The notes under the pieces were generated by a model. That model searched no databases. It saw nothing but the letters and a program-made list of their open reading frames with translations, and was not told where the DNA came from. A program made the translations under genes and the position numbers. This document shows, in pieces, positions 1 to 62,137 of a DNA stretch of 62,137 nucleotides. Source of the DNA: a virus; the IMG/VR virus record IMGVR_UViG_3300020721_000009, positions 1-62,137 of that record. One strand, given 5' to 3'. Each line of letters begins with the position of its first letter. Within the stretch, counting starts at the first letter, position 1.

Positions 1-112
1 CTGTTGTTAAATTAACCCCAGATTGTAATGTCAATGGTGCTTGTGTAGCTGTGCCAGCTGGTAAGTTTAGCCCCGTTCTTACCAGAAATTGTCTATTAGT
101 TGATGACATCAT
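1..112 (-). CDS. Partial virion/fibre-type protein (N-terminus only)
   Basis: The open frame begins at an ATG at 112-110 and runs off the left edge of the window, so only about 37 residues are visible (starting MMSSTNRQFLVRTGLN). A ribosome binding site GGAG lies just upstream, and a GATAAATA late promoter lies 18 bases before the ATG. A second ATG follows at 109, so the true start could be one codon later. The gene follows three large fibre-like genes on the same strand. By context and the polar, beta-rich composition I infer another structural or fibre protein, but no domain can be named from this fragment. Confidence 0.6.
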   Translation of the reverse strand, partial: MMSSTNRQFLVRTGLNLPAGTATQAPLTLQSGVNLTT

Positions 113-130
113 TTGTCTCCGTTATTGTAA

Positions 131-138
131 TATTTATC
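131..138 (-). promoter_or_regulatory. T4-type late promoter (GATAAATA)
   Basis: On the minus strand the octamer GATAAATA differs at one base from the T4 late consensus TATAAATA. It lies 18 bases before the ATG of the partial gene. The TAA stop codon of the upstream 1313-aa gene is positions 3-5 of the octamer. Confidence 0.6.
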
Positions 139-3100
139 CATAAAACCTAAATAATGACACTTGTAGATTTAAATTAGCAGGATTTCCAGTGCTTCCAGGG
201 TCTGGTGTTAATATTAAATTAACAGTCCCACTAACTATTTCTGCAGTAAAAGTTCCAAGTATAGAATCACTTGTATATTCAATACCATATTCACTTATGT
301 AAATGTTAATCCCATCTTGAACAATCAATAAATCTTGTCCAGTAATGTATCCATTATCTAAATCTTTGATTTTAATTATATATTTTGCAATATCTGCACT
401 AGTTGATAAAAATGAATCTACTATAGTTGCACCAGTTATTGGGTCTGATGTAAGATTAGGAACAGCCACAGATACAGTTGTGTGATACTTATCTGAAGTA
501 ACAATTGAAAATTGCCCAGTTGCTGGCGTAACTGCACCTATAGCAGTATTATTAATAGTTCCACCATTGAAATTTACATTATCACTAGATAAATTTGCAC
601 TTATAGTTCCAATATTTCCAGTTACAACATTGTTTCCATCAACTGCAATACTTTCTAACACAGTAAACGCACCAATTGATTGATTATAGCCAAAGAAACC
701 TTGTTTGCTCAATAATACCTGTGATGGAGTTAATGGATATACACCTGCATCTAATGTAATTCCAATATCTAATGTAAATGTAGTTGTTGCTACTGATGAA
801 ATTTTCCAATAATTTTCAAGATTTGATGGTGTTATTGGTCCTTTTAAAAATAGATAATCGTTTGTTGTTATGTTAAGAGAATTAACAGTAACACCCATAT
901 TTAAAGTTACTAACGTAACATTAGTTGTTCCATCGCTTGTTAATTCAATAGATGTAATATATGATGAAATATCAATGTTAGAAATATATTCAACACCAGT
1001 ATCATGGTCAACCGACGTTGTTCTACCAATAGGTCCTAATTGGATTATTGAATTTTCAACTTCTAACGATCCACTTGCATATAAATTTGCAGTAGTAACT
1101 AATCCATTATCAATTGTTAATGATAAGTTTTGATTTGGTGAAAACTTAATTGCGCCAGCTGCACCATTCGTAGAATAAGTAGTAAAAGTTGTATCAGCAA
1201 GATTTGAAGAACTATGTGAAGTACTAATTTCTAATCTATTAGTACTAGCATATCCTATAGATAATGATGGTGATAATGTATATGATGAATCATATAAACT
1301 TACATTTGATGCCAATTCTGTGATATTAGTTTGATTTCCATCTTGAATTAATCCATATATACTTGTAAAAAACCCAGCATACCATTTACTTGATAATGTT
1401 CCAAAACTAATACCATTAGCAGTTTCTGGAATAATACTTCCAGTACCAGTTACACCTAATTTTAAATTATCATTTAATTGAGTATTTCGTATTGTATTAC
1501 CATTAATTAGTATTTGATCAACTTGTAAAGAGGTTAATGTTCCCAAACTAGTGATATTAGGCTGTGCTGCATTTATTACATCATAAGAATGGTCAGCAGT
1601 ACCAACTAAATCACCGTAGAATGAACCAGCAGCATGAACACTTTCACCAACAAATACATTCTTAGCAATACCTACACCACCAGAAATCTGTAACGCACCA
1701 GTTAAAGATGGATCTAATGCAGTTGGTGATGAACTATCAACTGTTGATGTTATTTTAGTGACACCAGAACCAGAAGTTGACAAGTTTATGTCAACATTAG
1801 TTGCTGTATTAATAACATTAGCAGTAAAATAAAAATCTGCAATATGTGCATCTGTATACGATATTGTAGCAGTTGCCAGTGAATCAACATATGCTTTTGT
1901 TGCAGCATCTTGTGGATTAGTTGGGTCAGCTAAGTTAATAATTTTATGGTCAGTAATATCAATAGAACCAGTTCCATCGGGAACTAATTTTATATTTTCA
2001 TTTAAATTGTAACTAGTTATAGTATTAGAAGTAAATATTAAATCGTTTATTCTAACAGTACCAGTAACTATTCCACCACCAGTTAATGGTAAATAGTTGT
2101 TTTGTAAATAAGTAGCTACGGCATATTGTGTTGGTGCAGTAAATGGATCAATGAATCCATTACTTGCAATTAATCCAGTATCATTACTTATTTCTTTTAA
2201 CTGAACACCGGATGGTACTCCATCTCTAACTAATGGGCCAATAGCACCAAGGTTAGCTAAATTAAATTCACTTGCATTTAATGTTGAAGTATTGGTTATT
2301 AAGTCGATTGAAAATACATCACCAATTTTATATACACCACGTTCATTCATACTAGTGTAATAAACTTTTCCGTAATTTGTTTCACTTACTTCATGTATTG
2401 GATTTGGCACGCCACCATTTGCAGATAACGCATTATAAGTGATCCCAGAACCAACGTATTTGAATAAATGGTTATTTGCAGTAATTATACTGTCATAATA
2501 AAAGTTTACTGCAGTATCTAAAATAACATAATATATATTTGGACTTATTTTAACATTAGATGCGGTACCAATCAATGACGTTGCAGCTGTTATAAGATAT
2601 TTACCAGAATGCCCATCTACACTTACTAATGTACTGTTTATAGGTTGCTCAATAAGACTCCCAATAGTAAATGCCGATATACCTGTTAAACTAGCTTGTG
2701 CCGACGCTGGTGTTATATTAGTTCCACTGATATTTACTGATGGGATTTCGGTATAACCAGTTCCATAACTTGAAAATGTTAATCCAGTAAGTTCACCATT
2801 AACTATATCAGCGGTTGCTGATGCAACAGTTCCAGTAAATAACAATGTTACATTATTATTGTCAACAGAAACCCCAGGCGTGTTATGAGTTGGAGGTGTT
2901 ACCCCAAATGTTCCATTGCCTGTTATTGCTGTAACAAAATATAAATTATCACCATAATAATATTGTGAATGTAATGTAACCGCTAACCCAGCTTGCCAAA
3001 TGTTTCCAAATGTAACTGTTGGTGAAACATATCCAGAACCTGGATCTGAAACTGACACTGAAGAAATACTACTGAATAATGATTCTCCAACCAACCCAGA

Positions 3101-4075
3101 TAAATATGGTGCTCCATAAAAGCTATTACTAACTAATCCATAATCACCGCATTCAGTTGTACAAGAGTTTATATCTAATACTGCACCATTTTCAGCATCA
3201 AAACTTCTTGAACAAAACTGTGTATTACTAGCAGTAACATGAACAGTAACATTATTAGTTGCTAAAATTCCAATACCACCTTGGTTTATAGCAGTAAAGT
3301 TTTCAACCAATACTGAATTTACTAATGATAAATTTGAAAATGCAAGACCATCAATTTTAATACCACCACCAGCACCAGTTGGATTTATTCGTTTACCAGT
3401 TATAGAAACTTGACTATCTAATAATGGAAGTGATCCTGGGGTTATTGCTACATTTTGTACAGTTACTAATGGAACAAACAATGTCCCATCATTCAAAAAT
3501 GGACCAGTTACACTAGAGCAGTTTTTAATTAATGGTTGTTGATTGAAAGTTACACCTGATGTTAAGTTAAATGCAAAATTTGGGGCGGCATGGTTCTTAA
3601 CTGTCACACTAACTACAGTTGAACCACTATTTAAATAAAATACACCGTAGGTACCATTCTGTGGTATAACTATAACATTATTATCCTGACCCATAATAGT
3701 TACATTTGCTGGAATCATTAATGGATTATTTTCTGAATATACCCCACCAAATACCATAATTGTGGTACCAGGTATTGAAACACTTATTGCTGATGCAATT
3801 GATTGTTTTGGGGTAGATATAGACGTTCCAGAATTACTATCATTACCATTTTTTGCCACAAAAATAACATTTTGTGTTGGTGCTGTGGCAGATATAATAG
3901 CACTTTGTGGCAACCATGAAGTTGTTCCATCCAAGTGTCCTATTAAAATACTATCATTAATAGCAGGTGTTCCCAATGAAGGTTGAGCTTGTGATAATGA
4001 TACGTATTGATATCTTGTTACTGTTAATTGCGTTGACGGTGTTACCGCCTGTCTTCCACTTAATAAACTAGGCAT
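134..4075 (-). CDS. Large tail fibre/appendage protein with pectin-lyase-like beta-helix (1313 aa)
   Basis: Residues about 68-330 look like a right-handed beta-helix of the pectin-lyase type. The region opens with a VAKNGNDSNSGTS segment and a TIMVFGGVYSENNPL strand, typical of DUF1565-like phage fibre domains. Two GxGY modules follow (around GSGYVSPTVTFG and GTGYTEIPSVNISG). After them comes a segment also found at the C-terminus of the 1389-aa protein (FKYVGSGITYNALSA; compare FEYVGAGTNYSALPQ). The C-terminal half has fibre motifs such as NPQDAATKAYVDS and GTLTSL. The start overlaps the stop of the 953-aa gene by 8 bases, which suggests translational coupling. A host-binding or long-fibre role is inferred. 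There is no catalytic evidence that the beta-helix degrades polysaccharide. Confidence 0.7.
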   Translation of the reverse strand: MPSLLSGRQAVTPSTQLTVTRYQYVSLSQAQPSLGTPAINDSILIGHLDGTTSWLPQSAIISATAPTQNVIFVAKNGNDSNSGTSISTPKQSIASAISVSIPGTTIMVFGGVYSENNPLMIPANVTIMGQDNNVIVIPQNGTYGVFYLNSGSTVVSVTVKNHAAPNFAFNLTSGVTFNQQPLIKNCSSVTGPFLNDGTLFVPLVTVQNVAITPGSLPLLDSQVSITGKRINPTGAGGGIKIDGLAFSNLSLVNSVLVENFTAINQGGIGILATNNVTVHVTASNTQFCSRSFDAENGAVLDINSCTTECGDYGLVSNSFYGAPYLSGLVGESLFSSISSVSVSDPGSGYVSPTVTFGNIWQAGLAVTLHSQYYYGDNLYFVTAITGNGTFGVTPPTHNTPGVSVDNNNVTLLFTGTVASATADIVNGELTGLTFSSYGTGYTEIPSVNISGTNITPASAQASLTGISAFTIGSLIEQPINSTLVSVDGHSGKYLITAATSLIGTASNVKISPNIYYVILDTAVNFYYDSIITANNHLFKYVGSGITYNALSANGGVPNPIHEVSETNYGKVYYTSMNERGVYKIGDVFSIDLITNTSTLNASEFNLANLGAIGPLVRDGVPSGVQLKEISNDTGLIASNGFIDPFTAPTQYAVATYLQNNYLPLTGGGIVTGTVRINDLIFTSNTITSYNLNENIKLVPDGTGSIDITDHKIINLADPTNPQDAATKAYVDSLATATISYTDAHIADFYFTANVINTATNVDINLSTSGSGVTKITSTVDSSSPTALDPSLTGALQISGGVGIAKNVFVGESVHAAGSFYGDLVGTADHSYDVINAAQPNITSLGTLTSLQVDQILINGNTIRNTQLNDNLKLGVTGTGSIIPETANGISFGTLSSKWYAGFFTSIYGLIQDGNQTNITELASNVSLYDSSYTLSPSLSIGYASTNRLEISTSHSSSNLADTTFTTYSTNGAAGAIKFSPNQNLSLTIDNGLVTTANLYASGSLEVENSIIQLGPIGRTTSVDHDTGVEYISNIDISSYITSIELTSDGTTNVTLVTLNMGVTVNSLNITTNDYLFLKGPITPSNLENYWKISSVATTTFTLDIGITLDAGVYPLTPSQVLLSKQGFFGYNQSIGAFTVLESIAVDGNNVVTGNIGTISANLSSDNVNFNGGTINNTAIGAVTPATGQFSIVTSDKYHTTVSVAVPNLTSDPITGATIVDSFLSTSADIAKYIIKIKDLDNGYITGQDLLIVQDGINIYISEYGIEYTSDSILGTFTAEIVSGTVNLILTPDPGSTGNPANLNLQVSLFRFYG

Positions 4076-6929
4076 TTGCGGTCTCTAATATGCTAAGAGT
4101 AACTTTTAAACCTTGTGATTCACTGGCATAAGCTACTATACTATCGAAGCTTTCGATAATCATTTTTCCTTGAATTAATGTTGCTGCATCATTCGGCGGT
4201 ATAGAATAATTTTTAACTATTTCTGTAACCGTATTTGGTGCTTGATATCCATTTAATGTAGCTGGATCTGGAAACACTGGCAAGTTCCGGTAATGTGCAA
4301 ATGTTATATTAATATTTCTATCAGTAACATTTGATACTTGTGCCATTAATACAATCGCAGTTACTCCAGGAGGAGCGGTATATATTTTGGTAGTATTAGG
4401 TGATGTTAATTCATTCATATACCCAATTATTTCAGCTACAATATAATCTTTGTTTGTCATTAATATATTGTATGCATTTACATAATCCATATTTGTATTA
4501 AGTGTTCCTATATCAATTGGAACTCTAGATGGTGCAGCAGATGGACCATTATTAATAATAGTTGTCAATGTTCCAATAAGATCAGATACATTAGTAACAA
4601 TAGTATTCAAGTTAGTTGTTGGAGTTAATAAATTTATATCCTGAACAACTTCAGTTTGATATGGTGCTTTTAAATAATTACTGCCATTTTGAGAATTTTT
4701 TATATATAATTGTGTTAATGGCAAGTTTTTTATAACACTAGACATAACAATATTCATGTAATTATAAGCATTTATTGTATCTGTTTTTTCAGCAGCAACC
4801 ACTGAAGTAGTAGCTGAATTTGTAAAATAGTATACCCCTGCTTGAATTGCTTGTCTATTTGATGTATGTGTGCTATCAGAATACAATAAATCAAAGTTAA
4901 TACAGTCAACGATAAAGCCAATATCTCTATAGCAATAATTAGTATTATCATAAACATCATTATTTGGATATCTAAATCCAACATTTGCAGTTCCAGTACC
5001 AGTTCCAGGTTGTCCTACTGCAGCAGTAAATGTCATTCCTGGTGCATATGTAACATTAGTTGTACCAGCAATTAAGTTCCATTGTAAATTTGTGGTATTG
5101 CCAAGTGTTTCAATAGTGTATACAGTACCAGCTATAAAATATCCAGCTTTTACTGTATTATATTTTATTGTAGTATTAAGATATGCAATAACTTCTGCTT
5201 TAATAAACTCTTTATTAGCTAATAATATATTAGCAGCATACTGAACATTAGTATTCAATGATGCTGTTAAACTAATTGGTTCTGGAGCAGGTGCAACAAC
5301 TGGTCCATTTTGTATAATATTTGTAATAAGATCAATGTTATATGCAACAGCAGCTGTTTCAGTTGTAGTTCCATATTCAGTGTACACTACCTGTGGTACA
5401 TTTGTTTGATATATTTCAGCAATTGGTTGACCTTCGATTATATTACCAACCAAAGATTTCATAAATGTATATGCCGAGATTGATTCTGAAATTTCATCTG
5501 CTTTAACTGCCGTTCCTGATCCACCATTACCACCAGATAAACTACCAGTATTAGTTGCAACAAATAATGTTCCAGCTGAATTGTTTGATGCACCGATTGC
5601 TACGAAATTAGTATTACCAGGATCAACAATAATATAAGCAGACCCTATATCAAACGACCCATCATTAACAATAGTTCCAGTTGAAATAGAACTAGTAGTT
5701 GATGAAAAACCATAATAATATGATCCAGCTTGAAGAGATTGACGATTTCCACCATAAATTAAATCAAATGAAATACAATCAATAATATATGACATATCAC
5801 GATAGCATTTATCAGAATCATATGTAAATGCAGTTGAGAATGGAGCAGCATTTAATCCGTTTTGGTTATTAATCCAAGATATTATTTCTGATTGAATAAA
5901 ATTTTTGTTTAACTGTAGTAATGTATATGCATTTAAAATTAATTCATCAGTTGTAATATCTCCATTTGGAACTATTGCATTAGTTACATTTGATGGGATA
6001 GTTGCTCCATCAATAAGAACACTAGATGTGCCACTAGAAATAATATTAGTTATATTAGTCATCAATTTTAGTAATGTTGTTTGACTAGATTGACTGGCAA
6101 CCAATGATTGATTTATAACTTGTGCTGTTTTATTTCCACCACTCGCAGGATATGTTTGATTCAATACTACTGCTGAAATCACATCTTTTGCATGATTTAA
6201 TGCTGCTTGGGTTTGGCTTGTTTCATTTGGGATTGTAGTTCCATCTTGAAGCCAATATTGTAATCCAGCAAAAGTAGATTGTGAACTACCAGAAAATAAC
6301 AAATCAAATGCTAATGAATCAACAATTAATCCAGTATCTCTTGCACATTTTACTTGGTCATATACGTATCCAGCATTGAACATGCTGTTTACATACGCAA
6401 CAACTTCAGTTTGTAAAAATACTTTATTTGCTTCAAGAATAGCTGCTGCATAAATTATGCCAGTATCTGTTGTTGTTTGAAATCCGGTATCAGTAATTAT
6501 TCCAGTATTTGAAACAATTTTATTAGTTGTTCCAGCAGTTCCATTTTTAATAATGTCCATTATTAATTCAAATTCAGAATCTATTACAGCAACTGCTGCA
6601 TCAGAACCTGCTGCTAAACTTGTATTTTGTGAAACATTATTTCCAACAGATTTTATAACTGTTTGATTTTTTACTAATTTTTTTGAAACTTCTTTTGCGT
6701 GTTCTAATGCTGATAATGTTTGAAATATTTCACCTGGAATTTCTGTGACTCCTTGTGACCAGTATTGAACAGCGGCAAATGCTGTTTGTGTATTACCACC
6801 AAAGAGTAAATCAAATGCAATAGAATCAATTATTAATCCAGTATCCCTGGAACATTTTGCTTGATTATACTTTAGTGTTGTTAAAACAGCCGTTTTTGTT
6901 TTAAACGTATTTAATGGTATTAATGCCAT
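4068..6929 (-). CDS. Virion structural protein with four RD-x-FDLL repeats (953 aa)
   Basis: Four long repeats begin near residues 21, 190, 370 and 660. Each opens with Y-x(3)-K/Y-C-x-RD-x(3)-II/VD-x-I/L-x-FDL and continues through GGN-Q and A-x-Y-Y/W motifs into a helical segment ending near NKxFIxxEVIAYIN. Two copies of an FIxG-xYTI module are inserted, one within repeat 3 (about 426-475) and one just before repeat 4 (about 596-650). The C-terminal 100 residues form a separate beta-rich domain beginning near KIYTAPPGVTAIVLMAQV. The ribosome binding site AGAGGA sits 8 bases before the ATG. The gene lies 13 bases after the 1389-aa gene, which carries three copies of the same repeat. I infer an appendage or fibre component; the exact role is unknown. 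Confidence 0.65.
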   Translation of the reverse strand: MALIPLNTFKTKTAVLTTLKYNQAKCSRDTGLIIDSIAFDLLFGGNTQTAFAAVQYWSQGVTEIPGEIFQTLSALEHAKEVSKKLVKNQTVIKSVGNNVSQNTSLAAGSDAAVAVIDSEFELIMDIIKNGTAGTTNKIVSNTGIITDTGFQTTTDTGIIYAAAILEANKVFLQTEVVAYVNSMFNAGYVYDQVKCARDTGLIVDSLAFDLLFSGSSQSTFAGLQYWLQDGTTIPNETSQTQAALNHAKDVISAVVLNQTYPASGGNKTAQVINQSLVASQSSQTTLLKLMTNITNIISSGTSSVLIDGATIPSNVTNAIVPNGDITTDELILNAYTLLQLNKNFIQSEIISWINNQNGLNAAPFSTAFTYDSDKCYRDMSYIIDCISFDLIYGGNRQSLQAGSYYYGFSSTTSSISTGTIVNDGSFDIGSAYIIVDPGNTNFVAIGASNNSAGTLFVATNTGSLSGGNGGSGTAVKADEISESISAYTFMKSLVGNIIEGQPIAEIYQTNVPQVVYTEYGTTTETAAVAYNIDLITNIIQNGPVVAPAPEPISLTASLNTNVQYAANILLANKEFIKAEVIAYLNTTIKYNTVKAGYFIAGTVYTIETLGNTTNLQWNLIAGTTNVTYAPGMTFTAAVGQPGTGTGTANVGFRYPNNDVYDNTNYCYRDIGFIVDCINFDLLYSDSTHTSNRQAIQAGVYYFTNSATTSVVAAEKTDTINAYNYMNIVMSSVIKNLPLTQLYIKNSQNGSNYLKAPYQTEVVQDINLLTPTTNLNTIVTNVSDLIGTLTTIINNGPSAAPSRVPIDIGTLNTNMDYVNAYNILMTNKDYIVAEIIGYMNELTSPNTTKIYTAPPGVTAIVLMAQVSNVTDRNINITFAHYRNLPVFPDPATLNGYQAPNTVTEIVKNYSIPPNDAATLIQGKMIIESFDSIVAYASESQGLKVTLSILETANA
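4980..5144 (-). repeat. FIxG-YTI module copy in the 953-aa protein
   Basis: This encodes about 55 residues of the dispersed module (AGYFIAGTVYTIETLG to GTGTGTANVGF). It interrupts the junction between repeat 3 and repeat 4 of the host protein. Its closest relatives in the window are the copies at 54660-54827 and 58476-58646, which share an NTT/TTN-x(2)-W-N-x-I-x-GTT core. Confidence 0.65.
5505..5654 (-). repeat. Degenerate FIxG-YTI module copy in the 953-aa protein
   Basis: Residues about 426-475 (FDIGSAYIIVDPGNTNFVAIG to GSGTAV) align by eye with the dispersed module. The opening strand is altered and there is a glycine-rich insertion before the GSGTA end. Confidence 0.5.
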
Positions 6930-6942
6930 GTGTTAAATCCTC

Positions 6943-9900
6943 TTAACCTTCAATTGCTAATATAAACGGAGTCATTTCTGCAAATAAACTTTTTTGGAAT
7001 GTTCTTCCGCTTAGAACACCCGTTGCTTGACTGATCACTAACCCTGGACCTATTCTAAAGTCTCCATTTTGGTCAGTAGATGTAAAAAATACTTTTCCAC
7101 CATCTAACATATTTACCTCATTTGGCTGATTAGGGTCAAGTCTTCCTACTTGTGGTAATGCACTATAATTTGTTCCAGCACCAACATATTCAAATAAGTA
7201 TCCAGATGCTGACATATAACTTCTTTGGTAAAAGTTAACGATAGAACCATCAGGAATTAAGTTATAATTTGTAACATTATCTTCTAATTGTACAATATGA
7301 TATGTGCCTGGCCGTGAATAATACGACAATCCAGAATATACTGCATTATAATTAACACCATTACCACTGATTAAATCATATGCCACATTAATACAAATTA
7401 ATTTTACATCTCTTCTACATTTACTTTTTTTATAATCTAATTGGTACCAATTGCTGCCGTATGAAGCAATTGATATTTGATTTTGAATATATGCATAAAT
7501 TTCTTCCACGCAGAACTCTAGATTAGCAAGTATTAATTGTGCAGCATCCCCAGCACCTTTTGTTGGAACACCTTTTGATACCAATGTTATTCCAATATGA
7601 CTTACTATTTCAGCATCACTATACTGATGTAAAGTTGATGTAAGATCTGATGTTATTGAATCGCTTCCTTTTAATATCGTAATAATGTTATCAATTAATC
7701 CAGTTCCAGGTATTGTAACACCACCAGATGTGCTAACACCTGTATAAATTAGATCAATAGCAGTTTGTCCGTCATATGCAACATTAAAATTTTGTGGTAC
7801 AATAGTTTGCAAACTAGTTATAGGAGCATTTTGAACTATACTTTGTAATAGTCCAGCTAAAATTTCTAATGATTGAATTTCTGGATTAGCACTATCAGAT
7901 GACCCATCTATTGATATTGGTGTAATTTGTTTTTGAGGTAGAATCAACCCACCTAAAACAATAGGTGTTATACCATCTGATTTTAATGATGGGTTATTTG
8001 ATATCTTACTTGATAAAATAGTATAATATGCATTACCACAAGAAAACAAAGTAAAAAAGCTAGGATTATTAATATCACCACCAGATTGTGTTATAGGCTT
8101 ACTTAAGTATACTGTTTGTGGACCTAAATCTGTAATGGTTGTTCCTGTTTGTAAATAACTAATATTTGTTACTAAATCTTTATCACTACCATATTGATCA
8201 TGCAAATATAATGCTTGTCCAATAAACATATCAGATACATCAATTCCAGTTATTGTTAAATCGCCTTCTGTAATAGTAGAAAAAGTAACTGTTGCTGTTA
8301 AGAATCCAGGTTTATTTTGTGCATTTACATAAGTTGGTTCAGGAATAACTTCCATCATTAACGAAATATGAGGTCTATATTGAGTATCAGGAACAAATAC
8401 ACACAACTGTTGTTTGTAAGGGAAAAATCCTGATGGATAATATTGGTTAACACCAAATGAATTAGATACCGGATCATATGCAAAACCTGATGGGTTATAT
8501 ATTGTTCCAGAGAATTCTCTAGGGCCATATCCTTTGGCAATCATACAATAAGTACCAAAGTTAGCATTAGAGTTTGTAATAGATGCAATACCACCGTTGT
8601 CAGCTTGAACTGCGATAGAACTAAAGATTGTAAATACTGATACTAACTGAACATATCCTTTATTTGTTACACGAACACCTCGTCCACCTTGGTTTACCTG
8701 TGTAAAAGCATCAGCAACAAATGATCTAACTGGCGAATTATCAGTAACAACATCACCATCAATTAGCATTCCACCCATTGCACCCCATGGATCACATTTT
8801 CTATTATTCCATCGTTCTGGTATTGTAGATTCTACTACTGGATAAACAGTAGTATAACCAAAATATAATGTAGAATTAATACCAATACCAACGGCTGGGT
8901 TATCTAATGTAATGTCATATATAGCATTTCCATTTCCATCTACTTGTATAAAATTACACGCAGTTACCTTAGTTGATTGTTTAACATTATCAGCACTAAG
9001 TCCAGTTGCATAAAATAATGATGTTCCAATATGCTTTTTATATGCAGCATGTCCATACGCAGGACCATGTTGTATAATATCAGTAAGAATATTAATATTT
9101 CGTTCAATGTATGGTATAGTTATTATACCATTAGACCATGCACTGTTAGTTGTTTGTTGTATTGATGGAGCCCATCCAGGGTTGTATAAAACATTACGAA
9201 CAATACTTTGCATTGCAGTTGAAATTTCATTAATTGCTGCTACGCATACTGTTGTTTCTAAATTAGTTAGGACAGATACATTATCCACATAATATGAAAC
9301 AGCCAAATCAAATGTTCTATAATTACCACCTAGTAATATATCTTGTGAAATAGCATCTATAATATAGCCAACATCTCTTTCACTTTTTGCACTATCATAT
9401 ACAAAAGTTGGGTATTGGTTACTAATAAATGAAGTAATATCGCTTTGAATATATGCTCTATTTGCTTGTAATAACAACTCACCACTGTCTAATCCGAATT
9501 CTGGACCAGTGCTATAATAAATTGTTGGCGTGTTTGCAATATCTAAAATTATTGATTTGATTATATCAATATTAGTATTAAATGGGGTAACTGCGATGTC
9601 TGCATTTTTTAATAATTCTGGTGTATATACTGGAATTCCAAATTTAGCAGTACCAGATCCAGCTCCTTTTCCAGTAGCAACGAAAACAGTTCCGCCGTTA
9701 TTATTAACTGCACCAATTAATCTAAAATCAGTATCAGCTGCATCAACGATTGTATATGTTCTACCAGTAATAAAATATCCAGCATTAACTGTAGTATTAT
9801 CAAATAAATCAATAACTGTACCAGTTCCGTTTGCAGCAGCAACAATACTTGCTACTAATGTTTTAATATAATCTAATCCATTGTTAGTTTGTAGCTCTTG

Positions 9901-11112
9901 ACCAGAAATATAACTAACCGCACCATCCCAATAGGCAACACCTGTTTGAATAGATTTTGAATTACCACCAAATGTAGTATCATATAATACATGTTCAATA
10001 ATTATTTGAATATCACGTCTAAATTTTTCAGGGTCATATATGCTGTTAAATGGATCCCATAATGGATTAGAAATTGGATACGTAACTCTTATATGTTCTA
10101 AAACTTGTTCTTGAATAAATTGGACATTGGCTAGAATCAAAGTTCTAGCAGTAAAAAATCCTTGGTCTTGTGGTGCTGTATTAATTGACATTCCAGTTTT
10201 AACGGCAGTAGTAATGTCACCACTCAACGCTTCAGAAACTGAAATTGTAATGTTTATATCACCATCGTCAAATCTTTCACAAGTAGCTACCGCTAATGGT
10301 AATTGAACAGTTTGATTTGGTATAAACATAGTACCATCATATAACCATGGGCCACTCTGATTAGTACAGTTTTGAACATATGGCGACTTATATACTGTTA
10401 TTTTACCAGTAGTAAATGCTGCTGTTGTATATGTTTCAGATGCTACACTAGACATTGATATCTGTGAGCTAGAATCAATTGAAACTACAGTTGTACCATT
10501 AGGAAATAATTGAACTCCAAAGACTATTGGACTTTCAATTTCCATACCTATAACAATATTTTCAGTGTCGCTCACTGATGTAATTATATTACTACCAAGA
10601 GTAGTATCACCATTGAAAATAAATTTATAATTAATTGGAAATGATACTGAATATGCACCACGATCTAAATTTGGATTTACAATTCCACTTCTACCATTTA
10701 TAAATTGCATTTGTGCAAGATATGATGAACTATTAACATGGAATAAATCCTGTGTTTTGTTAATAGGTTCAACTTCAGTTGTTCTTAAATCGCTACCAAT
10801 AATAGATGTATACGGTTTTACAACAATTGGATTATTTTCTAAATAACGTCCTGCTGCAACTTTGATAGATGTTCCTGGTTGATATAATGGTGATTTTACC
10901 GCACCAGAAATAGTTCTACACGCGCGTGAAGGATCTTGTGCTGAACCATCATTGGTATCTGACCCATCCATTGTTACATATATGACATTAGTAACTACAG
11001 GCGCAGTACCATATGGTGTACCTGTTACAAAGATATCACTATCAATAACGGTCCTTCCAGAATCTACCTGAACTATATAGTCGCCTTGTTCAACTGTTAA
11101 TACTCTTGACAT
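6943..11112 (-). CDS. Large appendage protein: beta-helix plus three RD-type repeats (1389 aa)
   Basis: The N-terminal region carries a pectin-lyase-like beta-helix (YVTMDGSDTNDGSAQDPSRA, then AAGRYLENNPIVVKPYTSIIG), paralogous to the 1313-aa protein. Three copies of the long RD-type repeat follow (starting YDPEKFRRDIQ, YDSAKSERDVG and KKSKCRRDVK). They are the same family as in the 953-aa protein but more diverged. One FIxG-YTI module sits after the first repeat. The C-terminus (FEYVGAGTNYSALPQ to GKVFFTSTDQNGDFRIG) matches an internal segment of the 1313-aa protein. The start is firm: AAGGAG lies 5 bases before the ATG. The three genes look like duplicated and recombined relatives. A tail or fibre structural role is inferred from composition and position. 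Confidence 0.7.
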   Translation of the reverse strand: MSRVLTVEQGDYIVQVDSGRTVIDSDIFVTGTPYGTAPVVTNVIYVTMDGSDTNDGSAQDPSRACRTISGAVKSPLYQPGTSIKVAAGRYLENNPIVVKPYTSIIGSDLRTTEVEPINKTQDLFHVNSSSYLAQMQFINGRSGIVNPNLDRGAYSVSFPINYKFIFNGDTTLGSNIITSVSDTENIVIGMEIESPIVFGVQLFPNGTTVVSIDSSSQISMSSVASETYTTAAFTTGKITVYKSPYVQNCTNQSGPWLYDGTMFIPNQTVQLPLAVATCERFDDGDINITISVSEALSGDITTAVKTGMSINTAPQDQGFFTARTLILANVQFIQEQVLEHIRVTYPISNPLWDPFNSIYDPEKFRRDIQIIIEHVLYDTTFGGNSKSIQTGVAYWDGAVSYISGQELQTNNGLDYIKTLVASIVAAANGTGTVIDLFDNTTVNAGYFITGRTYTIVDAADTDFRLIGAVNNNGGTVFVATGKGAGSGTAKFGIPVYTPELLKNADIAVTPFNTNIDIIKSIILDIANTPTIYYSTGPEFGLDSGELLLQANRAYIQSDITSFISNQYPTFVYDSAKSERDVGYIIDAISQDILLGGNYRTFDLAVSYYVDNVSVLTNLETTVCVAAINEISTAMQSIVRNVLYNPGWAPSIQQTTNSAWSNGIITIPYIERNINILTDIIQHGPAYGHAAYKKHIGTSLFYATGLSADNVKQSTKVTACNFIQVDGNGNAIYDITLDNPAVGIGINSTLYFGYTTVYPVVESTIPERWNNRKCDPWGAMGGMLIDGDVVTDNSPVRSFVADAFTQVNQGGRGVRVTNKGYVQLVSVFTIFSSIAVQADNGGIASITNSNANFGTYCMIAKGYGPREFSGTIYNPSGFAYDPVSNSFGVNQYYPSGFFPYKQQLCVFVPDTQYRPHISLMMEVIPEPTYVNAQNKPGFLTATVTFSTITEGDLTITGIDVSDMFIGQALYLHDQYGSDKDLVTNISYLQTGTTITDLGPQTVYLSKPITQSGGDINNPSFFTLFSCGNAYYTILSSKISNNPSLKSDGITPIVLGGLILPQKQITPISIDGSSDSANPEIQSLEILAGLLQSIVQNAPITSLQTIVPQNFNVAYDGQTAIDLIYTGVSTSGGVTIPGTGLIDNIITILKGSDSITSDLTSTLHQYSDAEIVSHIGITLVSKGVPTKGAGDAAQLILANLEFCVEEIYAYIQNQISIASYGSNWYQLDYKKSKCRRDVKLICINVAYDLISGNGVNYNAVYSGLSYYSRPGTYHIVQLEDNVTNYNLIPDGSIVNFYQRSYMSASGYLFEYVGAGTNYSALPQVGRLDPNQPNEVNMLDGGKVFFTSTDQNGDFRIGPGLVISQATGVLSGRTFQKSLFAEMTPFILAIEG
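9637..9783 (-). repeat. FIxG-YTI module copy in the 1389-aa protein
   Basis: This encodes AGYFITGRTYTIVDAADTDF followed by a RLIGA core and a GAGSGTAKFG end. It is one of nine copies of the module in the window. Confidence 0.65.
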
Positions 11113-11127
11113 TTATACTCCTTAGTT

Positions 11128-11157
11128 GGAGGGCCTTTATAGCCCTCCGTGTTTTTT
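11128..11157 (+). terminator. Perfect 7-bp hairpin with T-run on the plus strand
   Basis: GGAGGGC (11128-11134) and GCCCTCC (11142-11148) form a perfect stem with a 7-base loop, followed on the plus strand by GTG and six T. It therefore looks like an intrinsic terminator pointing against the flanking minus-strand genes. For the sense mRNA it is a hairpin just upstream of the AAGGAG site of the 1389-aa gene, without a U-tract. It could stop antisense transcripts or serve as an mRNA stability or processing hairpin. Confidence 0.5.
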
Positions 11158-11166
11158 GTTGCTTAA

Positions 11167-12387
11167 TTAAGCAGTTACTATTTGAACATAGATACCAGAT
11201 GCAGCATCTAATTTCCATGGTGCAGCTGCACCCGTTGCATATAAATAACCAGAACCACCTGGTTTTCTAGTTAATAATGCTTTATGAGCAGTTAGTTTTG
11301 TAACCCAATATGAATTACCTGCGCTATCAACAACTGTGATATCCATCTCGCCATCAGCAGATGAATCTTTACCAACTAATATTGCAGAACGAACTGACCA
11401 TGGTTCACCAGAAACCAAAGTTGCTGTTCTTACAGCATATCTGCGACTTGCTTCTTGTTTAACAATATCAACCAACACACGTGATCCACTTACCCAAGCA
11501 TATGCAATAATAGCATTTTCTTGATTAGTAACTGAACCAACTGCGCCACTATCAGTTGTTAATACAACTGTTCCTAATGTTCCGTTAAATGTTCCACCAG
11601 CTTGTGTTGGTGATGCAGTATAACCAGAACCTTTATTTGTAATAGTTGTTCCTAATGCTTCATATGTTATAGTTAAAGTCAATCCTGAACCTACATTTGC
11701 ATCAGATGTTGATGCAGATTGTGCACCAGCAGCCAATGTTGTAAATGATCCAACAGTTGCAACAGCAACAGAATTAACAGTACTATAGGTAGTACCATAA
11801 GTAAATGTTGCACCAGTAACACCAGTCCCAGCAACGATTGTTAATGGATTAGTTGCATTAACAGAATCAGCATAGTTTGCATATAATGTAGCAGCTGTTG
11901 CGGTTGGTGCACCCATGTAATATGTTTGTCCAGCAGCAATTGCAACTCCACCAATCGATAGTGTCCCAGTAATTGACGCACCACTAATAGTAACACTAGT
12001 TCCAGAAATATTTGCAGTAGTAGTTGTATCAAATCCAATAGTTGTTGCACTAGCTCTTACTACAGTAGTCAACGTTCCAGTTCTTAATGTTGGGGTCCAA
12101 GTTGATGATGCATATATAATAGAACCAGTTCCTGCTGGATATGCTCGTGTTTGTGAACCACCAATAGTTGCTGACTTTGCTTTTGATAAAATTGTTGCAG
12201 TAGCAGTTATACCATTTGGAATAGATGGTGCTGTAAAAGTTATAGTTGGTCTGGTAGTATACCCACCAGCTGGTCCACTAACTGCTGCGCTTAGAACTCC
12301 TTCACCACCGATATTATCATCAGTAGTAGTAGCTGAGGTACCGATATTACGGTTACCAAAATATTTTTTATTTAAAGGTCTTCCCAT
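11167..12387 (-). CDS. Virion structural protein with GxGY modules (406 aa)
   Basis: The protein starts MGRPLNKKYFGNRN, an opening I associate with structural proteins of marine T4-like phages. Two GxGY-type modules are visible (GPAGGYTTRPTITFTAP near residue 38 and NKGSGYTASPTQAGG near 254), separated by a low-complexity Ala/Thr/Gly/Ser-rich beta region. The C-terminal 130 residues look like a compact folded domain (AWVSGSRVLVDIVKQEASRR, later SYWVTKLTAHKALL). The start is supported by AAGGAG 8 bases upstream. A GATAAATA late promoter lies 84 bases upstream. It sits directly downstream of the capsid genes, so a capsid decoration or appendage role is possible, but the sequence does not prove either. 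Confidence 0.6.
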   Translation of the reverse strand: MGRPLNKKYFGNRNIGTSATTTDDNIGGEGVLSAAVSGPAGGYTTRPTITFTAPSIPNGITATATILSKAKSATIGGSQTRAYPAGTGSIIYASSTWTPTLRTGTLTTVVRASATTIGFDTTTTANISGTSVTISGASITGTLSIGGVAIAAGQTYYMGAPTATAATLYANYADSVNATNPLTIVAGTGVTGATFTYGTTYSTVNSVAVATVGSFTTLAAGAQSASTSDANVGSGLTLTITYEALGTTITNKGSGYTASPTQAGGTFNGTLGTVVLTTDSGAVGSVTNQENAIIAYAWVSGSRVLVDIVKQEASRRYAVRTATLVSGEPWSVRSAILVGKDSSADGEMDITVVDSAGNSYWVTKLTAHKALLTRKPGGSGYLYATGAAAPWKLDAASGIYVQIVTA

Positions 12388-12470
12388 TTTATTTGTCTCC
12401 TTGACGTTTTAGGTCATACGTTGTATGGTACAACATAAGTCCACATTGAAGTGGCTCTTCTATGACAATG

Positions 12471-12478
12471 TATTTATC
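12471..12478 (-). promoter_or_regulatory. T4-type late promoter (GATAAATA)
   Basis: GATAAATA on the minus strand lies 84 bases before the ATG of the 406-aa gene. Bases 12474-12476, the TAA stop of the 182-aa gene, form positions 3-5 of the octamer. Confidence 0.55.
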
Positions 12479-13022
12479 CAAAGTGGATACGTAATGCTAA
12501 TTGATTAATATATGCTAAATCACGATGTGGCAATGTTTCATTACTTTGAAATGCAACAACTGCACCAAATGTAGGGTCTGTTATATCAGTTGTAGTTAGT
12601 GTAGTCCCCCACATATCAGTTGGACCACCGTATACATTATAATCTCCAATAACAGGTAAATTATGTTGGTATGCATATTGTGTTGTCATATCAACCCCAT
12701 AATTCAATCCAATTAAATTACCGTTTAATGTTAATTGAATTGTTAAATCTTGAATTCTAGCAGATCTTTTTATATTTACTCGTAATTCTATACCAACAAT
12801 TGTTTCAGATAATAATGGTATTTGATAGTCTGTCATCCATATTTGATTGGTTTTAGACCTAAATCGTTCCATCCATAAGCCAGGTATGGTATATAATGTG
12901 TCAGATGAGACTGCATATGCATCGTTAGATGTTGAGGATGTTACATCATTCCATGGGATTGTATAGTAAAAATTATCACTAACTTGTTGAACAGTATTGG
13001 CACTAATAAAATCTGTATTCAT
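12474..13022 (-). CDS. Small virion protein, unknown function (182 aa)
   Basis: I do not recognise a family. The protein is rich in beta-strand patterns and aromatic residues, with no signal peptide or membrane segment, and contains a long strand run around ETIVGIELRVNIKRS. It lies between the capsid and fibre genes on the same strand, so a structural role is inferred. The start at 13022 has no ribosome binding site. Instead a perfect TATAAATA late promoter ends only 5 bases before the ATG. If T4 spacing holds, the transcript begins at the A of the ATG, giving a leaderless mRNA. A UUCG-loop terminator precedes the promoter, so this gene appears to be a late transcription unit insulated from the endonuclease gene upstream. 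Confidence 0.65.
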   Translation of the reverse strand: MNTDFISANTVQQVSDNFYYTIPWNDVTSSTSNDAYAVSSDTLYTIPGLWMERFRSKTNQIWMTDYQIPLLSETIVGIELRVNIKRSARIQDLTIQLTLNGNLIGLNYGVDMTTQYAYQHNLPVIGDYNVYGGPTDMWGTTLTTTDITDPTFGAVVAFQSNETLPHRDLAYINQLALRIHFG

Positions 13023-13027
13023 GAATG

Positions 13028-13035
13028 TATTTATA
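13028..13035 (-). promoter_or_regulatory. Consensus late promoter TATAAATA, leaderless configuration
   Basis: A perfect TATAAATA on the minus strand is followed by CATTC and then the ATG of the 182-aa gene at 13022. In T4 the last A of the octamer is at about -6, which would put +1 on the A of the ATG. The U-run of the preceding terminator ends directly at the promoter. Confidence 0.7.
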
Positions 13036-13059
13036 CAAAAAAACCACCCGAAGGTGGTT
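13035..13059 (-). terminator. UUCG-loop terminator, copy 1 of a 25-base direct repeat
   Basis: On the minus strand the stem AACCACC, loop UUCG and GGTGGTT are followed by a run of seven T. C(UUCG)G is an exceptionally stable tetraloop. The 25 bases are identical to 13865-13889. It follows the stop of the HNH endonuclease gene and directly abuts the next late promoter. Confidence 0.8.
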
Positions 13060-13063
13060 ATTT

Positions 13064-13822
13064 CTACTTACTTTTACAATTATCTCCGTGCCATCGTGGA
13101 TAAGTATTTACTGGTATTTGCTGTTGACAATGTGGGCATAACTTTTTTGGTCTAACTAACCCACGTTGTGCAGATGCTCTTTTTTCTATAACTTCTGCAC
13201 TAAACTTTCTACCAGTTGCTTTATCCCTCATTTTTTTCTTGGTTTCTTCACTATGAGTTTTACCAAACATATTATTATTACTACCCTGTTTAGCAATCGA
13301 TAATTTTTCTTTCCATTCTTCACTAAATGGTTCACGTTTTCTTCCAAGTTTGCTTTGGCTTATCTTTTGTCTAGCTTCTAAATTTTTAGAGCCATTTTTA
13401 TCACCTAATATAGCCTCACGTTGTTTACGCTTACCATCTTCACTTCTAGTAAATTTGGCACCATACATAGGATTATTTTTACCAGATACCTTATTACTTT
13501 GAAGTATCGCATATTCTTCTTTTAATTTAGCATACACTCTTGATGTGATTGCGGTTGTATACCTGTATTGTTTAGTATTTTCAGCACGCATTATTCGCAA
13601 TGCATTAAGCATTTTCCAATGTTCTTCACCAGTTGAATATATTTTAACTAATAACCAATGACATATAAAATGTTCTCTTGCCGTTAGTTTTACTATATTA
13701 TCATCGGTATCTAACCCACCTAAACTTTTTGGAATGATATGATGGTTTTCACTATATTCTGATAATAATCTATTTTTTGCATTTTCTGTTAGTATGCTAT
13801 ACCATTTTTTATATTTATTCAT
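13064..13822 (-). CDS. HNH homing endonuclease with NUMOD3-type motifs (252 aa)
   Basis: The HNH signature is near the N-terminus: ENHHIIPKSLGG, then DNIVKL and REHFICHWL, giving the paired His, Asn and final His ligands of the beta-beta-alpha-metal fold. NUMOD3-like DNA-binding motifs follow (NNPMYG, later NNMFGKTHSEETKKKM). The C-terminus is a zinc-knuckle-like CPHC-x(8)-N-x(3)-RWHGDNC motif, shared with the GIY-YIG endonuclease at 27006-27719. It is a free-standing gene between the capsid gene and the 182-aa gene. It would cut intron-less or gene-less alleles and spread by recombination. The start has no ribosome binding site; a CATAAATA late promoter ends 5 bases before the ATG. Identical 25-base terminators flank it. 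Confidence 0.88.
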   Translation of the reverse strand: MNKYKKWYSILTENAKNRLLSEYSENHHIIPKSLGGLDTDDNIVKLTAREHFICHWLLVKIYSTGEEHWKMLNALRIMRAENTKQYRYTTAITSRVYAKLKEEYAILQSNKVSGKNNPMYGAKFTRSEDGKRKQREAILGDKNGSKNLEARQKISQSKLGRKREPFSEEWKEKLSIAKQGSNNNMFGKTHSEETKKKMRDKATGRKFSAEVIEKRASAQRGLVRPKKLCPHCQQQIPVNTYPRWHGDNCKSK

Positions 13823-13827
13823 ATATC

Positions 13828-13835
13828 TATTTATG
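13828..13835 (-). promoter_or_regulatory. Late promoter variant CATAAATA, leaderless configuration
   Basis: CATAAATA on the minus strand is followed by GATAT and then the ATG of the HNH gene at 13822. This is the same 5-base spacing seen for the 182-aa gene. It differs at one base from the consensus. Confidence 0.5.
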
Positions 13836-13864
13836 TTTCTTAGTTCAATATAGAATATTATATC

Positions 13865-13892
13865 ACAAAAAAACCACCCGAAGGTGGTTTTT
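13865..13892 (-). terminator. UUCG-loop terminator after the capsid gene, copy 2 of the direct repeat
   Basis: On the minus strand AAACCACC, UUCG and GGTGGTTT form an 8-bp stem followed by further T residues, about 30 bases after the gp23 stop. The plus strand also has a T-run, so it may work in both directions. Bases 13865-13889 are identical to 13035-13059. Confidence 0.85.
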
Positions 13893-13919
13893 AATTGATA
13901 TATTACAAATAACTAAGTA

Positions 13920-15086
13920 TTAGCTAAATTTAACGTTTGCACTATTAATTTGAACTAAACCTAAGTAATCCGCAGCATTACCTAAAGATGATGCAGTATT
14001 ACTAAGCTCCACGTAGCCATATCTTGTCATAAAGCTTACAACTGGTTCGAATGTTGATGGATCTAAAACAACACCACTTGACATCAATGGAATGTATGGG
14101 CAGTAAAACGCTGGAGCGTCTGATTCAGAAGCACCTTTATAGCCAACCAAGATTGAAGTTGCGTCGTTAGCGTAGCTGTTTACATATACTTTTAATGCAT
14201 TGTTTAAAGTACCAACAAATTTAGTATTTGTAGGAGCTTCAAAAGTACCTTCTGTAGTACGAGCAAAAGCTGAAGTAGTAGCAGATTGTAAAATTGTTAA
14301 TGCAAATGGAGATACAACAGCATAGTTACCAGCACCACGACGTGTACGTTGTGCAATCAAGTTGCTCACACGGTTGATTTGGATAGCTAAAGCAGCATGT
14401 TCATCACCTACGAATGTAGCTGTACCAGATACATTTGCTTGGTCATAAGTTTGTGTTGGTGTACCAGCTAATGAAATTAAAGACCCGATGATTTCTTGGT
14501 CAATTTCAGCAGTAATTTCTTGAGCTAGAGCAGCCATAATTTCTGCTTCAACATCAATACCTTGTTGTGATTGTGCATCTTGTGCTGATTCAAAAGTCCA
14601 ACGAGCACTCAATTTACGAGTTTTCGCTTCAACAGTTTGTTTCAAGATTTGGATGCTCATTCTTTTACCAGCTTGTCCTTCTAAGCTAGCAGTTGAAGTT
14701 GCTCCAGCAGGTGATGTATCATTACCTGAATAAGCTTCTGCAATTTTAAATGGGCTTAACGCTTCTTCACCAGCAGTAACACCAGTTGCACTATCAGCAT
14801 AACGAACACGTAAAGTGTGAATTTGGCCAACAGGACCTGTCATTGGTTGTACACCAACTAATTCGTTAGCAATAACTGTAGGCATTACACGACGAATAAC
14901 TGGTAAAATAACACGGTTTAAAGTAGCAACGTTACCAGCTGATGTAGCACCAGCAGTTGCGCTTTCTGTTAAATATTTACGAGTGTTTTCTAAAGTTACA
15001 CCCATTACTGATTTTTTTGTTCCTTGTAGACCTTCTAATAGGGCTTCTTTCGTTTCCGCCCAACGGCCATTAAGTAGTTCTGACAT
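13920..15086 (-). CDS. gp23: Major capsid protein, T4 gp23 family (388 aa)
   Basis: This is the precursor of the main shell protein. The N-terminus (MSELLNGRWAETKEALLEGL) and the core near NVATLNRVILPVIRRVMPT and VIANELVGVQPMTGPVGQIH are typical of the gp23 family. The gp21-type protease cleaves after the E of LxE or IxE sites. LTE at residues 39-41 in RKYLTESATAGATSAG is the obvious site, which would remove a 41-residue propeptide. At 388 aa the protein is well short of T4 gp23 (521 aa), so the insertion domain of T4 is probably absent. The ribosome binding site AAGGAGA lies 6-7 bases before the ATG. It is the last gene of the head operon and is followed by a strong terminator. Confidence 0.97.
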   Translation of the reverse strand: MSELLNGRWAETKEALLEGLQGTKKSVMGVTLENTRKYLTESATAGATSAGNVATLNRVILPVIRRVMPTVIANELVGVQPMTGPVGQIHTLRVRYADSATGVTAGEEALSPFKIAEAYSGNDTSPAGATSTASLEGQAGKRMSIQILKQTVEAKTRKLSARWTFESAQDAQSQQGIDVEAEIMAALAQEITAEIDQEIIGSLISLAGTPTQTYDQANVSGTATFVGDEHAALAIQINRVSNLIAQRTRRGAGNYAVVSPFALTILQSATTSAFARTTEGTFEAPTNTKFVGTLNNALKVYVNSYANDATSILVGYKGASESDAPAFYCPYIPLMSSGVVLDPSTFEPVVSFMTRYGYVELSNTASSLGNAADYLGLVQINSANVKFS

Positions 15087-15103
15087 TTAATTTCTCCTTA
15101 AAT

Positions 15104-16189
15104 TTAAAGCCCAGCGAGTCTACGCATATCAATGATATTAGAGTCGTCGCTGCTACGATTGGTTTTGGAAATTTTATTTCCAGTTATTTCTTTAGCCTCT
15201 ACTAGTGCCTGTCTTTTCTGTGGAGCTTTTCCAGCTACAACAGCAGGTAAATACTTTTCGAAACTTTCATTAAGTTTTGAGGTTTTTACACTCTCCATTA
15301 ATTCATTCATAATTGAACGTTGCTCGCCATTTAATGGAGATAAAAGTTCGCTCATAATTTCTTTTCTTTCTTGTGCTTCTTTCAACGCACGGATTTCTGC
15401 TTGTTTACTTTCTAAAATCTTTTCCGCTTTCACAACCGCGTGGGCCGCTTCTTGCATTGCTTGATCTTTCATGTCTATGACTTTGAGTAATTTAGCAGTT
15501 TCCGATTTTTCACTCAAGTAACTAGTCTGATATTCAGCTGCAAATGCTTCGAATAACTTACGACCAAACTCTTGTCTACGAGCTGCTTCAATGTCTTCTT
15601 TTAATGATGTAATTTCAGAACGTAATCCTTTATTTACAACACTTTCAACCATTGTTGCCGCACGTTGAACAAATTGTTCTTTTACTTTTTGTATTTCTTT
15701 ACGACCTTCACGAAGTACTTTAACTTTCGTTTCGGCTAATTCTTGTTTATCTTTGTAAAACTCTGTAATTTCTTGAGCTAGAGCTTCAACTACGAAATTT
15801 TCTAATGTGCCAAATTTACTAGCCATTTGTATTTGATCTTCGTGCAATTCTTTAACTTCAGAAGCCAACTGACGAGTTACGAATTGTTTCATAACACCAG
15901 CACTTTCTGAAATTTTTCTAGCATATTTAACTTTCATTTCTGCTAATTGCTTACGATCATCTGCAAACTCACCGATTTCACTTTTTAGTTGGTCAGAAAT
16001 CATGCGATCTACTGCTTCAACCATTGTCGATTTATCGTGTTCGTATTTTTGTGCAAATTCTTCACGTAATTGTTGACTTACTTGTTCACGGTTTTCGTTT
16101 ATTTTACGATCCCAAGCTTGTTCAATTGACTCTTTAATCTCACCAGATATCACATTGTTTTCAAATAACTTGTTTAATGCATCTAACAT
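15104..16189 (-). CDS. gp22: Prohead core scaffolding protein, gp22 family (361 aa)
   Basis: The protein is almost entirely charged and helical, with long coiled-coil-like stretches from residue 15 to about 300. It opens with MLDALNKLFENNVISGEIKE, which matches the usual gp22 start. It forms the inner core on which gp23 assembles and is destroyed by the gp21 protease after assembly. It is much longer than T4 gp22 (about 269 aa). The ribosome binding site AGGAGA lies 6 bases before the ATG. It sits directly before gp23, as in T4, but a homing endonuclease gene separates it from gp21. Confidence 0.92.
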   Translation of the reverse strand: MLDALNKLFENNVISGEIKESIEQAWDRKINENREQVSQQLREEFAQKYEHDKSTMVEAVDRMISDQLKSEIGEFADDRKQLAEMKVKYARKISESAGVMKQFVTRQLASEVKELHEDQIQMASKFGTLENFVVEALAQEITEFYKDKQELAETKVKVLREGRKEIQKVKEQFVQRAATMVESVVNKGLRSEITSLKEDIEAARRQEFGRKLFEAFAAEYQTSYLSEKSETAKLLKVIDMKDQAMQEAAHAVVKAEKILESKQAEIRALKEAQERKEIMSELLSPLNGEQRSIMNELMESVKTSKLNESFEKYLPAVVAGKAPQKRQALVEAKEITGNKISKTNRSSDDSNIIDMRRLAGL

Positions 16190-16201
16190 GTGGTTCTCCT
16201 A

Positions 16202-16867
16202 TTAGTGGAGATTTCCTGTATAATACAGGTTCTCGGTTTTGTTATACGTTGGTATTTCTACTGCGGTATTTAGTTTCGCAGCTTTGTTAGCTGCTTTTGT
16301 TCTTTTTATTTTTGCTATCGTTTCTGGTGAACGAGATTTCCCTTTCAAAGATTCACTGCGTTTTTTATTTGATTCTTCAGAATGGATTATACCAGTTAAA
16401 CCCTTGTTCCACGCTGGTTTACCGTACATTGGGTTATTTTCACCCTGTTTTCTAATACTCAATTTTTCACGAACTTCATGACTAATTGATTTTCCAAAAA
16501 ATGGTTGTTTTTCTTTTGGTAGTCCTTTATTCCATGCTACTTGTAATCCAGTTTTACCTTTATTACTTGTGGCTATTCCAGTAGTAGAGAATTTTCCAGC
16601 ACCATTGTGTTGATTAAAACTCATGTTACTGTCCGCAGCATTTAAACTAGTTAATAATTTACTTTCCAATTCTCTAATATATGGTGGATTACCAATAACC
16701 AAAATGGTTCTTTTCCAATTAGACCGATCTTCAATTATCATTGGTCTAACAAGTTTACTGGAACAAATATAGCCATCATTTGGATGACAATCTTTTCTAG
16801 TTCTAGAGCCTATGTACCATTTTCCAGATAATTTATTTGTCCATTTATACAAATAAGCAATCGTCAT
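16202..16867 (-). CDS. GIY-YIG homing endonuclease inserted between gp21 and gp22 (221 aa)
   Basis: The N-terminus carries a GIY-YIG nuclease motif in the variant form YLYKW (residues 5-9) and WYIGS (17-21), followed by a conserved IRELESKLL segment supplying the catalytic Glu. Three NUMOD3-like DNA-binding motifs follow (PFFGKSISHE, NNPMYGKPAWNKGL, then SEESNKKRSESLKGK). The start codon overlaps the gp21 stop by one base (TAATG), so it is probably translated by re-initiation. It is a close paralogue of the gene at 27006-27719 (shared YICSSK and VxPMI blocks) but lacks that protein's C-terminal zinc motif. It looks like a mobile gene placed neatly between two essential head genes. Confidence 0.88.
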   Translation of the reverse strand: MTIAYLYKWTNKLSGKWYIGSRTRKDCHPNDGYICSSKLVRPMIIEDRSNWKRTILVIGNPPYIRELESKLLTSLNAADSNMSFNQHNGAGKFSTTGIATSNKGKTGLQVAWNKGLPKEKQPFFGKSISHEVREKLSIRKQGENNPMYGKPAWNKGLTGIIHSEESNKKRSESLKGKSRSPETIAKIKRTKAANKAAKLNTAVEIPTYNKTENLYYTGNLH

Positions 16868-17493
16868 TATTTCAATCCATTAATAATATTAACTAAAGAT
16901 TCTTTGAGATATTTTTGCGCGTGTGGATCACCTTTCACCTCTTGCGCTATGCGAAAGGCATTATAACCACCTTTTGTATTCATAAGATGTTCATAAATTG
17001 GTGTTGGGTAAGCACCTGGAGCGGATGGCTGGGCCACCATATCTACTGTGATAATCTCAAAATCTGATACTTCATTAGAACCGTCACCGCTGACGTTTCC
17101 AGAACCTCTAGAAGACACTCCCAATTTAACTCCACTTTCCAGCATTGTTTTAATCAGTTGTCCCATAGGGGTTGGCAAGATTTTAAGCTTGCCGTAACCA
17201 TTTGGTCCGTCCATCCACATATTAGTTATCATATGGGATACACGGTCCAAATTTATTTTTAGATCATCTGGATGATCTACTTCTCCGAGAACTGAATAAC
17301 CGTTCTGAATCTGATCATTAAGGGTCTTAACAGCCTTGCTAATCTCACTAACAGGATAAACTCGTTGGTTGGCATTGCGAATGCCTCCCTGAATGCAAAT
17401 TCCACTCATATACAAGTTTTTACCGTCTCTGTCATCAGATTCAACAATCATATTAGCTTCGTTGAAACTGAGGTTTTCTCGGAGATGAAACAT
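16867..17493 (-). CDS. gp21: Prohead protease, gp21 family (208 aa)
   Basis: This serine protease of the T4 prohead matures capsid and core proteins. Catalytic candidates are the His of GEVDHPDD (about residue 72) and the Ser of GVSSRGSG (about 127), with an acidic partner near DFEIITVDMVAQPSAPGA. These are the classical conserved blocks of the gp21 family. The length is near that of T4 gp21 (212 aa). It follows the acidic core protein by only 3 bases, with AGAGGT about 10 bases before the ATG. Its cleavage rule fits the LTE site in the capsid protein encoded downstream. Confidence 0.95.
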   Translation of the reverse strand: MFHLRENLSFNEANMIVESDDRDGKNLYMSGICIQGGIRNANQRVYPVSEISKAVKTLNDQIQNGYSVLGEVDHPDDLKINLDRVSHMITNMWMDGPNGYGKLKILPTPMGQLIKTMLESGVKLGVSSRGSGNVSGDGSNEVSDFEIITVDMVAQPSAPGAYPTPIYEHLMNTKGGYNAFRIAQEVKGDPHAQKYLKESLVNIINGLK

Positions 17494-17496
17494 ATT

Positions 17497-18366
17497 TTAT
17501 TTACCTCTAAATAAACTTGTGTCGTTTACTGATTTTTCACCAGTACCTTTTTTCTCAGCACCGTGACCTTTACTAACTGAACTTAATTTTGTAGCTGATT
17601 TAGCACCAGGTACATTTACGTTACCGCCAGTTTGTGGTTTTGTAGCTGGATTTAACAATCCACCATTTGATCCACCTTTTGTTTCATCTGAAGAACGACC
17701 AATTACTTTACCACCCATGTCATTTTTCATGTTGTCAATAACTGATTTAGTTTGAACACCATTGTCACCATGTTTTGGTAATGCAACTTTGTTTACATAT
17801 TCCATGAATGCTTCCATTTCATCTTTTGGAAATTTATGGTTAACTGTAATTTCTTTAACTTCTTGGTCATCAGCACCTAACTCAGCGCCAAATTCATCTT
17901 CTTCACCTTCTTCGTCACCAAATTCTGGTTCTTCTTCACCACCAAACATATCAGAATGTTCTGGCTCATTTTCTTCACCAGCTAACAATTCTTCAAATTC
18001 AGCTTTTAATTCTTCTAATGCATCTTCAAGGTCCATTACGCGATCTTCTAAATCACCTTCACCCATTTCATCATCTTCTTCGTCACCAAATGGATTTTCT
18101 GAATCATCTTCTTCATCATCTGATTCTTCATCATCACCAAAAGGATTTTCTGAATCATCTTCTTCATCTGATTCTTCTTCGTCTTCTTCAGAATCAGTTT
18201 CTTCTTCCTCTTCTTCTTCAGAACCTGGGAAGTCTGATTCTAATAATTCTTCATATATTTCACGTGATTTTCCAACAACAATGTTGTGAAAAATTTCTTT
18301 TGCTGTTTCTTGATCTTCATTGATCAAAGCTTCAAGCATAGCTTCAAATTGTGCGCGATCTGTCAT
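17497..18366 (-). CDS. Highly acidic prohead core protein, gp67/gp68-like (289 aa)
   Basis: It sits between the portal and the protease, the position of genes 67 and 68 in T4. The first 45 residues (MTDRAQFEAMLEALINEDQE, then KEIFHNIVVGK) form a helical domain like those of T4-type core proteins. Residues about 50-165 are extremely acidic, with a repeated ENPFGD unit and runs of Glu and Asp. The C-terminal part has an amphipathic helix (FMEYVNKVALPK) and a Gly/Thr/Lys-rich tail. I chose the ATG at 18366 because AGGAGA lies 7 bases upstream; a longer frame from 18396 would put that ribosome binding site inside the coding region. It probably helps form the scaffold and is removed by gp21. Confidence 0.75.
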   Translation of the reverse strand: MTDRAQFEAMLEALINEDQETAKEIFHNIVVGKSREIYEELLESDFPGSEEEEEEETDSEEDEEESDEEDDSENPFGDDEESDDEEDDSENPFGDEEDDEMGEGDLEDRVMDLEDALEELKAEFEELLAGEENEPEHSDMFGGEEEPEFGDEEGEEDEFGAELGADDQEVKEITVNHKFPKDEMEAFMEYVNKVALPKHGDNGVQTKSVIDNMKNDMGGKVIGRSSDETKGGSNGGLLNPATKPQTGGNVNVPGAKSATKLSSVSKGHGAEKKGTGEKSVNDTSLFRGK

Positions 18367-18466
18367 TAGTAATTCTCCTGTTAATATTACATGCAAGGCT
18401 GTATCTTATTTACATTATTTAGTAAATATGTAGCTATAATAGTCAAAAAAGGCTATTTTTGTGAAT

Positions 18467-18703
18467 TTATGCAGTAGGTGGTGGTGTAGAATACATTGCA
18501 TGAATAAAATCCAATTCTGCTTCTTGCTCTAATAAATGAGCTTCACTACTTTTTCTAAGTTCATTTAATTGACCTAAAGTTAGTCGTGACTTTCTAGTAT
18601 CACCACGGTGCATAGTAGTCTCATCACGTTTTGGTTCGTAACGTAACTCACTAGCAACCTGTCTAGTATCTGGATCTATATAAAATAATTCTCGTAAAAT
18701 CAT
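18467..18703 (-). CDS. Small prohead/core protein at the gp67 position (78 aa)
   Basis: The protein (start MILRELFYIDPDTRQV) is small, helical and charged, and lies immediately after the portal gene, where T4 has gene 67 (80 aa). The sequence is not clearly homologous, so the identity rests on position and size. A frame open further upstream inside the portal gene is unlikely to be used. The start at 18703 has no ribosome binding site; a perfect TATAAATA late promoter ends 4 bases before the ATG, predicting a leaderless or near-leaderless transcript. That promoter overlaps the portal stop codon. Confidence 0.65.
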   Translation of the reverse strand: MILRELFYIDPDTRQVASELRYEPKRDETTMHRGDTRKSRLTLGQLNELRKSSEAHLLEQEAELDFIHAMYSTPPPTA

Positions 18704-18707
18704 AATG

Positions 18708-18715
18708 TATTTATA
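18708..18715 (-). promoter_or_regulatory. Consensus late promoter TATAAATA overlapping the portal stop
   Basis: A perfect TATAAATA on the minus strand. The portal TAA stop (18711-18713) is positions 3-5 of the octamer, and the ATG of the 78-aa gene follows after CATT. Confidence 0.7.
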
Positions 18716-21700
18716 CTTGTGGAGCAGAACCTGGCATTCCACCAGGCATTCCAGGCGCAACACCAGGTGCACCCGCTTCAGATGGTGGCATTTCACCTTC
18801 CATACCGTCTGGTGCACTTAAATCACCAGCCATGCCCATATCACCTTCAATACCAGCAGCTGATAATCCAGCACTTCGCATTTCACCAGCCGCATCAGTA
18901 TGTGTTGGTTGACCTTTTCCTGATTCTTCACCCCATAAACGTTCATTCTCTGCCATTTCATCATCACTCAATCCCAAGAAACGTTTCATAGCAAATCTTT
19001 TACTCATATATGGAATACCCTGAATAGTATTAAATGTATTAATACGTTCAGTATCCATTGCAGCTTGTCGAGAACTTGCAAAGTTCATTGGCGGATTAAA
19101 TGACAATTCAAATAAACTAGAATCAATATTTACACCACGTGAATTCATAAACAATTTAAATTCATTATCAAATATAGCTGTAATAAGATTTTGCAATCTT
19201 TCACAGTATTTGTTAAATCTTAATTCTTGAATGTATGCTGTTCCAACACGTCCATCATTAAATGATGCTTGACTATCATCTGCACCAGTTGGTAAGTAAG
19301 AACTTGGTATACGTAAACCACGGAATAATTTGTTGGTAAAGTATTTTAAATCATCAATTTCACCAAGGTTTGTACCACCTGGTAATACATCAACTTTACT
19401 ACCACGACCATCCGCAGTCATCGGGAAGAAGTAATCTTCATTTATTGAATTTTTAACAAAAATTCCACTTTCGATTGCAAATGTATGATAATCATGCCAG
19501 CATTCAGTTCCGTCGATTGTTATAGTACCGGTATCTCTATTTGAAATCTTTTCAATCTTCACTACTTTATGATTAAAAGTTTCAATATTTTTAACGAATG
19601 TCTTCCAATTCTTATAACCAAATTTGTTAATAAGTCGATCTAATTTACTATAACCAAATTTTGAAAAATCAATTTTACATTGTGCATTTTTGTATTCCAT
19701 TTTGGTAGAATTCTCTTTCCTAACCATTTCTAACAATATATTGTCATCATCACACAATGAAATAACTTCATTTTTATTTGTATAACCAGCGTTAACCTTG
19801 TCAGCTATTCGTTGTAACATCGGAAAAGTCAAACTCAATTCTTGATTTTTAATTTTTACTCTTGATTTAAGATTGTTATCAAGAATTTTTTTAAATTCTG
19901 GGTTATTTTTAATATATTGTTTTCTAGATGCACTAGCAGCAGATTTATATCTTTGCATTGTTTCTCTGTCATTTTGTCTCATCCATACTGCTTTCTGTTG
20001 TGCATTACGAATATTCCATAGTGCAGATGTTCGTTCAACAGGAGTCATCTCAGCCCAATATTTTTTTAATGATTTTGAAATTTTATCAGTCATTTGACTT
20101 CTATATTCATCACTCATGTTTTTCCAAAAATCATGTTTCTGAACAGAATGATATAAAATATGATCTTCTTTATTCATATATGTTAGATTTCTTGGATCAT
20201 TATTAAATCGATTACTGTCTTTATGATGAATAGTACATTTTGCAGAATTTACATATTCTGCAAGATATGTAAATTCTTGATGTTTATCACGTTCTCTAAA
20301 AAACTCACCAACCATTCTATGTGTCCAAATCCATGCTTTTGTTTCATGATCCCATACTTGTTGATACTTGTTAGTTTTACCACCGGATATCGATTTGTCT
20401 CTAATATTAAAAGCAATTAAACTGTCATCGGCTGCCAAATCTTTCGCTTCTACAAAACCTTTACCAAATACTGGTATTTTGTGATCAGGTGTACATATCA
20501 ATGTTTCACCATTATCAAAAGTTAATTGTATAACCTCGGTATTTTTTCTAGTGACGCCAGCCCAATTAATAACACCAGGTACAACTTTTCCTGTTTCTGG
20601 ATTACAGCTATATGCCCAATTTTCTTTACCTTGTTCAAATTCAGTTATTAATTCATTTAATGTCAATACTCTACCGTCTAATAATGGTATTCTAGTAGAT
20701 AAATCAAGACATAGGGGATTATATGCGCTATCTATTACATTTTGTCCACCACCAGTTTGACTTGGTATTCTTCTTTGATGTATTTCATTTTTAACACGCT
20801 CAACAAATGCCATTGCTAAATGACTTGGCATATTTCCAACATCAATATGAAATACTCTGCGTTCTGGTGCTCTTTGAATACGATATATTAAAATTGCATC
20901 TTCTAATAATTCTTTTTGTTTGTATACTTTAAATACATTTTCTAATAAACTATTTCCAAATGGAAAATTGTTATCCAATCCTTCAGATAATGATAAGTGA
21001 ATAACATGTTCAGAATTAATAGCATGTTCAGTTTCTGCTAATCCCCAACGATTACCAGTACTAGATGCAGATGCTCCAGATGAACCACTATTGGTTGGTC
21101 CAGCACCTGAATAGCCGCTACTAGGAATTACACCCATTCCATTTTGTCGTGGATTAACATTTGGTGTTATTTGTGTAGCTACTAAACTTTCAAAATTTGG
21201 AGCTAAATCTTTAATAACATATTGTTCTGGTTTTTTACCATCACTTTCGTTGACTATAATTTTTACAATTTTAGTTGGGTCAACCCATGTCCATTTTTGT
21301 GTTTCAGGATCTCTGATGAAAAATGCATCACCATATTTAAATACATTTCTAACAATGCGAAATATTCTAGTATCAAATAATTGTAATCTATTCCATTGTT
21401 GTAAATATTCACCCAATATTCTTACTTCAGAATTGGTTGCTTTACTACGCCATTTAACATTAAATGGGCTTTTACCGTCTTTTTCTTTTTGTGTACAGAA
21501 TTCTGCTAATATATCGAGCGCAGCATTTACTTCTGGATCACTGTCCATTACTTCATATTGTTGATATCTGTCCACTCTATTTGGACTACCAGTATAAACA
21601 TCAGGTAAGTAACTAGAATAATTAGTTCTAGCTGGTCCTGCCTTAGATGTATTACCGGATACTGGACTTAAATTATTGCCCTGTTCTACCGGTGTGAAGA

Positions 21701-21716
21701 ATTTTTTCCATGCCAT
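18711..21716 (-). CDS. gp20: Portal protein, gp20 family, interrupted by an intein (1001 aa precursor)
   Basis: The extein is a gp20-type portal vertex protein. The N-part has VDRYQQYEVMDSDPEVNAAL and PERRVFHIDVGNMPSHLA; the C-part has INEDYFFPMTADGRGSKVDV, LPGGTNLGEIDDLKYF, and a Gly/Pro/Met-rich tail. Residues 336-756 are an intein; joining 335 to 757 restores AYNPL-SINEDYFF, the normal family sequence. The spliced protein is 580 aa, near the family's usual size. It forms the dodecameric ring for DNA packaging and tail attachment. AAGGA lies 8 bases before the ATG, and the gene follows the tape-measure gene by 12 bases. The head operon reads 20, small core, acidic core, 21, 22, 23. Confidence 0.95.
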   Translation of the reverse strand: MAWKKFFTPVEQGNNLSPVSGNTSKAGPARTNYSSYLPDVYTGSPNRVDRYQQYEVMDSDPEVNAALDILAEFCTQKEKDGKSPFNVKWRSKATNSEVRILGEYLQQWNRLQLFDTRIFRIVRNVFKYGDAFFIRDPETQKWTWVDPTKIVKIIVNESDGKKPEQYVIKDLAPNFESLVATQITPNVNPRQNGMGVIPSSGYSGAGPTNSGSSGASASSTGNRWGLAETEHAINSEHVIHLSLSEGLDNNFPFGNSLLENVFKVYKQKELLEDAILIYRIQRAPERRVFHIDVGNMPSHLAMAFVERVKNEIHQRRIPSQTGGGQNVIDSAYNPLCLDLSTRIPLLDGRVLTLNELITEFEQGKENWAYSCNPETGKVVPGVINWAGVTRKNTEVIQLTFDNGETLICTPDHKIPVFGKGFVEAKDLAADDSLIAFNIRDKSISGGKTNKYQQVWDHETKAWIWTHRMVGEFFRERDKHQEFTYLAEYVNSAKCTIHHKDSNRFNNDPRNLTYMNKEDHILYHSVQKHDFWKNMSDEYRSQMTDKISKSLKKYWAEMTPVERTSALWNIRNAQQKAVWMRQNDRETMQRYKSAASASRKQYIKNNPEFKKILDNNLKSRVKIKNQELSLTFPMLQRIADKVNAGYTNKNEVISLCDDDNILLEMVRKENSTKMEYKNAQCKIDFSKFGYSKLDRLINKFGYKNWKTFVKNIETFNHKVVKIEKISNRDTGTITIDGTECWHDYHTFAIESGIFVKNSINEDYFFPMTADGRGSKVDVLPGGTNLGEIDDLKYFTNKLFRGLRIPSSYLPTGADDSQASFNDGRVGTAYIQELRFNKYCERLQNLITAIFDNEFKLFMNSRGVNIDSSLFELSFNPPMNFASSRQAAMDTERINTFNTIQGIPYMSKRFAMKRFLGLSDDEMAENERLWGEESGKGQPTHTDAAGEMRSAGLSAAGIEGDMGMAGDLSAPDGMEGEMPPSEAGAPGVAPGMPGGMPGSAPQV
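19449..20711 (-). mobile_element. Intein with HNH endonuclease domain in the portal gene (421 aa)
   Basis: The intein begins with Cys (CLDLSTRIPLLDGR, block A). Block B carries the TPDH motif (GETLICTPDHKIPV), with the splicing-associated Thr and His. A central HNH endonuclease is visible at portal residues 494-524 (CTIHHKDSNRFNNDPRNL, later MNKEDHILYH). NUMOD-like helices fill the rest. The C-terminal blocks read TITIDGTECWHDYHTFAIES and GIFVKN, followed by extein Ser. The terminal Asn and +1 Ser are present, but the penultimate residue is Lys where His is usual. The block F His-x-F (YHTF) is intact. The frame is open throughout, so splicing is expected to be needed for a viable phage. Confidence 0.93.
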
Positions 21717-21728
21717 TTATGTATTTCC

Positions 21729-23756
21729 TTATCTTGCGTGTAAATCACGAGATGTTCGTTTAGTTGCTCTATATATATTATTTTCGACGTCAATCATTTC
21801 AGTAGTATTCGATACCAACTTAACCATTATTGTATTTAACTTTGTTAGCTGATCATTAAGATCTTTTATAGTTACTGCCCCAGTTTCAGGCAACTGTGGT
21901 TTATTTTCAGGTGGAACCGGTGGTTGAACAGCAGGTGGTACTGAATTATTTCTTTTATACATTTCTGATGATTCAAGTTTTGCTAAATTATTTTTTGATA
22001 TATTTTCCAGTTGTGTAAAAACATCATTTGGAGATTTTTTACCCATCATTTGTTGTTGCATTTCTGCAATAAATTGCGGCATTTTATCTTTTGGAACTAC
22101 TGCTTCCATACCGTGTAATGTCATATCAGTACCAGCACCAAAATTTTCAAACCATTCACCAGTTGCTTCTTTAGAACCACCAGCTCGTCCTGGTTTTGTA
22201 ATATGTCCAGGAGGTTGAATAATTGGACCAGAAACTTCTGGACTTGGCTTGATTTTGGCATCAAATTGATTTAATCCAATCTCCATACCTTTTGCTGCTC
22301 CCTTGGTAATTGCTGCAAAACTACTTTCAGCAAGCGTTTGAATATTTGTTAGCAGGTCTTTTGTCGCAGTGCCATTATTCAATGATTTACTAAAATTATC
22401 TATAGCACTACCCATACCACCAATATTATCAGCAAATGCCTTTCCGTCTATGTTACGTAGTTCAGTAAGATTATCTAATAATTTTAATTGTTCAATTTCT
22501 CTACCCCACGCATTATTCAACGATTCTTGAATTTCACCGGATTTTTTGCTGAAATCTAGCAGTGTTGTGCCAACTTTTACATTAAATTGAGTAGCTTCAG
22601 TTCCTTTTGACTTTATCCCTTCAACATCTAGTCCTCTTTGGTCTTTTTCAACGATCTCTAATCTTTTTAACAAACCCTCTTGGATTTTTATATTATTTTC
22701 ATCGGAAGTTTTATTTGTTGCACCACCCCCACCCTTTAGTGCTCCCCTCTGATTTTCTAATAAACTTTCTACAAATTCGTTATTTATTTGAGTCATTGCA
22801 ATGTTATTAAGTGATGTATCTGACAACAATTTAGCTTTTGCAGTTTCTTGTGCAATTAATGAATTACGTTCACCCGCTGCTCTTTCTTCGGCATTTCTAG
22901 ACATCATTTGTTGAGTGGCTGCTGATTGTGCACTATGAAGTTCTGCACCAGTTTGCATATTATAATAAATTGCTTTTTGGGTCATTTGACCGCCAGTAAT
23001 TATCTGTTGCATCGAATCCCTGGCGCCTTCACCCATTGCCATTGCATTTTTATATTGGGTTTTTAATGCTGTTGTATCAAGTCCTTGCTTCTCCATTTCC
23101 CTAAATTTTGCTTGAACCCTCATATCATTTTGCACAGCAATCATATTGTCTTCTTGCTCTTTTCTACTGATACCAGTTAATTTGGCCATTTTGTCCATTT
23201 CGGTAGCCAATGCGACAGTTGATTCCCTAGCTTTTGCCTGATCTTCTTTCTTTTGTAAATCAAGGTGGCGTGATGATGACATTGTTATGGCTAATAATTT
23301 ATTATATTCGCCTTGTTCAAATCCCATTTGTCTTAATGCATCACCATTTATATCAGATAGTTCAGTAGATACTTTTAAGAAAACTTTAGCACTTTCGGTC
23401 ATGGTGCCACCAATAGAGGTAAACCCAATTTTTCCATAGTCTACTGCATCTATAAATTCATTGAATGTCATTCTAGTTTGGGTAACTGATGCATTTAATT
23501 GTCCAGCATCATTATTCAGTGCCATACCAAAATTACTATTAGCATATCGCCATTGGTCAAGACCAGATTTAGTACTATCGATAAAACTGTTCATTGTTTT
23601 GGCTACGTTACCAAAAATTCCAGTTGGTAACATTGATTCAAGACCAGAACCAGACCCAGAACTAAATGATGGGCGACTATTTCCACCAGTATTCCCAGTT
23701 ATACCTCTAACTAACTTTTCAATACTTCTATCACTAAAATCTACTTGTTCTGTCAT
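21729..23756 (-). CDS. Probable tail tape-measure protein (675 aa)
   Basis: This is a long, mostly helical, Gln/Met/Ala-rich protein. Near the C-terminus it has GAGTDMTLHGMEAVVPKDKM, a version of the LHGxEAVVP motif common near the ends of tape-measure proteins. The C-terminal tail has a Pro-rich linker (PPAVQPPVPPENKPQLPE) and a final coiled helix. The length is close to T4 gp29 (590 aa), which sets tail length and is part of the hub. In T4, gene 29 lies with the baseplate genes; here it is next to the portal. It is divergently transcribed from the gp26-like hub gene, with back-to-back late promoters between them. AGGA lies about 7 bases before the ATG. Confidence 0.65.
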   Translation of the reverse strand: MTEQVDFSDRSIEKLVRGITGNTGGNSRPSFSSGSGSGLESMLPTGIFGNVAKTMNSFIDSTKSGLDQWRYANSNFGMALNNDAGQLNASVTQTRMTFNEFIDAVDYGKIGFTSIGGTMTESAKVFLKVSTELSDINGDALRQMGFEQGEYNKLLAITMSSSRHLDLQKKEDQAKARESTVALATEMDKMAKLTGISRKEQEDNMIAVQNDMRVQAKFREMEKQGLDTTALKTQYKNAMAMGEGARDSMQQIITGGQMTQKAIYYNMQTGAELHSAQSAATQQMMSRNAEERAAGERNSLIAQETAKAKLLSDTSLNNIAMTQINNEFVESLLENQRGALKGGGGATNKTSDENNIKIQEGLLKRLEIVEKDQRGLDVEGIKSKGTEATQFNVKVGTTLLDFSKKSGEIQESLNNAWGREIEQLKLLDNLTELRNIDGKAFADNIGGMGSAIDNFSKSLNNGTATKDLLTNIQTLAESSFAAITKGAAKGMEIGLNQFDAKIKPSPEVSGPIIQPPGHITKPGRAGGSKEATGEWFENFGAGTDMTLHGMEAVVPKDKMPQFIAEMQQQMMGKKSPNDVFTQLENISKNNLAKLESSEMYKRNNSVPPAVQPPVPPENKPQLPETGAVTIKDLNDQLTKLNTIMVKLVSNTTEMIDVENNIYRATKRTSRDLHAR

Positions 23757-23780
23757 TTTATTTTCCTAAAAAATTTAATA

Positions 23781-23788
23781 TATAAATA
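23781..23788 (+). promoter_or_regulatory. Consensus late promoter TATAAATA for the gp26-like gene
   Basis: A perfect TATAAATA lies 23 bases before the ATG at 23812, leaving room for a leader with AGGA at 23803-23806. It pairs back-to-back with the minus-strand late promoter at 23795-23802. Confidence 0.75.
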
Positions 23789-23794
23789 TTCATA

Positions 23795-23802
23795 TATTTA
23801 TC
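23795..23802 (-). promoter_or_regulatory. Late promoter variant GATAAATA for the tape-measure gene
   Basis: GATAAATA on the minus strand lies 38 bases before the ATG at 23756. It faces away from the plus-strand late promoter at 23781-23788, and the two initiation zones overlap. Confidence 0.6.
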
Positions 23803-23811
23803 AGGAATCTT

Positions 23812-24639
23812 ATGTCAAACAATCCGTTACAAAATTATTTTAGACAACCAAAAATTTATTTAAAACTCCCAACTTTAGGTAAGTTTTGTGATGAATCAAT
23901 TATTACAGGTGATGTAGAAAAACTTCCAATTTATGGAATGACAGGAATGGATCAAATTATTGTCAAAACACCAGATGCATTATTAAATGGTGAAAGTACA
24001 GTAAAGATTATTCAAAGTTGTTGTCCAAATATCACTAATGCTTGGGAAATTACAAATTTAGACGTAGATAGCATATTAGTAGCAATAAGAATTGCGACAT
24101 ATGGCAGTAATATGGATATTACATCTATCTGTAAATCATGCTCAACTGAAAACACATATGGAATAGATGTAAGTTATTTCTTAACACATTACAACAATTG
24201 TAAGTTTGAAACATCAGTTATGATTAATGATTTAATAATAAAAATCAAACCGTTGACTTATAAGCAAGCAACGTCGTTAGGTTTAGAAAATTTTACATTA
24301 CAAAAACAATTGAAAAAAATATATGAAATGGATGATAGTGACGAACGTCAGATTTTGTTGTCAAACATTTATGAGGAATTTGGGGTACTTCAAAGTAAAG
24401 TATTATTGGCAAGTATTTCACACATCGAAACACCAGAAAGTATAGTTGCAGAATATGGTTTTATTAAAGAATGGTTAGATAATTGTGATCAAGATATAAT
24501 TAGAAAAATAAGAAAAGTTATGGATGGTAACATGGATAGTTGGAAGATTCCACCATCTATTATTAAATGTCCTAGTTGTGGTCAAGATGAACCAATAAGT
24601 TTAGATTTAGATGCCGCATCTTTTTTCGCCAATGCCTAA
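23812..24639 (+). CDS. gp26: Baseplate hub protein, T4 gp26 family (275 aa)
   Basis: The N-terminal and central regions (YLKLPTLGKFC, PIYGMTGMDQIIVKTPDALL, NITNAWEITNLDVDSILVAI, RIATYG) match the T4 baseplate hub-assembly family to which gp26 belongs. Two CxxC pairs, CKSC at 107-110 and CPSC at 253-256, suggest a bound zinc that joins two distant parts of the chain. A late promoter and AGGA ribosome binding site precede the start. It is followed by a 71-aa gene 5 bases downstream. In T4, gene 26 neighbours gene 51, so this two-gene cassette looks like a displaced 26-51 unit. Confidence 0.8.
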   Translation: MSNNPLQNYFRQPKIYLKLPTLGKFCDESIITGDVEKLPIYGMTGMDQIIVKTPDALLNGESTVKIIQSCCPNITNAWEITNLDVDSILVAIRIATYGSNMDITSICKSCSTENTYGIDVSYFLTHYNNCKFETSVMINDLIIKIKPLTYKQATSLGLENFTLQKQLKKIYEMDDSDERQILLSNIYEEFGVLQSKVLLASISHIETPESIVAEYGFIKEWLDNCDQDIIRKIRKVMDGNMDSWKIPPSIIKCPSCGQDEPISLDLDAASFFANA

Positions 24640-24644
24640 TAAGT

Positions 24645-24860
24645 ATGTCTGATGACGAAATAGAAAAATATCTTATTAGGCTAGATAACGAAGTATTAGA
24701 ATTTAAAGATCATTTGTTCAGAACAAGCTGGCATATGCGTGGTGGAGTAACTGTAAATGATTTACTCCACATTTATTCGTATGAAGATATGAATATTCTT
24801 GATAATATTATCAAAGATCATATTGAATTAACAAAAGAAACTCAAATGCCTATATTATAA
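24645..24860 (+). CDS. Small protein next to gp26, possible gp51-position gene (71 aa)
   Basis: The protein (MSDDEIEKYLIRLDNEVLEF onward) is small, acidic and helical, with a WHMRGGVTVNDLLHIY segment. It begins 5 bases after the gp26-like stop with no clear ribosome binding site, suggesting translational coupling. The position after gp26 matches T4 gene 51, but it is far shorter than T4 gp51 (about 249 aa), so I do not assign that name. It ends exactly where the convergent minus-strand gene ends, with no bases between the two stop codons. Confidence 0.6.
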   Translation: MSDDEIEKYLIRLDNEVLEFKDHLFRTSWHMRGGVTVNDLLHIYSYEDMNILDNIIKDHIELTKETQMPIL

Positions 24861-25592
24861 TTACCAATCAACTATATTATTAATAGACCCTGATTTAAGT
24901 TTGGATTGAAATGGTACTTGTTGAACTTGTGGATTATCAGGTGTATCTTTTGTAGCTGCACCTGGTATTGACATTCCCAAAGTTTGATCCATTTTTTTAG
25001 ATATCCAGTCAACTGCTGCTACACTCCCATTCCCAAATACATCACCTATCACTGGGCTTGCAAGAAATCGTGCTATATAGTCGGCACCTTCCTTTGTGTT
25101 TACTACATAATTCATAAAATATAATTGAAGAGCGGTTGTTGATAATTTTGTTAGAAATGGAAACCACTTTGATAACAACCCAAACGTAAGCATATTGGCA
25201 GCACTGCCAACCATCTTAGATCCCATAGAACTTAATATCATAGTAGAAAGTGTTGATATAAATATCGCAGATCTTTGTTTACGATATGTTTGAAATGTTG
25301 CATCATTCCAATCACCTGCTTCAACATGTTCTATTCCTTGTTGTATTTCATCTACGTATTTGTTGATCTCATATCCAAATAATCCATATACACCAAGATT
25401 TTTAAGTATAGTAATACCAGAAGTTAATTGTTGTGATATGTTTTGTAATGGAGAAGCTATTTTAGCAGCACTGCTACCAAGTCCTACAGATTTTTTATTT
25501 TTTCCAATAAATTTTTTAATACCACCTAATATTGATGATTTAAGATTCTCATTTACAGGTTCATTTCTACTTATAATTTCATATACTTTCAT
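24861..25592 (-). CDS. Hydrophobic protein of unknown function (243 aa)
   Basis: I do not recognise the family. The first 35 residues are polar and basic (MKVYEIISRNEPVNENLK). The middle has Gly/Ala/Ser-rich hydrophobic stretches (about 128-195, including IFISTLSTMILSSMGSKMVG and LTFGLLSKWFPFLTKL) that could be amphipathic or membrane helices. The C-terminus is polar with a TPDNPQVQQVPF tail. A GATAAATA late promoter 23 bases upstream indicates late expression, and the hairpin-rich region lies just beyond it. Possible roles are an ejected internal virion protein or a membrane-active protein; the sequence does not decide. Confidence 0.6.
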   Translation of the reverse strand: MKVYEIISRNEPVNENLKSSILGGIKKFIGKNKKSVGLGSSAAKIASPLQNISQQLTSGITILKNLGVYGLFGYEINKYVDEIQQGIEHVEAGDWNDATFQTYRKQRSAIFISTLSTMILSSMGSKMVGSAANMLTFGLLSKWFPFLTKLSTTALQLYFMNYVVNTKEGADYIARFLASPVIGDVFGNGSVAAVDWISKKMDQTLGMSIPGAATKDTPDNPQVQQVPFQSKLKSGSINNIVDW

Positions 25593-25615
25593 TTTAAATA
25601 ATCCATTTAATAATA

Positions 25616-25623
25616 TATTTATC
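25616..25623 (-). promoter_or_regulatory. Late promoter variant GATAAATA for the 243-aa gene
   Basis: GATAAATA on the minus strand lies 23 bases before the ATG at 25592. It begins about 10 bases after the last hairpin of the structured region. Confidence 0.6.
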
Positions 25624-25633
25624 TATTATTATA

Positions 25634-26092
25634 AGGAGAACATAGTTCTCCTGTGGTTCACTTACGTTCACCACATTTCTCTTATTATCAAAGAGTAATT
25701 ATATGATAGATATTCATCTAGATTACGATTTACGAATTTTGCCCCCCGAAGGGAGCAAAAAAATAATTTCATCTGAGTTGACTTCATTACCTAGAGTTAC
25801 ACTAATTACAGAGGCGGTTGGCCGTTACCTCGAAGTGCGTTTTTGTTTCATTGTCCAACGGTGGTATTAGGAAAATACTCTAGTCATATTCCTAATACGT
25901 CTGGGAATTACCCAGTCTTTTAGCCTTTTTTCATTTGTTCAAGTTACCGAAATTGGTTTTACGTAAGGCGTATCCAATCATCATCCACAACACGAGGTGT
26001 GGGTAGTCAGTAAAGTCACTGCTTCTGCACAGTTGTTACGCTCAATGTGAAGTACATTCCATTGCTAACGGCACCTATCAATCTACCGGTGC
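25634..26092 (-). ncRNA. Candidate large structured RNA: chain of about ten hairpins
   Basis: About 530 bases between coding genes hold no convincing gene but are packed with inverted repeats and look more GC-rich than the surroundings. Read on the minus strand, the order is: GCACC/GGTGC (26092-26071); CAATGGAA/TTCACATTG with one bulge (26064-26043); alternative ACTG/CAGT stems (26033-26008); CCACA/TGTGG (26002-25985); ATTGG/CCAAT enclosing TACG/CGTA (25978-25952); CTGGG/CCCAG (25915-25901); a perfect 10-bp stem (25898-25864); GAGG-CGG/CCG-CCTC (25831-25811); a 10-bp stem capped by C(UUCG)G (25760-25737); GTGGT/ACCAC (25674-25653); and a perfect 8-bp stem (25652-25634). The UUCG stem pairs fully only on the minus strand (its G-U becomes a C-A mismatch on the plus strand). 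The RNA class is unknown. Confidence 0.5.
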
Positions 26093-26093
26093 T

Positions 26094-26102
26094 AGTATAT
26101 CA
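26094..26102 (-). promoter_or_regulatory. Possible extended -10 promoter at the edge of the structured region
   Basis: On the minus strand TGATATACT fits an extended -10 element (TGnTATAAT-like, one mismatch) directly before the first hairpin. No good -35 hexamer is visible at 16-18 bases. The expected start would fall inside the first hairpin arm, so the assignment is weak. Confidence 0.25.
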
Positions 26103-26122
26103 GAAGTGTTTTGCCTATTTGC

Positions 26123-26641
26123 CTAAATTGTGCCTTTGATTGACAAAGTTTTGAATTTTTTATTATTATGCTCAAAGAAAGCATCGTAGTCAAAAATTTG
26201 CCAAGTACCATGCTTAATAGAATGGTAAGAGAAGTATGGTAAGTTGTGCCAGTAAGTTGCCTGTGGTACTGCTATGAATTTGCCTTTTCGTGTTATTTTA
26301 AACATTAAAATGTTTATATCACCGGTATCGGTTACTTCAATCAATTGAGATAGCCAAGTTTCTAATTGTTTACATTCACCTTGGACTAATTGATGAAATG
26401 GAAAATCTGCATATGATTTGCATTCACAATTAAAATGTTTCCATTTATCTGGTGGGATAATATCCCCTTTCATCATTCTTATTTGACCATCTTGTAGAAA
26501 TTCTTTACGTATTGAGTTTTTACCTCCCACGTATGCACCCGACGATGGAACTCGAATGAACTTTTCTTTGTAAAGTGAAGAGAGATGATTTGCTACATCT
26601 CTCTCCCAAGTGTTGCCTTTAGTTTTTGATTTGCTACTCAT
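26123..26641 (-). CDS. PD-(D/E)XK-like nuclease, Holliday-junction-resolvase-like (172 aa)
   Basis: The N-terminus reads KTKGNTWERDVANHLSSLY, then RVPSSGAYVGG, then MKGDIIPPDKWKHFNCECKS. This order resembles PD-(D/E)XK nucleases such as archaeal Hjc-type resolvases: a helix with K-G-x(3)-ER, a P-SSG loop, an Asp in GDI, and E-x-K on the next strand. The catalytic set would be Glu of WERD, Asp of KGDI and Glu/Lys of ECK. I chose the ATG at 26641; a longer frame overlaps the upstream gene by about 100 bases. It lies in the recombination module after gp46/gp47, which fits resolution or trimming of branched DNA. The exact substrate is an inference. Confidence 0.6.
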   Translation of the reverse strand: MSSKSKTKGNTWERDVANHLSSLYKEKFIRVPSSGAYVGGKNSIRKEFLQDGQIRMMKGDIIPPDKWKHFNCECKSYADFPFHQLVQGECKQLETWLSQLIEVTDTGDINILMFKITRKGKFIAVPQATYWHNLPYFSYHSIKHGTWQIFDYDAFFEHNNKKFKTLSIKGTI

Positions 26642-26645
26642 TTGG

Positions 26646-26999
26646 TTAGTTATCTTTATGAGAACCGACCGTACCCTGAATCTGTAAAAGTTTTCTTTGT
26701 TTTTTAGTTGTTGATTTAAATGTTCTGTCTTTATTAGTTTTATCACTAATAGTTTTGATCCATTCTAAAATAAATTTTCTTTGTTCAATGGTAAGTTTAT
26801 TGATTTCACTTAACCAATACCTTGCATCTTGCCCGGAACGTTTTGTTCCTGCTTGAATCCAATGTAAATTTGCTTTATAATACTGTTGAAAAGCATGAAT
26901 TAGCTTATCATGTATATCGTTATCAGTTGGAATTTGATCCAACTGCCAACTATAAATTCTTGGTGCGTAATCTTGTTTTGGCTCTACTTTCTTAGGCAT
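26646..26999 (-). CDS. Unknown protein upstream of the nuclease (117 aa)
   Basis: I do not recognise this protein. It is charged and helical, with aromatic residues in the first half (YAPRIYSWQLDQIPTDNDIH and HAFQQYYKANLHWIQAG) and a very basic C-terminus (TTKKQRKLLQIQGT). That pattern would fit a nucleic-acid-binding protein. It ends 4 bases before the nuclease start, so the two probably form a pair. The ATG directly follows a perfect TATAAT -10 box and has no ribosome binding site. A transcript from that promoter would begin inside the gene, and no later Met exists. Translation therefore probably relies on read-through mRNA from gp46. Confidence 0.55.
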   Translation of the reverse strand: MPKKVEPKQDYAPRIYSWQLDQIPTDNDIHDKLIHAFQQYYKANLHWIQAGTKRSGQDARYWLSEINKLTIEQRKFILEWIKTISDKTNKDRTFKSTTKKQRKLLQIQGTVGSHKDN

Positions 27000-27028
27000 A
27001 TTATACTATAACTTTTCTGATTTGTCAA
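27000..27028 (-). promoter_or_regulatory. Perfect sigma70-type promoter at the end of the endonuclease gene
   Basis: On the minus strand TTGACA (27028-27023) and TATAAT (27005-27000) are separated by exactly 17 bases. The -35 box and spacer are coding for the last residues of the homing endonuclease. The -10 box directly abuts the ATG of the 117-aa gene. Confidence 0.7.
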
Positions 27029-27719
27029 CTAATTTTTTATTAAATTTACATTTTTCACCGTGCCATCTAGCAAAATTTCCAATAGATACTGATTTATTAC
27101 AATATTCACAAGTTTTTGGTGGTAACAGATTTATTCTATCTGCAACCCACGGTTTTCCAAATGAAGGATTTTTTTCTTTTTTTAATCCTACTTTTGGGTT
27201 TCCTGTAAGTGCCTCACTAATTCGTTTATTATGCTCTGGTGGTCTAGATTTTGCATATTTTTTAACACCTTCTTTTTGCTTTTGGATTGTTTCAGCGTTA
27301 TGTGTTTTTCCATAATGTGGTGATAGTAATCCAGTTTTTCCAAACATTGGATTTTTATCACCTTTTCTCGCATTACTTTTCTTTTGTCTAGTTTCTAAGG
27401 ATTCTTTATAACCTAATTTATTACCTGGATCAAATTTAGCATTGCTTCTATTATAACTCATCACATTATTTTTTGCATCTAGGTAAACTAGATATGATGT
27501 TTCTAATTCTCTAATATATTTTGCTGATCCAATTACTAATATATCATACACCCAATCTTGTCTATTTTCTACAATCATTGGTTTTACTATTTTACTAGAA
27601 CAAATGTATTTTTCATGTAACAGAGGAGTCCATCCTTTTTGGGTTTTAGAACCAATGTACCACATTCCAGTAGAAAGTTGTGTCCATTTATACAAATATG
27701 GTAAGGTATCAATTTTCAT
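27006..27719 (-). CDS. GIY-YIG homing endonuclease after gp46 (237 aa)
   Basis: The GIY-YIG motif appears as YLYKW and WYIGS, followed by YICSSKIVKPMI and IRELETSYL with the catalytic Glu. NUMOD3-like motifs follow (KNPMFGKTG, SPHYGKTHNAETIQKQKEG, KNPSFGKPW). The C-terminus has CEYC-x(8)-N-x(3)-RWHGEKC, the same zinc-knuckle-like motif as the HNH enzyme at 13064-13822. The start at 27719 (MKIDTLPYLYKW) overlaps the gp46 stop by 11 bases; an upstream in-frame ATG lies inside gp46 and is less likely. It is a paralogue of the enzyme at 16202-16867. Its last codons contain a complete sigma70 -35 box and spacer. Confidence 0.88.
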   Translation of the reverse strand: MKIDTLPYLYKWTQLSTGMWYIGSKTQKGWTPLLHEKYICSSKIVKPMIVENRQDWVYDILVIGSAKYIRELETSYLVYLDAKNNVMSYNRSNAKFDPGNKLGYKESLETRQKKSNARKGDKNPMFGKTGLLSPHYGKTHNAETIQKQKEGVKKYAKSRPPEHNKRISEALTGNPKVGLKKEKNPSFGKPWVADRINLLPPKTCEYCNKSVSIGNFARWHGEKCKFNKKLVDKSEKL

Positions 27720-29487
27720 TATATTCTGGATATTCATATTGAGTAAAACCATTTTCTTTAACTACTTTAAGTATATTATTAACTCTTCCCGCTAATTCGT
27801 CTTTATGACTAATTAAAAAGATATTTTTATTACGTTCTCGTGCAATATTTTTCATAATACTTAACGCATTCTCAACACCACTTGCATCTAAGCCGTTGTC
27901 AACTAATTCATCAATAAATAATACATTTATACCTTGATATAAACTTTCCCATACATCACGAAATGCAAAACTTAAACTGAGAATAACTCTAGTCATCTCA
28001 CCGCGACTGAGATTAAAAAAATCCAATTCTTGTCCTAGTTGCATAATTTCTACAGTTAAATCATTTTGAAATATAACTGTATGTGGTAAACCCATTTTAT
28101 CAATATAATAAGTTAGTCTATTATTTAAGTATGCTAGGTTTTGGTCAATTATTTTTTTACGTATAAAACTATCTTTATTTGTTAATAATTTTAACAAAAA
28201 TTCTTGATGATCTTTTAATGAAGTATAGTCATTTATTATACTCCAATTTATTGGTTGTAATGCTTCACTTTTTAATTCAATAATTTGGTCATCATATGGA
28301 TTTATTTCATTAGATTTACTAGTTAATTGTGCATGTAAAGTAATCAATGTATTACGATGTGTTAATGCTTCTTCTAATGTTGGATAGTACGTTGATGGTT
28401 TTTCAGGTAAATCACCTAACTTCCATAATTGACTAATAACACTTTCATATTCATTTGAAACTTTATCAAGATATTGTTGTGATTCTTCAACTGTATTTTT
28501 ACTAGATTCTAACATATCTTCATGTGTATGATCTTGTAGTTCTTGAGCACATGCTGGGCATATTTTTGATTCTACAACTGCTACATGATTAATATAATTA
28601 TCATGATTTTTATTTGCTTGTTCAATTGCTGCTTCTAAGGTTGCTTTTTCTTTATTTAAACTGCTAATTTTTGTAGAAAGTTCATAGTATGATTTTAATT
28701 CATTATGCGCTAATAATTCTGCAGTCAAATCTAATCCTTCCAAATTTACAATAGATTCACCAAGTTTTTGAAGTTCATTATTATGTTTCAAATTCCAAGA
28801 ACGTTGACTCATTGTTAATGAATCAATACTTTGTTTAATTTTTTCATTGGATTTTTTCATTGCTTCAATATTTGCATTTTCTTGAAAAATCAACTCTTTT
28901 GTTTGCTTAATTTCTTTACTAAGAATTTCTGCTTTTTCACTTAGCAAAGTGATACCAAGTAATTGCTCAATTATTTCACGCTGATCACCCGCCCTCATTG
29001 ATAAGAATGGGTCAGTATAAGTATTCAATGCTACTATATGTTTGAACATATTATGACTCATACCAAATAATGTTTCAATATCTTTTTGAGTATCTTTTGA
29101 TTCACCTTGGCTATCACTTTCTTCAACTTTGGATGGATCTGCAAGATTTATAAAATTAAAAATAGCAGGTTTTCTACCTCTTTCAATTTTATAATCAACT
29201 CCATCTTTTGAAAATGTTAGTGTAACTAACATATTTTTATTGTTAATCTTGTTTATAAGATTATCTTTTTTAATATTAGTTAGTGCTATTCCATATAATG
29301 CAAAACTCAATGCATTGACGATAGTTGTTTTTCCAGTGCCATTTCTTGAACCGGAATCATCACCACCTTGATCTAGATTTTCACCTAATACTAATGTTAA
29401 ATTTTCTTGATTAAATGTTACAGCCTGTGTTTGGTTGCCAACACTCATGAAATTTTTTACTGTTAATTGTTTGACTTCTATGCTCAT
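27709..29487 (-). CDS. gp46: Recombination endonuclease subunit gp46, Rad50/SbcC-like (592 aa)
   Basis: This SMC-family ATPase partners with gp47 for DNA end resection and recombination-dependent replication. Walker A is SRNGTGKTT (near residue 50). A long coiled coil is broken by a zinc hook, CPAC, near 310. The ABC signature region is LSRGEMTRVILSLSFAF, Walker B is VLFIDELVDNGLD, and the H-loop is LISHKDEL. The length is close to T4 gp46 (560 aa). The start overlaps the gp47 stop in an ATGA arrangement, as expected for tightly coupled subunits. Confidence 0.95.
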   Translation of the reverse strand: MSIEVKQLTVKNFMSVGNQTQAVTFNQENLTLVLGENLDQGGDDSGSRNGTGKTTIVNALSFALYGIALTNIKKDNLINKINNKNMLVTLTFSKDGVDYKIERGRKPAIFNFINLADPSKVEESDSQGESKDTQKDIETLFGMSHNMFKHIVALNTYTDPFLSMRAGDQREIIEQLLGITLLSEKAEILSKEIKQTKELIFQENANIEAMKKSNEKIKQSIDSLTMSQRSWNLKHNNELQKLGESIVNLEGLDLTAELLAHNELKSYYELSTKISSLNKEKATLEAAIEQANKNHDNYINHVAVVESKICPACAQELQDHTHEDMLESSKNTVEESQQYLDKVSNEYESVISQLWKLGDLPEKPSTYYPTLEEALTHRNTLITLHAQLTSKSNEINPYDDQIIELKSEALQPINWSIINDYTSLKDHQEFLLKLLTNKDSFIRKKIIDQNLAYLNNRLTYYIDKMGLPHTVIFQNDLTVEIMQLGQELDFFNLSRGEMTRVILSLSFAFRDVWESLYQGINVLFIDELVDNGLDASGVENALSIMKNIARERNKNIFLISHKDELAGRVNNILKVVKENGFTQYEYPEYNEN

Positions 29488-30497
29488 AATTCGTTATAAA
29501 TTGATAATAAAATGTTTTTGTTATATTTTTCTGAATCTATCCCAATTATTTGATTAGAAACTATTTGGTCAATAGATTCGAATGTTTGAACATCTAATTG
29601 GGTATTAATTTCAATAGATTTCTTTTCTGGTATGAGTGTAATTTCTCTGATATTGTACTCTTTAATATATTTTTCTTTAATAAAAGTTGCTTCTTCAAAT
29701 GAAATATCAATATCTAGTGATACTCGTAAATGTTGTTTTGGTTTTAATATGGTGTCAGCATTGTTTAGCAGTTGACTAAGTTTAACTGTTCTAAACGTTG
29801 GTTGTGCATCCCATGTAAAATATTCTGGTTGTCCACCCCATTCTAATACCATCATTCCACGTTCATCATCCCAAGCATCGGAATAATTATGAGGAAATGC
29901 ATTACCAATATAATGCATATTTCCTCTTGATTGGCGTTTATGAAAATGACCACTAAACCCTAATTCATAAGAATTAAAACTGTCTAGTTGTAGTTCACCA
30001 TGATCTGGCATTTGTACCATTGCATTCATAAAAAATGATGGGAGTTCAAAATGCCCAAAAATATATTTTGCATCTTTATTTCCTATTGATTTCCATTCAT
30101 CGCCAACCAACCAAGGACACAATGTAACACCGCCAATGGTAGTAGGTTCTGTAACTACGTTAATACCAGGAATGTATTTTCCAAATTCAACAGAATGAAT
30201 ATCCCGTTTATCTTTATAATACAAATCATGATTACCTGGGAAGAAGTAAAATGCATCAAATGCTGCACCTAACTTTTCCAATGCTCTCAAACTGTAGTCC
30301 ATAGTAGTAATATTGAGACTATTTCTGTTATGGTGCCAATCACCCATAAATATTCCGACATCACATCCTTCTTCTTTTGCTTTAGCAATAAACCAATCTA
30401 TAAAATCATCACAATCTTGATTATGAATATTGCTATTGCTTTTCAAGCCAAAATGAAGATCTGTAAAAACTGCCACTTTTTTAAATAAATTACTCAT
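29484..30497 (-). CDS. gp47: Recombination endonuclease subunit gp47, Mre11/SbcD-like (337 aa)
   Basis: This calcineurin-like metallophosphoesterase is the nuclease subunit paired with gp46. All metal-binding blocks are visible: FTDLHFG near the N-terminus, GDWHHN, FPGNHD, and GHFHKRQSRG. The length matches T4 gp47 (339 aa). I chose the ATG at 30497 (MSNLFKKVAVFTDLHFG), 10 bases after the gp55 stop with AGGA upstream, rather than a longer frame that overlaps gp55. The order 55-47-46 forms one minus-strand operon from the sigma70 promoter near 31380. Confidence 0.95.
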   Translation of the reverse strand: MSNLFKKVAVFTDLHFGLKSNSNIHNQDCDDFIDWFIAKAKEEGCDVGIFMGDWHHNRNSLNITTMDYSLRALEKLGAAFDAFYFFPGNHDLYYKDKRDIHSVEFGKYIPGINVVTEPTTIGGVTLCPWLVGDEWKSIGNKDAKYIFGHFELPSFFMNAMVQMPDHGELQLDSFNSYELGFSGHFHKRQSRGNMHYIGNAFPHNYSDAWDDERGMMVLEWGGQPEYFTWDAQPTFRTVKLSQLLNNADTILKPKQHLRVSLDIDISFEEATFIKEKYIKEYNIREITLIPEKKSIEINTQLDVQTFESIDQIVSNQIIGIDSEKYNKNILLSIYNEL

Positions 30498-30507
30498 GTA
30501 TTTCCTT

Positions 30508-31341
30508 TTAATCGTAATCTTCGTTATGTCTACGTTCACCGGATTCATAGTCACCGGAGTTGGTTCTTGTAAAAGATGGGTTTAACCCATTAATTTCTAA
30601 TATGTCATCTCTAATATCACGATGACGTTTTTCTATATTAATAATTCTAACAAAACTATTAATTACACATGATGTAAGATAAGCAAATGGATTATCGGAT
30701 TTTGATTCATCAAATTGTAATCCTATACTAACAAGTTGTAGTATTGCTTGTCCTTTCATTTCATCATTATACGAATATCCCCTAACATTTCCTCTAGTGG
30801 CATATCTATCACACATCATTAGCATCATTCTAGCTAATCTGTCTGTCATTTTTCCTGCATTTTTATCAAAGACTCCGGTTTCTAAATCACCTTTCCAATG
30901 ACTTTTCCCCACACAAATCAAATTATCTTGATCATCAAACTTCCAATGTTGAAATGGTTTAAAGTTTACTTTATCCCGTTTATCAGCATCTGATTTTGGA
31001 TTTTTCTTACGAATATTATTCAGTGGTATATGGTCATATGACATCACTCTGAATATTAAATCAGTTTTTGCAATTTTTTTATAGTTTATTTCGCATTCTG
31101 CTACTTTTACTTTTTCACCAGATGCTTTTCTTGCATTGAATTCTATATCGGTTAATCTTTTTGCTTTATTTCGTTTAGCTTCTGCTATTGTTCGAATGTT
31201 TATCTTATCCAATGAAGGTAAAATTATGTCATATTGATGATAACTTGGATCAATAAACACGCAGTATGATGATTTTGATTTATGAATTTCTAATAATAGA
31301 TCCTTATTGTTTAGATAATTTTTCGGAGGGGTTACTTTCAT
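30508..31341 (-). CDS. gp55: Late-transcription sigma factor, gp55 family (277 aa)
   Basis: gp55 gives RNA polymerase specificity for TATAAATA late promoters. The conserved sigma region-2-like core is SYNDEMKGQAILQLVSIGLQ followed by DESKSDNPFAYLTSCVINSF and a VRIINIEKRHRDIRDD helix. The protein is longer than T4 gp55 (185 aa), with about 90 extra N-terminal residues, and has a hydrophilic C-terminus. I chose the ATG at 31341 (MKVTPPKNYLN) because AAGGA lies 8 bases upstream; a GTG seven codons earlier is less likely. A perfect sigma70 promoter drives it. The eleven late promoters placed in this window are its expected targets. Confidence 0.92.
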   Translation of the reverse strand: MKVTPPKNYLNNKDLLLEIHKSKSSYCVFIDPSYHQYDIILPSLDKINIRTIAEAKRNKAKRLTDIEFNARKASGEKVKVAECEINYKKIAKTDLIFRVMSYDHIPLNNIRKKNPKSDADKRDKVNFKPFQHWKFDDQDNLICVGKSHWKGDLETGVFDKNAGKMTDRLARMMLMMCDRYATRGNVRGYSYNDEMKGQAILQLVSIGLQFDESKSDNPFAYLTSCVINSFVRIINIEKRHRDIRDDILEINGLNPSFTRTNSGDYESGERRHNEDYD

Positions 31342-31364
31342 TAATATATCCTTATATTTCACTA

Positions 31365-31393
31365 ATTATATCATAATATTAGTAGTATGTCAA
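31365..31393 (-). promoter_or_regulatory. Perfect sigma70-type promoter for the gp55-47-46 operon
   Basis: On the minus strand TTGACA (31393-31388) and TATAAT (31370-31365) are separated by 17 bases, the ideal host consensus. It lies just upstream of gp55, as expected for an early or middle transcript that supplies the late sigma factor. Confidence 0.85.
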
Positions 31394-31437
31394 GTATATA
31401 TTTAAAAAATTTATAATATATAGACTTAATTATTTAC

Positions 31438-31445
31438 TATAAATA
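31438..31445 (+). promoter_or_regulatory. Consensus late promoter TATAAATA for the baseplate operon
   Basis: A perfect TATAAATA lies 21 bases before the ATG at 31467, followed by AAGGA. It is divergent from the gp55 sigma70 promoter. Confidence 0.8.
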
Positions 31446-31466
31446 CAATATCATAAAGGAAAACCA

Positions 31467-32465
31467 ATGAGTTCATTTGATTTAGGACAAAATTTATCAT
31501 CAAATATTAGTGCTGCACAAAATGCATTTACAACCATACCAAATGTTGTTAATACTGCTACTAATTTGAAATCAGCATTATCGTCGGCATTTAGTTCTGG
31601 TGATGTTGGTAGTTTATTAAGAAGTGGTAGTATACCAGCTGGCGCGGAAGCTGTTGGAGACATATTGAGTGCCGTGTCTTCATTTGGTGGGGATGCTGCA
31701 GCGAATGATTGGAGAGTACGATTAAGTATTCCTAATTGGTCTAGTTTTAAAACTAGTCCTGTATTAACACCATTAGTTCAAGCGGGTGGTTTAATATTTC
31801 CGTATACACCTTCAATAATTATGAAAAGTAATGCCAAATATTCAGCTATTGATACAACGCATACAAACTACTCTTACCATGCTTATCAAAATAGTGAACC
31901 TGGTAATATTCATGTTACTGCTCCAATGTATGTTGAAGATGCAACACAGGCATTGTATTGGATTGCAATGGTGCATTATTTGCGTTCAATGACAAAAATG
32001 TTTACTGGAAGTGATGCCAAAGCTGGTAATCCTCCTCCTATTGTATATCTTAATGGATATGGTAATTATGTATTTAAAAATGTGCCAGTTGTTATTACCA
32101 GTATGTCAGTGGAGTTAGATGCTGCTAGTGATTATATTGGGTGTAACGTAGTTGGTAGTATGGCTAGTGAAATTGCATCTATATCAGACCAAGTTGGTGG
32201 ATTAGCAGACACAATTGGTGGTGTATTTGGAGGATTATCTGGATTTACTAAGGCTAGTACATTAGTTAATGGAATAGGACAAGTTGCAGGTGCATTGGGC
32301 ACATTTGGAGTTGGTGGAACAGTAAGTGGTACTGCTCATGTTCCAACAAAAAGCTCATTTAACATAGAATTACAACCAGTATATAGTAGAGATAATGTTA
32401 AGAAATTTAGCCTTGATCGTTTTGTTACTGGTGGATACATGAATAATTCAGTAGGATACATATAA
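31467..32465 (+). CDS. Baseplate tail-tube cap/initiator, gp48/gp54-like (332 aa)
   Basis: The region after residue 75 (NDWRVRLSIPNWSSF, then GGLIFPYTPSIIMKSNAKYS, then DTTHTNYSYHAYQNSEPGNI) is characteristic of the T4 gp48/gp54 tube-cap family, which joins the baseplate to the tail tube. The first 70 residues are low-complexity Ser/Ala-rich. A second Gly-rich stretch lies near 235-280. Sizes of T4 gp48 (364 aa) and gp54 (320 aa) bracket it, so I cannot choose between them. It is the first gene of the late plus-strand operon and overlaps the next gene by one base (TAATG). Confidence 0.75.
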   Translation: MSSFDLGQNLSSNISAAQNAFTTIPNVVNTATNLKSALSSAFSSGDVGSLLRSGSIPAGAEAVGDILSAVSSFGGDAAANDWRVRLSIPNWSSFKTSPVLTPLVQAGGLIFPYTPSIIMKSNAKYSAIDTTHTNYSYHAYQNSEPGNIHVTAPMYVEDATQALYWIAMVHYLRSMTKMFTGSDAKAGNPPPIVYLNGYGNYVFKNVPVVITSMSVELDAASDYIGCNVVGSMASEIASISDQVGGLADTIGGVFGGLSGFTKASTLVNGIGQVAGALGTFGVGGTVSGTAHVPTKSSFNIELQPVYSRDNVKKFSLDRFVTGGYMNNSVGYI

Positions 32466-32767
32466 TGGCGGCACAATATTCAAATACCAGTCCTTGGTAT
32501 ACAACCAATGTAACACAAAATTACTTAGATATATTAACAATCAGACCAGTTAGTTCAGCAATTGATGATTTTTTATATACAATAGAACCACAATACACTT
32601 ATAGACCTGATTTACTGGCATATGATTTATATGGTACATCCAATCTATGGTGGGTCTTTATTCAAAGAAATTTAGATGTATTACAAGATCCAATATTTGA
32701 TTTTGTTCCAGGTAAACAAATTTATTTGCCAAAAAACAGCAGTTTAACAACAGTATTGGGATTATAA
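32465..32767 (+). CDS. gp53: Baseplate wedge protein, gp53-like (100 aa)
   Basis: The segment YRPDLLAYDLYGTSNLWWVF and the following DPIFDFVPGKQIYLPKN are typical of the gp53 baseplate-wedge family, which ends in a LysM-like surface. It is shorter than T4 gp53 (196 aa). The start overlaps the preceding stop by one base. T4 also has gene 53 before gene 5; here one unassigned gene lies between them. Confidence 0.75.
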   Translation: MAAQYSNTSPWYTTNVTQNYLDILTIRPVSSAIDDFLYTIEPQYTYRPDLLAYDLYGTSNLWWVFIQRNLDVLQDPIFDFVPGKQIYLPKNSSLTTVLGL

Positions 32768-32768
32768 T

Positions 32769-35153
32769 ATGGCCGGAGCAACTACTAGTTCAACTTCTAG
32801 CACAACGTCTATAATGGATTTAAACCCAGTAGCTGCTATAACTGGATTTATAAAAAATGATTTATTTGGTTCTGTAAGTTCTGGTGTCACATCATCAGAG
32901 TTAAAGTTGCCATTACCAAATCCATTACATAATTATGCAACATATAATTATGTAATATCGTTATATTGTCTTGATGCAGATAGTTACAATTTTCCTGCCA
33001 AATCTTATTTAATCGGAAAATTACCACCATTAATATGTAAATCAGCAAATGCCGATCCTACTAATAGAATACAATTAGTAGATGGCGGGAAATATGATTT
33101 TTATATAGATGGATTAACAATTGACGGATCTGCAGGGTTCACCCCGGATTCTGGTAATACTACTCCTACAACATTAGAATTTAATGTAATAGAACCGTAT
33201 AGTATGGGAATGTTTATACAAGTTCTGCAATTAGCAGCTGCAAAACAAAATTATGCAGTATGGTATGAAGCTGTATTTTTATTAGTCATTGAATTTAAAG
33301 GAAATACTGAAAATGGACAAATGCTATCCATTCCAAATACAAAGAAGTATATTCCTATAATATTTACAAAAAGTAATTTAAAGGTGGACGAAAAAGGAAG
33401 CTATTGGCATATGGCTGCTACTTCATCGGCTGGGCAAGCATTGAATGATAGTTACACAAAATTAAAAAATGAGGTCAGCTTAGTTGGTAAAACTGTCCAA
33501 GAATTATTACAAAGTGGTGAAAACAGTTTACAGCAAGTAGTAAATGCTAGGTATAAAGAAGCTGTAACATTGGGCACGGTAAAAGTTGCTGATGAAATAC
33601 TTATTTTATTTCCGGTTGATATTTCTACAACTGGTGCAACTTCTTCTGTTACTGCCCCTGGTGGAACAGAAAATAATACAACAGCTACTGCCGATACTAC
33701 TAAAGCACAGGACGAAACAATTTTCAAATCATTAGGTGTATCAAGAAGTTCAACAAGTTCTTCTTTAATTCAATTAAGCAATACTTGTAATTTTATAGGG
33801 AAATCTAAGATAGATATAAGTTCAACCATATCTGGCACAACACCATTTAAACCAGATGATTTGCTATGGAATGAAAAAGCAAAAGTAGTTGATAGATCAA
33901 AAACCAATAAAACACAACCTGAATGTTCTTTTAATTTTGCACAAGGTTCTGATATTATAAATGCAATAAATCAAGTAATAATGAAAAGTGAATTTGCAAT
34001 TGATACGATGGCATCTAACAACTTATCACCAGATGGTATGAGAACACAATGGAAAGTTGATACACAAGTATATCATATTTCGTCTAATTCAAACATATCA
34101 AAAACTGGTGCAGTGCCAAAATTAATAGTTTACAGAATTATACCATATGAAGCACATGCCAGTAATATCTTGGCACCAAACGCAACTGCACCTGGATTAG
34201 CTGAATTAAAAAAACAGGTAGTAAAAGAGTATAGCTATATGTATAGTGGTAAAAATGTAGATTTAATAAAGTTTGACTTTGAAATGTCTCAATCATTTTT
34301 TAATCTTCAAATGGCGGATTTGTCACAATTGACTGGTGATGTAGAATCTGCAAAGAAAACCGGTGATCTTGTTGAAATACAGAAGAATAATTCTTCATTA
34401 AATGCTCCAGAAGGAGATTCAAATGTAAAACTTGGATCAGCAGTTGCTTCTACAAAATATGTTAATACTGTATTATCTTTGGATAATAAAGGTGGAACAA
34501 GTGGCGATACTGTAGGTTCAAGGGCTGCAAAATTATTTCATGATGCTATGATAAAAAATTTGGATATGCAACAGGTCACATTTGAAATAATAGGTGATCC
34601 ATATTATATATCAACTAGTGGTTTAGGTAATTTTACAGATACCCAATTGGATAAAAAAAATATAACAAAAGACGGAAGTGCAAATTATCAAAATGGAGAA
34701 GTTCACATTAATATTAATTTTAGAACTCCTACTGATATTAACCAAACAACTGGATTATACAATCTTAAAAATTCAACTTTATGTCATCAATTTAGTGGAT
34801 TGTTTCAATTATTACGAGTACAACATAGATTTAAATCTGGAAAATTTACGCAAGAAATTGTTGCTAATAGAATGCAAGGACAAGATAATACAGCACCATT
34901 TAAAGCATCATCGACGTTGACATCAGACAAATATTCATTAGTTAATACTGGATTATCTCCTGATTTGCCACCTGGTATACAAACACCAGGGATAACAAAT
35001 AGTTTTTCATCAGCAATCAGTCCAAAATTTAATACATCAACTTCTAATCAAGGATATGGATTGGCTGGGGTAACACTAACCCAAGGAGCAACTAATACAT
35101 TTTCATCGGCAGTTACTCCAAAATTAAATACACCAACTAACACAGGATTATAA
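32769..35153 (+). CDS. Baseplate/hub structural protein, gp27 candidate (794 aa)
   Basis: The N-terminal part (NPLHNYATYNYVISLYCLDA, then EFNVIEPYSMGMFIQVLQLA) and a middle segment (SFNFAQGSDIINAINQVIMK, later YRIIPYEAHASN and KNVDLIKFDFEMSQSFFN) look like beta-barrel hub domains of contractile tails. The position between gp53 and gp5 would suit the T4 gp27 role, but it is about twice gp27's length (391 aa) and I cannot confirm homology. The N-terminus is Ser/Thr-rich. The C-terminus carries an imperfect repeat (NSFSSAISPKFNT and NTFSSAVTPKLNT). The start follows the gp53 stop by one base. Confidence 0.5.
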   Translation: MAGATTSSTSSTTSIMDLNPVAAITGFIKNDLFGSVSSGVTSSELKLPLPNPLHNYATYNYVISLYCLDADSYNFPAKSYLIGKLPPLICKSANADPTNRIQLVDGGKYDFYIDGLTIDGSAGFTPDSGNTTPTTLEFNVIEPYSMGMFIQVLQLAAAKQNYAVWYEAVFLLVIEFKGNTENGQMLSIPNTKKYIPIIFTKSNLKVDEKGSYWHMAATSSAGQALNDSYTKLKNEVSLVGKTVQELLQSGENSLQQVVNARYKEAVTLGTVKVADEILILFPVDISTTGATSSVTAPGGTENNTTATADTTKAQDETIFKSLGVSRSSTSSSLIQLSNTCNFIGKSKIDISSTISGTTPFKPDDLLWNEKAKVVDRSKTNKTQPECSFNFAQGSDIINAINQVIMKSEFAIDTMASNNLSPDGMRTQWKVDTQVYHISSNSNISKTGAVPKLIVYRIIPYEAHASNILAPNATAPGLAELKKQVVKEYSYMYSGKNVDLIKFDFEMSQSFFNLQMADLSQLTGDVESAKKTGDLVEIQKNNSSLNAPEGDSNVKLGSAVASTKYVNTVLSLDNKGGTSGDTVGSRAAKLFHDAMIKNLDMQQVTFEIIGDPYYISTSGLGNFTDTQLDKKNITKDGSANYQNGEVHININFRTPTDINQTTGLYNLKNSTLCHQFSGLFQLLRVQHRFKSGKFTQEIVANRMQGQDNTAPFKASSTLTSDKYSLVNTGLSPDLPPGIQTPGITNSFSSAISPKFNTSTSNQGYGLAGVTLTQGATNTFSSAVTPKLNTPTNTGL

Positions 35154-35155
35154 GA

Positions 35156-36604
35156 ATGGCAGAAGATATTAATAGTGGTACGCAGCGATCAATTCCACCT
35201 GAAATACAAAGTATATTACCATGTCGTGCGGTGGTGGTTAGTAACATTGATATTGACTATATGGGACGATTACAAGTTCAATTACTAAGACCTGGTGCAG
35301 GAAATAACACTACTGGTGGACAAATAATCCCAGTTTCATATTTAAGCCCGTTTTGGGGAACAACTGATATAAATTACGTTTATAATGATACCGATACGTA
35401 TGATAATACACAGAAAAGTTATGGGATGTGGATGACCCCTCCTGATGTTGGGTCAGTAGTTATTGTAATTTTTGTTGATGGAGATATTTCAAAAGGCTAT
35501 TGGATTGGTGGAGTTATTGATGGAAAAATGAATTTCATGACTCCTGGAAATGCTGCAACACAAAATGTTGATGGAACAGCTACTCCAGATAGTGCTGGTA
35601 GGCCAGGCAGAGTGCCAGTAGCAGAATATAATAAGAATAAAACACAAAATGGAACAGATCCAACAAAGTTTATTAAACCAATACATCCATTTACCTCGGT
35701 TTTAAAGAATCAAGGATTGCTTATAGATGATATACGTGGTATTACAACTAGTAGTGCTAGACGAGAAACACCTAGTATGGTATTTGGAATAAGCACCCCT
35801 GGGCCATTTGATAAACAACCAAATGCACAAACTGGTCGAATTGGTAGATATGATAGTGCTATAAACAATGCTCCAGTAAGTCATCTTGGTGGTACTTCGT
35901 TTGTAATGGATGATGGTGATGATAAGTTTCTAAGAAAAACACCAGCAAGTAGTGGAGCACCGGAATATGCAGCAGTAGAGCAAGGTGATACATCTGGCAA
36001 CGTAACTATACCGCATAATGAGTTAGTACGAATTAGAACTAGAACTGGTCATCAGATTTTATTACATAATTCTGAAGATCTAATTTATATTGGAAATGCA
36101 AAAGGAACTACTTGGATAGAACTCACCAGTAATGGAAAAATCGACATATATGCTGATGACAGTATTAGTATCCATACAAAAAATGACTTAAATGTTACTG
36201 CTGATAGAGATATAAATTTTAAGGCTGGACGTAATATTAATTTAAATGCTGCTGGAAATTTTAATTGTTCAGTAGGATTTAACCATTCTATCAAAGCTGG
36301 TGGAAATGGTTTGATAACAGTTGGTGGTAATAGTAATATAAGTGCAGGTGGTAATCATGTCGAAACTGCTGCTAAAATATATATGAATGGACCAGCTGCT
36401 GCCGTTGCTGGTGATGCTCCTATACCAAGACGGGTACCGCAAGTTGAACCTTGGAATAATCATGAAAATCTTGATCCAAGTTTGTTCACACCAGATAAAA
36501 CTGGTGCGTATATTCCACAACCAAATGATCCACCACCACCTGTTCCAAAATTATTTGGACAATATACTACTATAACAGATACTTTTAATAAAGTAACAGG
36601 ATAA
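35156..36604 (+). CDS. gp5: Baseplate hub spike, gp5-like without lysozyme (482 aa)
   Basis: An N-terminal OB-fold is visible (AVVVSNIDIDYMGRLQVQLL, later WMTPPDVGSVVIVIFVDGDI, then KGYWIGGVIDG). The C-terminal part is a VgrG/gp5C-type triple-stranded beta-helix with repeats such as DDSISIHTKNDLNVTADRDI, GRNINLNAAGNF and GGNSNISAGGNH. The lysozyme domain of T4 gp5 is not visible; about 140 residues of linker occupy its place. The protein forms the membrane-piercing spike. The last 40 residues are Pro-rich (NDPPPPVPKLFG). AGGA lies about 8 bases before the ATG. Confidence 0.85.
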   Translation: MAEDINSGTQRSIPPEIQSILPCRAVVVSNIDIDYMGRLQVQLLRPGAGNNTTGGQIIPVSYLSPFWGTTDINYVYNDTDTYDNTQKSYGMWMTPPDVGSVVIVIFVDGDISKGYWIGGVIDGKMNFMTPGNAATQNVDGTATPDSAGRPGRVPVAEYNKNKTQNGTDPTKFIKPIHPFTSVLKNQGLLIDDIRGITTSSARRETPSMVFGISTPGPFDKQPNAQTGRIGRYDSAINNAPVSHLGGTSFVMDDGDDKFLRKTPASSGAPEYAAVEQGDTSGNVTIPHNELVRIRTRTGHQILLHNSEDLIYIGNAKGTTWIELTSNGKIDIYADDSISIHTKNDLNVTADRDINFKAGRNINLNAAGNFNCSVGFNHSIKAGGNGLITVGGNSNISAGGNHVETAAKIYMNGPAAAVAGDAPIPRRVPQVEPWNNHENLDPSLFTPDKTGAYIPQPNDPPPPVPKLFGQYTTITDTFNKVTG

Positions 36605-36607
36605 CAT

Positions 36608-37036
36608 ATGTCTACAATCTATACAAAAACTTCAATAATAGGAAAAGCACAACCAATTACATCACAAATGTATAAAGGTTTTAGTACTGTTAGTGCAGAT
36701 ACCGAAAATTTTAAATTATATGATTTTGCATTGATTAAGCAAGATTTGTTAAATCACTTTTATATTCGACAAGGTGAACGATTAATGAATCCAACATTTG
36801 GTACTATAATATGGGATATGTTATTTGAACCATTGACTGAACAGACAAAAGATCTTATATTACAGAATGTTAATGAAATTGTAAATTATGATCCACGCAT
36901 AACTGCCCAAAATGTCATAGTAACACAATATGATAGTGGATTGCAAATAGAATGTGTATTAACGTACCTTCCATACAACATTTCTGAACAGCTAACATTG
37001 AAGTTTGACCAAAGTAATGGTCTATTAGCACAATAA
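36608..37036 (+). CDS. gp25: Baseplate wedge protein, gp25 family (142 aa)
   Basis: The core QGERLMNPTFGTIIWDMLFE and following PLTEQTKDLILQNVNEIVNY is the conserved gpW/gp25 signature, with the usual Glu-Pro pair in DMLFEP. The protein links wedge to inner baseplate and sheath. The length is near T4 gp25 (132 aa). AGGA lies 7 bases before the ATG. The adjacent gp6 gene has its own late promoter. Confidence 0.92.
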   Translation: MSTIYTKTSIIGKAQPITSQMYKGFSTVSADTENFKLYDFALIKQDLLNHFYIRQGERLMNPTFGTIIWDMLFEPLTEQTKDLILQNVNEIVNYDPRITAQNVIVTQYDSGLQIECVLTYLPYNISEQLTLKFDQSNGLLAQ

Positions 37037-37057
37037 TATACGTAGTTTATCAAAATC

Positions 37058-37065
37058 TATAAATA
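37058..37065 (+). promoter_or_regulatory. Consensus late promoter TATAAATA for gp6 and the giant gene
   Basis: A perfect TATAAATA lies 18 bases before the gp6 ATG at 37084, with AGGA between. It would also drive the overlapping 14.6-kb gene downstream. Confidence 0.75.
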
Positions 37066-37083
37066 TAGATATTAGGATATATC

Positions 37084-40000
37084 ATGAGCGCAACCGATAG
37101 AGAAAATAGACTTTTAGTCGCTGAAAACTGGACAAAAATATATCAGTCATTCCGTAATGCTGATTTCCAAAGTTACGATTTCGAAAATCTTCGACGTACA
37201 ATGGTTAATTATTTACGACAAAACTATCCAGAGGATTTCAATGATTACATTGAAAGTTCTGAATATTTGGCATTGATTGATCTCATTGCATTTCTAGGAC
37301 AGAACATTGCGTTCAGAGTAGATTTAAATGCTCGTGAAAACTTCTTAGAATTAGCTGAAAGACGAGATAGTATTTTAAGATTATCTAGAGTAATTAGTTA
37401 TAATGCTAAACGAAACATACCAGCAAGTGGCCTATTAAAATTTACATCTGTGCAAACAACTGAATCTGTAATAGATAGTAATGGTAGAAATTTAGCGAAT
37501 CAAGTAATCACTTGGAATGATGTATCAAATCAAAATTGGTATGATCAATTCATAAGAATCATGAATGCAGCAATGCCATCAACCCAACAATTTGGTAATG
37601 CAGCTGATAATGCTACCATTTATGGTATTCCTACATCACAGTATAGATTTCAGGCAGCAAATACTGATGTTCCTGTATATTCATTTAATAAAGTTGTATC
37701 TGGTACTTCAATGAATTTTGAAATTACTAGTGCTACATTTAAAGGTGAATCTTTTATATACGAAGAACCACCGAGTGTTGGCAATAGTGTAGCTTGTATA
37801 TATCGTGATGATGGACAAGGTGCTGGAAGTCTAAGTTCTGGGTTTTTCTTTAATTTTACACAAGGATCTCTAAACACCGGCACTTTTACTATTAATCAAC
37901 CAAGTTCAAATGAATCTATTGATATTAATACACCAAATATTAATAATAATGATGTATGGTTATATCAATTAGATATGTCTGGTGTTGAACAAACATTATG
38001 GACACAGGTTCCTAATTTAAACGGTAATAATGTAATATACAATAGCATTAATAATAATGTAAATTCAATATATGGTGCTATTACAAAAGCTGGTGATGAA
38101 GTAAGTTTAACATTTGGTGATGGTACCTTTGGTAATTTGCCACAAGGTTCTTTTAGAGTATATTATAGAATAAGTAATGGATTATCATACGTTATTAATA
38201 CACAAGATATTAGAAATGTATCAGTAGATATTCCATATATTTCTGCACTTGGACAATTGCATACATTAACTGTAACATTGGCATTGACAACATCTGTATC
38301 TAATTCTTCGCCATCTGAATCAAATACTAGTATCAAAACAAATGCACCACAAGTATATTATACGCAAAATCGTATGATAACAGGTGAAGATTATAATATA
38401 AGTCCACTAAGTGCAAACCAACAAGTATTAAAAGTGTTGTCTGTTAATAGAACATCAAGTGGCATTAGCAGATATTTTGATTTAGTAGATCCAACTAGTA
38501 AATATAGTTCTACTAATTTATTTGCAGATGATGGTGTAATTTATACAGAAAACTATACACCAACCGTTAATTTTTCTTATATTACAAAAGATGATATTAC
38601 AAGAGTCATCTATAATACAATATTTGATATACTTAAACATACTGATTTAAGAAATTTTTATTATTTAAATTTTATAAAAGATACCGCGAGTGATGGGTTT
38701 GATGCATCTTGGAATCAAGTATCAACAGATGTAACAACTTCTGCAGGAACAATTACAGTTTCATCATTAACCTCACCAGACTTACAATATATTACAATTG
38801 GAACGTTACTTAAATTTTCAGCACCACTTGGTTATTATTTTGATACAAATTTACAAAATAAATTGGTTTTTGGAAATGCCACTAGTACTGGTTCTTCATA
38901 TTATGTATGGGCTGAAGTTGTTAACGTAAATAATGGCACGTATACTTTAAATAAAATTATACCAAGTTCGTTTACAACAACAGAGGTAATTAATAATAGT
39001 TCAGTAACTGTTGAACATCCTGTATCTATTAGTAAAATAATTCCAAAATTTGTAAACACGCTTGTTAGTACAACAACAATTTCAACAATGATTGGATTGA
39101 TATATGCAAATGAACTATTTGGGTTAACATATTCTGTTAAATCTAGTTCATGGGAAATTATAAAAAATTCTAATTTAAATACTATTGATCCATTTGGTAT
39201 AGGATATCAAGGTGACAATTCAAATAAAAATATTGATGCTAGTTGGTTACTATTATTTACTCCTAATAATGGGTCATATATTGTAACAAGTCGTGAAACA
39301 AAATATATATTTGAAAGTGATAAGCAATTAAGATTTTATTATGATGGTACTACTAAAATATATGATAGCCAATCTAACCGTGTAGTAAATGATTTAATTA
39401 AAATATTAAATATTAATTCAAATCCATCTGTTATATCTACTATTGCAACTGGTAATGCTGGTAGTTATAGTATAACTATAACAAGTGGTATTGGAATATT
39501 TTCTGGTATGCTTGTTGAAGGCACTGGTATTAACACAAATACATTAGTTACTGATTTAAGCGTATCCTCGAATGGGATAGTAACATTAACTTTAAATAAA
39601 TCGGTAACATATAATATTATATCTAGTTTAATTTCATTTACAATTCCTGGCGTTTCTACATTTACTAACGATATTATTTGGCAAATTTCTTCAGAATATA
39701 TTGGATCTGATGGATATATTGATACTAAAAAAGTTGTTGTTTCATTTTTAGATAGTGACAATAATGGTATAGTCGATGATCCAGAATTGTTTGATAGAGT
39801 AGTTGCTCCAAATATTAATACATTAACCAAATATATTGTAGAACAGAAATACTCAATTTCTGCAGGGCAGGATGATTACAGATATGTTGATAACACTTCA
39901 AATATTGTGATAATTTTAGCATCACAAACAATGATTGGAAATACTTCAATTTATACTGTTGGTCAATATTTTTATTTTATTGACACTGGAATTGTTAAAC

Positions 40001-40743
40001 AGTTAAATGCAACTGGTACATTAACTGCCACACTCGATTATAAGGTTTATATTGGTAGAGATAACTTAAAGTTCCAATATACACATTCTGCAGACTATGA
40101 TTCACGTATTGATCCAGGTACCAGTAATATTATTGATGTTTATGTATTAATGAATGAATATGATATTGTTTTTAGACAATGGTTAAATGGGTCTATTTCT
40201 ACAAAACCATTACCACCTAGTTCAAACGAATTATACAATACTCTTTCACCAAATTTAAATTTAATAAAATCTATATCTGATGAAATTATATATCACCCAG
40301 TTTCATATACGGTTTTATTTGGTAGTACAGCAATACCAGAATTACAAGCAACTTTTAAAGTAATTAAAAATCCAGAACAGGTTGTTTCTGATAATGATAT
40401 TAAATCACGTGTTATTACAGCAATTAATCAGTTCTTTGCAATTGATAATTGGAATTTTGGCGATTATTTTTATTTTACGGAACTATCAACATATGTAATC
40501 AATAGTTTAGCTCCTGATATTGTTAGCTTTGTAATAGTTCCTACACAATCAGGATTAAATTTTGGTAGTTTATTTGAAATAACTGCAAATAGTGACCAAT
40601 TATTTATAAGTGGTGCCACTGTAAATGATATTGAGATTATATCAGGCATTACTACAACTAACATTAAATCAGTAAGTGGTACATCAACCATTTCTACTAA
40701 TTCTAACCAATCTATAACTAGTTCACCATACGGGAGTTTATAA
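37084..40743 (+). CDS. gp6: Baseplate wedge protein, gp6 family, enlarged (1219 aa)
   Basis: The N-terminus (YQSFRNADFQSYDFENLRRT, ESSEYLALIDLIAFLGQNIA, DLNARENFLELAERRDSILR) and the segment with FGDGTFGNLPQGSFRVYYRI are typical of gp6 / baseplate-J proteins. The C-terminal YHPVSYTVLFGSTAIP to NWNFGDYFYFTELSTYVINS is also family-like. gp6 forms the wedge backbone that rearranges on contraction. It is nearly twice T4 gp6 (660 aa). The extra length lies between about 480 and 950 and is beta-rich, suggesting inserted surface domains. It overlaps the next start by one base (TAATG). Confidence 0.9.
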   Translation: MSATDRENRLLVAENWTKIYQSFRNADFQSYDFENLRRTMVNYLRQNYPEDFNDYIESSEYLALIDLIAFLGQNIAFRVDLNARENFLELAERRDSILRLSRVISYNAKRNIPASGLLKFTSVQTTESVIDSNGRNLANQVITWNDVSNQNWYDQFIRIMNAAMPSTQQFGNAADNATIYGIPTSQYRFQAANTDVPVYSFNKVVSGTSMNFEITSATFKGESFIYEEPPSVGNSVACIYRDDGQGAGSLSSGFFFNFTQGSLNTGTFTINQPSSNESIDINTPNINNNDVWLYQLDMSGVEQTLWTQVPNLNGNNVIYNSINNNVNSIYGAITKAGDEVSLTFGDGTFGNLPQGSFRVYYRISNGLSYVINTQDIRNVSVDIPYISALGQLHTLTVTLALTTSVSNSSPSESNTSIKTNAPQVYYTQNRMITGEDYNISPLSANQQVLKVLSVNRTSSGISRYFDLVDPTSKYSSTNLFADDGVIYTENYTPTVNFSYITKDDITRVIYNTIFDILKHTDLRNFYYLNFIKDTASDGFDASWNQVSTDVTTSAGTITVSSLTSPDLQYITIGTLLKFSAPLGYYFDTNLQNKLVFGNATSTGSSYYVWAEVVNVNNGTYTLNKIIPSSFTTTEVINNSSVTVEHPVSISKIIPKFVNTLVSTTTISTMIGLIYANELFGLTYSVKSSSWEIIKNSNLNTIDPFGIGYQGDNSNKNIDASWLLLFTPNNGSYIVTSRETKYIFESDKQLRFYYDGTTKIYDSQSNRVVNDLIKILNINSNPSVISTIATGNAGSYSITITSGIGIFSGMLVEGTGINTNTLVTDLSVSSNGIVTLTLNKSVTYNIISSLISFTIPGVSTFTNDIIWQISSEYIGSDGYIDTKKVVVSFLDSDNNGIVDDPELFDRVVAPNINTLTKYIVEQKYSISAGQDDYRYVDNTSNIVIILASQTMIGNTSIYTVGQYFYFIDTGIVKQLNATGTLTATLDYKVYIGRDNLKFQYTHSADYDSRIDPGTSNIIDVYVLMNEYDIVFRQWLNGSISTKPLPPSSNELYNTLSPNLNLIKSISDEIIYHPVSYTVLFGSTAIPELQATFKVIKNPEQVVSDNDIKSRVITAINQFFAIDNWNFGDYFYFTELSTYVINSLAPDIVSFVIVPTQSGLNFGSLFEITANSDQLFISGATVNDIEIISGITTTNIKSVSGTSTISTNSNQSITSSPYGSL

Positions 40744-43700
40744 TGACAGATAGCGTTGATCCAAATGCAACTAATAATGTAGCATCTACTTTTTTACCAA
40801 GATTATACAGAACTGATGCTAATAATAAGTTTTTACAAGCTACCGTTGAACAAATGTCTCAACAAGGGACTGTAACAAAATTAAATGGATATATAGGAAG
40901 ACAAACCGCAAAAGCAACTATTGGTAGTGATGTTTTTGTTAAAGCTGCTGATTCAGATAGACAAAATTATCAATTAGAACCATCAGTTGTCATTAATGAT
41001 CAAGAAGGTAATAATACATATTTTAAAGATTATCAAGATTATATTAATAGAATAGAACTATTTGGTGGGAATGTTTCAGATCATCAACGATTAAATTCAG
41101 AAGAGTTTTATAGCTGGGATCCACAAATTAACTGGGATAAATTTGTAAATTTTCAAAATTATTATTGGTTAACACCATCTGTAATTAATATTGGTGGTGA
41201 ACAAACTGGGGTGATTAGTACATTTAGTGTTAATACTAAAACTATTGGTAATACCACAGAATATGTATTCACACCAAATGGTATAAGTGAAAATCCTGAA
41301 ATCACATTATATAAAGGACAAACATATATATTTAAAATTAATAGTCCTAGTCAACCATTTAGTATAAAAACCAATCGATCAATAGGTTCTGCTGATAGAT
41401 ATTTAAGTGGTATTTCTGGATATGCTGTGCAAGATGGTACTATAACATTTACCGTAGGAAATGATGCACCTAGTACTTTATTTTATCAGAGTGAAATTGA
41501 CTTAAATGCTGGTGGTATTTTTAATATAAAAGCGATTTCACAAAATACTATAATTGATATAGAACAAGAAATTTTAGGAAAATCTACTTATAAATTAACA
41601 AATGGATATAACTTAAGTAATGGAATGTTAGTAGCATTTACTGGAAATGTTACACCAGCAAGTTATAGCACTGGAAATTATTATGTAGAAGGAGTTGGCT
41701 CATCAATACAATTAATCCCATCTACTTATATTAATAACACATCAAATTTACATGAGTATATATTGATTAATAAAGCTAGTGATGATAAGAACCCATGGAG
41801 TAGAGCAAATAGATGGGTTCATACTGATATCTTAAATATAAGTGATCAGATAAACAATACATCATCTAGTTTAGACCAAGCACACCGAGCTATTAGACCA
41901 ATTATTGAATTTTCAGCAAACTTAAAATTGTTTAATTTTGGTACAAATTGGTTAATGGATATTAATTTGTTAGATGTTTACACTACTGATGCTTTTTCAA
42001 CCGCTGAGGGATCGGCTGGTTTCTATATTGATAATCAATTAGTAAGTGATGGACAACTTGTTATTTTTACAAATGAATTAGATGAATTAGTAAGAAATAA
42101 TATTTATAGAATAGTATACATTAATTCTAAAATACATCTTGAATTAGTAACAACCCCAGAAATAAATCAAGTAATATATGTAAAAGATGGCGCCAATAAT
42201 ATGTCAAAATATTTATGGTATAATGGCATTACATGGGTTACTGCACAACAAAAAAATGGTATTAACAATGCCCCGTTATTTGACGTAGTTGATGATAATT
42301 TAGTAAGTATTAGCGACGTATCGGTTTACAATGGATCTAGTTTTAAAGGAACTTATATATTTTCTTATAAAGTCGGAACTGGCACTGTCGATACTGAGTT
42401 AAAATTTCCATTATCATATAGAAATATTAATAACATTGGTGATATTATATTTAATTTTGATTTTGTTAATGATACTTTTGATTATAAAGAAACAACTCAA
42501 ATTGTTACTAAGAATATCAGTAAAGGCTATTTGGTATTAAAAGATTATGTTAATAATAATGTTTACACAAATGGGTGGAAAAAATCAAATATTACTACAG
42601 TACAAGCTGGTATAAGAGTATATAAAAATTCTAAAATTACAAACAATTTTAATATTGATATTTTTGATGATATTTCAAATTTATCTGATTTAGTGGTTCG
42701 CATTTATATAAATGGTGAAAGATTACAACAGTATACTACAACAAACAAACCAAATTGGCTATTAGTAAATACCCCATTATACAAACAATTAGTATTGATA
42801 AATTCTTCAACTAATGTAACGGTGACTGCAACTGATTCTGCTACTAATTTAATAACAATTAGCGATACTACTAAACTTACTATTGGACAAAAGATTGTTT
42901 TTGGTTCAGATTTTGGTAATTTAATATCTGATACTATTTATTATGTATCTTCCATACCTAGTATAACTGAATTTACTGTATCTAAATCATTAACTGGTGC
43001 TGATATTTTATTATCAACAGAAATTGTGCAGGTTCCGTTATATTTTTTATCTGATATTCAATTAAATGACATATTAACAATAAAAACATTTTCATCTCAG
43101 CCAATAAACAAAAATGGATATTATGAAATTCCAAATAATTTACAAAATAATCCATTAAATGGAATTATTAAAAATTTTACATTAGGTGAAGTAATTAATC
43201 ATGTTGATTCAATAGTTGATAATTTATCATCTATATTTGTTGGAGTTTTTCCAGGATTAAGTAATCTGCGTGATTTGGGTGACATTTCACCATTTGGTAC
43301 AAAATTTGTTAAACATAGTGGACCATCTGGAATATCATTATATCATCTTACTTCTGATACTGTAAATATTACAAAAGCTATAGAACAAAGCAGAGATGAT
43401 TATAATAAGTTTAAAAGAAATTTTATTTCAGTTGCTGAAACACTTGGTGTAGATACTGATACTAAAAATCACGTAGATTTAATATTACAAAATATTACTA
43501 AAAATATACCAAATACCGCACCATATTATTTTAGTGATATGGCGCCGTTTGGTGCTAGTATTAAAACAACACATATAATTGCTGGGTTTACAAGTAACCA
43601 ATTTGCATTAAACACACCATTTGATACAACTGTTTTATCAAATCAAGCAGTTGGGGTATATGTAAACGATGTTCAACTAATTGTTAATCATGAATATATT

Positions 43701-46700
43701 TTTAATATACAAGGATTTATAGTAATTACTATACCTTTGGTAAATGGTGATGAAGTAGCCATATATGAATATGAAAACACTGATGGCTGTTGTATTCCTG
43801 AAACACCGTCAAAACTTGGAATTTGGCCAATCAGTGATCCAAAAATATATAAAGATACATCATTTGTCACTCCACAATGGATTATTCAGGGACATGATGG
43901 CAGTCAAGTATTAGCATATGGAACATATGACGATAATGGAACTCCTGATTATAGAGATGCATTAATATTAGAATTAGAAAAAAGAATATACAATAATATA
44001 AAAATAAGTTATGATAAAAGTATCTTTAATATCGATGATATTGTCCCAAGATATACAGAAACTTTAAATTATAGCTTAGCTGAATTCAATCAAGTATTGG
44101 CACCATCATTTTATAAATGGTCAGCATTAGTTGACGTTGATTTTACTAATCCAATACAATATGATTCAACAAATCCATTTACATTTAATTTTACTGGTCA
44201 TTCTGCGCCTGATGGTAGATTAATTCCAGGATATTGGAGAGGAATATATAAATGGATATTAGATACAGAACGCCCACATATTTGTCCTTGGGAAATTTTA
44301 GGAATAACTGATAAACCAACATGGTGGGATACCGTATATGGACCAGCTCCGTATACATCTGATAATTTAATAATGTGGGAAGATATTAGTAATGGAATAT
44401 TAAATGCACCTGGCGCACCAACATTATTAAAACAATATATTAAACCATTTTTGATGGATCATATTCCAGTAGATGAACATGGTAATTTAATAAATCCAAT
44501 TGATTCTGGATTATCGCAAGGTATTGTTACTGATGCTGTTAAAAGTAATTATATTTTTGGAGATGTTGGTCCGGTTGAAAGCGCGTGGAGAAGAAGTTCT
44601 CATTATCCATTTAGTGTTATTTTAACATCAATTTTACTAACACCATCTAAAACATTGGGTATTATTCTAGATAGATCTAGGATTTCTAAGAATTTAACTG
44701 GACAATTAGTATATAATAACACTGGATTACATATTTCACCAAGTGATGTAATATTACCAAGCATATATGCAAGTTCTAAACGAGTACAAACTGCTGGTGT
44801 TATTAATTATGTTATAAATTATATTATAAGTGGTGATCTAACAACATATTCACAATATGCTTATGACTTATCAAATATTTCTTATAAACTTGGATATAGA
44901 ATTGGTGGATTTACAAGTAAAACTCAATTTAATTTAATATTAGATTCAAAATCACCGTTAACTACTGGAAATGTTTTTGTTCCACAAGATGATTATTCAA
45001 TTATTTTAAACACATCTTCTCCTACTAAGAAAATTACATATAGTGGTGTTATTATAACAAAACTTTATAATGGATATTCTGTAAAAGGATATAGTAAAAC
45101 ACAGCCATATTTTGTTTATTACCCTTGGAGTCAATCTGGACGTTCAATAAATATTGGTGGTATATCTGAAAATTTTGTAATATGGACTAGCGGAAAATCA
45201 TATAATAAAGGACAATTAGTAAAATTTGGAAATGATTATTTTAGGGCAACCAGTTCAATTAATTCTGAATTATCATTTTCTGAATCAAATTATCAAAAAT
45301 TGTCATCGTTACCCATTATTGGTGGACGAACTGCGTTCTTAAGAAAAGCATGGGATAAAACTAATCCAATAACAATTCCATATAATACAACATTTGAAAC
45401 AATACAAGATGTTGTTGATTTTTTAATTAGTTATGGAGAGTGGTTAAAAGATCAAGGTTTTATTTTTGATGAGTTTAATACAAATTTAAATCAAGTTTCA
45501 AATTGGGAAACTAGTGCAAAAGAATTTATGTTTTGGACAACCCAAAACTGGTCTGCTGGACAAGATATTTGGACAGATTGGCTACCAAATACATTAATTA
45601 CTTATAATAGTATAGTAAAATATGAAGATAATTATTATAGAGCAATACGAAATGTAGAAGAATCATCAGTTTTTCACAATGAATTTTATGAAAAACTAGA
45701 TGGGTTAAGTAATATAGGAAGTTCTGTAATTTCACTTAGTCCTGCAGCTGCGGCTATTACGTTTTCTGCATCATTGAATGTTGTTGATAATATTACTAAT
45801 AAATTTAATGACTATGAGATGTTTAGAGTAGATGGATATCCTATCCCAGCACAATTCTTAAATTCATCAAGAAACAAAAATTTAGTTACTTATAGACCAG
45901 CTAATGATGATGGAATATATAATGCAAGTTTCTACATTGTGCAAAAAGAACAAGTAGTAATAATCAATAATACCACGATGTTTAACGATTTAATTTATGA
46001 TCCAACAAGTGGTTATAAACAAGATAGAATTAAAGTATCTGCATATGTAACTAGCGGCTGGTATGGTGGTTTTGACACTCCTGGGTTTATATTTGATGAA
46101 GCTAAAATTACTAAATGGGTAGCATGGAAAGATTATACATTAGGTGATATAGTTCAGTATCAATCATTTTATTATAGTGCTGATTCATTTATAACTGGAT
46201 CTGAAACATTTGATACAACACAATGGACAAGATTATCGACACGACCAACTTCTAAGATTTTACCAAATTGGACTAACATAGCTACTCAATTTACAGATTT
46301 CTATAGATTAGATGATGAACATTTTGATAGTGCACAACAAACAATGGCACAACATTTAATTGGATATCAAAAACGTCAATATCTTAATAATATCATTCAA
46401 GATGATGTTAGTGAATTTAAATTTTACCAAGGTATGATTGCTGAAAAAGGTACACAAAACGTTTTCAATAAATTGTTTGGTGTGTTAACTTTAGATAATA
46501 AAGAAAGTTTGACATTCTATGAAGAATGGGCAGTTCGAGTTGGCCAATATGGGGCTAGTTCAGCATTTGCTGAAGTGGAATTTGTATTGCCTGAAGAAAA
46601 GTTTAAAAATAATCCACAAGTTATAGAATTAGTTGACAAAAAGACACAGAATACTGGTTATTCTATACAACAAATACCATCAGATATATATGTAAAACCA

Positions 46701-49700
46701 GCTGAATATGAATCAAATTTATTTCCAATTGTTTCATCAAGTAAGAAATTCTTAAGACCAGGTGGATATGTTAGATCTAACCAGGTATCATTGACTTTAA
46801 AATATATTTCTGAAATCTTAACACAAGATATTACTCAATTTACAGAAGGTGATTATGTTTGGTGTACATTTGAAAATACAGAATGGAACATTTATAGATA
46901 TACTGCAACTAATTTTGCTGTTACTAATGCAACATATGATAGTAACCAACTTACTATTGATGTAACTGGAAATACTTCTATTGCATCTGGTGATTATATT
47001 GGGATATCAAATGTTACAAAATTTTCAGGATTTTATAAAGTAATATCATATGCGAATAATATTTTAATTGTATCAGCACCTGGTATAACTGTAGCATCAC
47101 CATTTACTGAACAAAATACAATTAGAATTTATCATTTAACATCACAACGTGCAACAACTATTGATGATGCTAATTCTATATTACATTATCCATTAAAATC
47201 TAATGAATTATTATGGACTGATGATAATGGTTTTGGAAAATGGGCAACATGGGAATACAATTCTGTGTATAGTGGTAGATTATTACCAAATCCGTATCCA
47301 ACATCACAAGTTAATTATGGTAGGGCAATCGCATCTGATAGTACCGGAAGTAATGTAGTAATTTCAACTGCATTAGGTGGAATCTATGTTTATACTACAT
47401 ATAAAACTTCTCTGTTATCATTGCATCAAGTTTTAACTAACCCATTTATATCTTTGGATGATCAAAACCCATTGAGTGCATTTGGAACAGTTGTTAGTAT
47501 ATCTAATGATGGCACATGGATAGCTGTTGGCTCGCCAGAAAGTAGTAATGTATGTACTGAATTGAGTAATATTAGTGTAACATTTGATAATAGTATGATA
47601 CCAGTAAATAATACTTCTGTTACTTTTGATAATAATCTTGCTTTTATAACTGCTGGATCATTTATTGTTGGTAAAACATATACTATTACATTACTCGGAA
47701 CAACTGACTTTACTGCAATTGGAGCAACCTCAAATGTGGTTGGACAGATATTTATTGCTACTGGTGCTGGGACAGGAGATGGTGCCGCTGTTGATACTTC
47801 ACCTGTTACTGCAGGAGTCTTTATAGTAGGTGCTACTTATACTATCATTTCACTTGGCAGTGCACCATCTACCGATTTTACATTAATAGGTGCATCAAAA
47901 AATGCAATTGGTATAGTATTTGTTGCAACGGGTATTGGCTCAGGTAATGGAACTGCTGTAAGAAATAGTATTAAAAACACTTCTGAATTAGTGTATACAT
48001 CTATTTCTGGTACAAATTCATCTTTAATTAACCAAGGTGTTGTATCATTATATAAAATGGATAAAACCAAAAGTTACTATCATGTAGTGACATTTGTAAG
48101 TCCACAACCAGATATGAATGAATACTTTGGGTCCAGTTTGGAATTTGGTCAAAACTGTTTGTACATTGGTGCGTCAGGTGGAAATAATAATACTGGAAAA
48201 GTTTATAAAATTAATTATGAGATGACTGTACATGCGTCATCCTATTATGAGCCATATAATAGCACTGGAACTACACTAAATTTGGTTAGCGCACCAGGTA
48301 TAGATGTTTTTGCAATGTATGTAATTGGAAATGGGTTTACTAGTAATCAACAAGTAGTACAGTTAATACCAAATAATATTAGTAATATTCCAACATTGAT
48401 TTTATCATCAAATCCAGATACACAACCTTCTGGGTTATTACAATTTGTAACATATAACTGGCACTACAATTTGACTTCATCATTAACTGGGATTAATTCT
48501 GGTGATAACTTTGGGGCAAACATAAAAGTAAGTAATAATGAAACTTTGATAATATCATCAGTTGGTGCAGTATCTGTATATAATTCTGGAACTTTAATTC
48601 AAACTATAACTGGACAAACTAATTCATTTGGAAATAGTATTGCTATATCAACATTTGGTGATTATATAGCAGTTTCTGATAGTTTATATTCTGGGATAAC
48701 ATATTCTCATCAAGGTAGTGTTCAAGTTTATAAACAAACAGCATCATCTTATGCGTTATATCAACAAATTGATAATTTATATCCATCAATAAATTCAGAA
48801 TTTGGTACAAATATTGAATTTATGGATAATTATGACACACTTGTTATTCATAGTAAATATGAAAATTCAGTATCTAGTATGATTGATGTTTATGATATAT
48901 ATAATACAAAGTGGATTTATAGTGAAAGATTGCCATTGTTAATTGACACAGCTGGTACATTTATTACAGGTAATTCATATACTATTATGACTGTTGGAAC
49001 AACTGATTTTACATTAATTGGAGCATCAAGCAATGCAGTTGGTATAACATTTATTGCATCTAGTAGTGCAACTTCATTAAATATATTAGCTAATGGTGAA
49101 GGATATGTAAATGGACAATATGATAATATTCAATTAACCTATCTAAGTGGGACAACTGCTACAATATATCCAATTGTTAATATAACAGTTACTAATAATT
49201 TAGTTTCAACTATTACATTTGTTAGCAATGGATATGGATTTGTTGATAATACAACTATATTAACAGCTCAACTAGGAATGGTTGGTGCTGGATTTGAAGT
49301 TAATATTGGTATTCCATCTATGGTTGGGTCTGGTACCGGCACTGCGGTTATTAATATAGAGAATGATAGTAATAAATTAGGATTTTGTATATCATTAAAT
49401 AAAATATTAATAGGAACACCATATGAATATGATATTAATTCACCTAGATCTGGCTTAATATTTGAATATATAAAAGCTAGCGATGCTTATAGCTGGACAC
49501 AAAAACATCAAGAAATTGATAAGCCAGATATTAATAAGATTAAACAAACATTTTTATATAACAAACAAAAAAATGAATTAATAAGTTATTTAGATGTAAT
49601 AGATCCATTACAAGGTAAAATTGCTGGAATAGCTGAACAGGAATTAAGTTATAAAACTTTCTATGATCCTGCCATATATTCAATTGGTGATTCATCTGTA

Positions 49701-52700
49701 AATGTTGATGAAAGTATAGCATGGACTACTAACCAAGTTGGTAAATTATGGTGGGATGTGCGAACAGCCAAATTCATTGAAAGTTATGATTCTGATATTA
49801 CATATAGAAGTAGCACTTGGAATACATTAGTACATGGTGCATCTATAGACATATATGAATGGGTGGAAACTAATTTGTTGCCATCAGTATGGGATACCCA
49901 AGCGGATACCGATGCTGGACTATCATTGAATATAAGTGGTAAATCATTATATGGTGATACTTGCTATTGTATTAAAAAATATTATGATAACGTAAGTAAA
50001 ACAATAAAAAATACATATTACTTTTGGGTTAAAAATAAAGCAATAGTTCCAAATATTCCTGGAAGATATACCTCTGCACAGAATATATCAAGTTTAATAA
50101 CAAGCCCAGTAAAAAATGCATACAAATATATTGCGATTACTAGTCAAAATACATTTGAAGTGGCAAATGTTGGACAAGTTTTATCAAATAATGATGTTAT
50201 ATTATCTATTCAGTATTGGTTAATAGATAAAACAGATCAAAATATTCATGCACAGTGGAAAATTATTAGTAATGATCAATCAACAATTTTACCAAACACT
50301 ATAGAACAAAAATGGTTTGATAGTCTATGTGGTAGTGATAATTTTGGTAACTTAGTTCCAGATACCTCATTGCCATTAAAATTAAAATATGGTGTTGAAA
50401 ACAGACCACGCCAATCTATGTTTGTGAATAGATTTGAAGCTATTAAAGAACTTGTAGAACAAGCAAATACTATTTTACTACAAAATCAAATTGCTAGTAC
50501 AAGAAATTTAGAAGGTATATCACAGTATGATCAAGCACCAAGCTTAACATCTGGATTATATGATATTGTAATAAACACCGATGCTGAATTACAATTTAAT
50601 TCGGCTAGTTCTTATAAAGTACCAGTATTATCGGCAGTAATTATCGATGGTAAAATATCAAGTGTAACAATCTTATCTACTGGATTTGGATATGTTATAT
50701 CACCAGTAATTAAGGTTATTGGAACGGGTGTTGATGCCGTATTAAAAGCTATTCTTAATACAAAAGGGCAGATTGTAGATGTTAAAGTTATAAATGGTGG
50801 AAATGGTTATGACTATACCACTAAATTACAAACAAGAAATTTTGCTGCATTAGTACTTAGTGATTCTCAATCAAATGATACATGGAGTATATATTCATTC
50901 AATTTAGAAACAAATTCTTGGAGCAGAATTTTAAGTAAATCATATGATGCTAGTGAATTTTGGTATTATGTTGATTGGTATGAAATTGGATATAACCAAT
51001 TTACGGCTATTGATTATTCTGTTAGTATATTTGCTGATTTACAGGGCATTTCTACAAATGTTAATGATACAATTAAAGTTAGATTAGGTAATAATGGCGA
51101 ATGGATATTATTAAAACGTTATAGTTTGATAGATTCATTAGATTGGACTAAGACATATAAAGTAGTAGGTATTCAAAATGGAACTATTCAATTAAATAGC
51201 AAATTGTATGATTCGCCACAATATGATGGAACATTATATGATAGCATTGGGTATGATAACAACTCATCCACCGAATTGCGAATTATTTTAAATGCATTTA
51301 AAACAGATATTTTTATAAATGAATTAAAAACTGATTACTTGAATTTATTTTTTAATAGTGTTCGATATGCACACAATGAACAAAAATATATAGATTGGAT
51401 TTTTAAATCTAGTTTTGTAAAGGCAAAACATAATGTAGGAACATTAAACCAACCAGTTACTTTTAAAAATGATAATTTAGTTGATTTTGAAAATTATGTA
51501 GCTGAAGTAAAACCATATAGAACTAAAGTTAGAGAATATATAAGTTCATATACAAATATTGAATCTGGTAATATTCTATCAACAGATTTTGATTTACCAC
51601 CAATCTATGCACAAGGTGGAACTAATGTTATAGAAGCATATTTAGTAGATAATAAAATAGTAGTATATAACACTGAAGTTCAGCAATATCCATGGAAAAG
51701 TTGGTATGATAATGCAGGATTTTCTATTAAATCTATTAAAATTATTAATGGTGGATATGGATATATAACTGCCCCAAAAATAACAGTAGTACCAGATAAT
51801 GGTGCAGTATTAAATGCGCAAATAGATTTTCTTGGTAGAGTTACTAGTATAGAAATAGTATCAGGTGGGAAAGGATTTTTATCAACACCAACTCTGATAA
51901 TAGAACAACCACCATTTGGACAAGGTGTTACTGCGTGTGTTTATATTGGTAATAGTTTAGTTAGAACAAATAGAATAAATCTTAAATTTGATAGAATAAC
52001 ACACAATTATTATATTAATAAATTGCAAGAAGTTGAATCATTTACTGCAATTGCTAATCAGACTACATTTGAATTATTATGGTCCCCTGATATTAAGATA
52101 GGATATTCTTCTGTTACTGTAAATAACTTGCCAATTACTCCTGATTCATATTCATTAAGTATTGAAACATTAAAATACAATGAATATAACGGTATAATAT
52201 ATGATAAGTATTATGGAACTCTAACGTTACATGATGCAGTGCAAGCAAATGATATAGTATCTATAACATACGTAAAAGATGCATCAATATTAAATGCAGC
52301 TGATAGAATTAATTTTTACTACAATCCATCAACGAATAATCTAGGGAAAGATTTAACTCAATTAATGACAGGTATAGATTATGGTGGAGTTCTAATTGAT
52401 GGATTATCGTTTGCAATAAATCATGGATGGGATAGTTTACCATATTTATCTGATAGATGGGATAGCTATGATCCAACATTTACTGATAACAAAATTGTTG
52501 TAGAAGTTTCTGGAACACATACATTTAAACTTTCATATATTCCAACTGTTGGAACTATAATAAATGTATATATGAATGGTGTTCGTATAGATGACTTGCA
52601 TTTTGATACTATTGACCAATTAAATACACATGCAGTAATGACTTCACCAATAATAGGGCTAATTTCATCTACTGAAGTGACAATTAATATAGATAGAAGT

Positions 52701-55322
52701 ATAAACATAAATGTTCCATCTAATTTACAAGTCAATGCAAACGATGTATTCATATTCCGTGAAAGTACAAGTGATGGATCAATAAAAACCTTTTCAGATG
52801 ATTATGATACAGCATATGATGGCGGCGATTTAGCATATATTAGTGCTACTGGATATGCACCTGGTGATGTTGTTATAGATGGTGATGGCTTTGTAACTCC
52901 AATGACCAGTTATGCACCAGAAGAAGTTGTGCCAGGTCAAATAGTTGATGCATTAGAAATTAAAGTGTTTGAACAGAATGCTATAGTATCTGGTAATGTG
53001 AAAGTTGACAAATATGTTGCTGATGGAGTTACTACTGATTTTAATATTAGACAACGTTTAAATAGTAACCAAGCAGCAATAGTAACACTTGAAACATTTA
53101 TTAATAATGGGACATCTATAACATCAACAACAGTTATTCAAACATTAGATGTTGACTATTCAGTTGATTATACTAATAACACGATAGTATTTACAACACC
53201 ACCTGTAATTGGAGGTGTAATAGCAATATTTAGTATAGGTGTGAATTCTACCAATACATTGGATATTGGCTATATTATTGCCGATGGGTTCACAACTGAA
53301 TATACAACGAGAACTATGTGGGATGCGTCGTATTTAGTTGATGTGTTTGTTAATGGATATGCAGTTGAATATACTTCTTATCAAACATCAGCTGAAATAT
53401 TAGGATTGCGTTTTGCAACGCCACCAGATGTTAATGCAGTAATAAGTTATATCGTGGTTGATAGTTTAATAAGAACTTTTACAATAACAACTACCGAACA
53501 AATTTTAATACCATCTGGTGGATTACCAGCAAATACTCTTGTAAATTTAAATAGTATTGTCGGAACTGCCAATAATAATGAAAATAATATGATTGTTGTC
53601 GTTGATAATACTATTTTAGTTCCAACACAATATACATATTATCCATCGACTGGTGGAAGTCCTAGTATTTCATTTACTATTGAAATAGCTGATTCAAGTA
53701 ATGTTACTGTAACTAGTTCATATAATAATAGTATTTTGCAGGTAGAAAGATCGCAACTTAACGTTCCACAGATTATTCATACAATTGATACTCCACAATA
53801 TTATAATGATTTAACAGTATATAGTGGAACAATAATGTTACCAAAAAAAGTTCTTAATGAAAACTACATATGGGTTATTAAAAATGGAATATTATTAACA
53901 CCAGATGTTGACTTTATTTTAACTATGGATAGAGATAGCATAACATTACTTATACCACCAATTAAAACTGATATATTTGATGTTATCACATTTAACAGTA
54001 ATACTACATCTAATTTAGCATTTATGCAGTTTAAAGATATGCTGAATAGAATGCATTATAAAGATATTGATACATCAAAACAAACCACTTTAGCAGAAGA
54101 TTTGAAATGGAATGATATTTCTATAATTGTTCAAGAAAACAATGTATTTGATATGCCAAATCCTTCTAAAAATATTCCAGGGGTTATTGAAATTGGATCT
54201 GAACGTATTGAATATTTTGAAATAGTAGGCAATAAGTTAACTCAATTAAGAAGAGCTACGTTAGGAACCGGTGCTGCACCGTTGTATAATAAAGGAACTA
54301 CAGTTCAAAATATTGGTCCGAGTTCTAATATATCATATAATGATAAAACTATATCACAAAATGTTATTGTAACCCAATCAATGATTACAAACAATAATAC
54401 TATTGATATTGATGTTATTCCAACGCGCACACACGTACCTGTTGGATTATTTGTTATTGGAAATGAGTATACTATAAAAACTATAGGAACTACATCTAAT
54501 ACACACTGGAATATTATTGGCGGTACCACTGATGTAACTTATGATGTTGGTGTAAGATTTATTGCAGCATCAACTGGTATAGATACATTAACCCAACTTG
54601 CGTATGGGACTGGTGATGCATATTTAAATTGGACATATGATATAGGAACTATTGTTACAGTAGGATCTTTTATCGTAGGTGATACTTATACAATTAAAAA
54701 ACTTGGGAATACTACTAATGCCAGTTGGAATCAAATTGGTGGAACAACTGGTGTTACATATTCTCCTGGTACTACTTTTGTCGCAGCTACTATTGGGTAT
54801 AATTTAGGAAACGGTGAGGCATATATTGCTGATTCAGTATTTAATACAGTAATTCCAGCTGATTATGGGCAATGTGATGATATAGAAGTGTTTATTGGTG
54901 GTTATGATATTTCAACATGGACACCCTCAGTTATATATGCAGTTGGTGATATTGTTATATTTGGGTCATATACATATAAATGTACACAAAGCCATATCAG
55001 TGGAACTACATTTAATGATGTAGTTACTACAGTAACAATTAATAATGATAATACCACTAATACAATTGAATCAAATGTTGATTCTGGTATGGTATGGTCA
55101 TTCTTTATTAGTAACATAAGATTGAAAAAGCAACCATATAAAGCATTTAATGTTAATAAATCGCCATATAGTCCAAAAGGCGATACACAATTTGATGCAG
55201 ATTTTTCAGTTAATGGAATAGCTAAACAAATACGATTAACAAATCCAGTTCCTGTTGGAACACGTATTACCATAGTTAAACAATATGGTTCAGTATGGAA
55301 TAATAAATATGCTATATTATAA
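40743..55322 (+). CDS. Giant baseplate protein, gp7-like position (4859 aa)
   Basis: It follows gp6 as T4 gene 7 does, but is nearly five times longer than gp7 (1032 aa). The N-terminus (FLPRLYRTDANNKFLQATVE, then WDKFVNFQNYYWLTP near 145) and a middle block (GDVGPVESAWRRSSHYPFSV near 1275) resemble wedge-type giants of marine myoviruses. Residues about 2195-2735 read as an FG-GAP-like beta-propeller (AFGTVVSISNDGTWIAVGSP, NEYFGSSLEFGQNCLYIGAS, NSFGNSIAISTFGDYIAVSD), interrupted by two FIxG-YTI modules. Three more modules occur near 2737, 4567 and 4640. GxGY modules are near 2780, 3310 and 3680. The frame is open over 14.6 kb with no break. Confidence 0.75.
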   Translation: MTDSVDPNATNNVASTFLPRLYRTDANNKFLQATVEQMSQQGTVTKLNGYIGRQTAKATIGSDVFVKAADSDRQNYQLEPSVVINDQEGNNTYFKDYQDYINRIELFGGNVSDHQRLNSEEFYSWDPQINWDKFVNFQNYYWLTPSVINIGGEQTGVISTFSVNTKTIGNTTEYVFTPNGISENPEITLYKGQTYIFKINSPSQPFSIKTNRSIGSADRYLSGISGYAVQDGTITFTVGNDAPSTLFYQSEIDLNAGGIFNIKAISQNTIIDIEQEILGKSTYKLTNGYNLSNGMLVAFTGNVTPASYSTGNYYVEGVGSSIQLIPSTYINNTSNLHEYILINKASDDKNPWSRANRWVHTDILNISDQINNTSSSLDQAHRAIRPIIEFSANLKLFNFGTNWLMDINLLDVYTTDAFSTAEGSAGFYIDNQLVSDGQLVIFTNELDELVRNNIYRIVYINSKIHLELVTTPEINQVIYVKDGANNMSKYLWYNGITWVTAQQKNGINNAPLFDVVDDNLVSISDVSVYNGSSFKGTYIFSYKVGTGTVDTELKFPLSYRNINNIGDIIFNFDFVNDTFDYKETTQIVTKNISKGYLVLKDYVNNNVYTNGWKKSNITTVQAGIRVYKNSKITNNFNIDIFDDISNLSDLVVRIYINGERLQQYTTTNKPNWLLVNTPLYKQLVLINSSTNVTVTATDSATNLITISDTTKLTIGQKIVFGSDFGNLISDTIYYVSSIPSITEFTVSKSLTGADILLSTEIVQVPLYFLSDIQLNDILTIKTFSSQPINKNGYYEIPNNLQNNPLNGIIKNFTLGEVINHVDSIVDNLSSIFVGVFPGLSNLRDLGDISPFGTKFVKHSGPSGISLYHLTSDTVNITKAIEQSRDDYNKFKRNFISVAETLGVDTDTKNHVDLILQNITKNIPNTAPYYFSDMAPFGASIKTTHIIAGFTSNQFALNTPFDTTVLSNQAVGVYVNDVQLIVNHEYIFNIQGFIVITIPLVNGDEVAIYEYENTDGCCIPETPSKLGIWPISDPKIYKDTSFVTPQWIIQGHDGSQVLAYGTYDDNGTPDYRDALILELEKRIYNNIKISYDKSIFNIDDIVPRYTETLNYSLAEFNQVLAPSFYKWSALVDVDFTNPIQYDSTNPFTFNFTGHSAPDGRLIPGYWRGIYKWILDTERPHICPWEILGITDKPTWWDTVYGPAPYTSDNLIMWEDISNGILNAPGAPTLLKQYIKPFLMDHIPVDEHGNLINPIDSGLSQGIVTDAVKSNYIFGDVGPVESAWRRSSHYPFSVILTSILLTPSKTLGIILDRSRISKNLTGQLVYNNTGLHISPSDVILPSIYASSKRVQTAGVINYVINYIISGDLTTYSQYAYDLSNISYKLGYRIGGFTSKTQFNLILDSKSPLTTGNVFVPQDDYSIILNTSSPTKKITYSGVIITKLYNGYSVKGYSKTQPYFVYYPWSQSGRSINIGGISENFVIWTSGKSYNKGQLVKFGNDYFRATSSINSELSFSESNYQKLSSLPIIGGRTAFLRKAWDKTNPITIPYNTTFETIQDVVDFLISYGEWLKDQGFIFDEFNTNLNQVSNWETSAKEFMFWTTQNWSAGQDIWTDWLPNTLITYNSIVKYEDNYYRAIRNVEESSVFHNEFYEKLDGLSNIGSSVISLSPAAAAITFSASLNVVDNITNKFNDYEMFRVDGYPIPAQFLNSSRNKNLVTYRPANDDGIYNASFYIVQKEQVVIINNTTMFNDLIYDPTSGYKQDRIKVSAYVTSGWYGGFDTPGFIFDEAKITKWVAWKDYTLGDIVQYQSFYYSADSFITGSETFDTTQWTRLSTRPTSKILPNWTNIATQFTDFYRLDDEHFDSAQQTMAQHLIGYQKRQYLNNIIQDDVSEFKFYQGMIAEKGTQNVFNKLFGVLTLDNKESLTFYEEWAVRVGQYGASSAFAEVEFVLPEEKFKNNPQVIELVDKKTQNTGYSIQQIPSDIYVKPAEYESNLFPIVSSSKKFLRPGGYVRSNQVSLTLKYISEILTQDITQFTEGDYVWCTFENTEWNIYRYTATNFAVTNATYDSNQLTIDVTGNTSIASGDYIGISNVTKFSGFYKVISYANNILIVSAPGITVASPFTEQNTIRIYHLTSQRATTIDDANSILHYPLKSNELLWTDDNGFGKWATWEYNSVYSGRLLPNPYPTSQVNYGRAIASDSTGSNVVISTALGGIYVYTTYKTSLLSLHQVLTNPFISLDDQNPLSAFGTVVSISNDGTWIAVGSPESSNVCTELSNISVTFDNSMIPVNNTSVTFDNNLAFITAGSFIVGKTYTITLLGTTDFTAIGATSNVVGQIFIATGAGTGDGAAVDTSPVTAGVFIVGATYTIISLGSAPSTDFTLIGASKNAIGIVFVATGIGSGNGTAVRNSIKNTSELVYTSISGTNSSLINQGVVSLYKMDKTKSYYHVVTFVSPQPDMNEYFGSSLEFGQNCLYIGASGGNNNTGKVYKINYEMTVHASSYYEPYNSTGTTLNLVSAPGIDVFAMYVIGNGFTSNQQVVQLIPNNISNIPTLILSSNPDTQPSGLLQFVTYNWHYNLTSSLTGINSGDNFGANIKVSNNETLIISSVGAVSVYNSGTLIQTITGQTNSFGNSIAISTFGDYIAVSDSLYSGITYSHQGSVQVYKQTASSYALYQQIDNLYPSINSEFGTNIEFMDNYDTLVIHSKYENSVSSMIDVYDIYNTKWIYSERLPLLIDTAGTFITGNSYTIMTVGTTDFTLIGASSNAVGITFIASSSATSLNILANGEGYVNGQYDNIQLTYLSGTTATIYPIVNITVTNNLVSTITFVSNGYGFVDNTTILTAQLGMVGAGFEVNIGIPSMVGSGTGTAVINIENDSNKLGFCISLNKILIGTPYEYDINSPRSGLIFEYIKASDAYSWTQKHQEIDKPDINKIKQTFLYNKQKNELISYLDVIDPLQGKIAGIAEQELSYKTFYDPAIYSIGDSSVNVDESIAWTTNQVGKLWWDVRTAKFIESYDSDITYRSSTWNTLVHGASIDIYEWVETNLLPSVWDTQADTDAGLSLNISGKSLYGDTCYCIKKYYDNVSKTIKNTYYFWVKNKAIVPNIPGRYTSAQNISSLITSPVKNAYKYIAITSQNTFEVANVGQVLSNNDVILSIQYWLIDKTDQNIHAQWKIISNDQSTILPNTIEQKWFDSLCGSDNFGNLVPDTSLPLKLKYGVENRPRQSMFVNRFEAIKELVEQANTILLQNQIASTRNLEGISQYDQAPSLTSGLYDIVINTDAELQFNSASSYKVPVLSAVIIDGKISSVTILSTGFGYVISPVIKVIGTGVDAVLKAILNTKGQIVDVKVINGGNGYDYTTKLQTRNFAALVLSDSQSNDTWSIYSFNLETNSWSRILSKSYDASEFWYYVDWYEIGYNQFTAIDYSVSIFADLQGISTNVNDTIKVRLGNNGEWILLKRYSLIDSLDWTKTYKVVGIQNGTIQLNSKLYDSPQYDGTLYDSIGYDNNSSTELRIILNAFKTDIFINELKTDYLNLFFNSVRYAHNEQKYIDWIFKSSFVKAKHNVGTLNQPVTFKNDNLVDFENYVAEVKPYRTKVREYISSYTNIESGNILSTDFDLPPIYAQGGTNVIEAYLVDNKIVVYNTEVQQYPWKSWYDNAGFSIKSIKIINGGYGYITAPKITVVPDNGAVLNAQIDFLGRVTSIEIVSGGKGFLSTPTLIIEQPPFGQGVTACVYIGNSLVRTNRINLKFDRITHNYYINKLQEVESFTAIANQTTFELLWSPDIKIGYSSVTVNNLPITPDSYSLSIETLKYNEYNGIIYDKYYGTLTLHDAVQANDIVSITYVKDASILNAADRINFYYNPSTNNLGKDLTQLMTGIDYGGVLIDGLSFAINHGWDSLPYLSDRWDSYDPTFTDNKIVVEVSGTHTFKLSYIPTVGTIINVYMNGVRIDDLHFDTIDQLNTHAVMTSPIIGLISSTEVTINIDRSININVPSNLQVNANDVFIFRESTSDGSIKTFSDDYDTAYDGGDLAYISATGYAPGDVVIDGDGFVTPMTSYAPEEVVPGQIVDALEIKVFEQNAIVSGNVKVDKYVADGVTTDFNIRQRLNSNQAAIVTLETFINNGTSITSTTVIQTLDVDYSVDYTNNTIVFTTPPVIGGVIAIFSIGVNSTNTLDIGYIIADGFTTEYTTRTMWDASYLVDVFVNGYAVEYTSYQTSAEILGLRFATPPDVNAVISYIVVDSLIRTFTITTTEQILIPSGGLPANTLVNLNSIVGTANNNENNMIVVVDNTILVPTQYTYYPSTGGSPSISFTIEIADSSNVTVTSSYNNSILQVERSQLNVPQIIHTIDTPQYYNDLTVYSGTIMLPKKVLNENYIWVIKNGILLTPDVDFILTMDRDSITLLIPPIKTDIFDVITFNSNTTSNLAFMQFKDMLNRMHYKDIDTSKQTTLAEDLKWNDISIIVQENNVFDMPNPSKNIPGVIEIGSERIEYFEIVGNKLTQLRRATLGTGAAPLYNKGTTVQNIGPSSNISYNDKTISQNVIVTQSMITNNNTIDIDVIPTRTHVPVGLFVIGNEYTIKTIGTTSNTHWNIIGGTTDVTYDVGVRFIAASTGIDTLTQLAYGTGDAYLNWTYDIGTIVTVGSFIVGDTYTIKKLGNTTNASWNQIGGTTGVTYSPGTTFVAATIGYNLGNGEAYIADSVFNTVIPADYGQCDDIEVFIGGYDISTWTPSVIYAVGDIVIFGSYTYKCTQSHISGTTFNDVVTTVTINNDNTTNTIESNVDSGMVWSFFISNIRLKKQPYKAFNVNKSPYSPKGDTQFDADFSVNGIAKQIRLTNPVPVGTRITIVKQYGSVWNNKYAIL
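47652..47792 (+). repeat. FIxG-YTI module A inside the giant's beta-propeller
   Basis: This encodes AGSFIVGKTYTITLLGTTDF, a TAIGATSN core and an ATGAGTGDGAAV end. It is directly followed, 18 bases on, by module B, giving a tandem pair within one propeller blade. Confidence 0.75.
47811..47960 (+). repeat. FIxG-YTI module B, tandem with A
   Basis: This encodes AGVFIVGATYTIISLG, then STDFTLIGASKNAIG and an ATGIGSGNGTAV end. It is clearly homologous to module A but not identical at DNA level, so the duplication is old or was selected to diverge. Confidence 0.75.
48951..49349 (+). repeat. FIxG-YTI module C split by a nested GxGY module
   Basis: The first half encodes AGTFITGNSYTIMTVGTTDF and GASSNAVGITFIASS. 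The usual GSGTGTAV ending appears only about 85 residues later. The intervening segment holds NGEGYVNGQYDN and SNGYGFVDNTTI, a different repeat family. Confidence 0.65.
54441..54626 (+). repeat. FIxG-YTI module D near the giant's C-terminus
   Basis: This encodes VGLFVIGNEYTIKTIGTTSN, then HWNIIGGTTDVTYDVG and a GTGDAYL end. It belongs to the NTT-x(2)-W-N subtype of the module. Confidence 0.65.
54660..54827 (+). repeat. FIxG-YTI module E, adjacent to D
   Basis: This encodes VGSFIVGDTYTIKKLGNTTN, then SWNQIGGTTGVTYSPG and a GNGEAYI end. D and E form a second near-tandem pair in the same protein. Confidence 0.65.
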
Positions 55323-55345
55323 TAGCGAAAAATAAGGATATAACA

Positions 55346-56194
55346 ATGACAACAAGAGTATCAAATCCAACATTAATAAACCTAGGTGCAATAGCAAATA
55401 ATGGACAGGGAACAACCCTTAGAGATGGTGGAAATATTATAAATGACAATTTTTCAACAATATACACGGCTGTAAATCAAATAATTGATTATACATTACC
55501 AACTGCATCTAATTCCGTATTAGGTGGTGTTATAGTTGATGGTACAACTATAACAATCAATAGTTCTGGTGTTATTAGCGCAGGTGCCATTATATCACCA
55601 GCAACTGTTGCACCATTAGTTGATGGAGTAGCGGCGGTTGGAACTTCATTATTATATGCTAGACAAGACCATGTTCATCCAGCTGCTGCTGTTGTTTCAC
55701 CTATTGTTACTGGTATTATTGTAATGTGGTCTGGTGCTACAACGGCGGTTCCTACCGGATGGTTATTATGTGATGGAACAAATGGCACACCAGATTTAAG
55801 AAATAGATTTATTGTTGGTGCTGGTACTACATATACCGTTGCACAAACTGGTGGTAGTGCAAATTCTACTGTAGTATCACATAGTCACTCATTAGCTGCT
55901 GCAACATTTACTGGTAGTGCGCTTCCTACGCATGACCATACCATCACTGATCCTGGACACAACCATACTTATGTAACACATGCATCAACAACAGGCGGTT
56001 CTGGGAGTGGAACTAATTTTGCAACTGATACAACAGGAACTACAGGAACAGCAACAACTGGTATCACAATAGCAGCTGCATCTGCTGGAACACCAGCAGG
56101 AACAATCGGTGGTTCTACTGATATAACTGGTGCGAGTGGAACTAATGCTAATTTACCACCATATTTTGCATTAGCCTATATTATGAAACAATAA
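55346..56194 (+). CDS. Tail fibre protein with tail-collar domain (282 aa)
   Basis: Residues about 125-175 form a phage tail-collar-type domain (IVMWSGATTAVPTGWLLCDG, then TPDLRNRFIVGAG). The C-terminus is Gly/Thr/His-rich with HSH, HDHT and HNHT motifs, like the metal-binding His clusters of short-fibre tips, and ends in NLPPYFALAYIMKQ, the usual collar-fibre ending. The N-terminus (NLGAIANNGQGTTLRDGGNI) resembles baseplate-attachment segments. AAGGA lies about 10 bases before the ATG. It follows the giant gene and likely forms a short fibre or baseplate appendage that contacts the host surface. Confidence 0.8.
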   Translation: MTTRVSNPTLINLGAIANNGQGTTLRDGGNIINDNFSTIYTAVNQIIDYTLPTASNSVLGGVIVDGTTITINSSGVISAGAIISPATVAPLVDGVAAVGTSLLYARQDHVHPAAAVVSPIVTGIIVMWSGATTAVPTGWLLCDGTNGTPDLRNRFIVGAGTTYTVAQTGGSANSTVVSHSHSLAAATFTGSALPTHDHTITDPGHNHTYVTHASTTGGSGSGTNFATDTTGTTGTATTGITIAAASAGTPAGTIGGSTDITGASGTNANLPPYFALAYIMKQ

Positions 56195-56218
56195 TTATAT
56201 ATGTATATAATGAAAGTC

Positions 56219-56226
56219 GATAAATA
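56219..56226 (+). promoter_or_regulatory. Late promoter variant GATAAATA before the 199-aa gene
   Basis: GATAAATA lies 20 bases before the ATG at 56247, with GAGAG between. It differs at one base from the consensus. Confidence 0.6.
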
Positions 56227-56246
56227 TAATATAATGAGAGATTACT

Positions 56247-56846
56247 ATGCAAAGTAAAGAACAAACAGGAATTCACATTGAAGGTCATATAAAGATTTGG
56301 GATCCAATATCTAATGAGATCTTTATTAATAAAAGAAACGCAATTCACTATGAAAATATGAGTATAGCATTAGCAAATGGTATAGCTAATAGTGGACAAC
56401 AATACATTTATAACATGGCATTAGGAAATGGTGGCACATCAGTTGATCCAACTGGAATTATTACTTATTTAACTCCAAATAGTTCTGGGTCAAATGCCAG
56501 TTTATACAACCAAACATATACAAAAGTAATTAATGCTAGGTCATCTGATAATTCAGACCCAACCAGAAATTATCTTTCAGTATTACATACAACTGGTAAT
56601 AATTATACAGATGTAGTTGTAACATGTTTGTTAGATTATGGTGAACCAACTAATCAAAGTGCATATGATACCACACCAAATGGTGAGCAAGAATATGTGT
56701 TTGATGAATTGGGATTACAAAGTTATGATCAAAGTGGAAATGATATGTTATTAACACACGTTGTTTTTCATCCTGTTCAAAAATCTTTAAACAGATTGGT
56801 TCAAATTGATTATACAGTTCGTATTCAAACCTTAACGGGAGTTTAA
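56247..56846 (+). CDS. Virion structural protein between fibre genes (199 aa)
   Basis: The sequence has a clear conserved feel (GHIKIWDPISNEIFINKRNA, then HYENMSIALANGIAN). I associate this pattern with structural proteins next to baseplate and fibre genes in marine T4-like phages, but I cannot name a T4 counterpart; it is not like gp8. It is beta-rich, with no signal peptide or membrane segment, and ends QIDYTVRIQTLTGV. It has its own late promoter and ends 3 bases before the next gene. Likely an adaptor or baseplate-peripheral protein. Confidence 0.6.
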   Translation: MQSKEQTGIHIEGHIKIWDPISNEIFINKRNAIHYENMSIALANGIANSGQQYIYNMALGNGGTSVDPTGIITYLTPNSSGSNASLYNQTYTKVINARSSDNSDPTRNYLSVLHTTGNNYTDVVVTCLLDYGEPTNQSAYDTTPNGEQEYVFDELGLQSYDQSGNDMLLTHVVFHPVQKSLNRLVQIDYTVRIQTLTGV

Positions 56847-56849
56847 TAG

Positions 56850-59027
56850 ATGTCTTATCCGGTAACATATACAGAAATAAATAATGCACATAAAACAGCA
56901 TTTATTGTTGCAGATGAAACACTTAATAATCAAACTAGTTTAACGTTTGTTGGTAAAAATTATGCAGGATATGGACCATATGTTGCAAATAATTTTTTAC
57001 ATTTATTAGAAAATTTTGCAAATCCAACATCCCCTATTAATCCAGTACAAGGCCAAATATGGTATGATAGTTCAGCTAATCAATTGATGGTTAATAATGA
57101 TGGCACATCAACAAATTGGACACCAGTTGGGTCTGTTAAAAAATCATCGACTAAACCAACTGTTGCTAATGCTGGTGATATATGGGTTGATACGATCAAT
57201 CAGCAACTATCAATTTATAGTGGTTCTGGTACTGCATGGACACTAGTTGGTCCCTTATTAAGTCAAGGAACAGTTACTGGTCAAAAACTTGAACAAATAG
57301 ACGATAGTGCAAATTTTTCACATAACGTAATTTCTTTATATTCGTCAAATGATAAAGTTGCTATAGTAAGCACTGATACATTTACACCAAAAGTATCTAT
57401 TAGTGGGTTTTCAAGTATAAAATCTGGTATTACGTTAAATTCATTAGCATCATATAAATTTAATGGAACCGCAACTAATGCAGACAATTTAGGTGGTATT
57501 AATAGTGGAAAATATGTAAGAAGTGACCAACCAAATGAGTTATCTAGTTATATTTCTGTTCCATCAATTCAGTTAGGAGATGATAAAAAGTTTATATTAT
57601 CATCAGATGCTGCGTCGTCTTCAAATTATTTGATTTCATCTAATGTTAGAAATAATTCAATAGAAATACGAGTATTAGATTCATTGAGTAATGTAAAATC
57701 TGTTGCCTATTTTGCGCCATCGCAGAGAGTAGGAATAGCAACTGTTACTCCAACCTCAACCCTTGATGTCAATGGAACCGTAACTGTATCTTCAGGTATA
57801 TTAAAAGTTGTTGGGACATCTGATGTATCAACTTCTGGAACACAAACAGCCAGTATTCAAACATCTGGTGGATTATATGTTGATAAAACTGCAACAATTA
57901 ATTCAAATTTAACAATTGCTAATGGCTCATTAATATTAAATTATTTAGATACAACAGTCATTCCTAGCGAACCAACAACTGGTTCGGTAATTGTTCCTGG
58001 ATACATTACCAATGATAATACAGGTTTAGAAATATCTGCGCCATTATATGATATTGGGTCATCAACACAACGTTTTAGACGAATATATGTAAACAAATTT
58101 GTTGGTGATGTAACTGGCAATGTTTATGGTAATGTTACTGGAAGTGTTACTGGAAATGTTACTGGTTCTGCTGTATATTTAAAAAATGCAACTGCATTTA
58201 GTTTAACAGGTGATGTTACAAGTGATGTTATTAATTTTAATGGAAATGGTGATCCGATAACATTTAATGCTACGTTAAGTCAATCAGCTGTATCATCTAA
58301 ACAATCATTATCAGATTCTAGTTCAATTGATGAATTGATTATTTATAGACAATATGCAGCAAAAGTTTCTGGATATATTTCAGGAACTACATTAAATATT
58401 GGAGCTATTGCATTTGGTAGTAGTCTTATTGGAACAAATATGGCAGTTCTTGGTGTTGATACAACGCCAATTTCAGTTGGTAATTTTATATTAGGTAGTG
58501 AATATACTATTATAGAATTTGGGACAACTACTAATTTACAATGGAATACTATTGCGGGAACTGTTGGGTTAACATATACACCTGGAAGCACATTTGTTGC
58601 TACTGGTGCCGGTACTGGCCTTGGTACTGGTACTGCTTATGCTGGTGTAAATACCGTTCTTACTGGCACTACAATTCAATCTGGTGCTGGAAACGCATGG
58701 ACTATTAATTTATCGCAGACTGTTGGTGCATATTCATCACCTGTTGTGTTTTATATAGGTTCTAGTGATTTATATAAAACAACTAAACAAACATTTATTC
58801 AAGATATTCCAAGTATTCAAATAGGAACAATTATTTTATATCCAGGGACAATACCACCAGGATATTTACTATGTGATGGTACCATTTATTCCAAGTCACA
58901 ATATGCAAGTTTAAGCGTAGTATTAGGTTCAACATATGCTGTTCCAGGGTCATCTGTTACATTTTCTGTTCCAAACATGACGCCAGTAAATGGAATTAAC
59001 TATATAATTTATAGCGGTATAATATAA
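56850..59027 (+). CDS. Fibre protein with collar-type C-terminus (725 aa)
   Basis: The N-terminal domain (LTFVGKNYAGYGPYVANNFL, then LLENFANPTSPINP and GQIWYDSSANQLMV) is shared with the next gene and is probably the virion-attachment domain. The middle is a beta-rich fibre shaft with a collagen-like run of short GNVTGSVTG repeats. One FIxG-YTI module lies near residues 543-599. The C-terminus (IILYPGTIPPGYLLCDGTIY to VTFSVPNMTP) is a collar-like tip. AATAG precedes the start with GGGAG slightly upstream. This is a candidate receptor-binding fibre. Confidence 0.75.
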   Translation: MSYPVTYTEINNAHKTAFIVADETLNNQTSLTFVGKNYAGYGPYVANNFLHLLENFANPTSPINPVQGQIWYDSSANQLMVNNDGTSTNWTPVGSVKKSSTKPTVANAGDIWVDTINQQLSIYSGSGTAWTLVGPLLSQGTVTGQKLEQIDDSANFSHNVISLYSSNDKVAIVSTDTFTPKVSISGFSSIKSGITLNSLASYKFNGTATNADNLGGINSGKYVRSDQPNELSSYISVPSIQLGDDKKFILSSDAASSSNYLISSNVRNNSIEIRVLDSLSNVKSVAYFAPSQRVGIATVTPTSTLDVNGTVTVSSGILKVVGTSDVSTSGTQTASIQTSGGLYVDKTATINSNLTIANGSLILNYLDTTVIPSEPTTGSVIVPGYITNDNTGLEISAPLYDIGSSTQRFRRIYVNKFVGDVTGNVYGNVTGSVTGNVTGSAVYLKNATAFSLTGDVTSDVINFNGNGDPITFNATLSQSAVSSKQSLSDSSSIDELIIYRQYAAKVSGYISGTTLNIGAIAFGSSLIGTNMAVLGVDTTPISVGNFILGSEYTIIEFGTTTNLQWNTIAGTVGLTYTPGSTFVATGAGTGLGTGTAYAGVNTVLTGTTIQSGAGNAWTINLSQTVGAYSSPVVFYIGSSDLYKTTKQTFIQDIPSIQIGTIILYPGTIPPGYLLCDGTIYSKSQYASLSVVLGSTYAVPGSSVTFSVPNMTPVNGINYIIYSGII
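58104..58169 (+). repeat. Short tandem repeat encoding GNVTG units
   Basis: About five to six 12-base units (variants of GGTAATGTTACT) encode a run of GxVTG or GxVYG tetrads in the fibre shaft. Slippage here could change shaft length. Confidence 0.7.
58476..58646 (+). repeat. FIxG-YTI module copy in the 725-aa fibre
   Basis: This encodes VGNFILGSEYTIIEFGTTTN, then QWNTIAGTVGLTYTPG and a GTGLGTGTAYAG end. It is of the same subtype as the copies at 4980-5144 and 54660-54827. Confidence 0.7.
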
Positions 59028-59038
59028 AAGGAATTTAG

Positions 59039-60526
59039 ATGTCATATATCATTAATACATATAATGGAACACAACTAACAGTAATCGCGGATGGTACTGT
59101 TGATAATACTACAACTGAACTTACATTAATAGGAAAGAATTATTCAGGGTATGGAACTTTACAGAATGATAATTTTGTGTATTTGTTAGAAAATTTCGCA
59201 AACGTATCTGCACCAACTAAACCAGTTGCAGGACAATTATGGTTTGATAGCAGTGTAAATAAATTAAAATTATATGATAAAAATTTAAACTGGAGAACTA
59301 TTTCTGGGGCAGATACGTCAACTGGTGAACCATCTTATTTAACAGAAGGTGATTTTTGGTTTGATACTATAAATAAACAACTATATGTTTATTCATCAAC
59401 TGGATATAATTTAATAGGACCACCACAAACTAATTCTGGAAATACTAGTTTTGAAACATTAACTGTTACCGATACAAATAGTAATACACATGAAATAATT
59501 GCAGCATCCGTAAATGGAACTACTATTTTCACAGTAAGCACCGATGCAACATTTACGTTATTGCCTAATATAAGTGCTATTTCTGGATTTATAGATATTC
59601 ATCCAGGTATTACATTAGTTAATACAGCAGATCCGTTGAATCCTGGTTATACGACTCCAGGTGTTGTTGCTTCATATAAATTTTATGGAACATCATCCAA
59701 CACTGATACGATGAATATTAGTCTTAATGGTGGAGGTATAAAACCAGCAGTTCAGGCAACAGTTGCTGTTCCAACATCAAGTGATAAAACTTCTATAGTT
59801 TCAAGAGATAATTTGGGAGATATCTATGTTAATAATTTGCATGGCGACGTAATTGGAACAGCAACTAAAGCATTGACTATGCAAGTAAACAATGGAACTA
59901 CTTTAGTAAATGATATTCAAGCAACTACGTTTATTCCAGATACAACTGATAAAACTTCAATTGTTTCTAGAGATGCAGTTGGTGATATATATGCTAATAT
60001 TTTTAATGGAACAGCAACAAAAGCTAATACATTATTGGTATCTGGTTATTATTACGAAGCATCAATAAATACTATACTAAATGGAATAACTGGAAGTAAC
60101 ATTGCCGTTCGTGATAACGCTGGTGATATATATGCTAATATATTTCATGGAACAGCAACAACTGCACAATATGCGGATTTAGCAGAAAAATATTTAGCTG
60201 ATCAAGAATATGAATTTGGAACAGTTGTTATGGTCGGTGGTGACAAAGAAGTAATCGCTAGTATAATTGGTGCCAGAGCTATTGGTGTAGTGTCCGAAAA
60301 TCCTGCATTTATGATGAATACAGATTTAAAAAATGGTACATATATTGCATTAAAAGGGCGAGTTCCAGTTAAAGTAAATGGTATCGTTAAAAAAGGCGAT
60401 AGTTTGGTTCCTGATAATAATGGTGTGGCAAGAATACAATCAAATTCAAGCGAGCATGTATTTGCAATATCTCTAGAAAATAGTGATATTACTGATACTA
60501 AACTAATTGAAGCAGTAATTTTATAA
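59039..60526 (+). CDS. Fibre protein paralogous to the preceding gene (495 aa)
   Basis: The N-terminal 130 residues align with the 725-aa protein (LTLIGKNYSGYGTLQNDNFV, LLENFANVSAPTKP, GQLWFDSSVNKLKL), showing tandem duplication. The shaft has a repeated block (PTSSDKTSIVSRDNLGDIYV, DTTDKTSIVSRDAVGDIYAN, and AVRDNAGDIYAN). The C-terminus (YADLAEKYLADQEYEFGTVV, then GARAIGVVSENPAFMM and ALKGRVPVKV) is a fibre C-terminal domain seen in many tailed phages and loosely resembles trimerisation or chaperone domains. AAGGA lies 8 bases before the ATG. So the two paralogues share an attachment end but carry different tips. Confidence 0.75.
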   Translation: MSYIINTYNGTQLTVIADGTVDNTTTELTLIGKNYSGYGTLQNDNFVYLLENFANVSAPTKPVAGQLWFDSSVNKLKLYDKNLNWRTISGADTSTGEPSYLTEGDFWFDTINKQLYVYSSTGYNLIGPPQTNSGNTSFETLTVTDTNSNTHEIIAASVNGTTIFTVSTDATFTLLPNISAISGFIDIHPGITLVNTADPLNPGYTTPGVVASYKFYGTSSNTDTMNISLNGGGIKPAVQATVAVPTSSDKTSIVSRDNLGDIYVNNLHGDVIGTATKALTMQVNNGTTLVNDIQATTFIPDTTDKTSIVSRDAVGDIYANIFNGTATKANTLLVSGYYYEASINTILNGITGSNIAVRDNAGDIYANIFHGTATTAQYADLAEKYLADQEYEFGTVVMVGGDKEVIASIIGARAIGVVSENPAFMMNTDLKNGTYIALKGRVPVKVNGIVKKGDSLVPDNNGVARIQSNSSEHVFAISLENSDITDTKLIEAVIL

Positions 60527-60535
60527 GGAATAAGT

Positions 60536-62137
60536 ATGACAATAGGTGTTGGCAATTTAATTTTAGCGAGTGATTATACTGCGATAAAAGCAACAGTTGA
60601 TGCTATTTATAGCGCAGGATCTGGTCAAAGTGGATATGGGCAAACAATAACGTCAACAGTTAAAACATCTGGTAATATTATATCACAAGTAGAATGGAAT
60701 GCATTACGAAATGATATGATTGCGTGTAGACAGCATCAAACTGGTATTACTGTTGGCAGTTTATCCCCGACTGATCCAGGGTATATTGCTGGTGAAAATT
60801 TAATAATTCCCACTATTACTAATGTCATATCACAAACTATTACACAACAATATGCTGATTTTGCAAATACCATTACTACTGATAAGTTCTTAGTTAATAG
60901 TGGACAGCAATCAACTTATGGACTAAATTCTCAAGTTAGAACAACTGAATGGAATAACATTATTGCACATTCAGTAACTGTTACACAATCAATTGATAAT
61001 TTGCGATATTTTTTTAATTCTGGTGGCACTATAAATTTCACTGCTAGTAGAACTGGTGGATCTGGCACTACCAAAGATACTGATTGGTCAACTATGTTAA
61101 GTAATATGGGTACTATATCAATTAATCATAGTTCAACTGTCAGCAGCACAAGTATTGGAACTGGAACATCAATAGGGTTTTATAATTTAACAACTACCGA
61201 CCAGTTAATTTATCAACAGAGTGGAACTACTTTTACTGCAAATAAATATTACATTTATGCAAGAGTTGATAATGTAACAACACCAGCTAATATTATATTT
61301 ACAATAGATTTTGAAGATCTAGACACTTCTGGCGCAGACATAAACGTTACTGGAACATTGACTAGCGTAGTGACACAAACTGTTGCAACTGGGGCAAATG
61401 TTGCGGTTTCACAATTAACTGCGAGTGCATCTAGTTTAACTGGTGGTGTATTAGTTCCATCATACTCAATATCTGCTAGTACAACAACTGTTACACAGGG
61501 CAATTCTGTAACATTAAATGTACATGCATCGCAACTACCAGATGGCTCATCTTTAACATATTCAATAGCTGGTGGGATTGTTGATGTTGATTTTACTCCT
61601 AATACATTAACTGGTGGCCCATTTGTACTCGATAGTAGTGGAAATTATTCATTTACATTAACAATGTCTACCTATCTTACTAATCAAGATTTAAAAACAT
61701 TTACTGTTAACTTATTAGATAATGGTGTTATAGTAGCATCAACAGCTGCTGTTAGCATACCACCTAAAGGAACCTTGCTATATACAGTAGCAGGACCATA
61801 TAGTTGGATTGCTCCAGTAGGTGCTACATCAGTATCGATTGTTGCAATTGGTGGTGGAGGTGGCGCAAATGAAGGTAGAGCTTACGGTTCCAGTTGGGGG
61901 CAAGAAGGTCATGGTGGATGCGCAAATAATGTGATAACTGAAGGGGCGGCTGGTGCCGATGGACAAATTATAACCCAAACTGTAAGTATTACTTCCGGTA
62001 ACACATATTTCTTAACTGTAGGTGCTGGTGGAATTGGCGGTCATAGACCAGAACCATTTTTCTTTGCCTATGCACCGCCCCCAGGAAATGGAGGTGCGCC
62101 TGGATCGGCTGGTGGAAATTCTTCCTTTGATACGGTA
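60536..62137 (+). CDS. Partial fibre/adhesin with glycine-rich tip (at least 534 aa)
   Basis: The ATG at 60536 follows AAGGA, and the frame stays open to the right edge, so the C-terminus is missing. The N-terminal part (VGNLILASDYTAIKATVDAI, then GQSGYGQTITSTV and QVEWNALRNDMIA) is duplicated within the protein around FLVNSGQQSTYGLNSQVRTT and EWNNIIAH. Two Ig-like beta stretches follow. The visible end is glycine-rich (VSIVAIGGGGGANEG, then TVGAGGIGGH and GNGGAPGSAGGN), typical of polyglycine adhesin tips. Likely host recognition. Confidence 0.75.
   Translation, partial: MTIGVGNLILASDYTAIKATVDAIYSAGSGQSGYGQTITSTVKTSGNIISQVEWNALRNDMIACRQHQTGITVGSLSPTDPGYIAGENLIIPTITNVISQTITQQYADFANTITTDKFLVNSGQQSTYGLNSQVRTTEWNNIIAHSVTVTQSIDNLRYFFNSGGTINFTASRTGGSGTTKDTDWSTMLSNMGTISINHSSTVSSTSIGTGTSIGFYNLTTTDQLIYQQSGTTFTANKYYIYARVDNVTTPANIIFTIDFEDLDTSGADINVTGTLTSVVTQTVATGANVAVSQLTASASSLTGGVLVPSYSISASTTTVTQGNSVTLNVHASQLPDGSSLTYSIAGGIVDVDFTPNTLTGGPFVLDSSGNYSFTLTMSTYLTNQDLKTFTVNLLDNGVIVASTAAVSIPPKGTLLYTVAGPYSWIAPVGATSVSIVAIGGGGGANEGRAYGSSWGQEGHGGCANNVITEGAAGADGQIITQTVSITSGNTYFLTVGAGGIGGHRPEPFFFAYAPPPGNGGAPGSAGGNSSFDTV

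Follow-up and report, generated by a model that had tools for sequence, protein, structure and literature searches.

The pRNA of phi29-like phages provides a precedent for a structural RNA of phages that acts in a machine. For two other large phage RNAs, GOLLD and ROOL, we know of no function. Both assemble into RNA nanocages (PMC12286853). Phage ICP1 and the PLE satellites likewise make abundant large non-coding RNAs, which have been described as separate transcripts (PMC7567579). The Polynucleobacter-1 RNA (Rfam RF01718) was reported in 2010 in Burkholderiales and fresh water as an RNA of unknown function for which cis-regulation was thought probable (PMC2864571); the table of that paper carries a 'y' in its column for cis-regulation (Weinberg et al. 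2010). A literature search found no further paper naming this RNA.

A structured RNA in a gene-free gap

The window, the whole 62,137-base stretch analysed here, is a virus record from a T4-like myovirus with genes for the late sigma factor gp55, gp47, gp46, baseplate hub, baseplate wedge and tail fibres. An ORF of 4859 codons lies between its baseplate and tail genes (40743-55322). A gap of 530 bases (25593-26122) separates a 243-aa ORF (24861-25592) from a nuclease ORF (26123-26746). By the ORF list this is, as a sequence-only reading had claimed, the sole gap of more than 300 bases in the window, a seeming second one at the window end being an open ORF. The gap contains no complete ORF of more than 55 aa, and no decayed coding gene was recognised there. 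GC content reaches ~0.41-0.42 at 25800-26099 against ~0.25-0.35 in the surroundings, in agreement with the GC enrichment noted earlier, and the inverted repeats of the gap proved real on re-check.

The minus strand from 25634 to 26110 folds at -120.7 kcal/mol, in excess of shuffled sequences (-104.6 +/- 5.3; z -3.0; 0 of 100 shuffles equally good). Since the plus strand folds nearly as well (z -2.7), folding energy leaves the strand undecided. The minus strand, already suspected to be the transcript, is fixed by the match to RF01718 and by the excess of G-U over A-C combinations (414 against 68 cells) at consensus pairs of the homologue alignment.

An Rfam scan of the whole window returned RF01718 as its sole match, covering the full model (1-141) on the minus strand at 26097-25941 with 59.2 bits (E 4.6e-10), above the gathering cut-off of 37 bits that defines membership. 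Outside this part no meaningful Rfam score was obtained in the gap; the GOLLD and ROOL models gave no match at gathering or at E up to 1, and ARAGORN and Rfam revealed neither a tmRNA nor a self-splicing intron. The proposal of a large structured minus-strand RNA distinct from GOLLD, ROOL, tmRNA and introns is thus borne out. Its novelty holds in part: the RNA is not wholly new because its 5′ third is recognised by RF01718, whereas the rest is absent from Rfam. There is little doubt that the gap encodes a genuine, independent structured RNA.

Extent and architecture of the RNA

R2, a covariance model of the 3′ domain built from 29 phage sequences with the window excluded, has a single match in the 62 kb (minus strand, 25783-25634; 61.1 bits, E 4.8e-9). 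This phage-trained model also detects the 3′ domain in island copies, with E 2.7e-5 for L102 and ~1e-4 to 5e-4 for L074, L080 and L088; E-values of R2 and of R1, the 5′-domain model, are rough by the tool's own statement. The 5′ and 3′ domains therefore travel together. The stretch first proposed (25634-26092) spans the RNA almost exactly (~25634-26108): its left boundary coincides with the base at which the R2 match ends, and its right boundary falls ~15 bases short, the 5′ strand of P1 lying at 26106-26101. At the place of the late promoter noted just past the RNA, the minus strand has the late-promoter-like GATAAATA (25623-25616), ~11 bases beyond the last hairpin; the motif ATAAATA is 16-fold enriched upstream of the ORFs of the window.

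The features of the RNA are collected in Table 1. The ACCGCC core is near-invariant, being found in 125 of the 130 collected copies, and some of the 5 exceptions are truncated contigs. At one locus (L081), the X2-P13 linker contains an insertion of tandem ATCAAATGTG-type repeats and therefore tolerates length change. Two candidate features were rejected. The conserved upstream CTACTGATA was ruled out as a promoter, since it forms the 5′ strand of P1, whose covarying partner is the P4 loop. A long helix predicted by RNAalifold from the phage-only set (GGUUGCGCUG/CAGCGUGACC) was set aside; it is nearly invariant and conflicts with a local hairpin that covaries elsewhere.

Table 1. Features of the RNA and its immediate downstream flank (window coordinates; columns are those of the homologue alignments)
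Feature	Position	Strand	Basis or remark
Whole structured RNA, ~475 nt	25634..26108	-	5′- and 3′-domain models, covariation; ends placed by conservation
5′ domain (RF01718 1-141)	25941..26097	-	59.2 bits
3′ domain (X1, hairpin E, X2, P13, P14)	25634..25783	-	model R2; absent from Rfam
P1, 5′ strand CUUCUG	26101..26106	-	pseudoknot with CAGAAG 26027-26022 in P4 loop; columns 6/84 (clade 1), 8/90 with 45/45 paired (other homologues)
P1, 3′ strand CAGAAG	26022..26027	-	in loop of hairpin P4
P5, UUACUGA 26013-26007 / UCGGUAA 25950-25944	25944..26013	-	encloses P6 and P7; columns 97/151, 99/149 (clade 1), 106/157, 107/156 (other homologues)
P7, GAUUGG/CCAAUU	25951..25979	-	columns 123/144, 125/142
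PK2 candidate, P7 loop GCCUU with AAGGC	25969-25965 with 25927-25923	-	homologue inspection only; not in the significant list
P8, CUGGG/CCCAG	25901..25915	-	columns 183/197
P9, GUAUUAGGA/UCCUAAUAC	25864..25898	-	11/13 pairs covary
PK3, P9 apical CUAGAGU with ACUCUAG	25883-25877 with 25797-25791	-	columns 217/291
PK4, GUUGG 25859-25855 with CCAAC 25821-25817	25817..25859	-	columns 238/268 (42/42 paired), 240/266
P10 CACU/AGUG and P11 GAGG/CCUC around ACCGCC core	25800..25837	-	columns 250/286, 251/285, 252/284
Repeat X1, ACUCA-GAUGAA	25768..25778	-	flanks hairpin E
Hairpin E, UUUUGCUCCC-UUCG-GGGGGCAAAA	25737..25760	-	the UUCG-capped stem of the sequence-only reading
Repeat X2, AUCUA-GAUGAA	25713..25723	-	flanks hairpin E
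P13, UGUGGU/ACCACA	25652..25675	-	UGA/GAA-type internal loop
P14, terminal hairpin AGGAGAAC/GUUCUCCU	25634..25652	-	columns 441/456, 442/455
T4-type late-promoter-like GATAAATA	25616..25623	-	for the 243-aa gene; outside the RNA

Covariation along the RNA

Covariation was assessed in 87 non-redundant homologues, comprising 42 clade-1 phages (the window included) and 45 others, by a custom R-scape-like procedure. A G-test with average-product correction was compared with 40 alignments simulated along a FastTree tree using parsimony substitution counts, and the E-values are those of this home-made test. Significant pairs were obtained in both sets. In clade 1, 16 pairs pass at E 0.05, of which 14 are Watson-Crick and paired in 37-42 of ~42 sequences; the remaining two are the X1/X2 identity pair discussed below and one neighbour of a true pair. 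All seven significant pairs of the second set are Watson-Crick. Significant pairs fall in P1, P2, P4, P5, P7, P8, P10, P14, a stem of the central domain, PK3 and PK4, so that the supported helices extend over the full length of the RNA.

P1 is the most important covarying helix. Its 5′ strand, which pairs with the P4 loop, falls before the start of the Rfam model, and this pseudoknot is missed by the model. In the window the helix is CUUCUG/CAGAAG. Many clade-1 phages have ACGGU/GCCGU, most clade-2 phages share CUACUG/CAGUAG with many islands, and other islands have CUACCG/CGGUAG.

Direct repeats X1 and X2

X1 and X2 follow a different rule, namely identity. In clade 1, columns 312/364 hold A/A in 26 sequences and G/G in 14, with no exception in 40, a degree of covariation reached in 0 of 40 simulated alignments; the three column pairs next to them show identities only. 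The X sequence changes with lineage (GAUAAU, GAUGAU, GCAUAAU, GGUCAA, GUGUCAAG, GCGAAAG, AUCAAAAG and others), and the two copies track each other. Matches between X1 and X2 average 7.06 bases within a sequence against 5.73 across sequences, a difference reached in 0 of 2000 permutations that ignore relatedness. Exceptions to the identity occur outside clade 1, for example in L103.

A third partner inside the RNA was considered and dropped, because no other column of the alignment covaries with X1/X2 and no complement of X occurs at a constant place within the RNA. Extra copies of X are not enriched in the island loci either (2.17 vs 1.87). Identity, as opposed to complementarity, suggests that X1 and X2 are read either by an external partner or by other, symmetric copies of the RNA. 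The X sequences of islands differ from those of phages, which gives no support to one phage partner that reads X in both.

A conserved locus in freshwater T4-like phages

Degenerate 5′-domain patterns revealed carriers among viral contigs, the phage contigs being mostly fragments. In a species-level genome set they revealed two carriers, a MAG labelled Nitrospira lenta and Polynucleobacter sp. MWH-HuK1. A separate scan for the 3′ core motif (AAAAGGNNANNGCNNNACCGCC) added 33 loci, all of which have the 5′ domain too. A third route led through the neighbouring protein gp46: 80 loci were fetched, and 62 extend at least 1.5 kb beyond gp46. R1 detects the RNA in 44 of these 62, in some weakly, and R2 in 16/16 tested of the other 18, giving 60/62 in total. 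Since these are the loci most closely related to the query, the result covers this group and not all T4-like phages; nearly all sampled members of this freshwater group carry the RNA at one locus. Nucleotide similarity yielded no homologue in a cultured phage or plasmid.

Gene order is the same throughout the phages: gp47, gp46, small ORFs, a nuclease-like gene, the RNA, and convergent gp51-like and gp26-like genes. The window keeps it, with a NUMOD3 homing endonuclease, a 117-aa ORF, a RusA/PDDEXK-type nuclease, the RNA and the 243-aa gene. The NUMOD3 gene (27006-27752) comes after gp46 and before the small genes that lead up to the RNA; in relatives a different nuclease-like gene takes its place. 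The upstream stop codon is almost adjacent to P1 in most clade-1 phages, so the RNA is probably cut from the gp47-gp46 transcript or ends it. The late gene behind the RNA (24861-25592 in the window, and in clade-1 loci) varies widely and often begins with an MKVYEII-like sequence, which may be a cleaved targeting peptide; no relatives of the 243-aa protein were confirmed.

Two cultured or named phages have gene-poor stretches in comparable surroundings. Pseudomonas phage PA5oct (NC_071039.1, L327:8064-9500) has one of ~1.4 kb at the equivalent locus, the order in the PA5oct group of cultured jumbo phages being gp46, a RusA-like gene, the gap and the baseplate hub. Within the PA5oct gap, 8440-9380 has a folding z of -5.6 and closes with a UGAG..CGAA hairpin and a terminal hairpin like those of the gap RNA family; some of its parts have matches at four places per genome. 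It is possibly a distant relative that could be worked on in the laboratory. In Sinorhizobium phage Phosso, a hairpin-rich gap of one kilobase (L328:8407-9422) lies behind a Holliday junction resolvase near gp46. Neither gap is matched by R1, R2 or Rfam.

Diverged copies in Polynucleobacter islands

Genomes of the genus Polynucleobacter contain 24 diverged copies above the cut-off, in 19 of 186 genomes, and one further copy below it. A cassette that recurs in 22 island loci has a divergent DUF6641 gene ahead of the RNA. In many cases a variable gene sits just behind the 3′ end of the RNA; then follow genes for a small tyrosine recombinase, two unknown proteins, an AAA protein resembling clamp loaders, and an integrase. 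The small recombinase is found in 21 of the 22 analysed loci and integrase family F5 in 19. A sequence TAAATA lies within ~110 bases upstream of the RNA in 24/24 island copies, compared with 4% of random 90-base stretches from the same loci, and the exact T4 late sequence TATAAATA is present upstream in 4 of the 24. The AAA protein has a weak likeness to the phage clamp loader (27% over 186 residues), and the clamp-loader profile also matches bacterial clamp loaders. DUF6641 and the small recombinase were not found in the phage records, which are mostly fragments. As integrated elements with an integrase, a defining trait of satellites, the islands look like phage satellites. The late-promoter core TAAATA and the clamp-loader-like AAA protein are only indirect signs that a helper phage may mobilise them.

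The element family of this genus (L111-L113, L119-L137) combines a conserved cassette with variable cargo directly behind the RNA. Eight cargo proteins gave no Pfam match; one cargo gene is AbiEi-like by PADLOC (L111:7275-7826), and L113 carries a DNA methyltransferase. L113 (G013 contig 2) is a Polynucleobacter-type island in the MAG labelled Nitrospira lenta, and represents either a misbinned contig or wide transfer. A third, very diverged RNA lineage (25.8 bits in RF01718) lies beside a DUF6641-type gene in L137 and L106, where the remainder of the cassette was not found.

Proposed role and alternative explanations

The locus holds a conserved minus-strand RNA of defined structure and synteny that phages share with integrase-bearing islands. 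The best explanation overall, and a probable one, is a trans-acting, large pseudoknotted non-coding RNA of ~475 nt, for which a scaffold role is proposed. In the phage, where it stands directly behind the gp47-gp46-nuclease genes, the RNA would be co-transcribed with them and processed. It is predicted to fold into a 5′ domain, a central pseudoknotted ACCGCC core and a 3′ domain with the X-flanked hairpin E and two end hairpins, and would persist in infected cells as a stable scaffold. X1 and X2 may then offer two equivalent single-stranded sites at which one partner, most probably a protein, could bind as two copies; this two-site mechanism is put forward tentatively, at somewhat less than an even chance. 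The islands, with a diverged copy under a phage-late-type promoter, may keep it by virtue of using the same phage process, be it replication, packaging or assembly. More speculative again is the idea of a new large ornate RNA class that forms a shared phage-satellite interface, with two identity-covarying sites recognised by one co-evolving partner or by symmetric RNA copies.

A cis-regulatory leader or riboswitch of the downstream gene would accord with the 'y' in the 2010 table and with the next gene lying on the same strand in the window and in 36/41 scored clade-1 loci. However, the ATAAATA late-promoter motif separates RNA and gene in 25 of these 36 same-strand cases, the next gene is convergent in 18/18 scored clade-2 loci and 28/29 pattern-found loci, and the islands are mixed (10 same, 13 opposite). 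Downstream orientation being inconsistent, a leader role is not general and there is no general cis target, which makes this explanation very unlikely. Hardly more probable is an element that acts as DNA, such as a replication origin or a packaging or recombination site whose inverted and direct repeats would count at the DNA level. Satellites often share DNA recognition sites with their helpers, direct repeats do flank a hairpin, and a tyrosine recombinase and variable cargo lie just downstream of the island RNA; yet the G-U excess reflects strand-specific RNA pairing, and long-range pseudoknots covary.

The size, pseudoknots and phage origin of the RNA also resemble those of the nanocage-forming GOLLD and ROOL (PMC12286853), and identity covariation with no internal third partner would fit symmetric contacts. 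An RNA-only homo-oligomer, a cage or ring in which X1 and X2 serve as intermolecular contacts, is nonetheless unlikely: no sequence or model match links the RNA to GOLLD or ROOL, and X1-X2 base pairing between two copies does not explain the pattern because identical sequences are not complementary. It is scarcely credible that the 141-nt RF01718 element is the only RNA and the rest unrelated intergenic DNA or a decayed gene. Rfam does model the 5′ part alone, but the 3′ domain is found independently in the window and islands, covariation runs throughout and no ORF is present, so that this view is already contradicted by the covariation and the R2 match.

An orphan Rfam family of 141 nt proves to be the leading part of a far larger RNA found in phages and in mobile Polynucleobacter islands. 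An RNA kept both by phages and by possible parasites of phages would help to show which process it serves, and the unusual constraint seen in the identity-covarying repeats offers a direct route to the partner.

Comparison with known systems

The RNA shares with GOLLD and ROOL a large size, pseudoknots and carriage by phages or mobile elements. It differs from them in length (~475 nt against ~660-800 nt), in matching neither Rfam model and in its surroundings: GOLLD and ROOL often lie near tRNA genes, whereas ARAGORN finds no tRNA in the window or in seven loci. By analogy it may work like GOLLD and ROOL while being a member of neither. The pRNA of phi29-like phages, compared by Rfam scan alone, differs in size and fold. 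As with ICP1 and PLE, a phage and integrated, probable satellites each have prominent non-coding RNAs, predicted here from sequence; in contrast to the separate RNAs of that system, phage and islands carry homologues of one RNA.

With Polynucleobacter-1 the RNA shares the full 141-nt model, the same 5′ domain and the freshwater setting. The cis-regulatory position of the 2010 description, which is outside the Rfam definition, does not apply, clade-2 neighbours being convergent and island neighbours mixed. Compared with RF01718, the RNA is more than three times longer, with a 5′ pseudoknot strand beyond the model, a 3′ domain and at least two further covarying pseudoknots, and it sits in T4-like phages and integrase-bearing islands where it is no general leader. 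The gap RNA is a full-length, phage-borne redefinition of RF01718.
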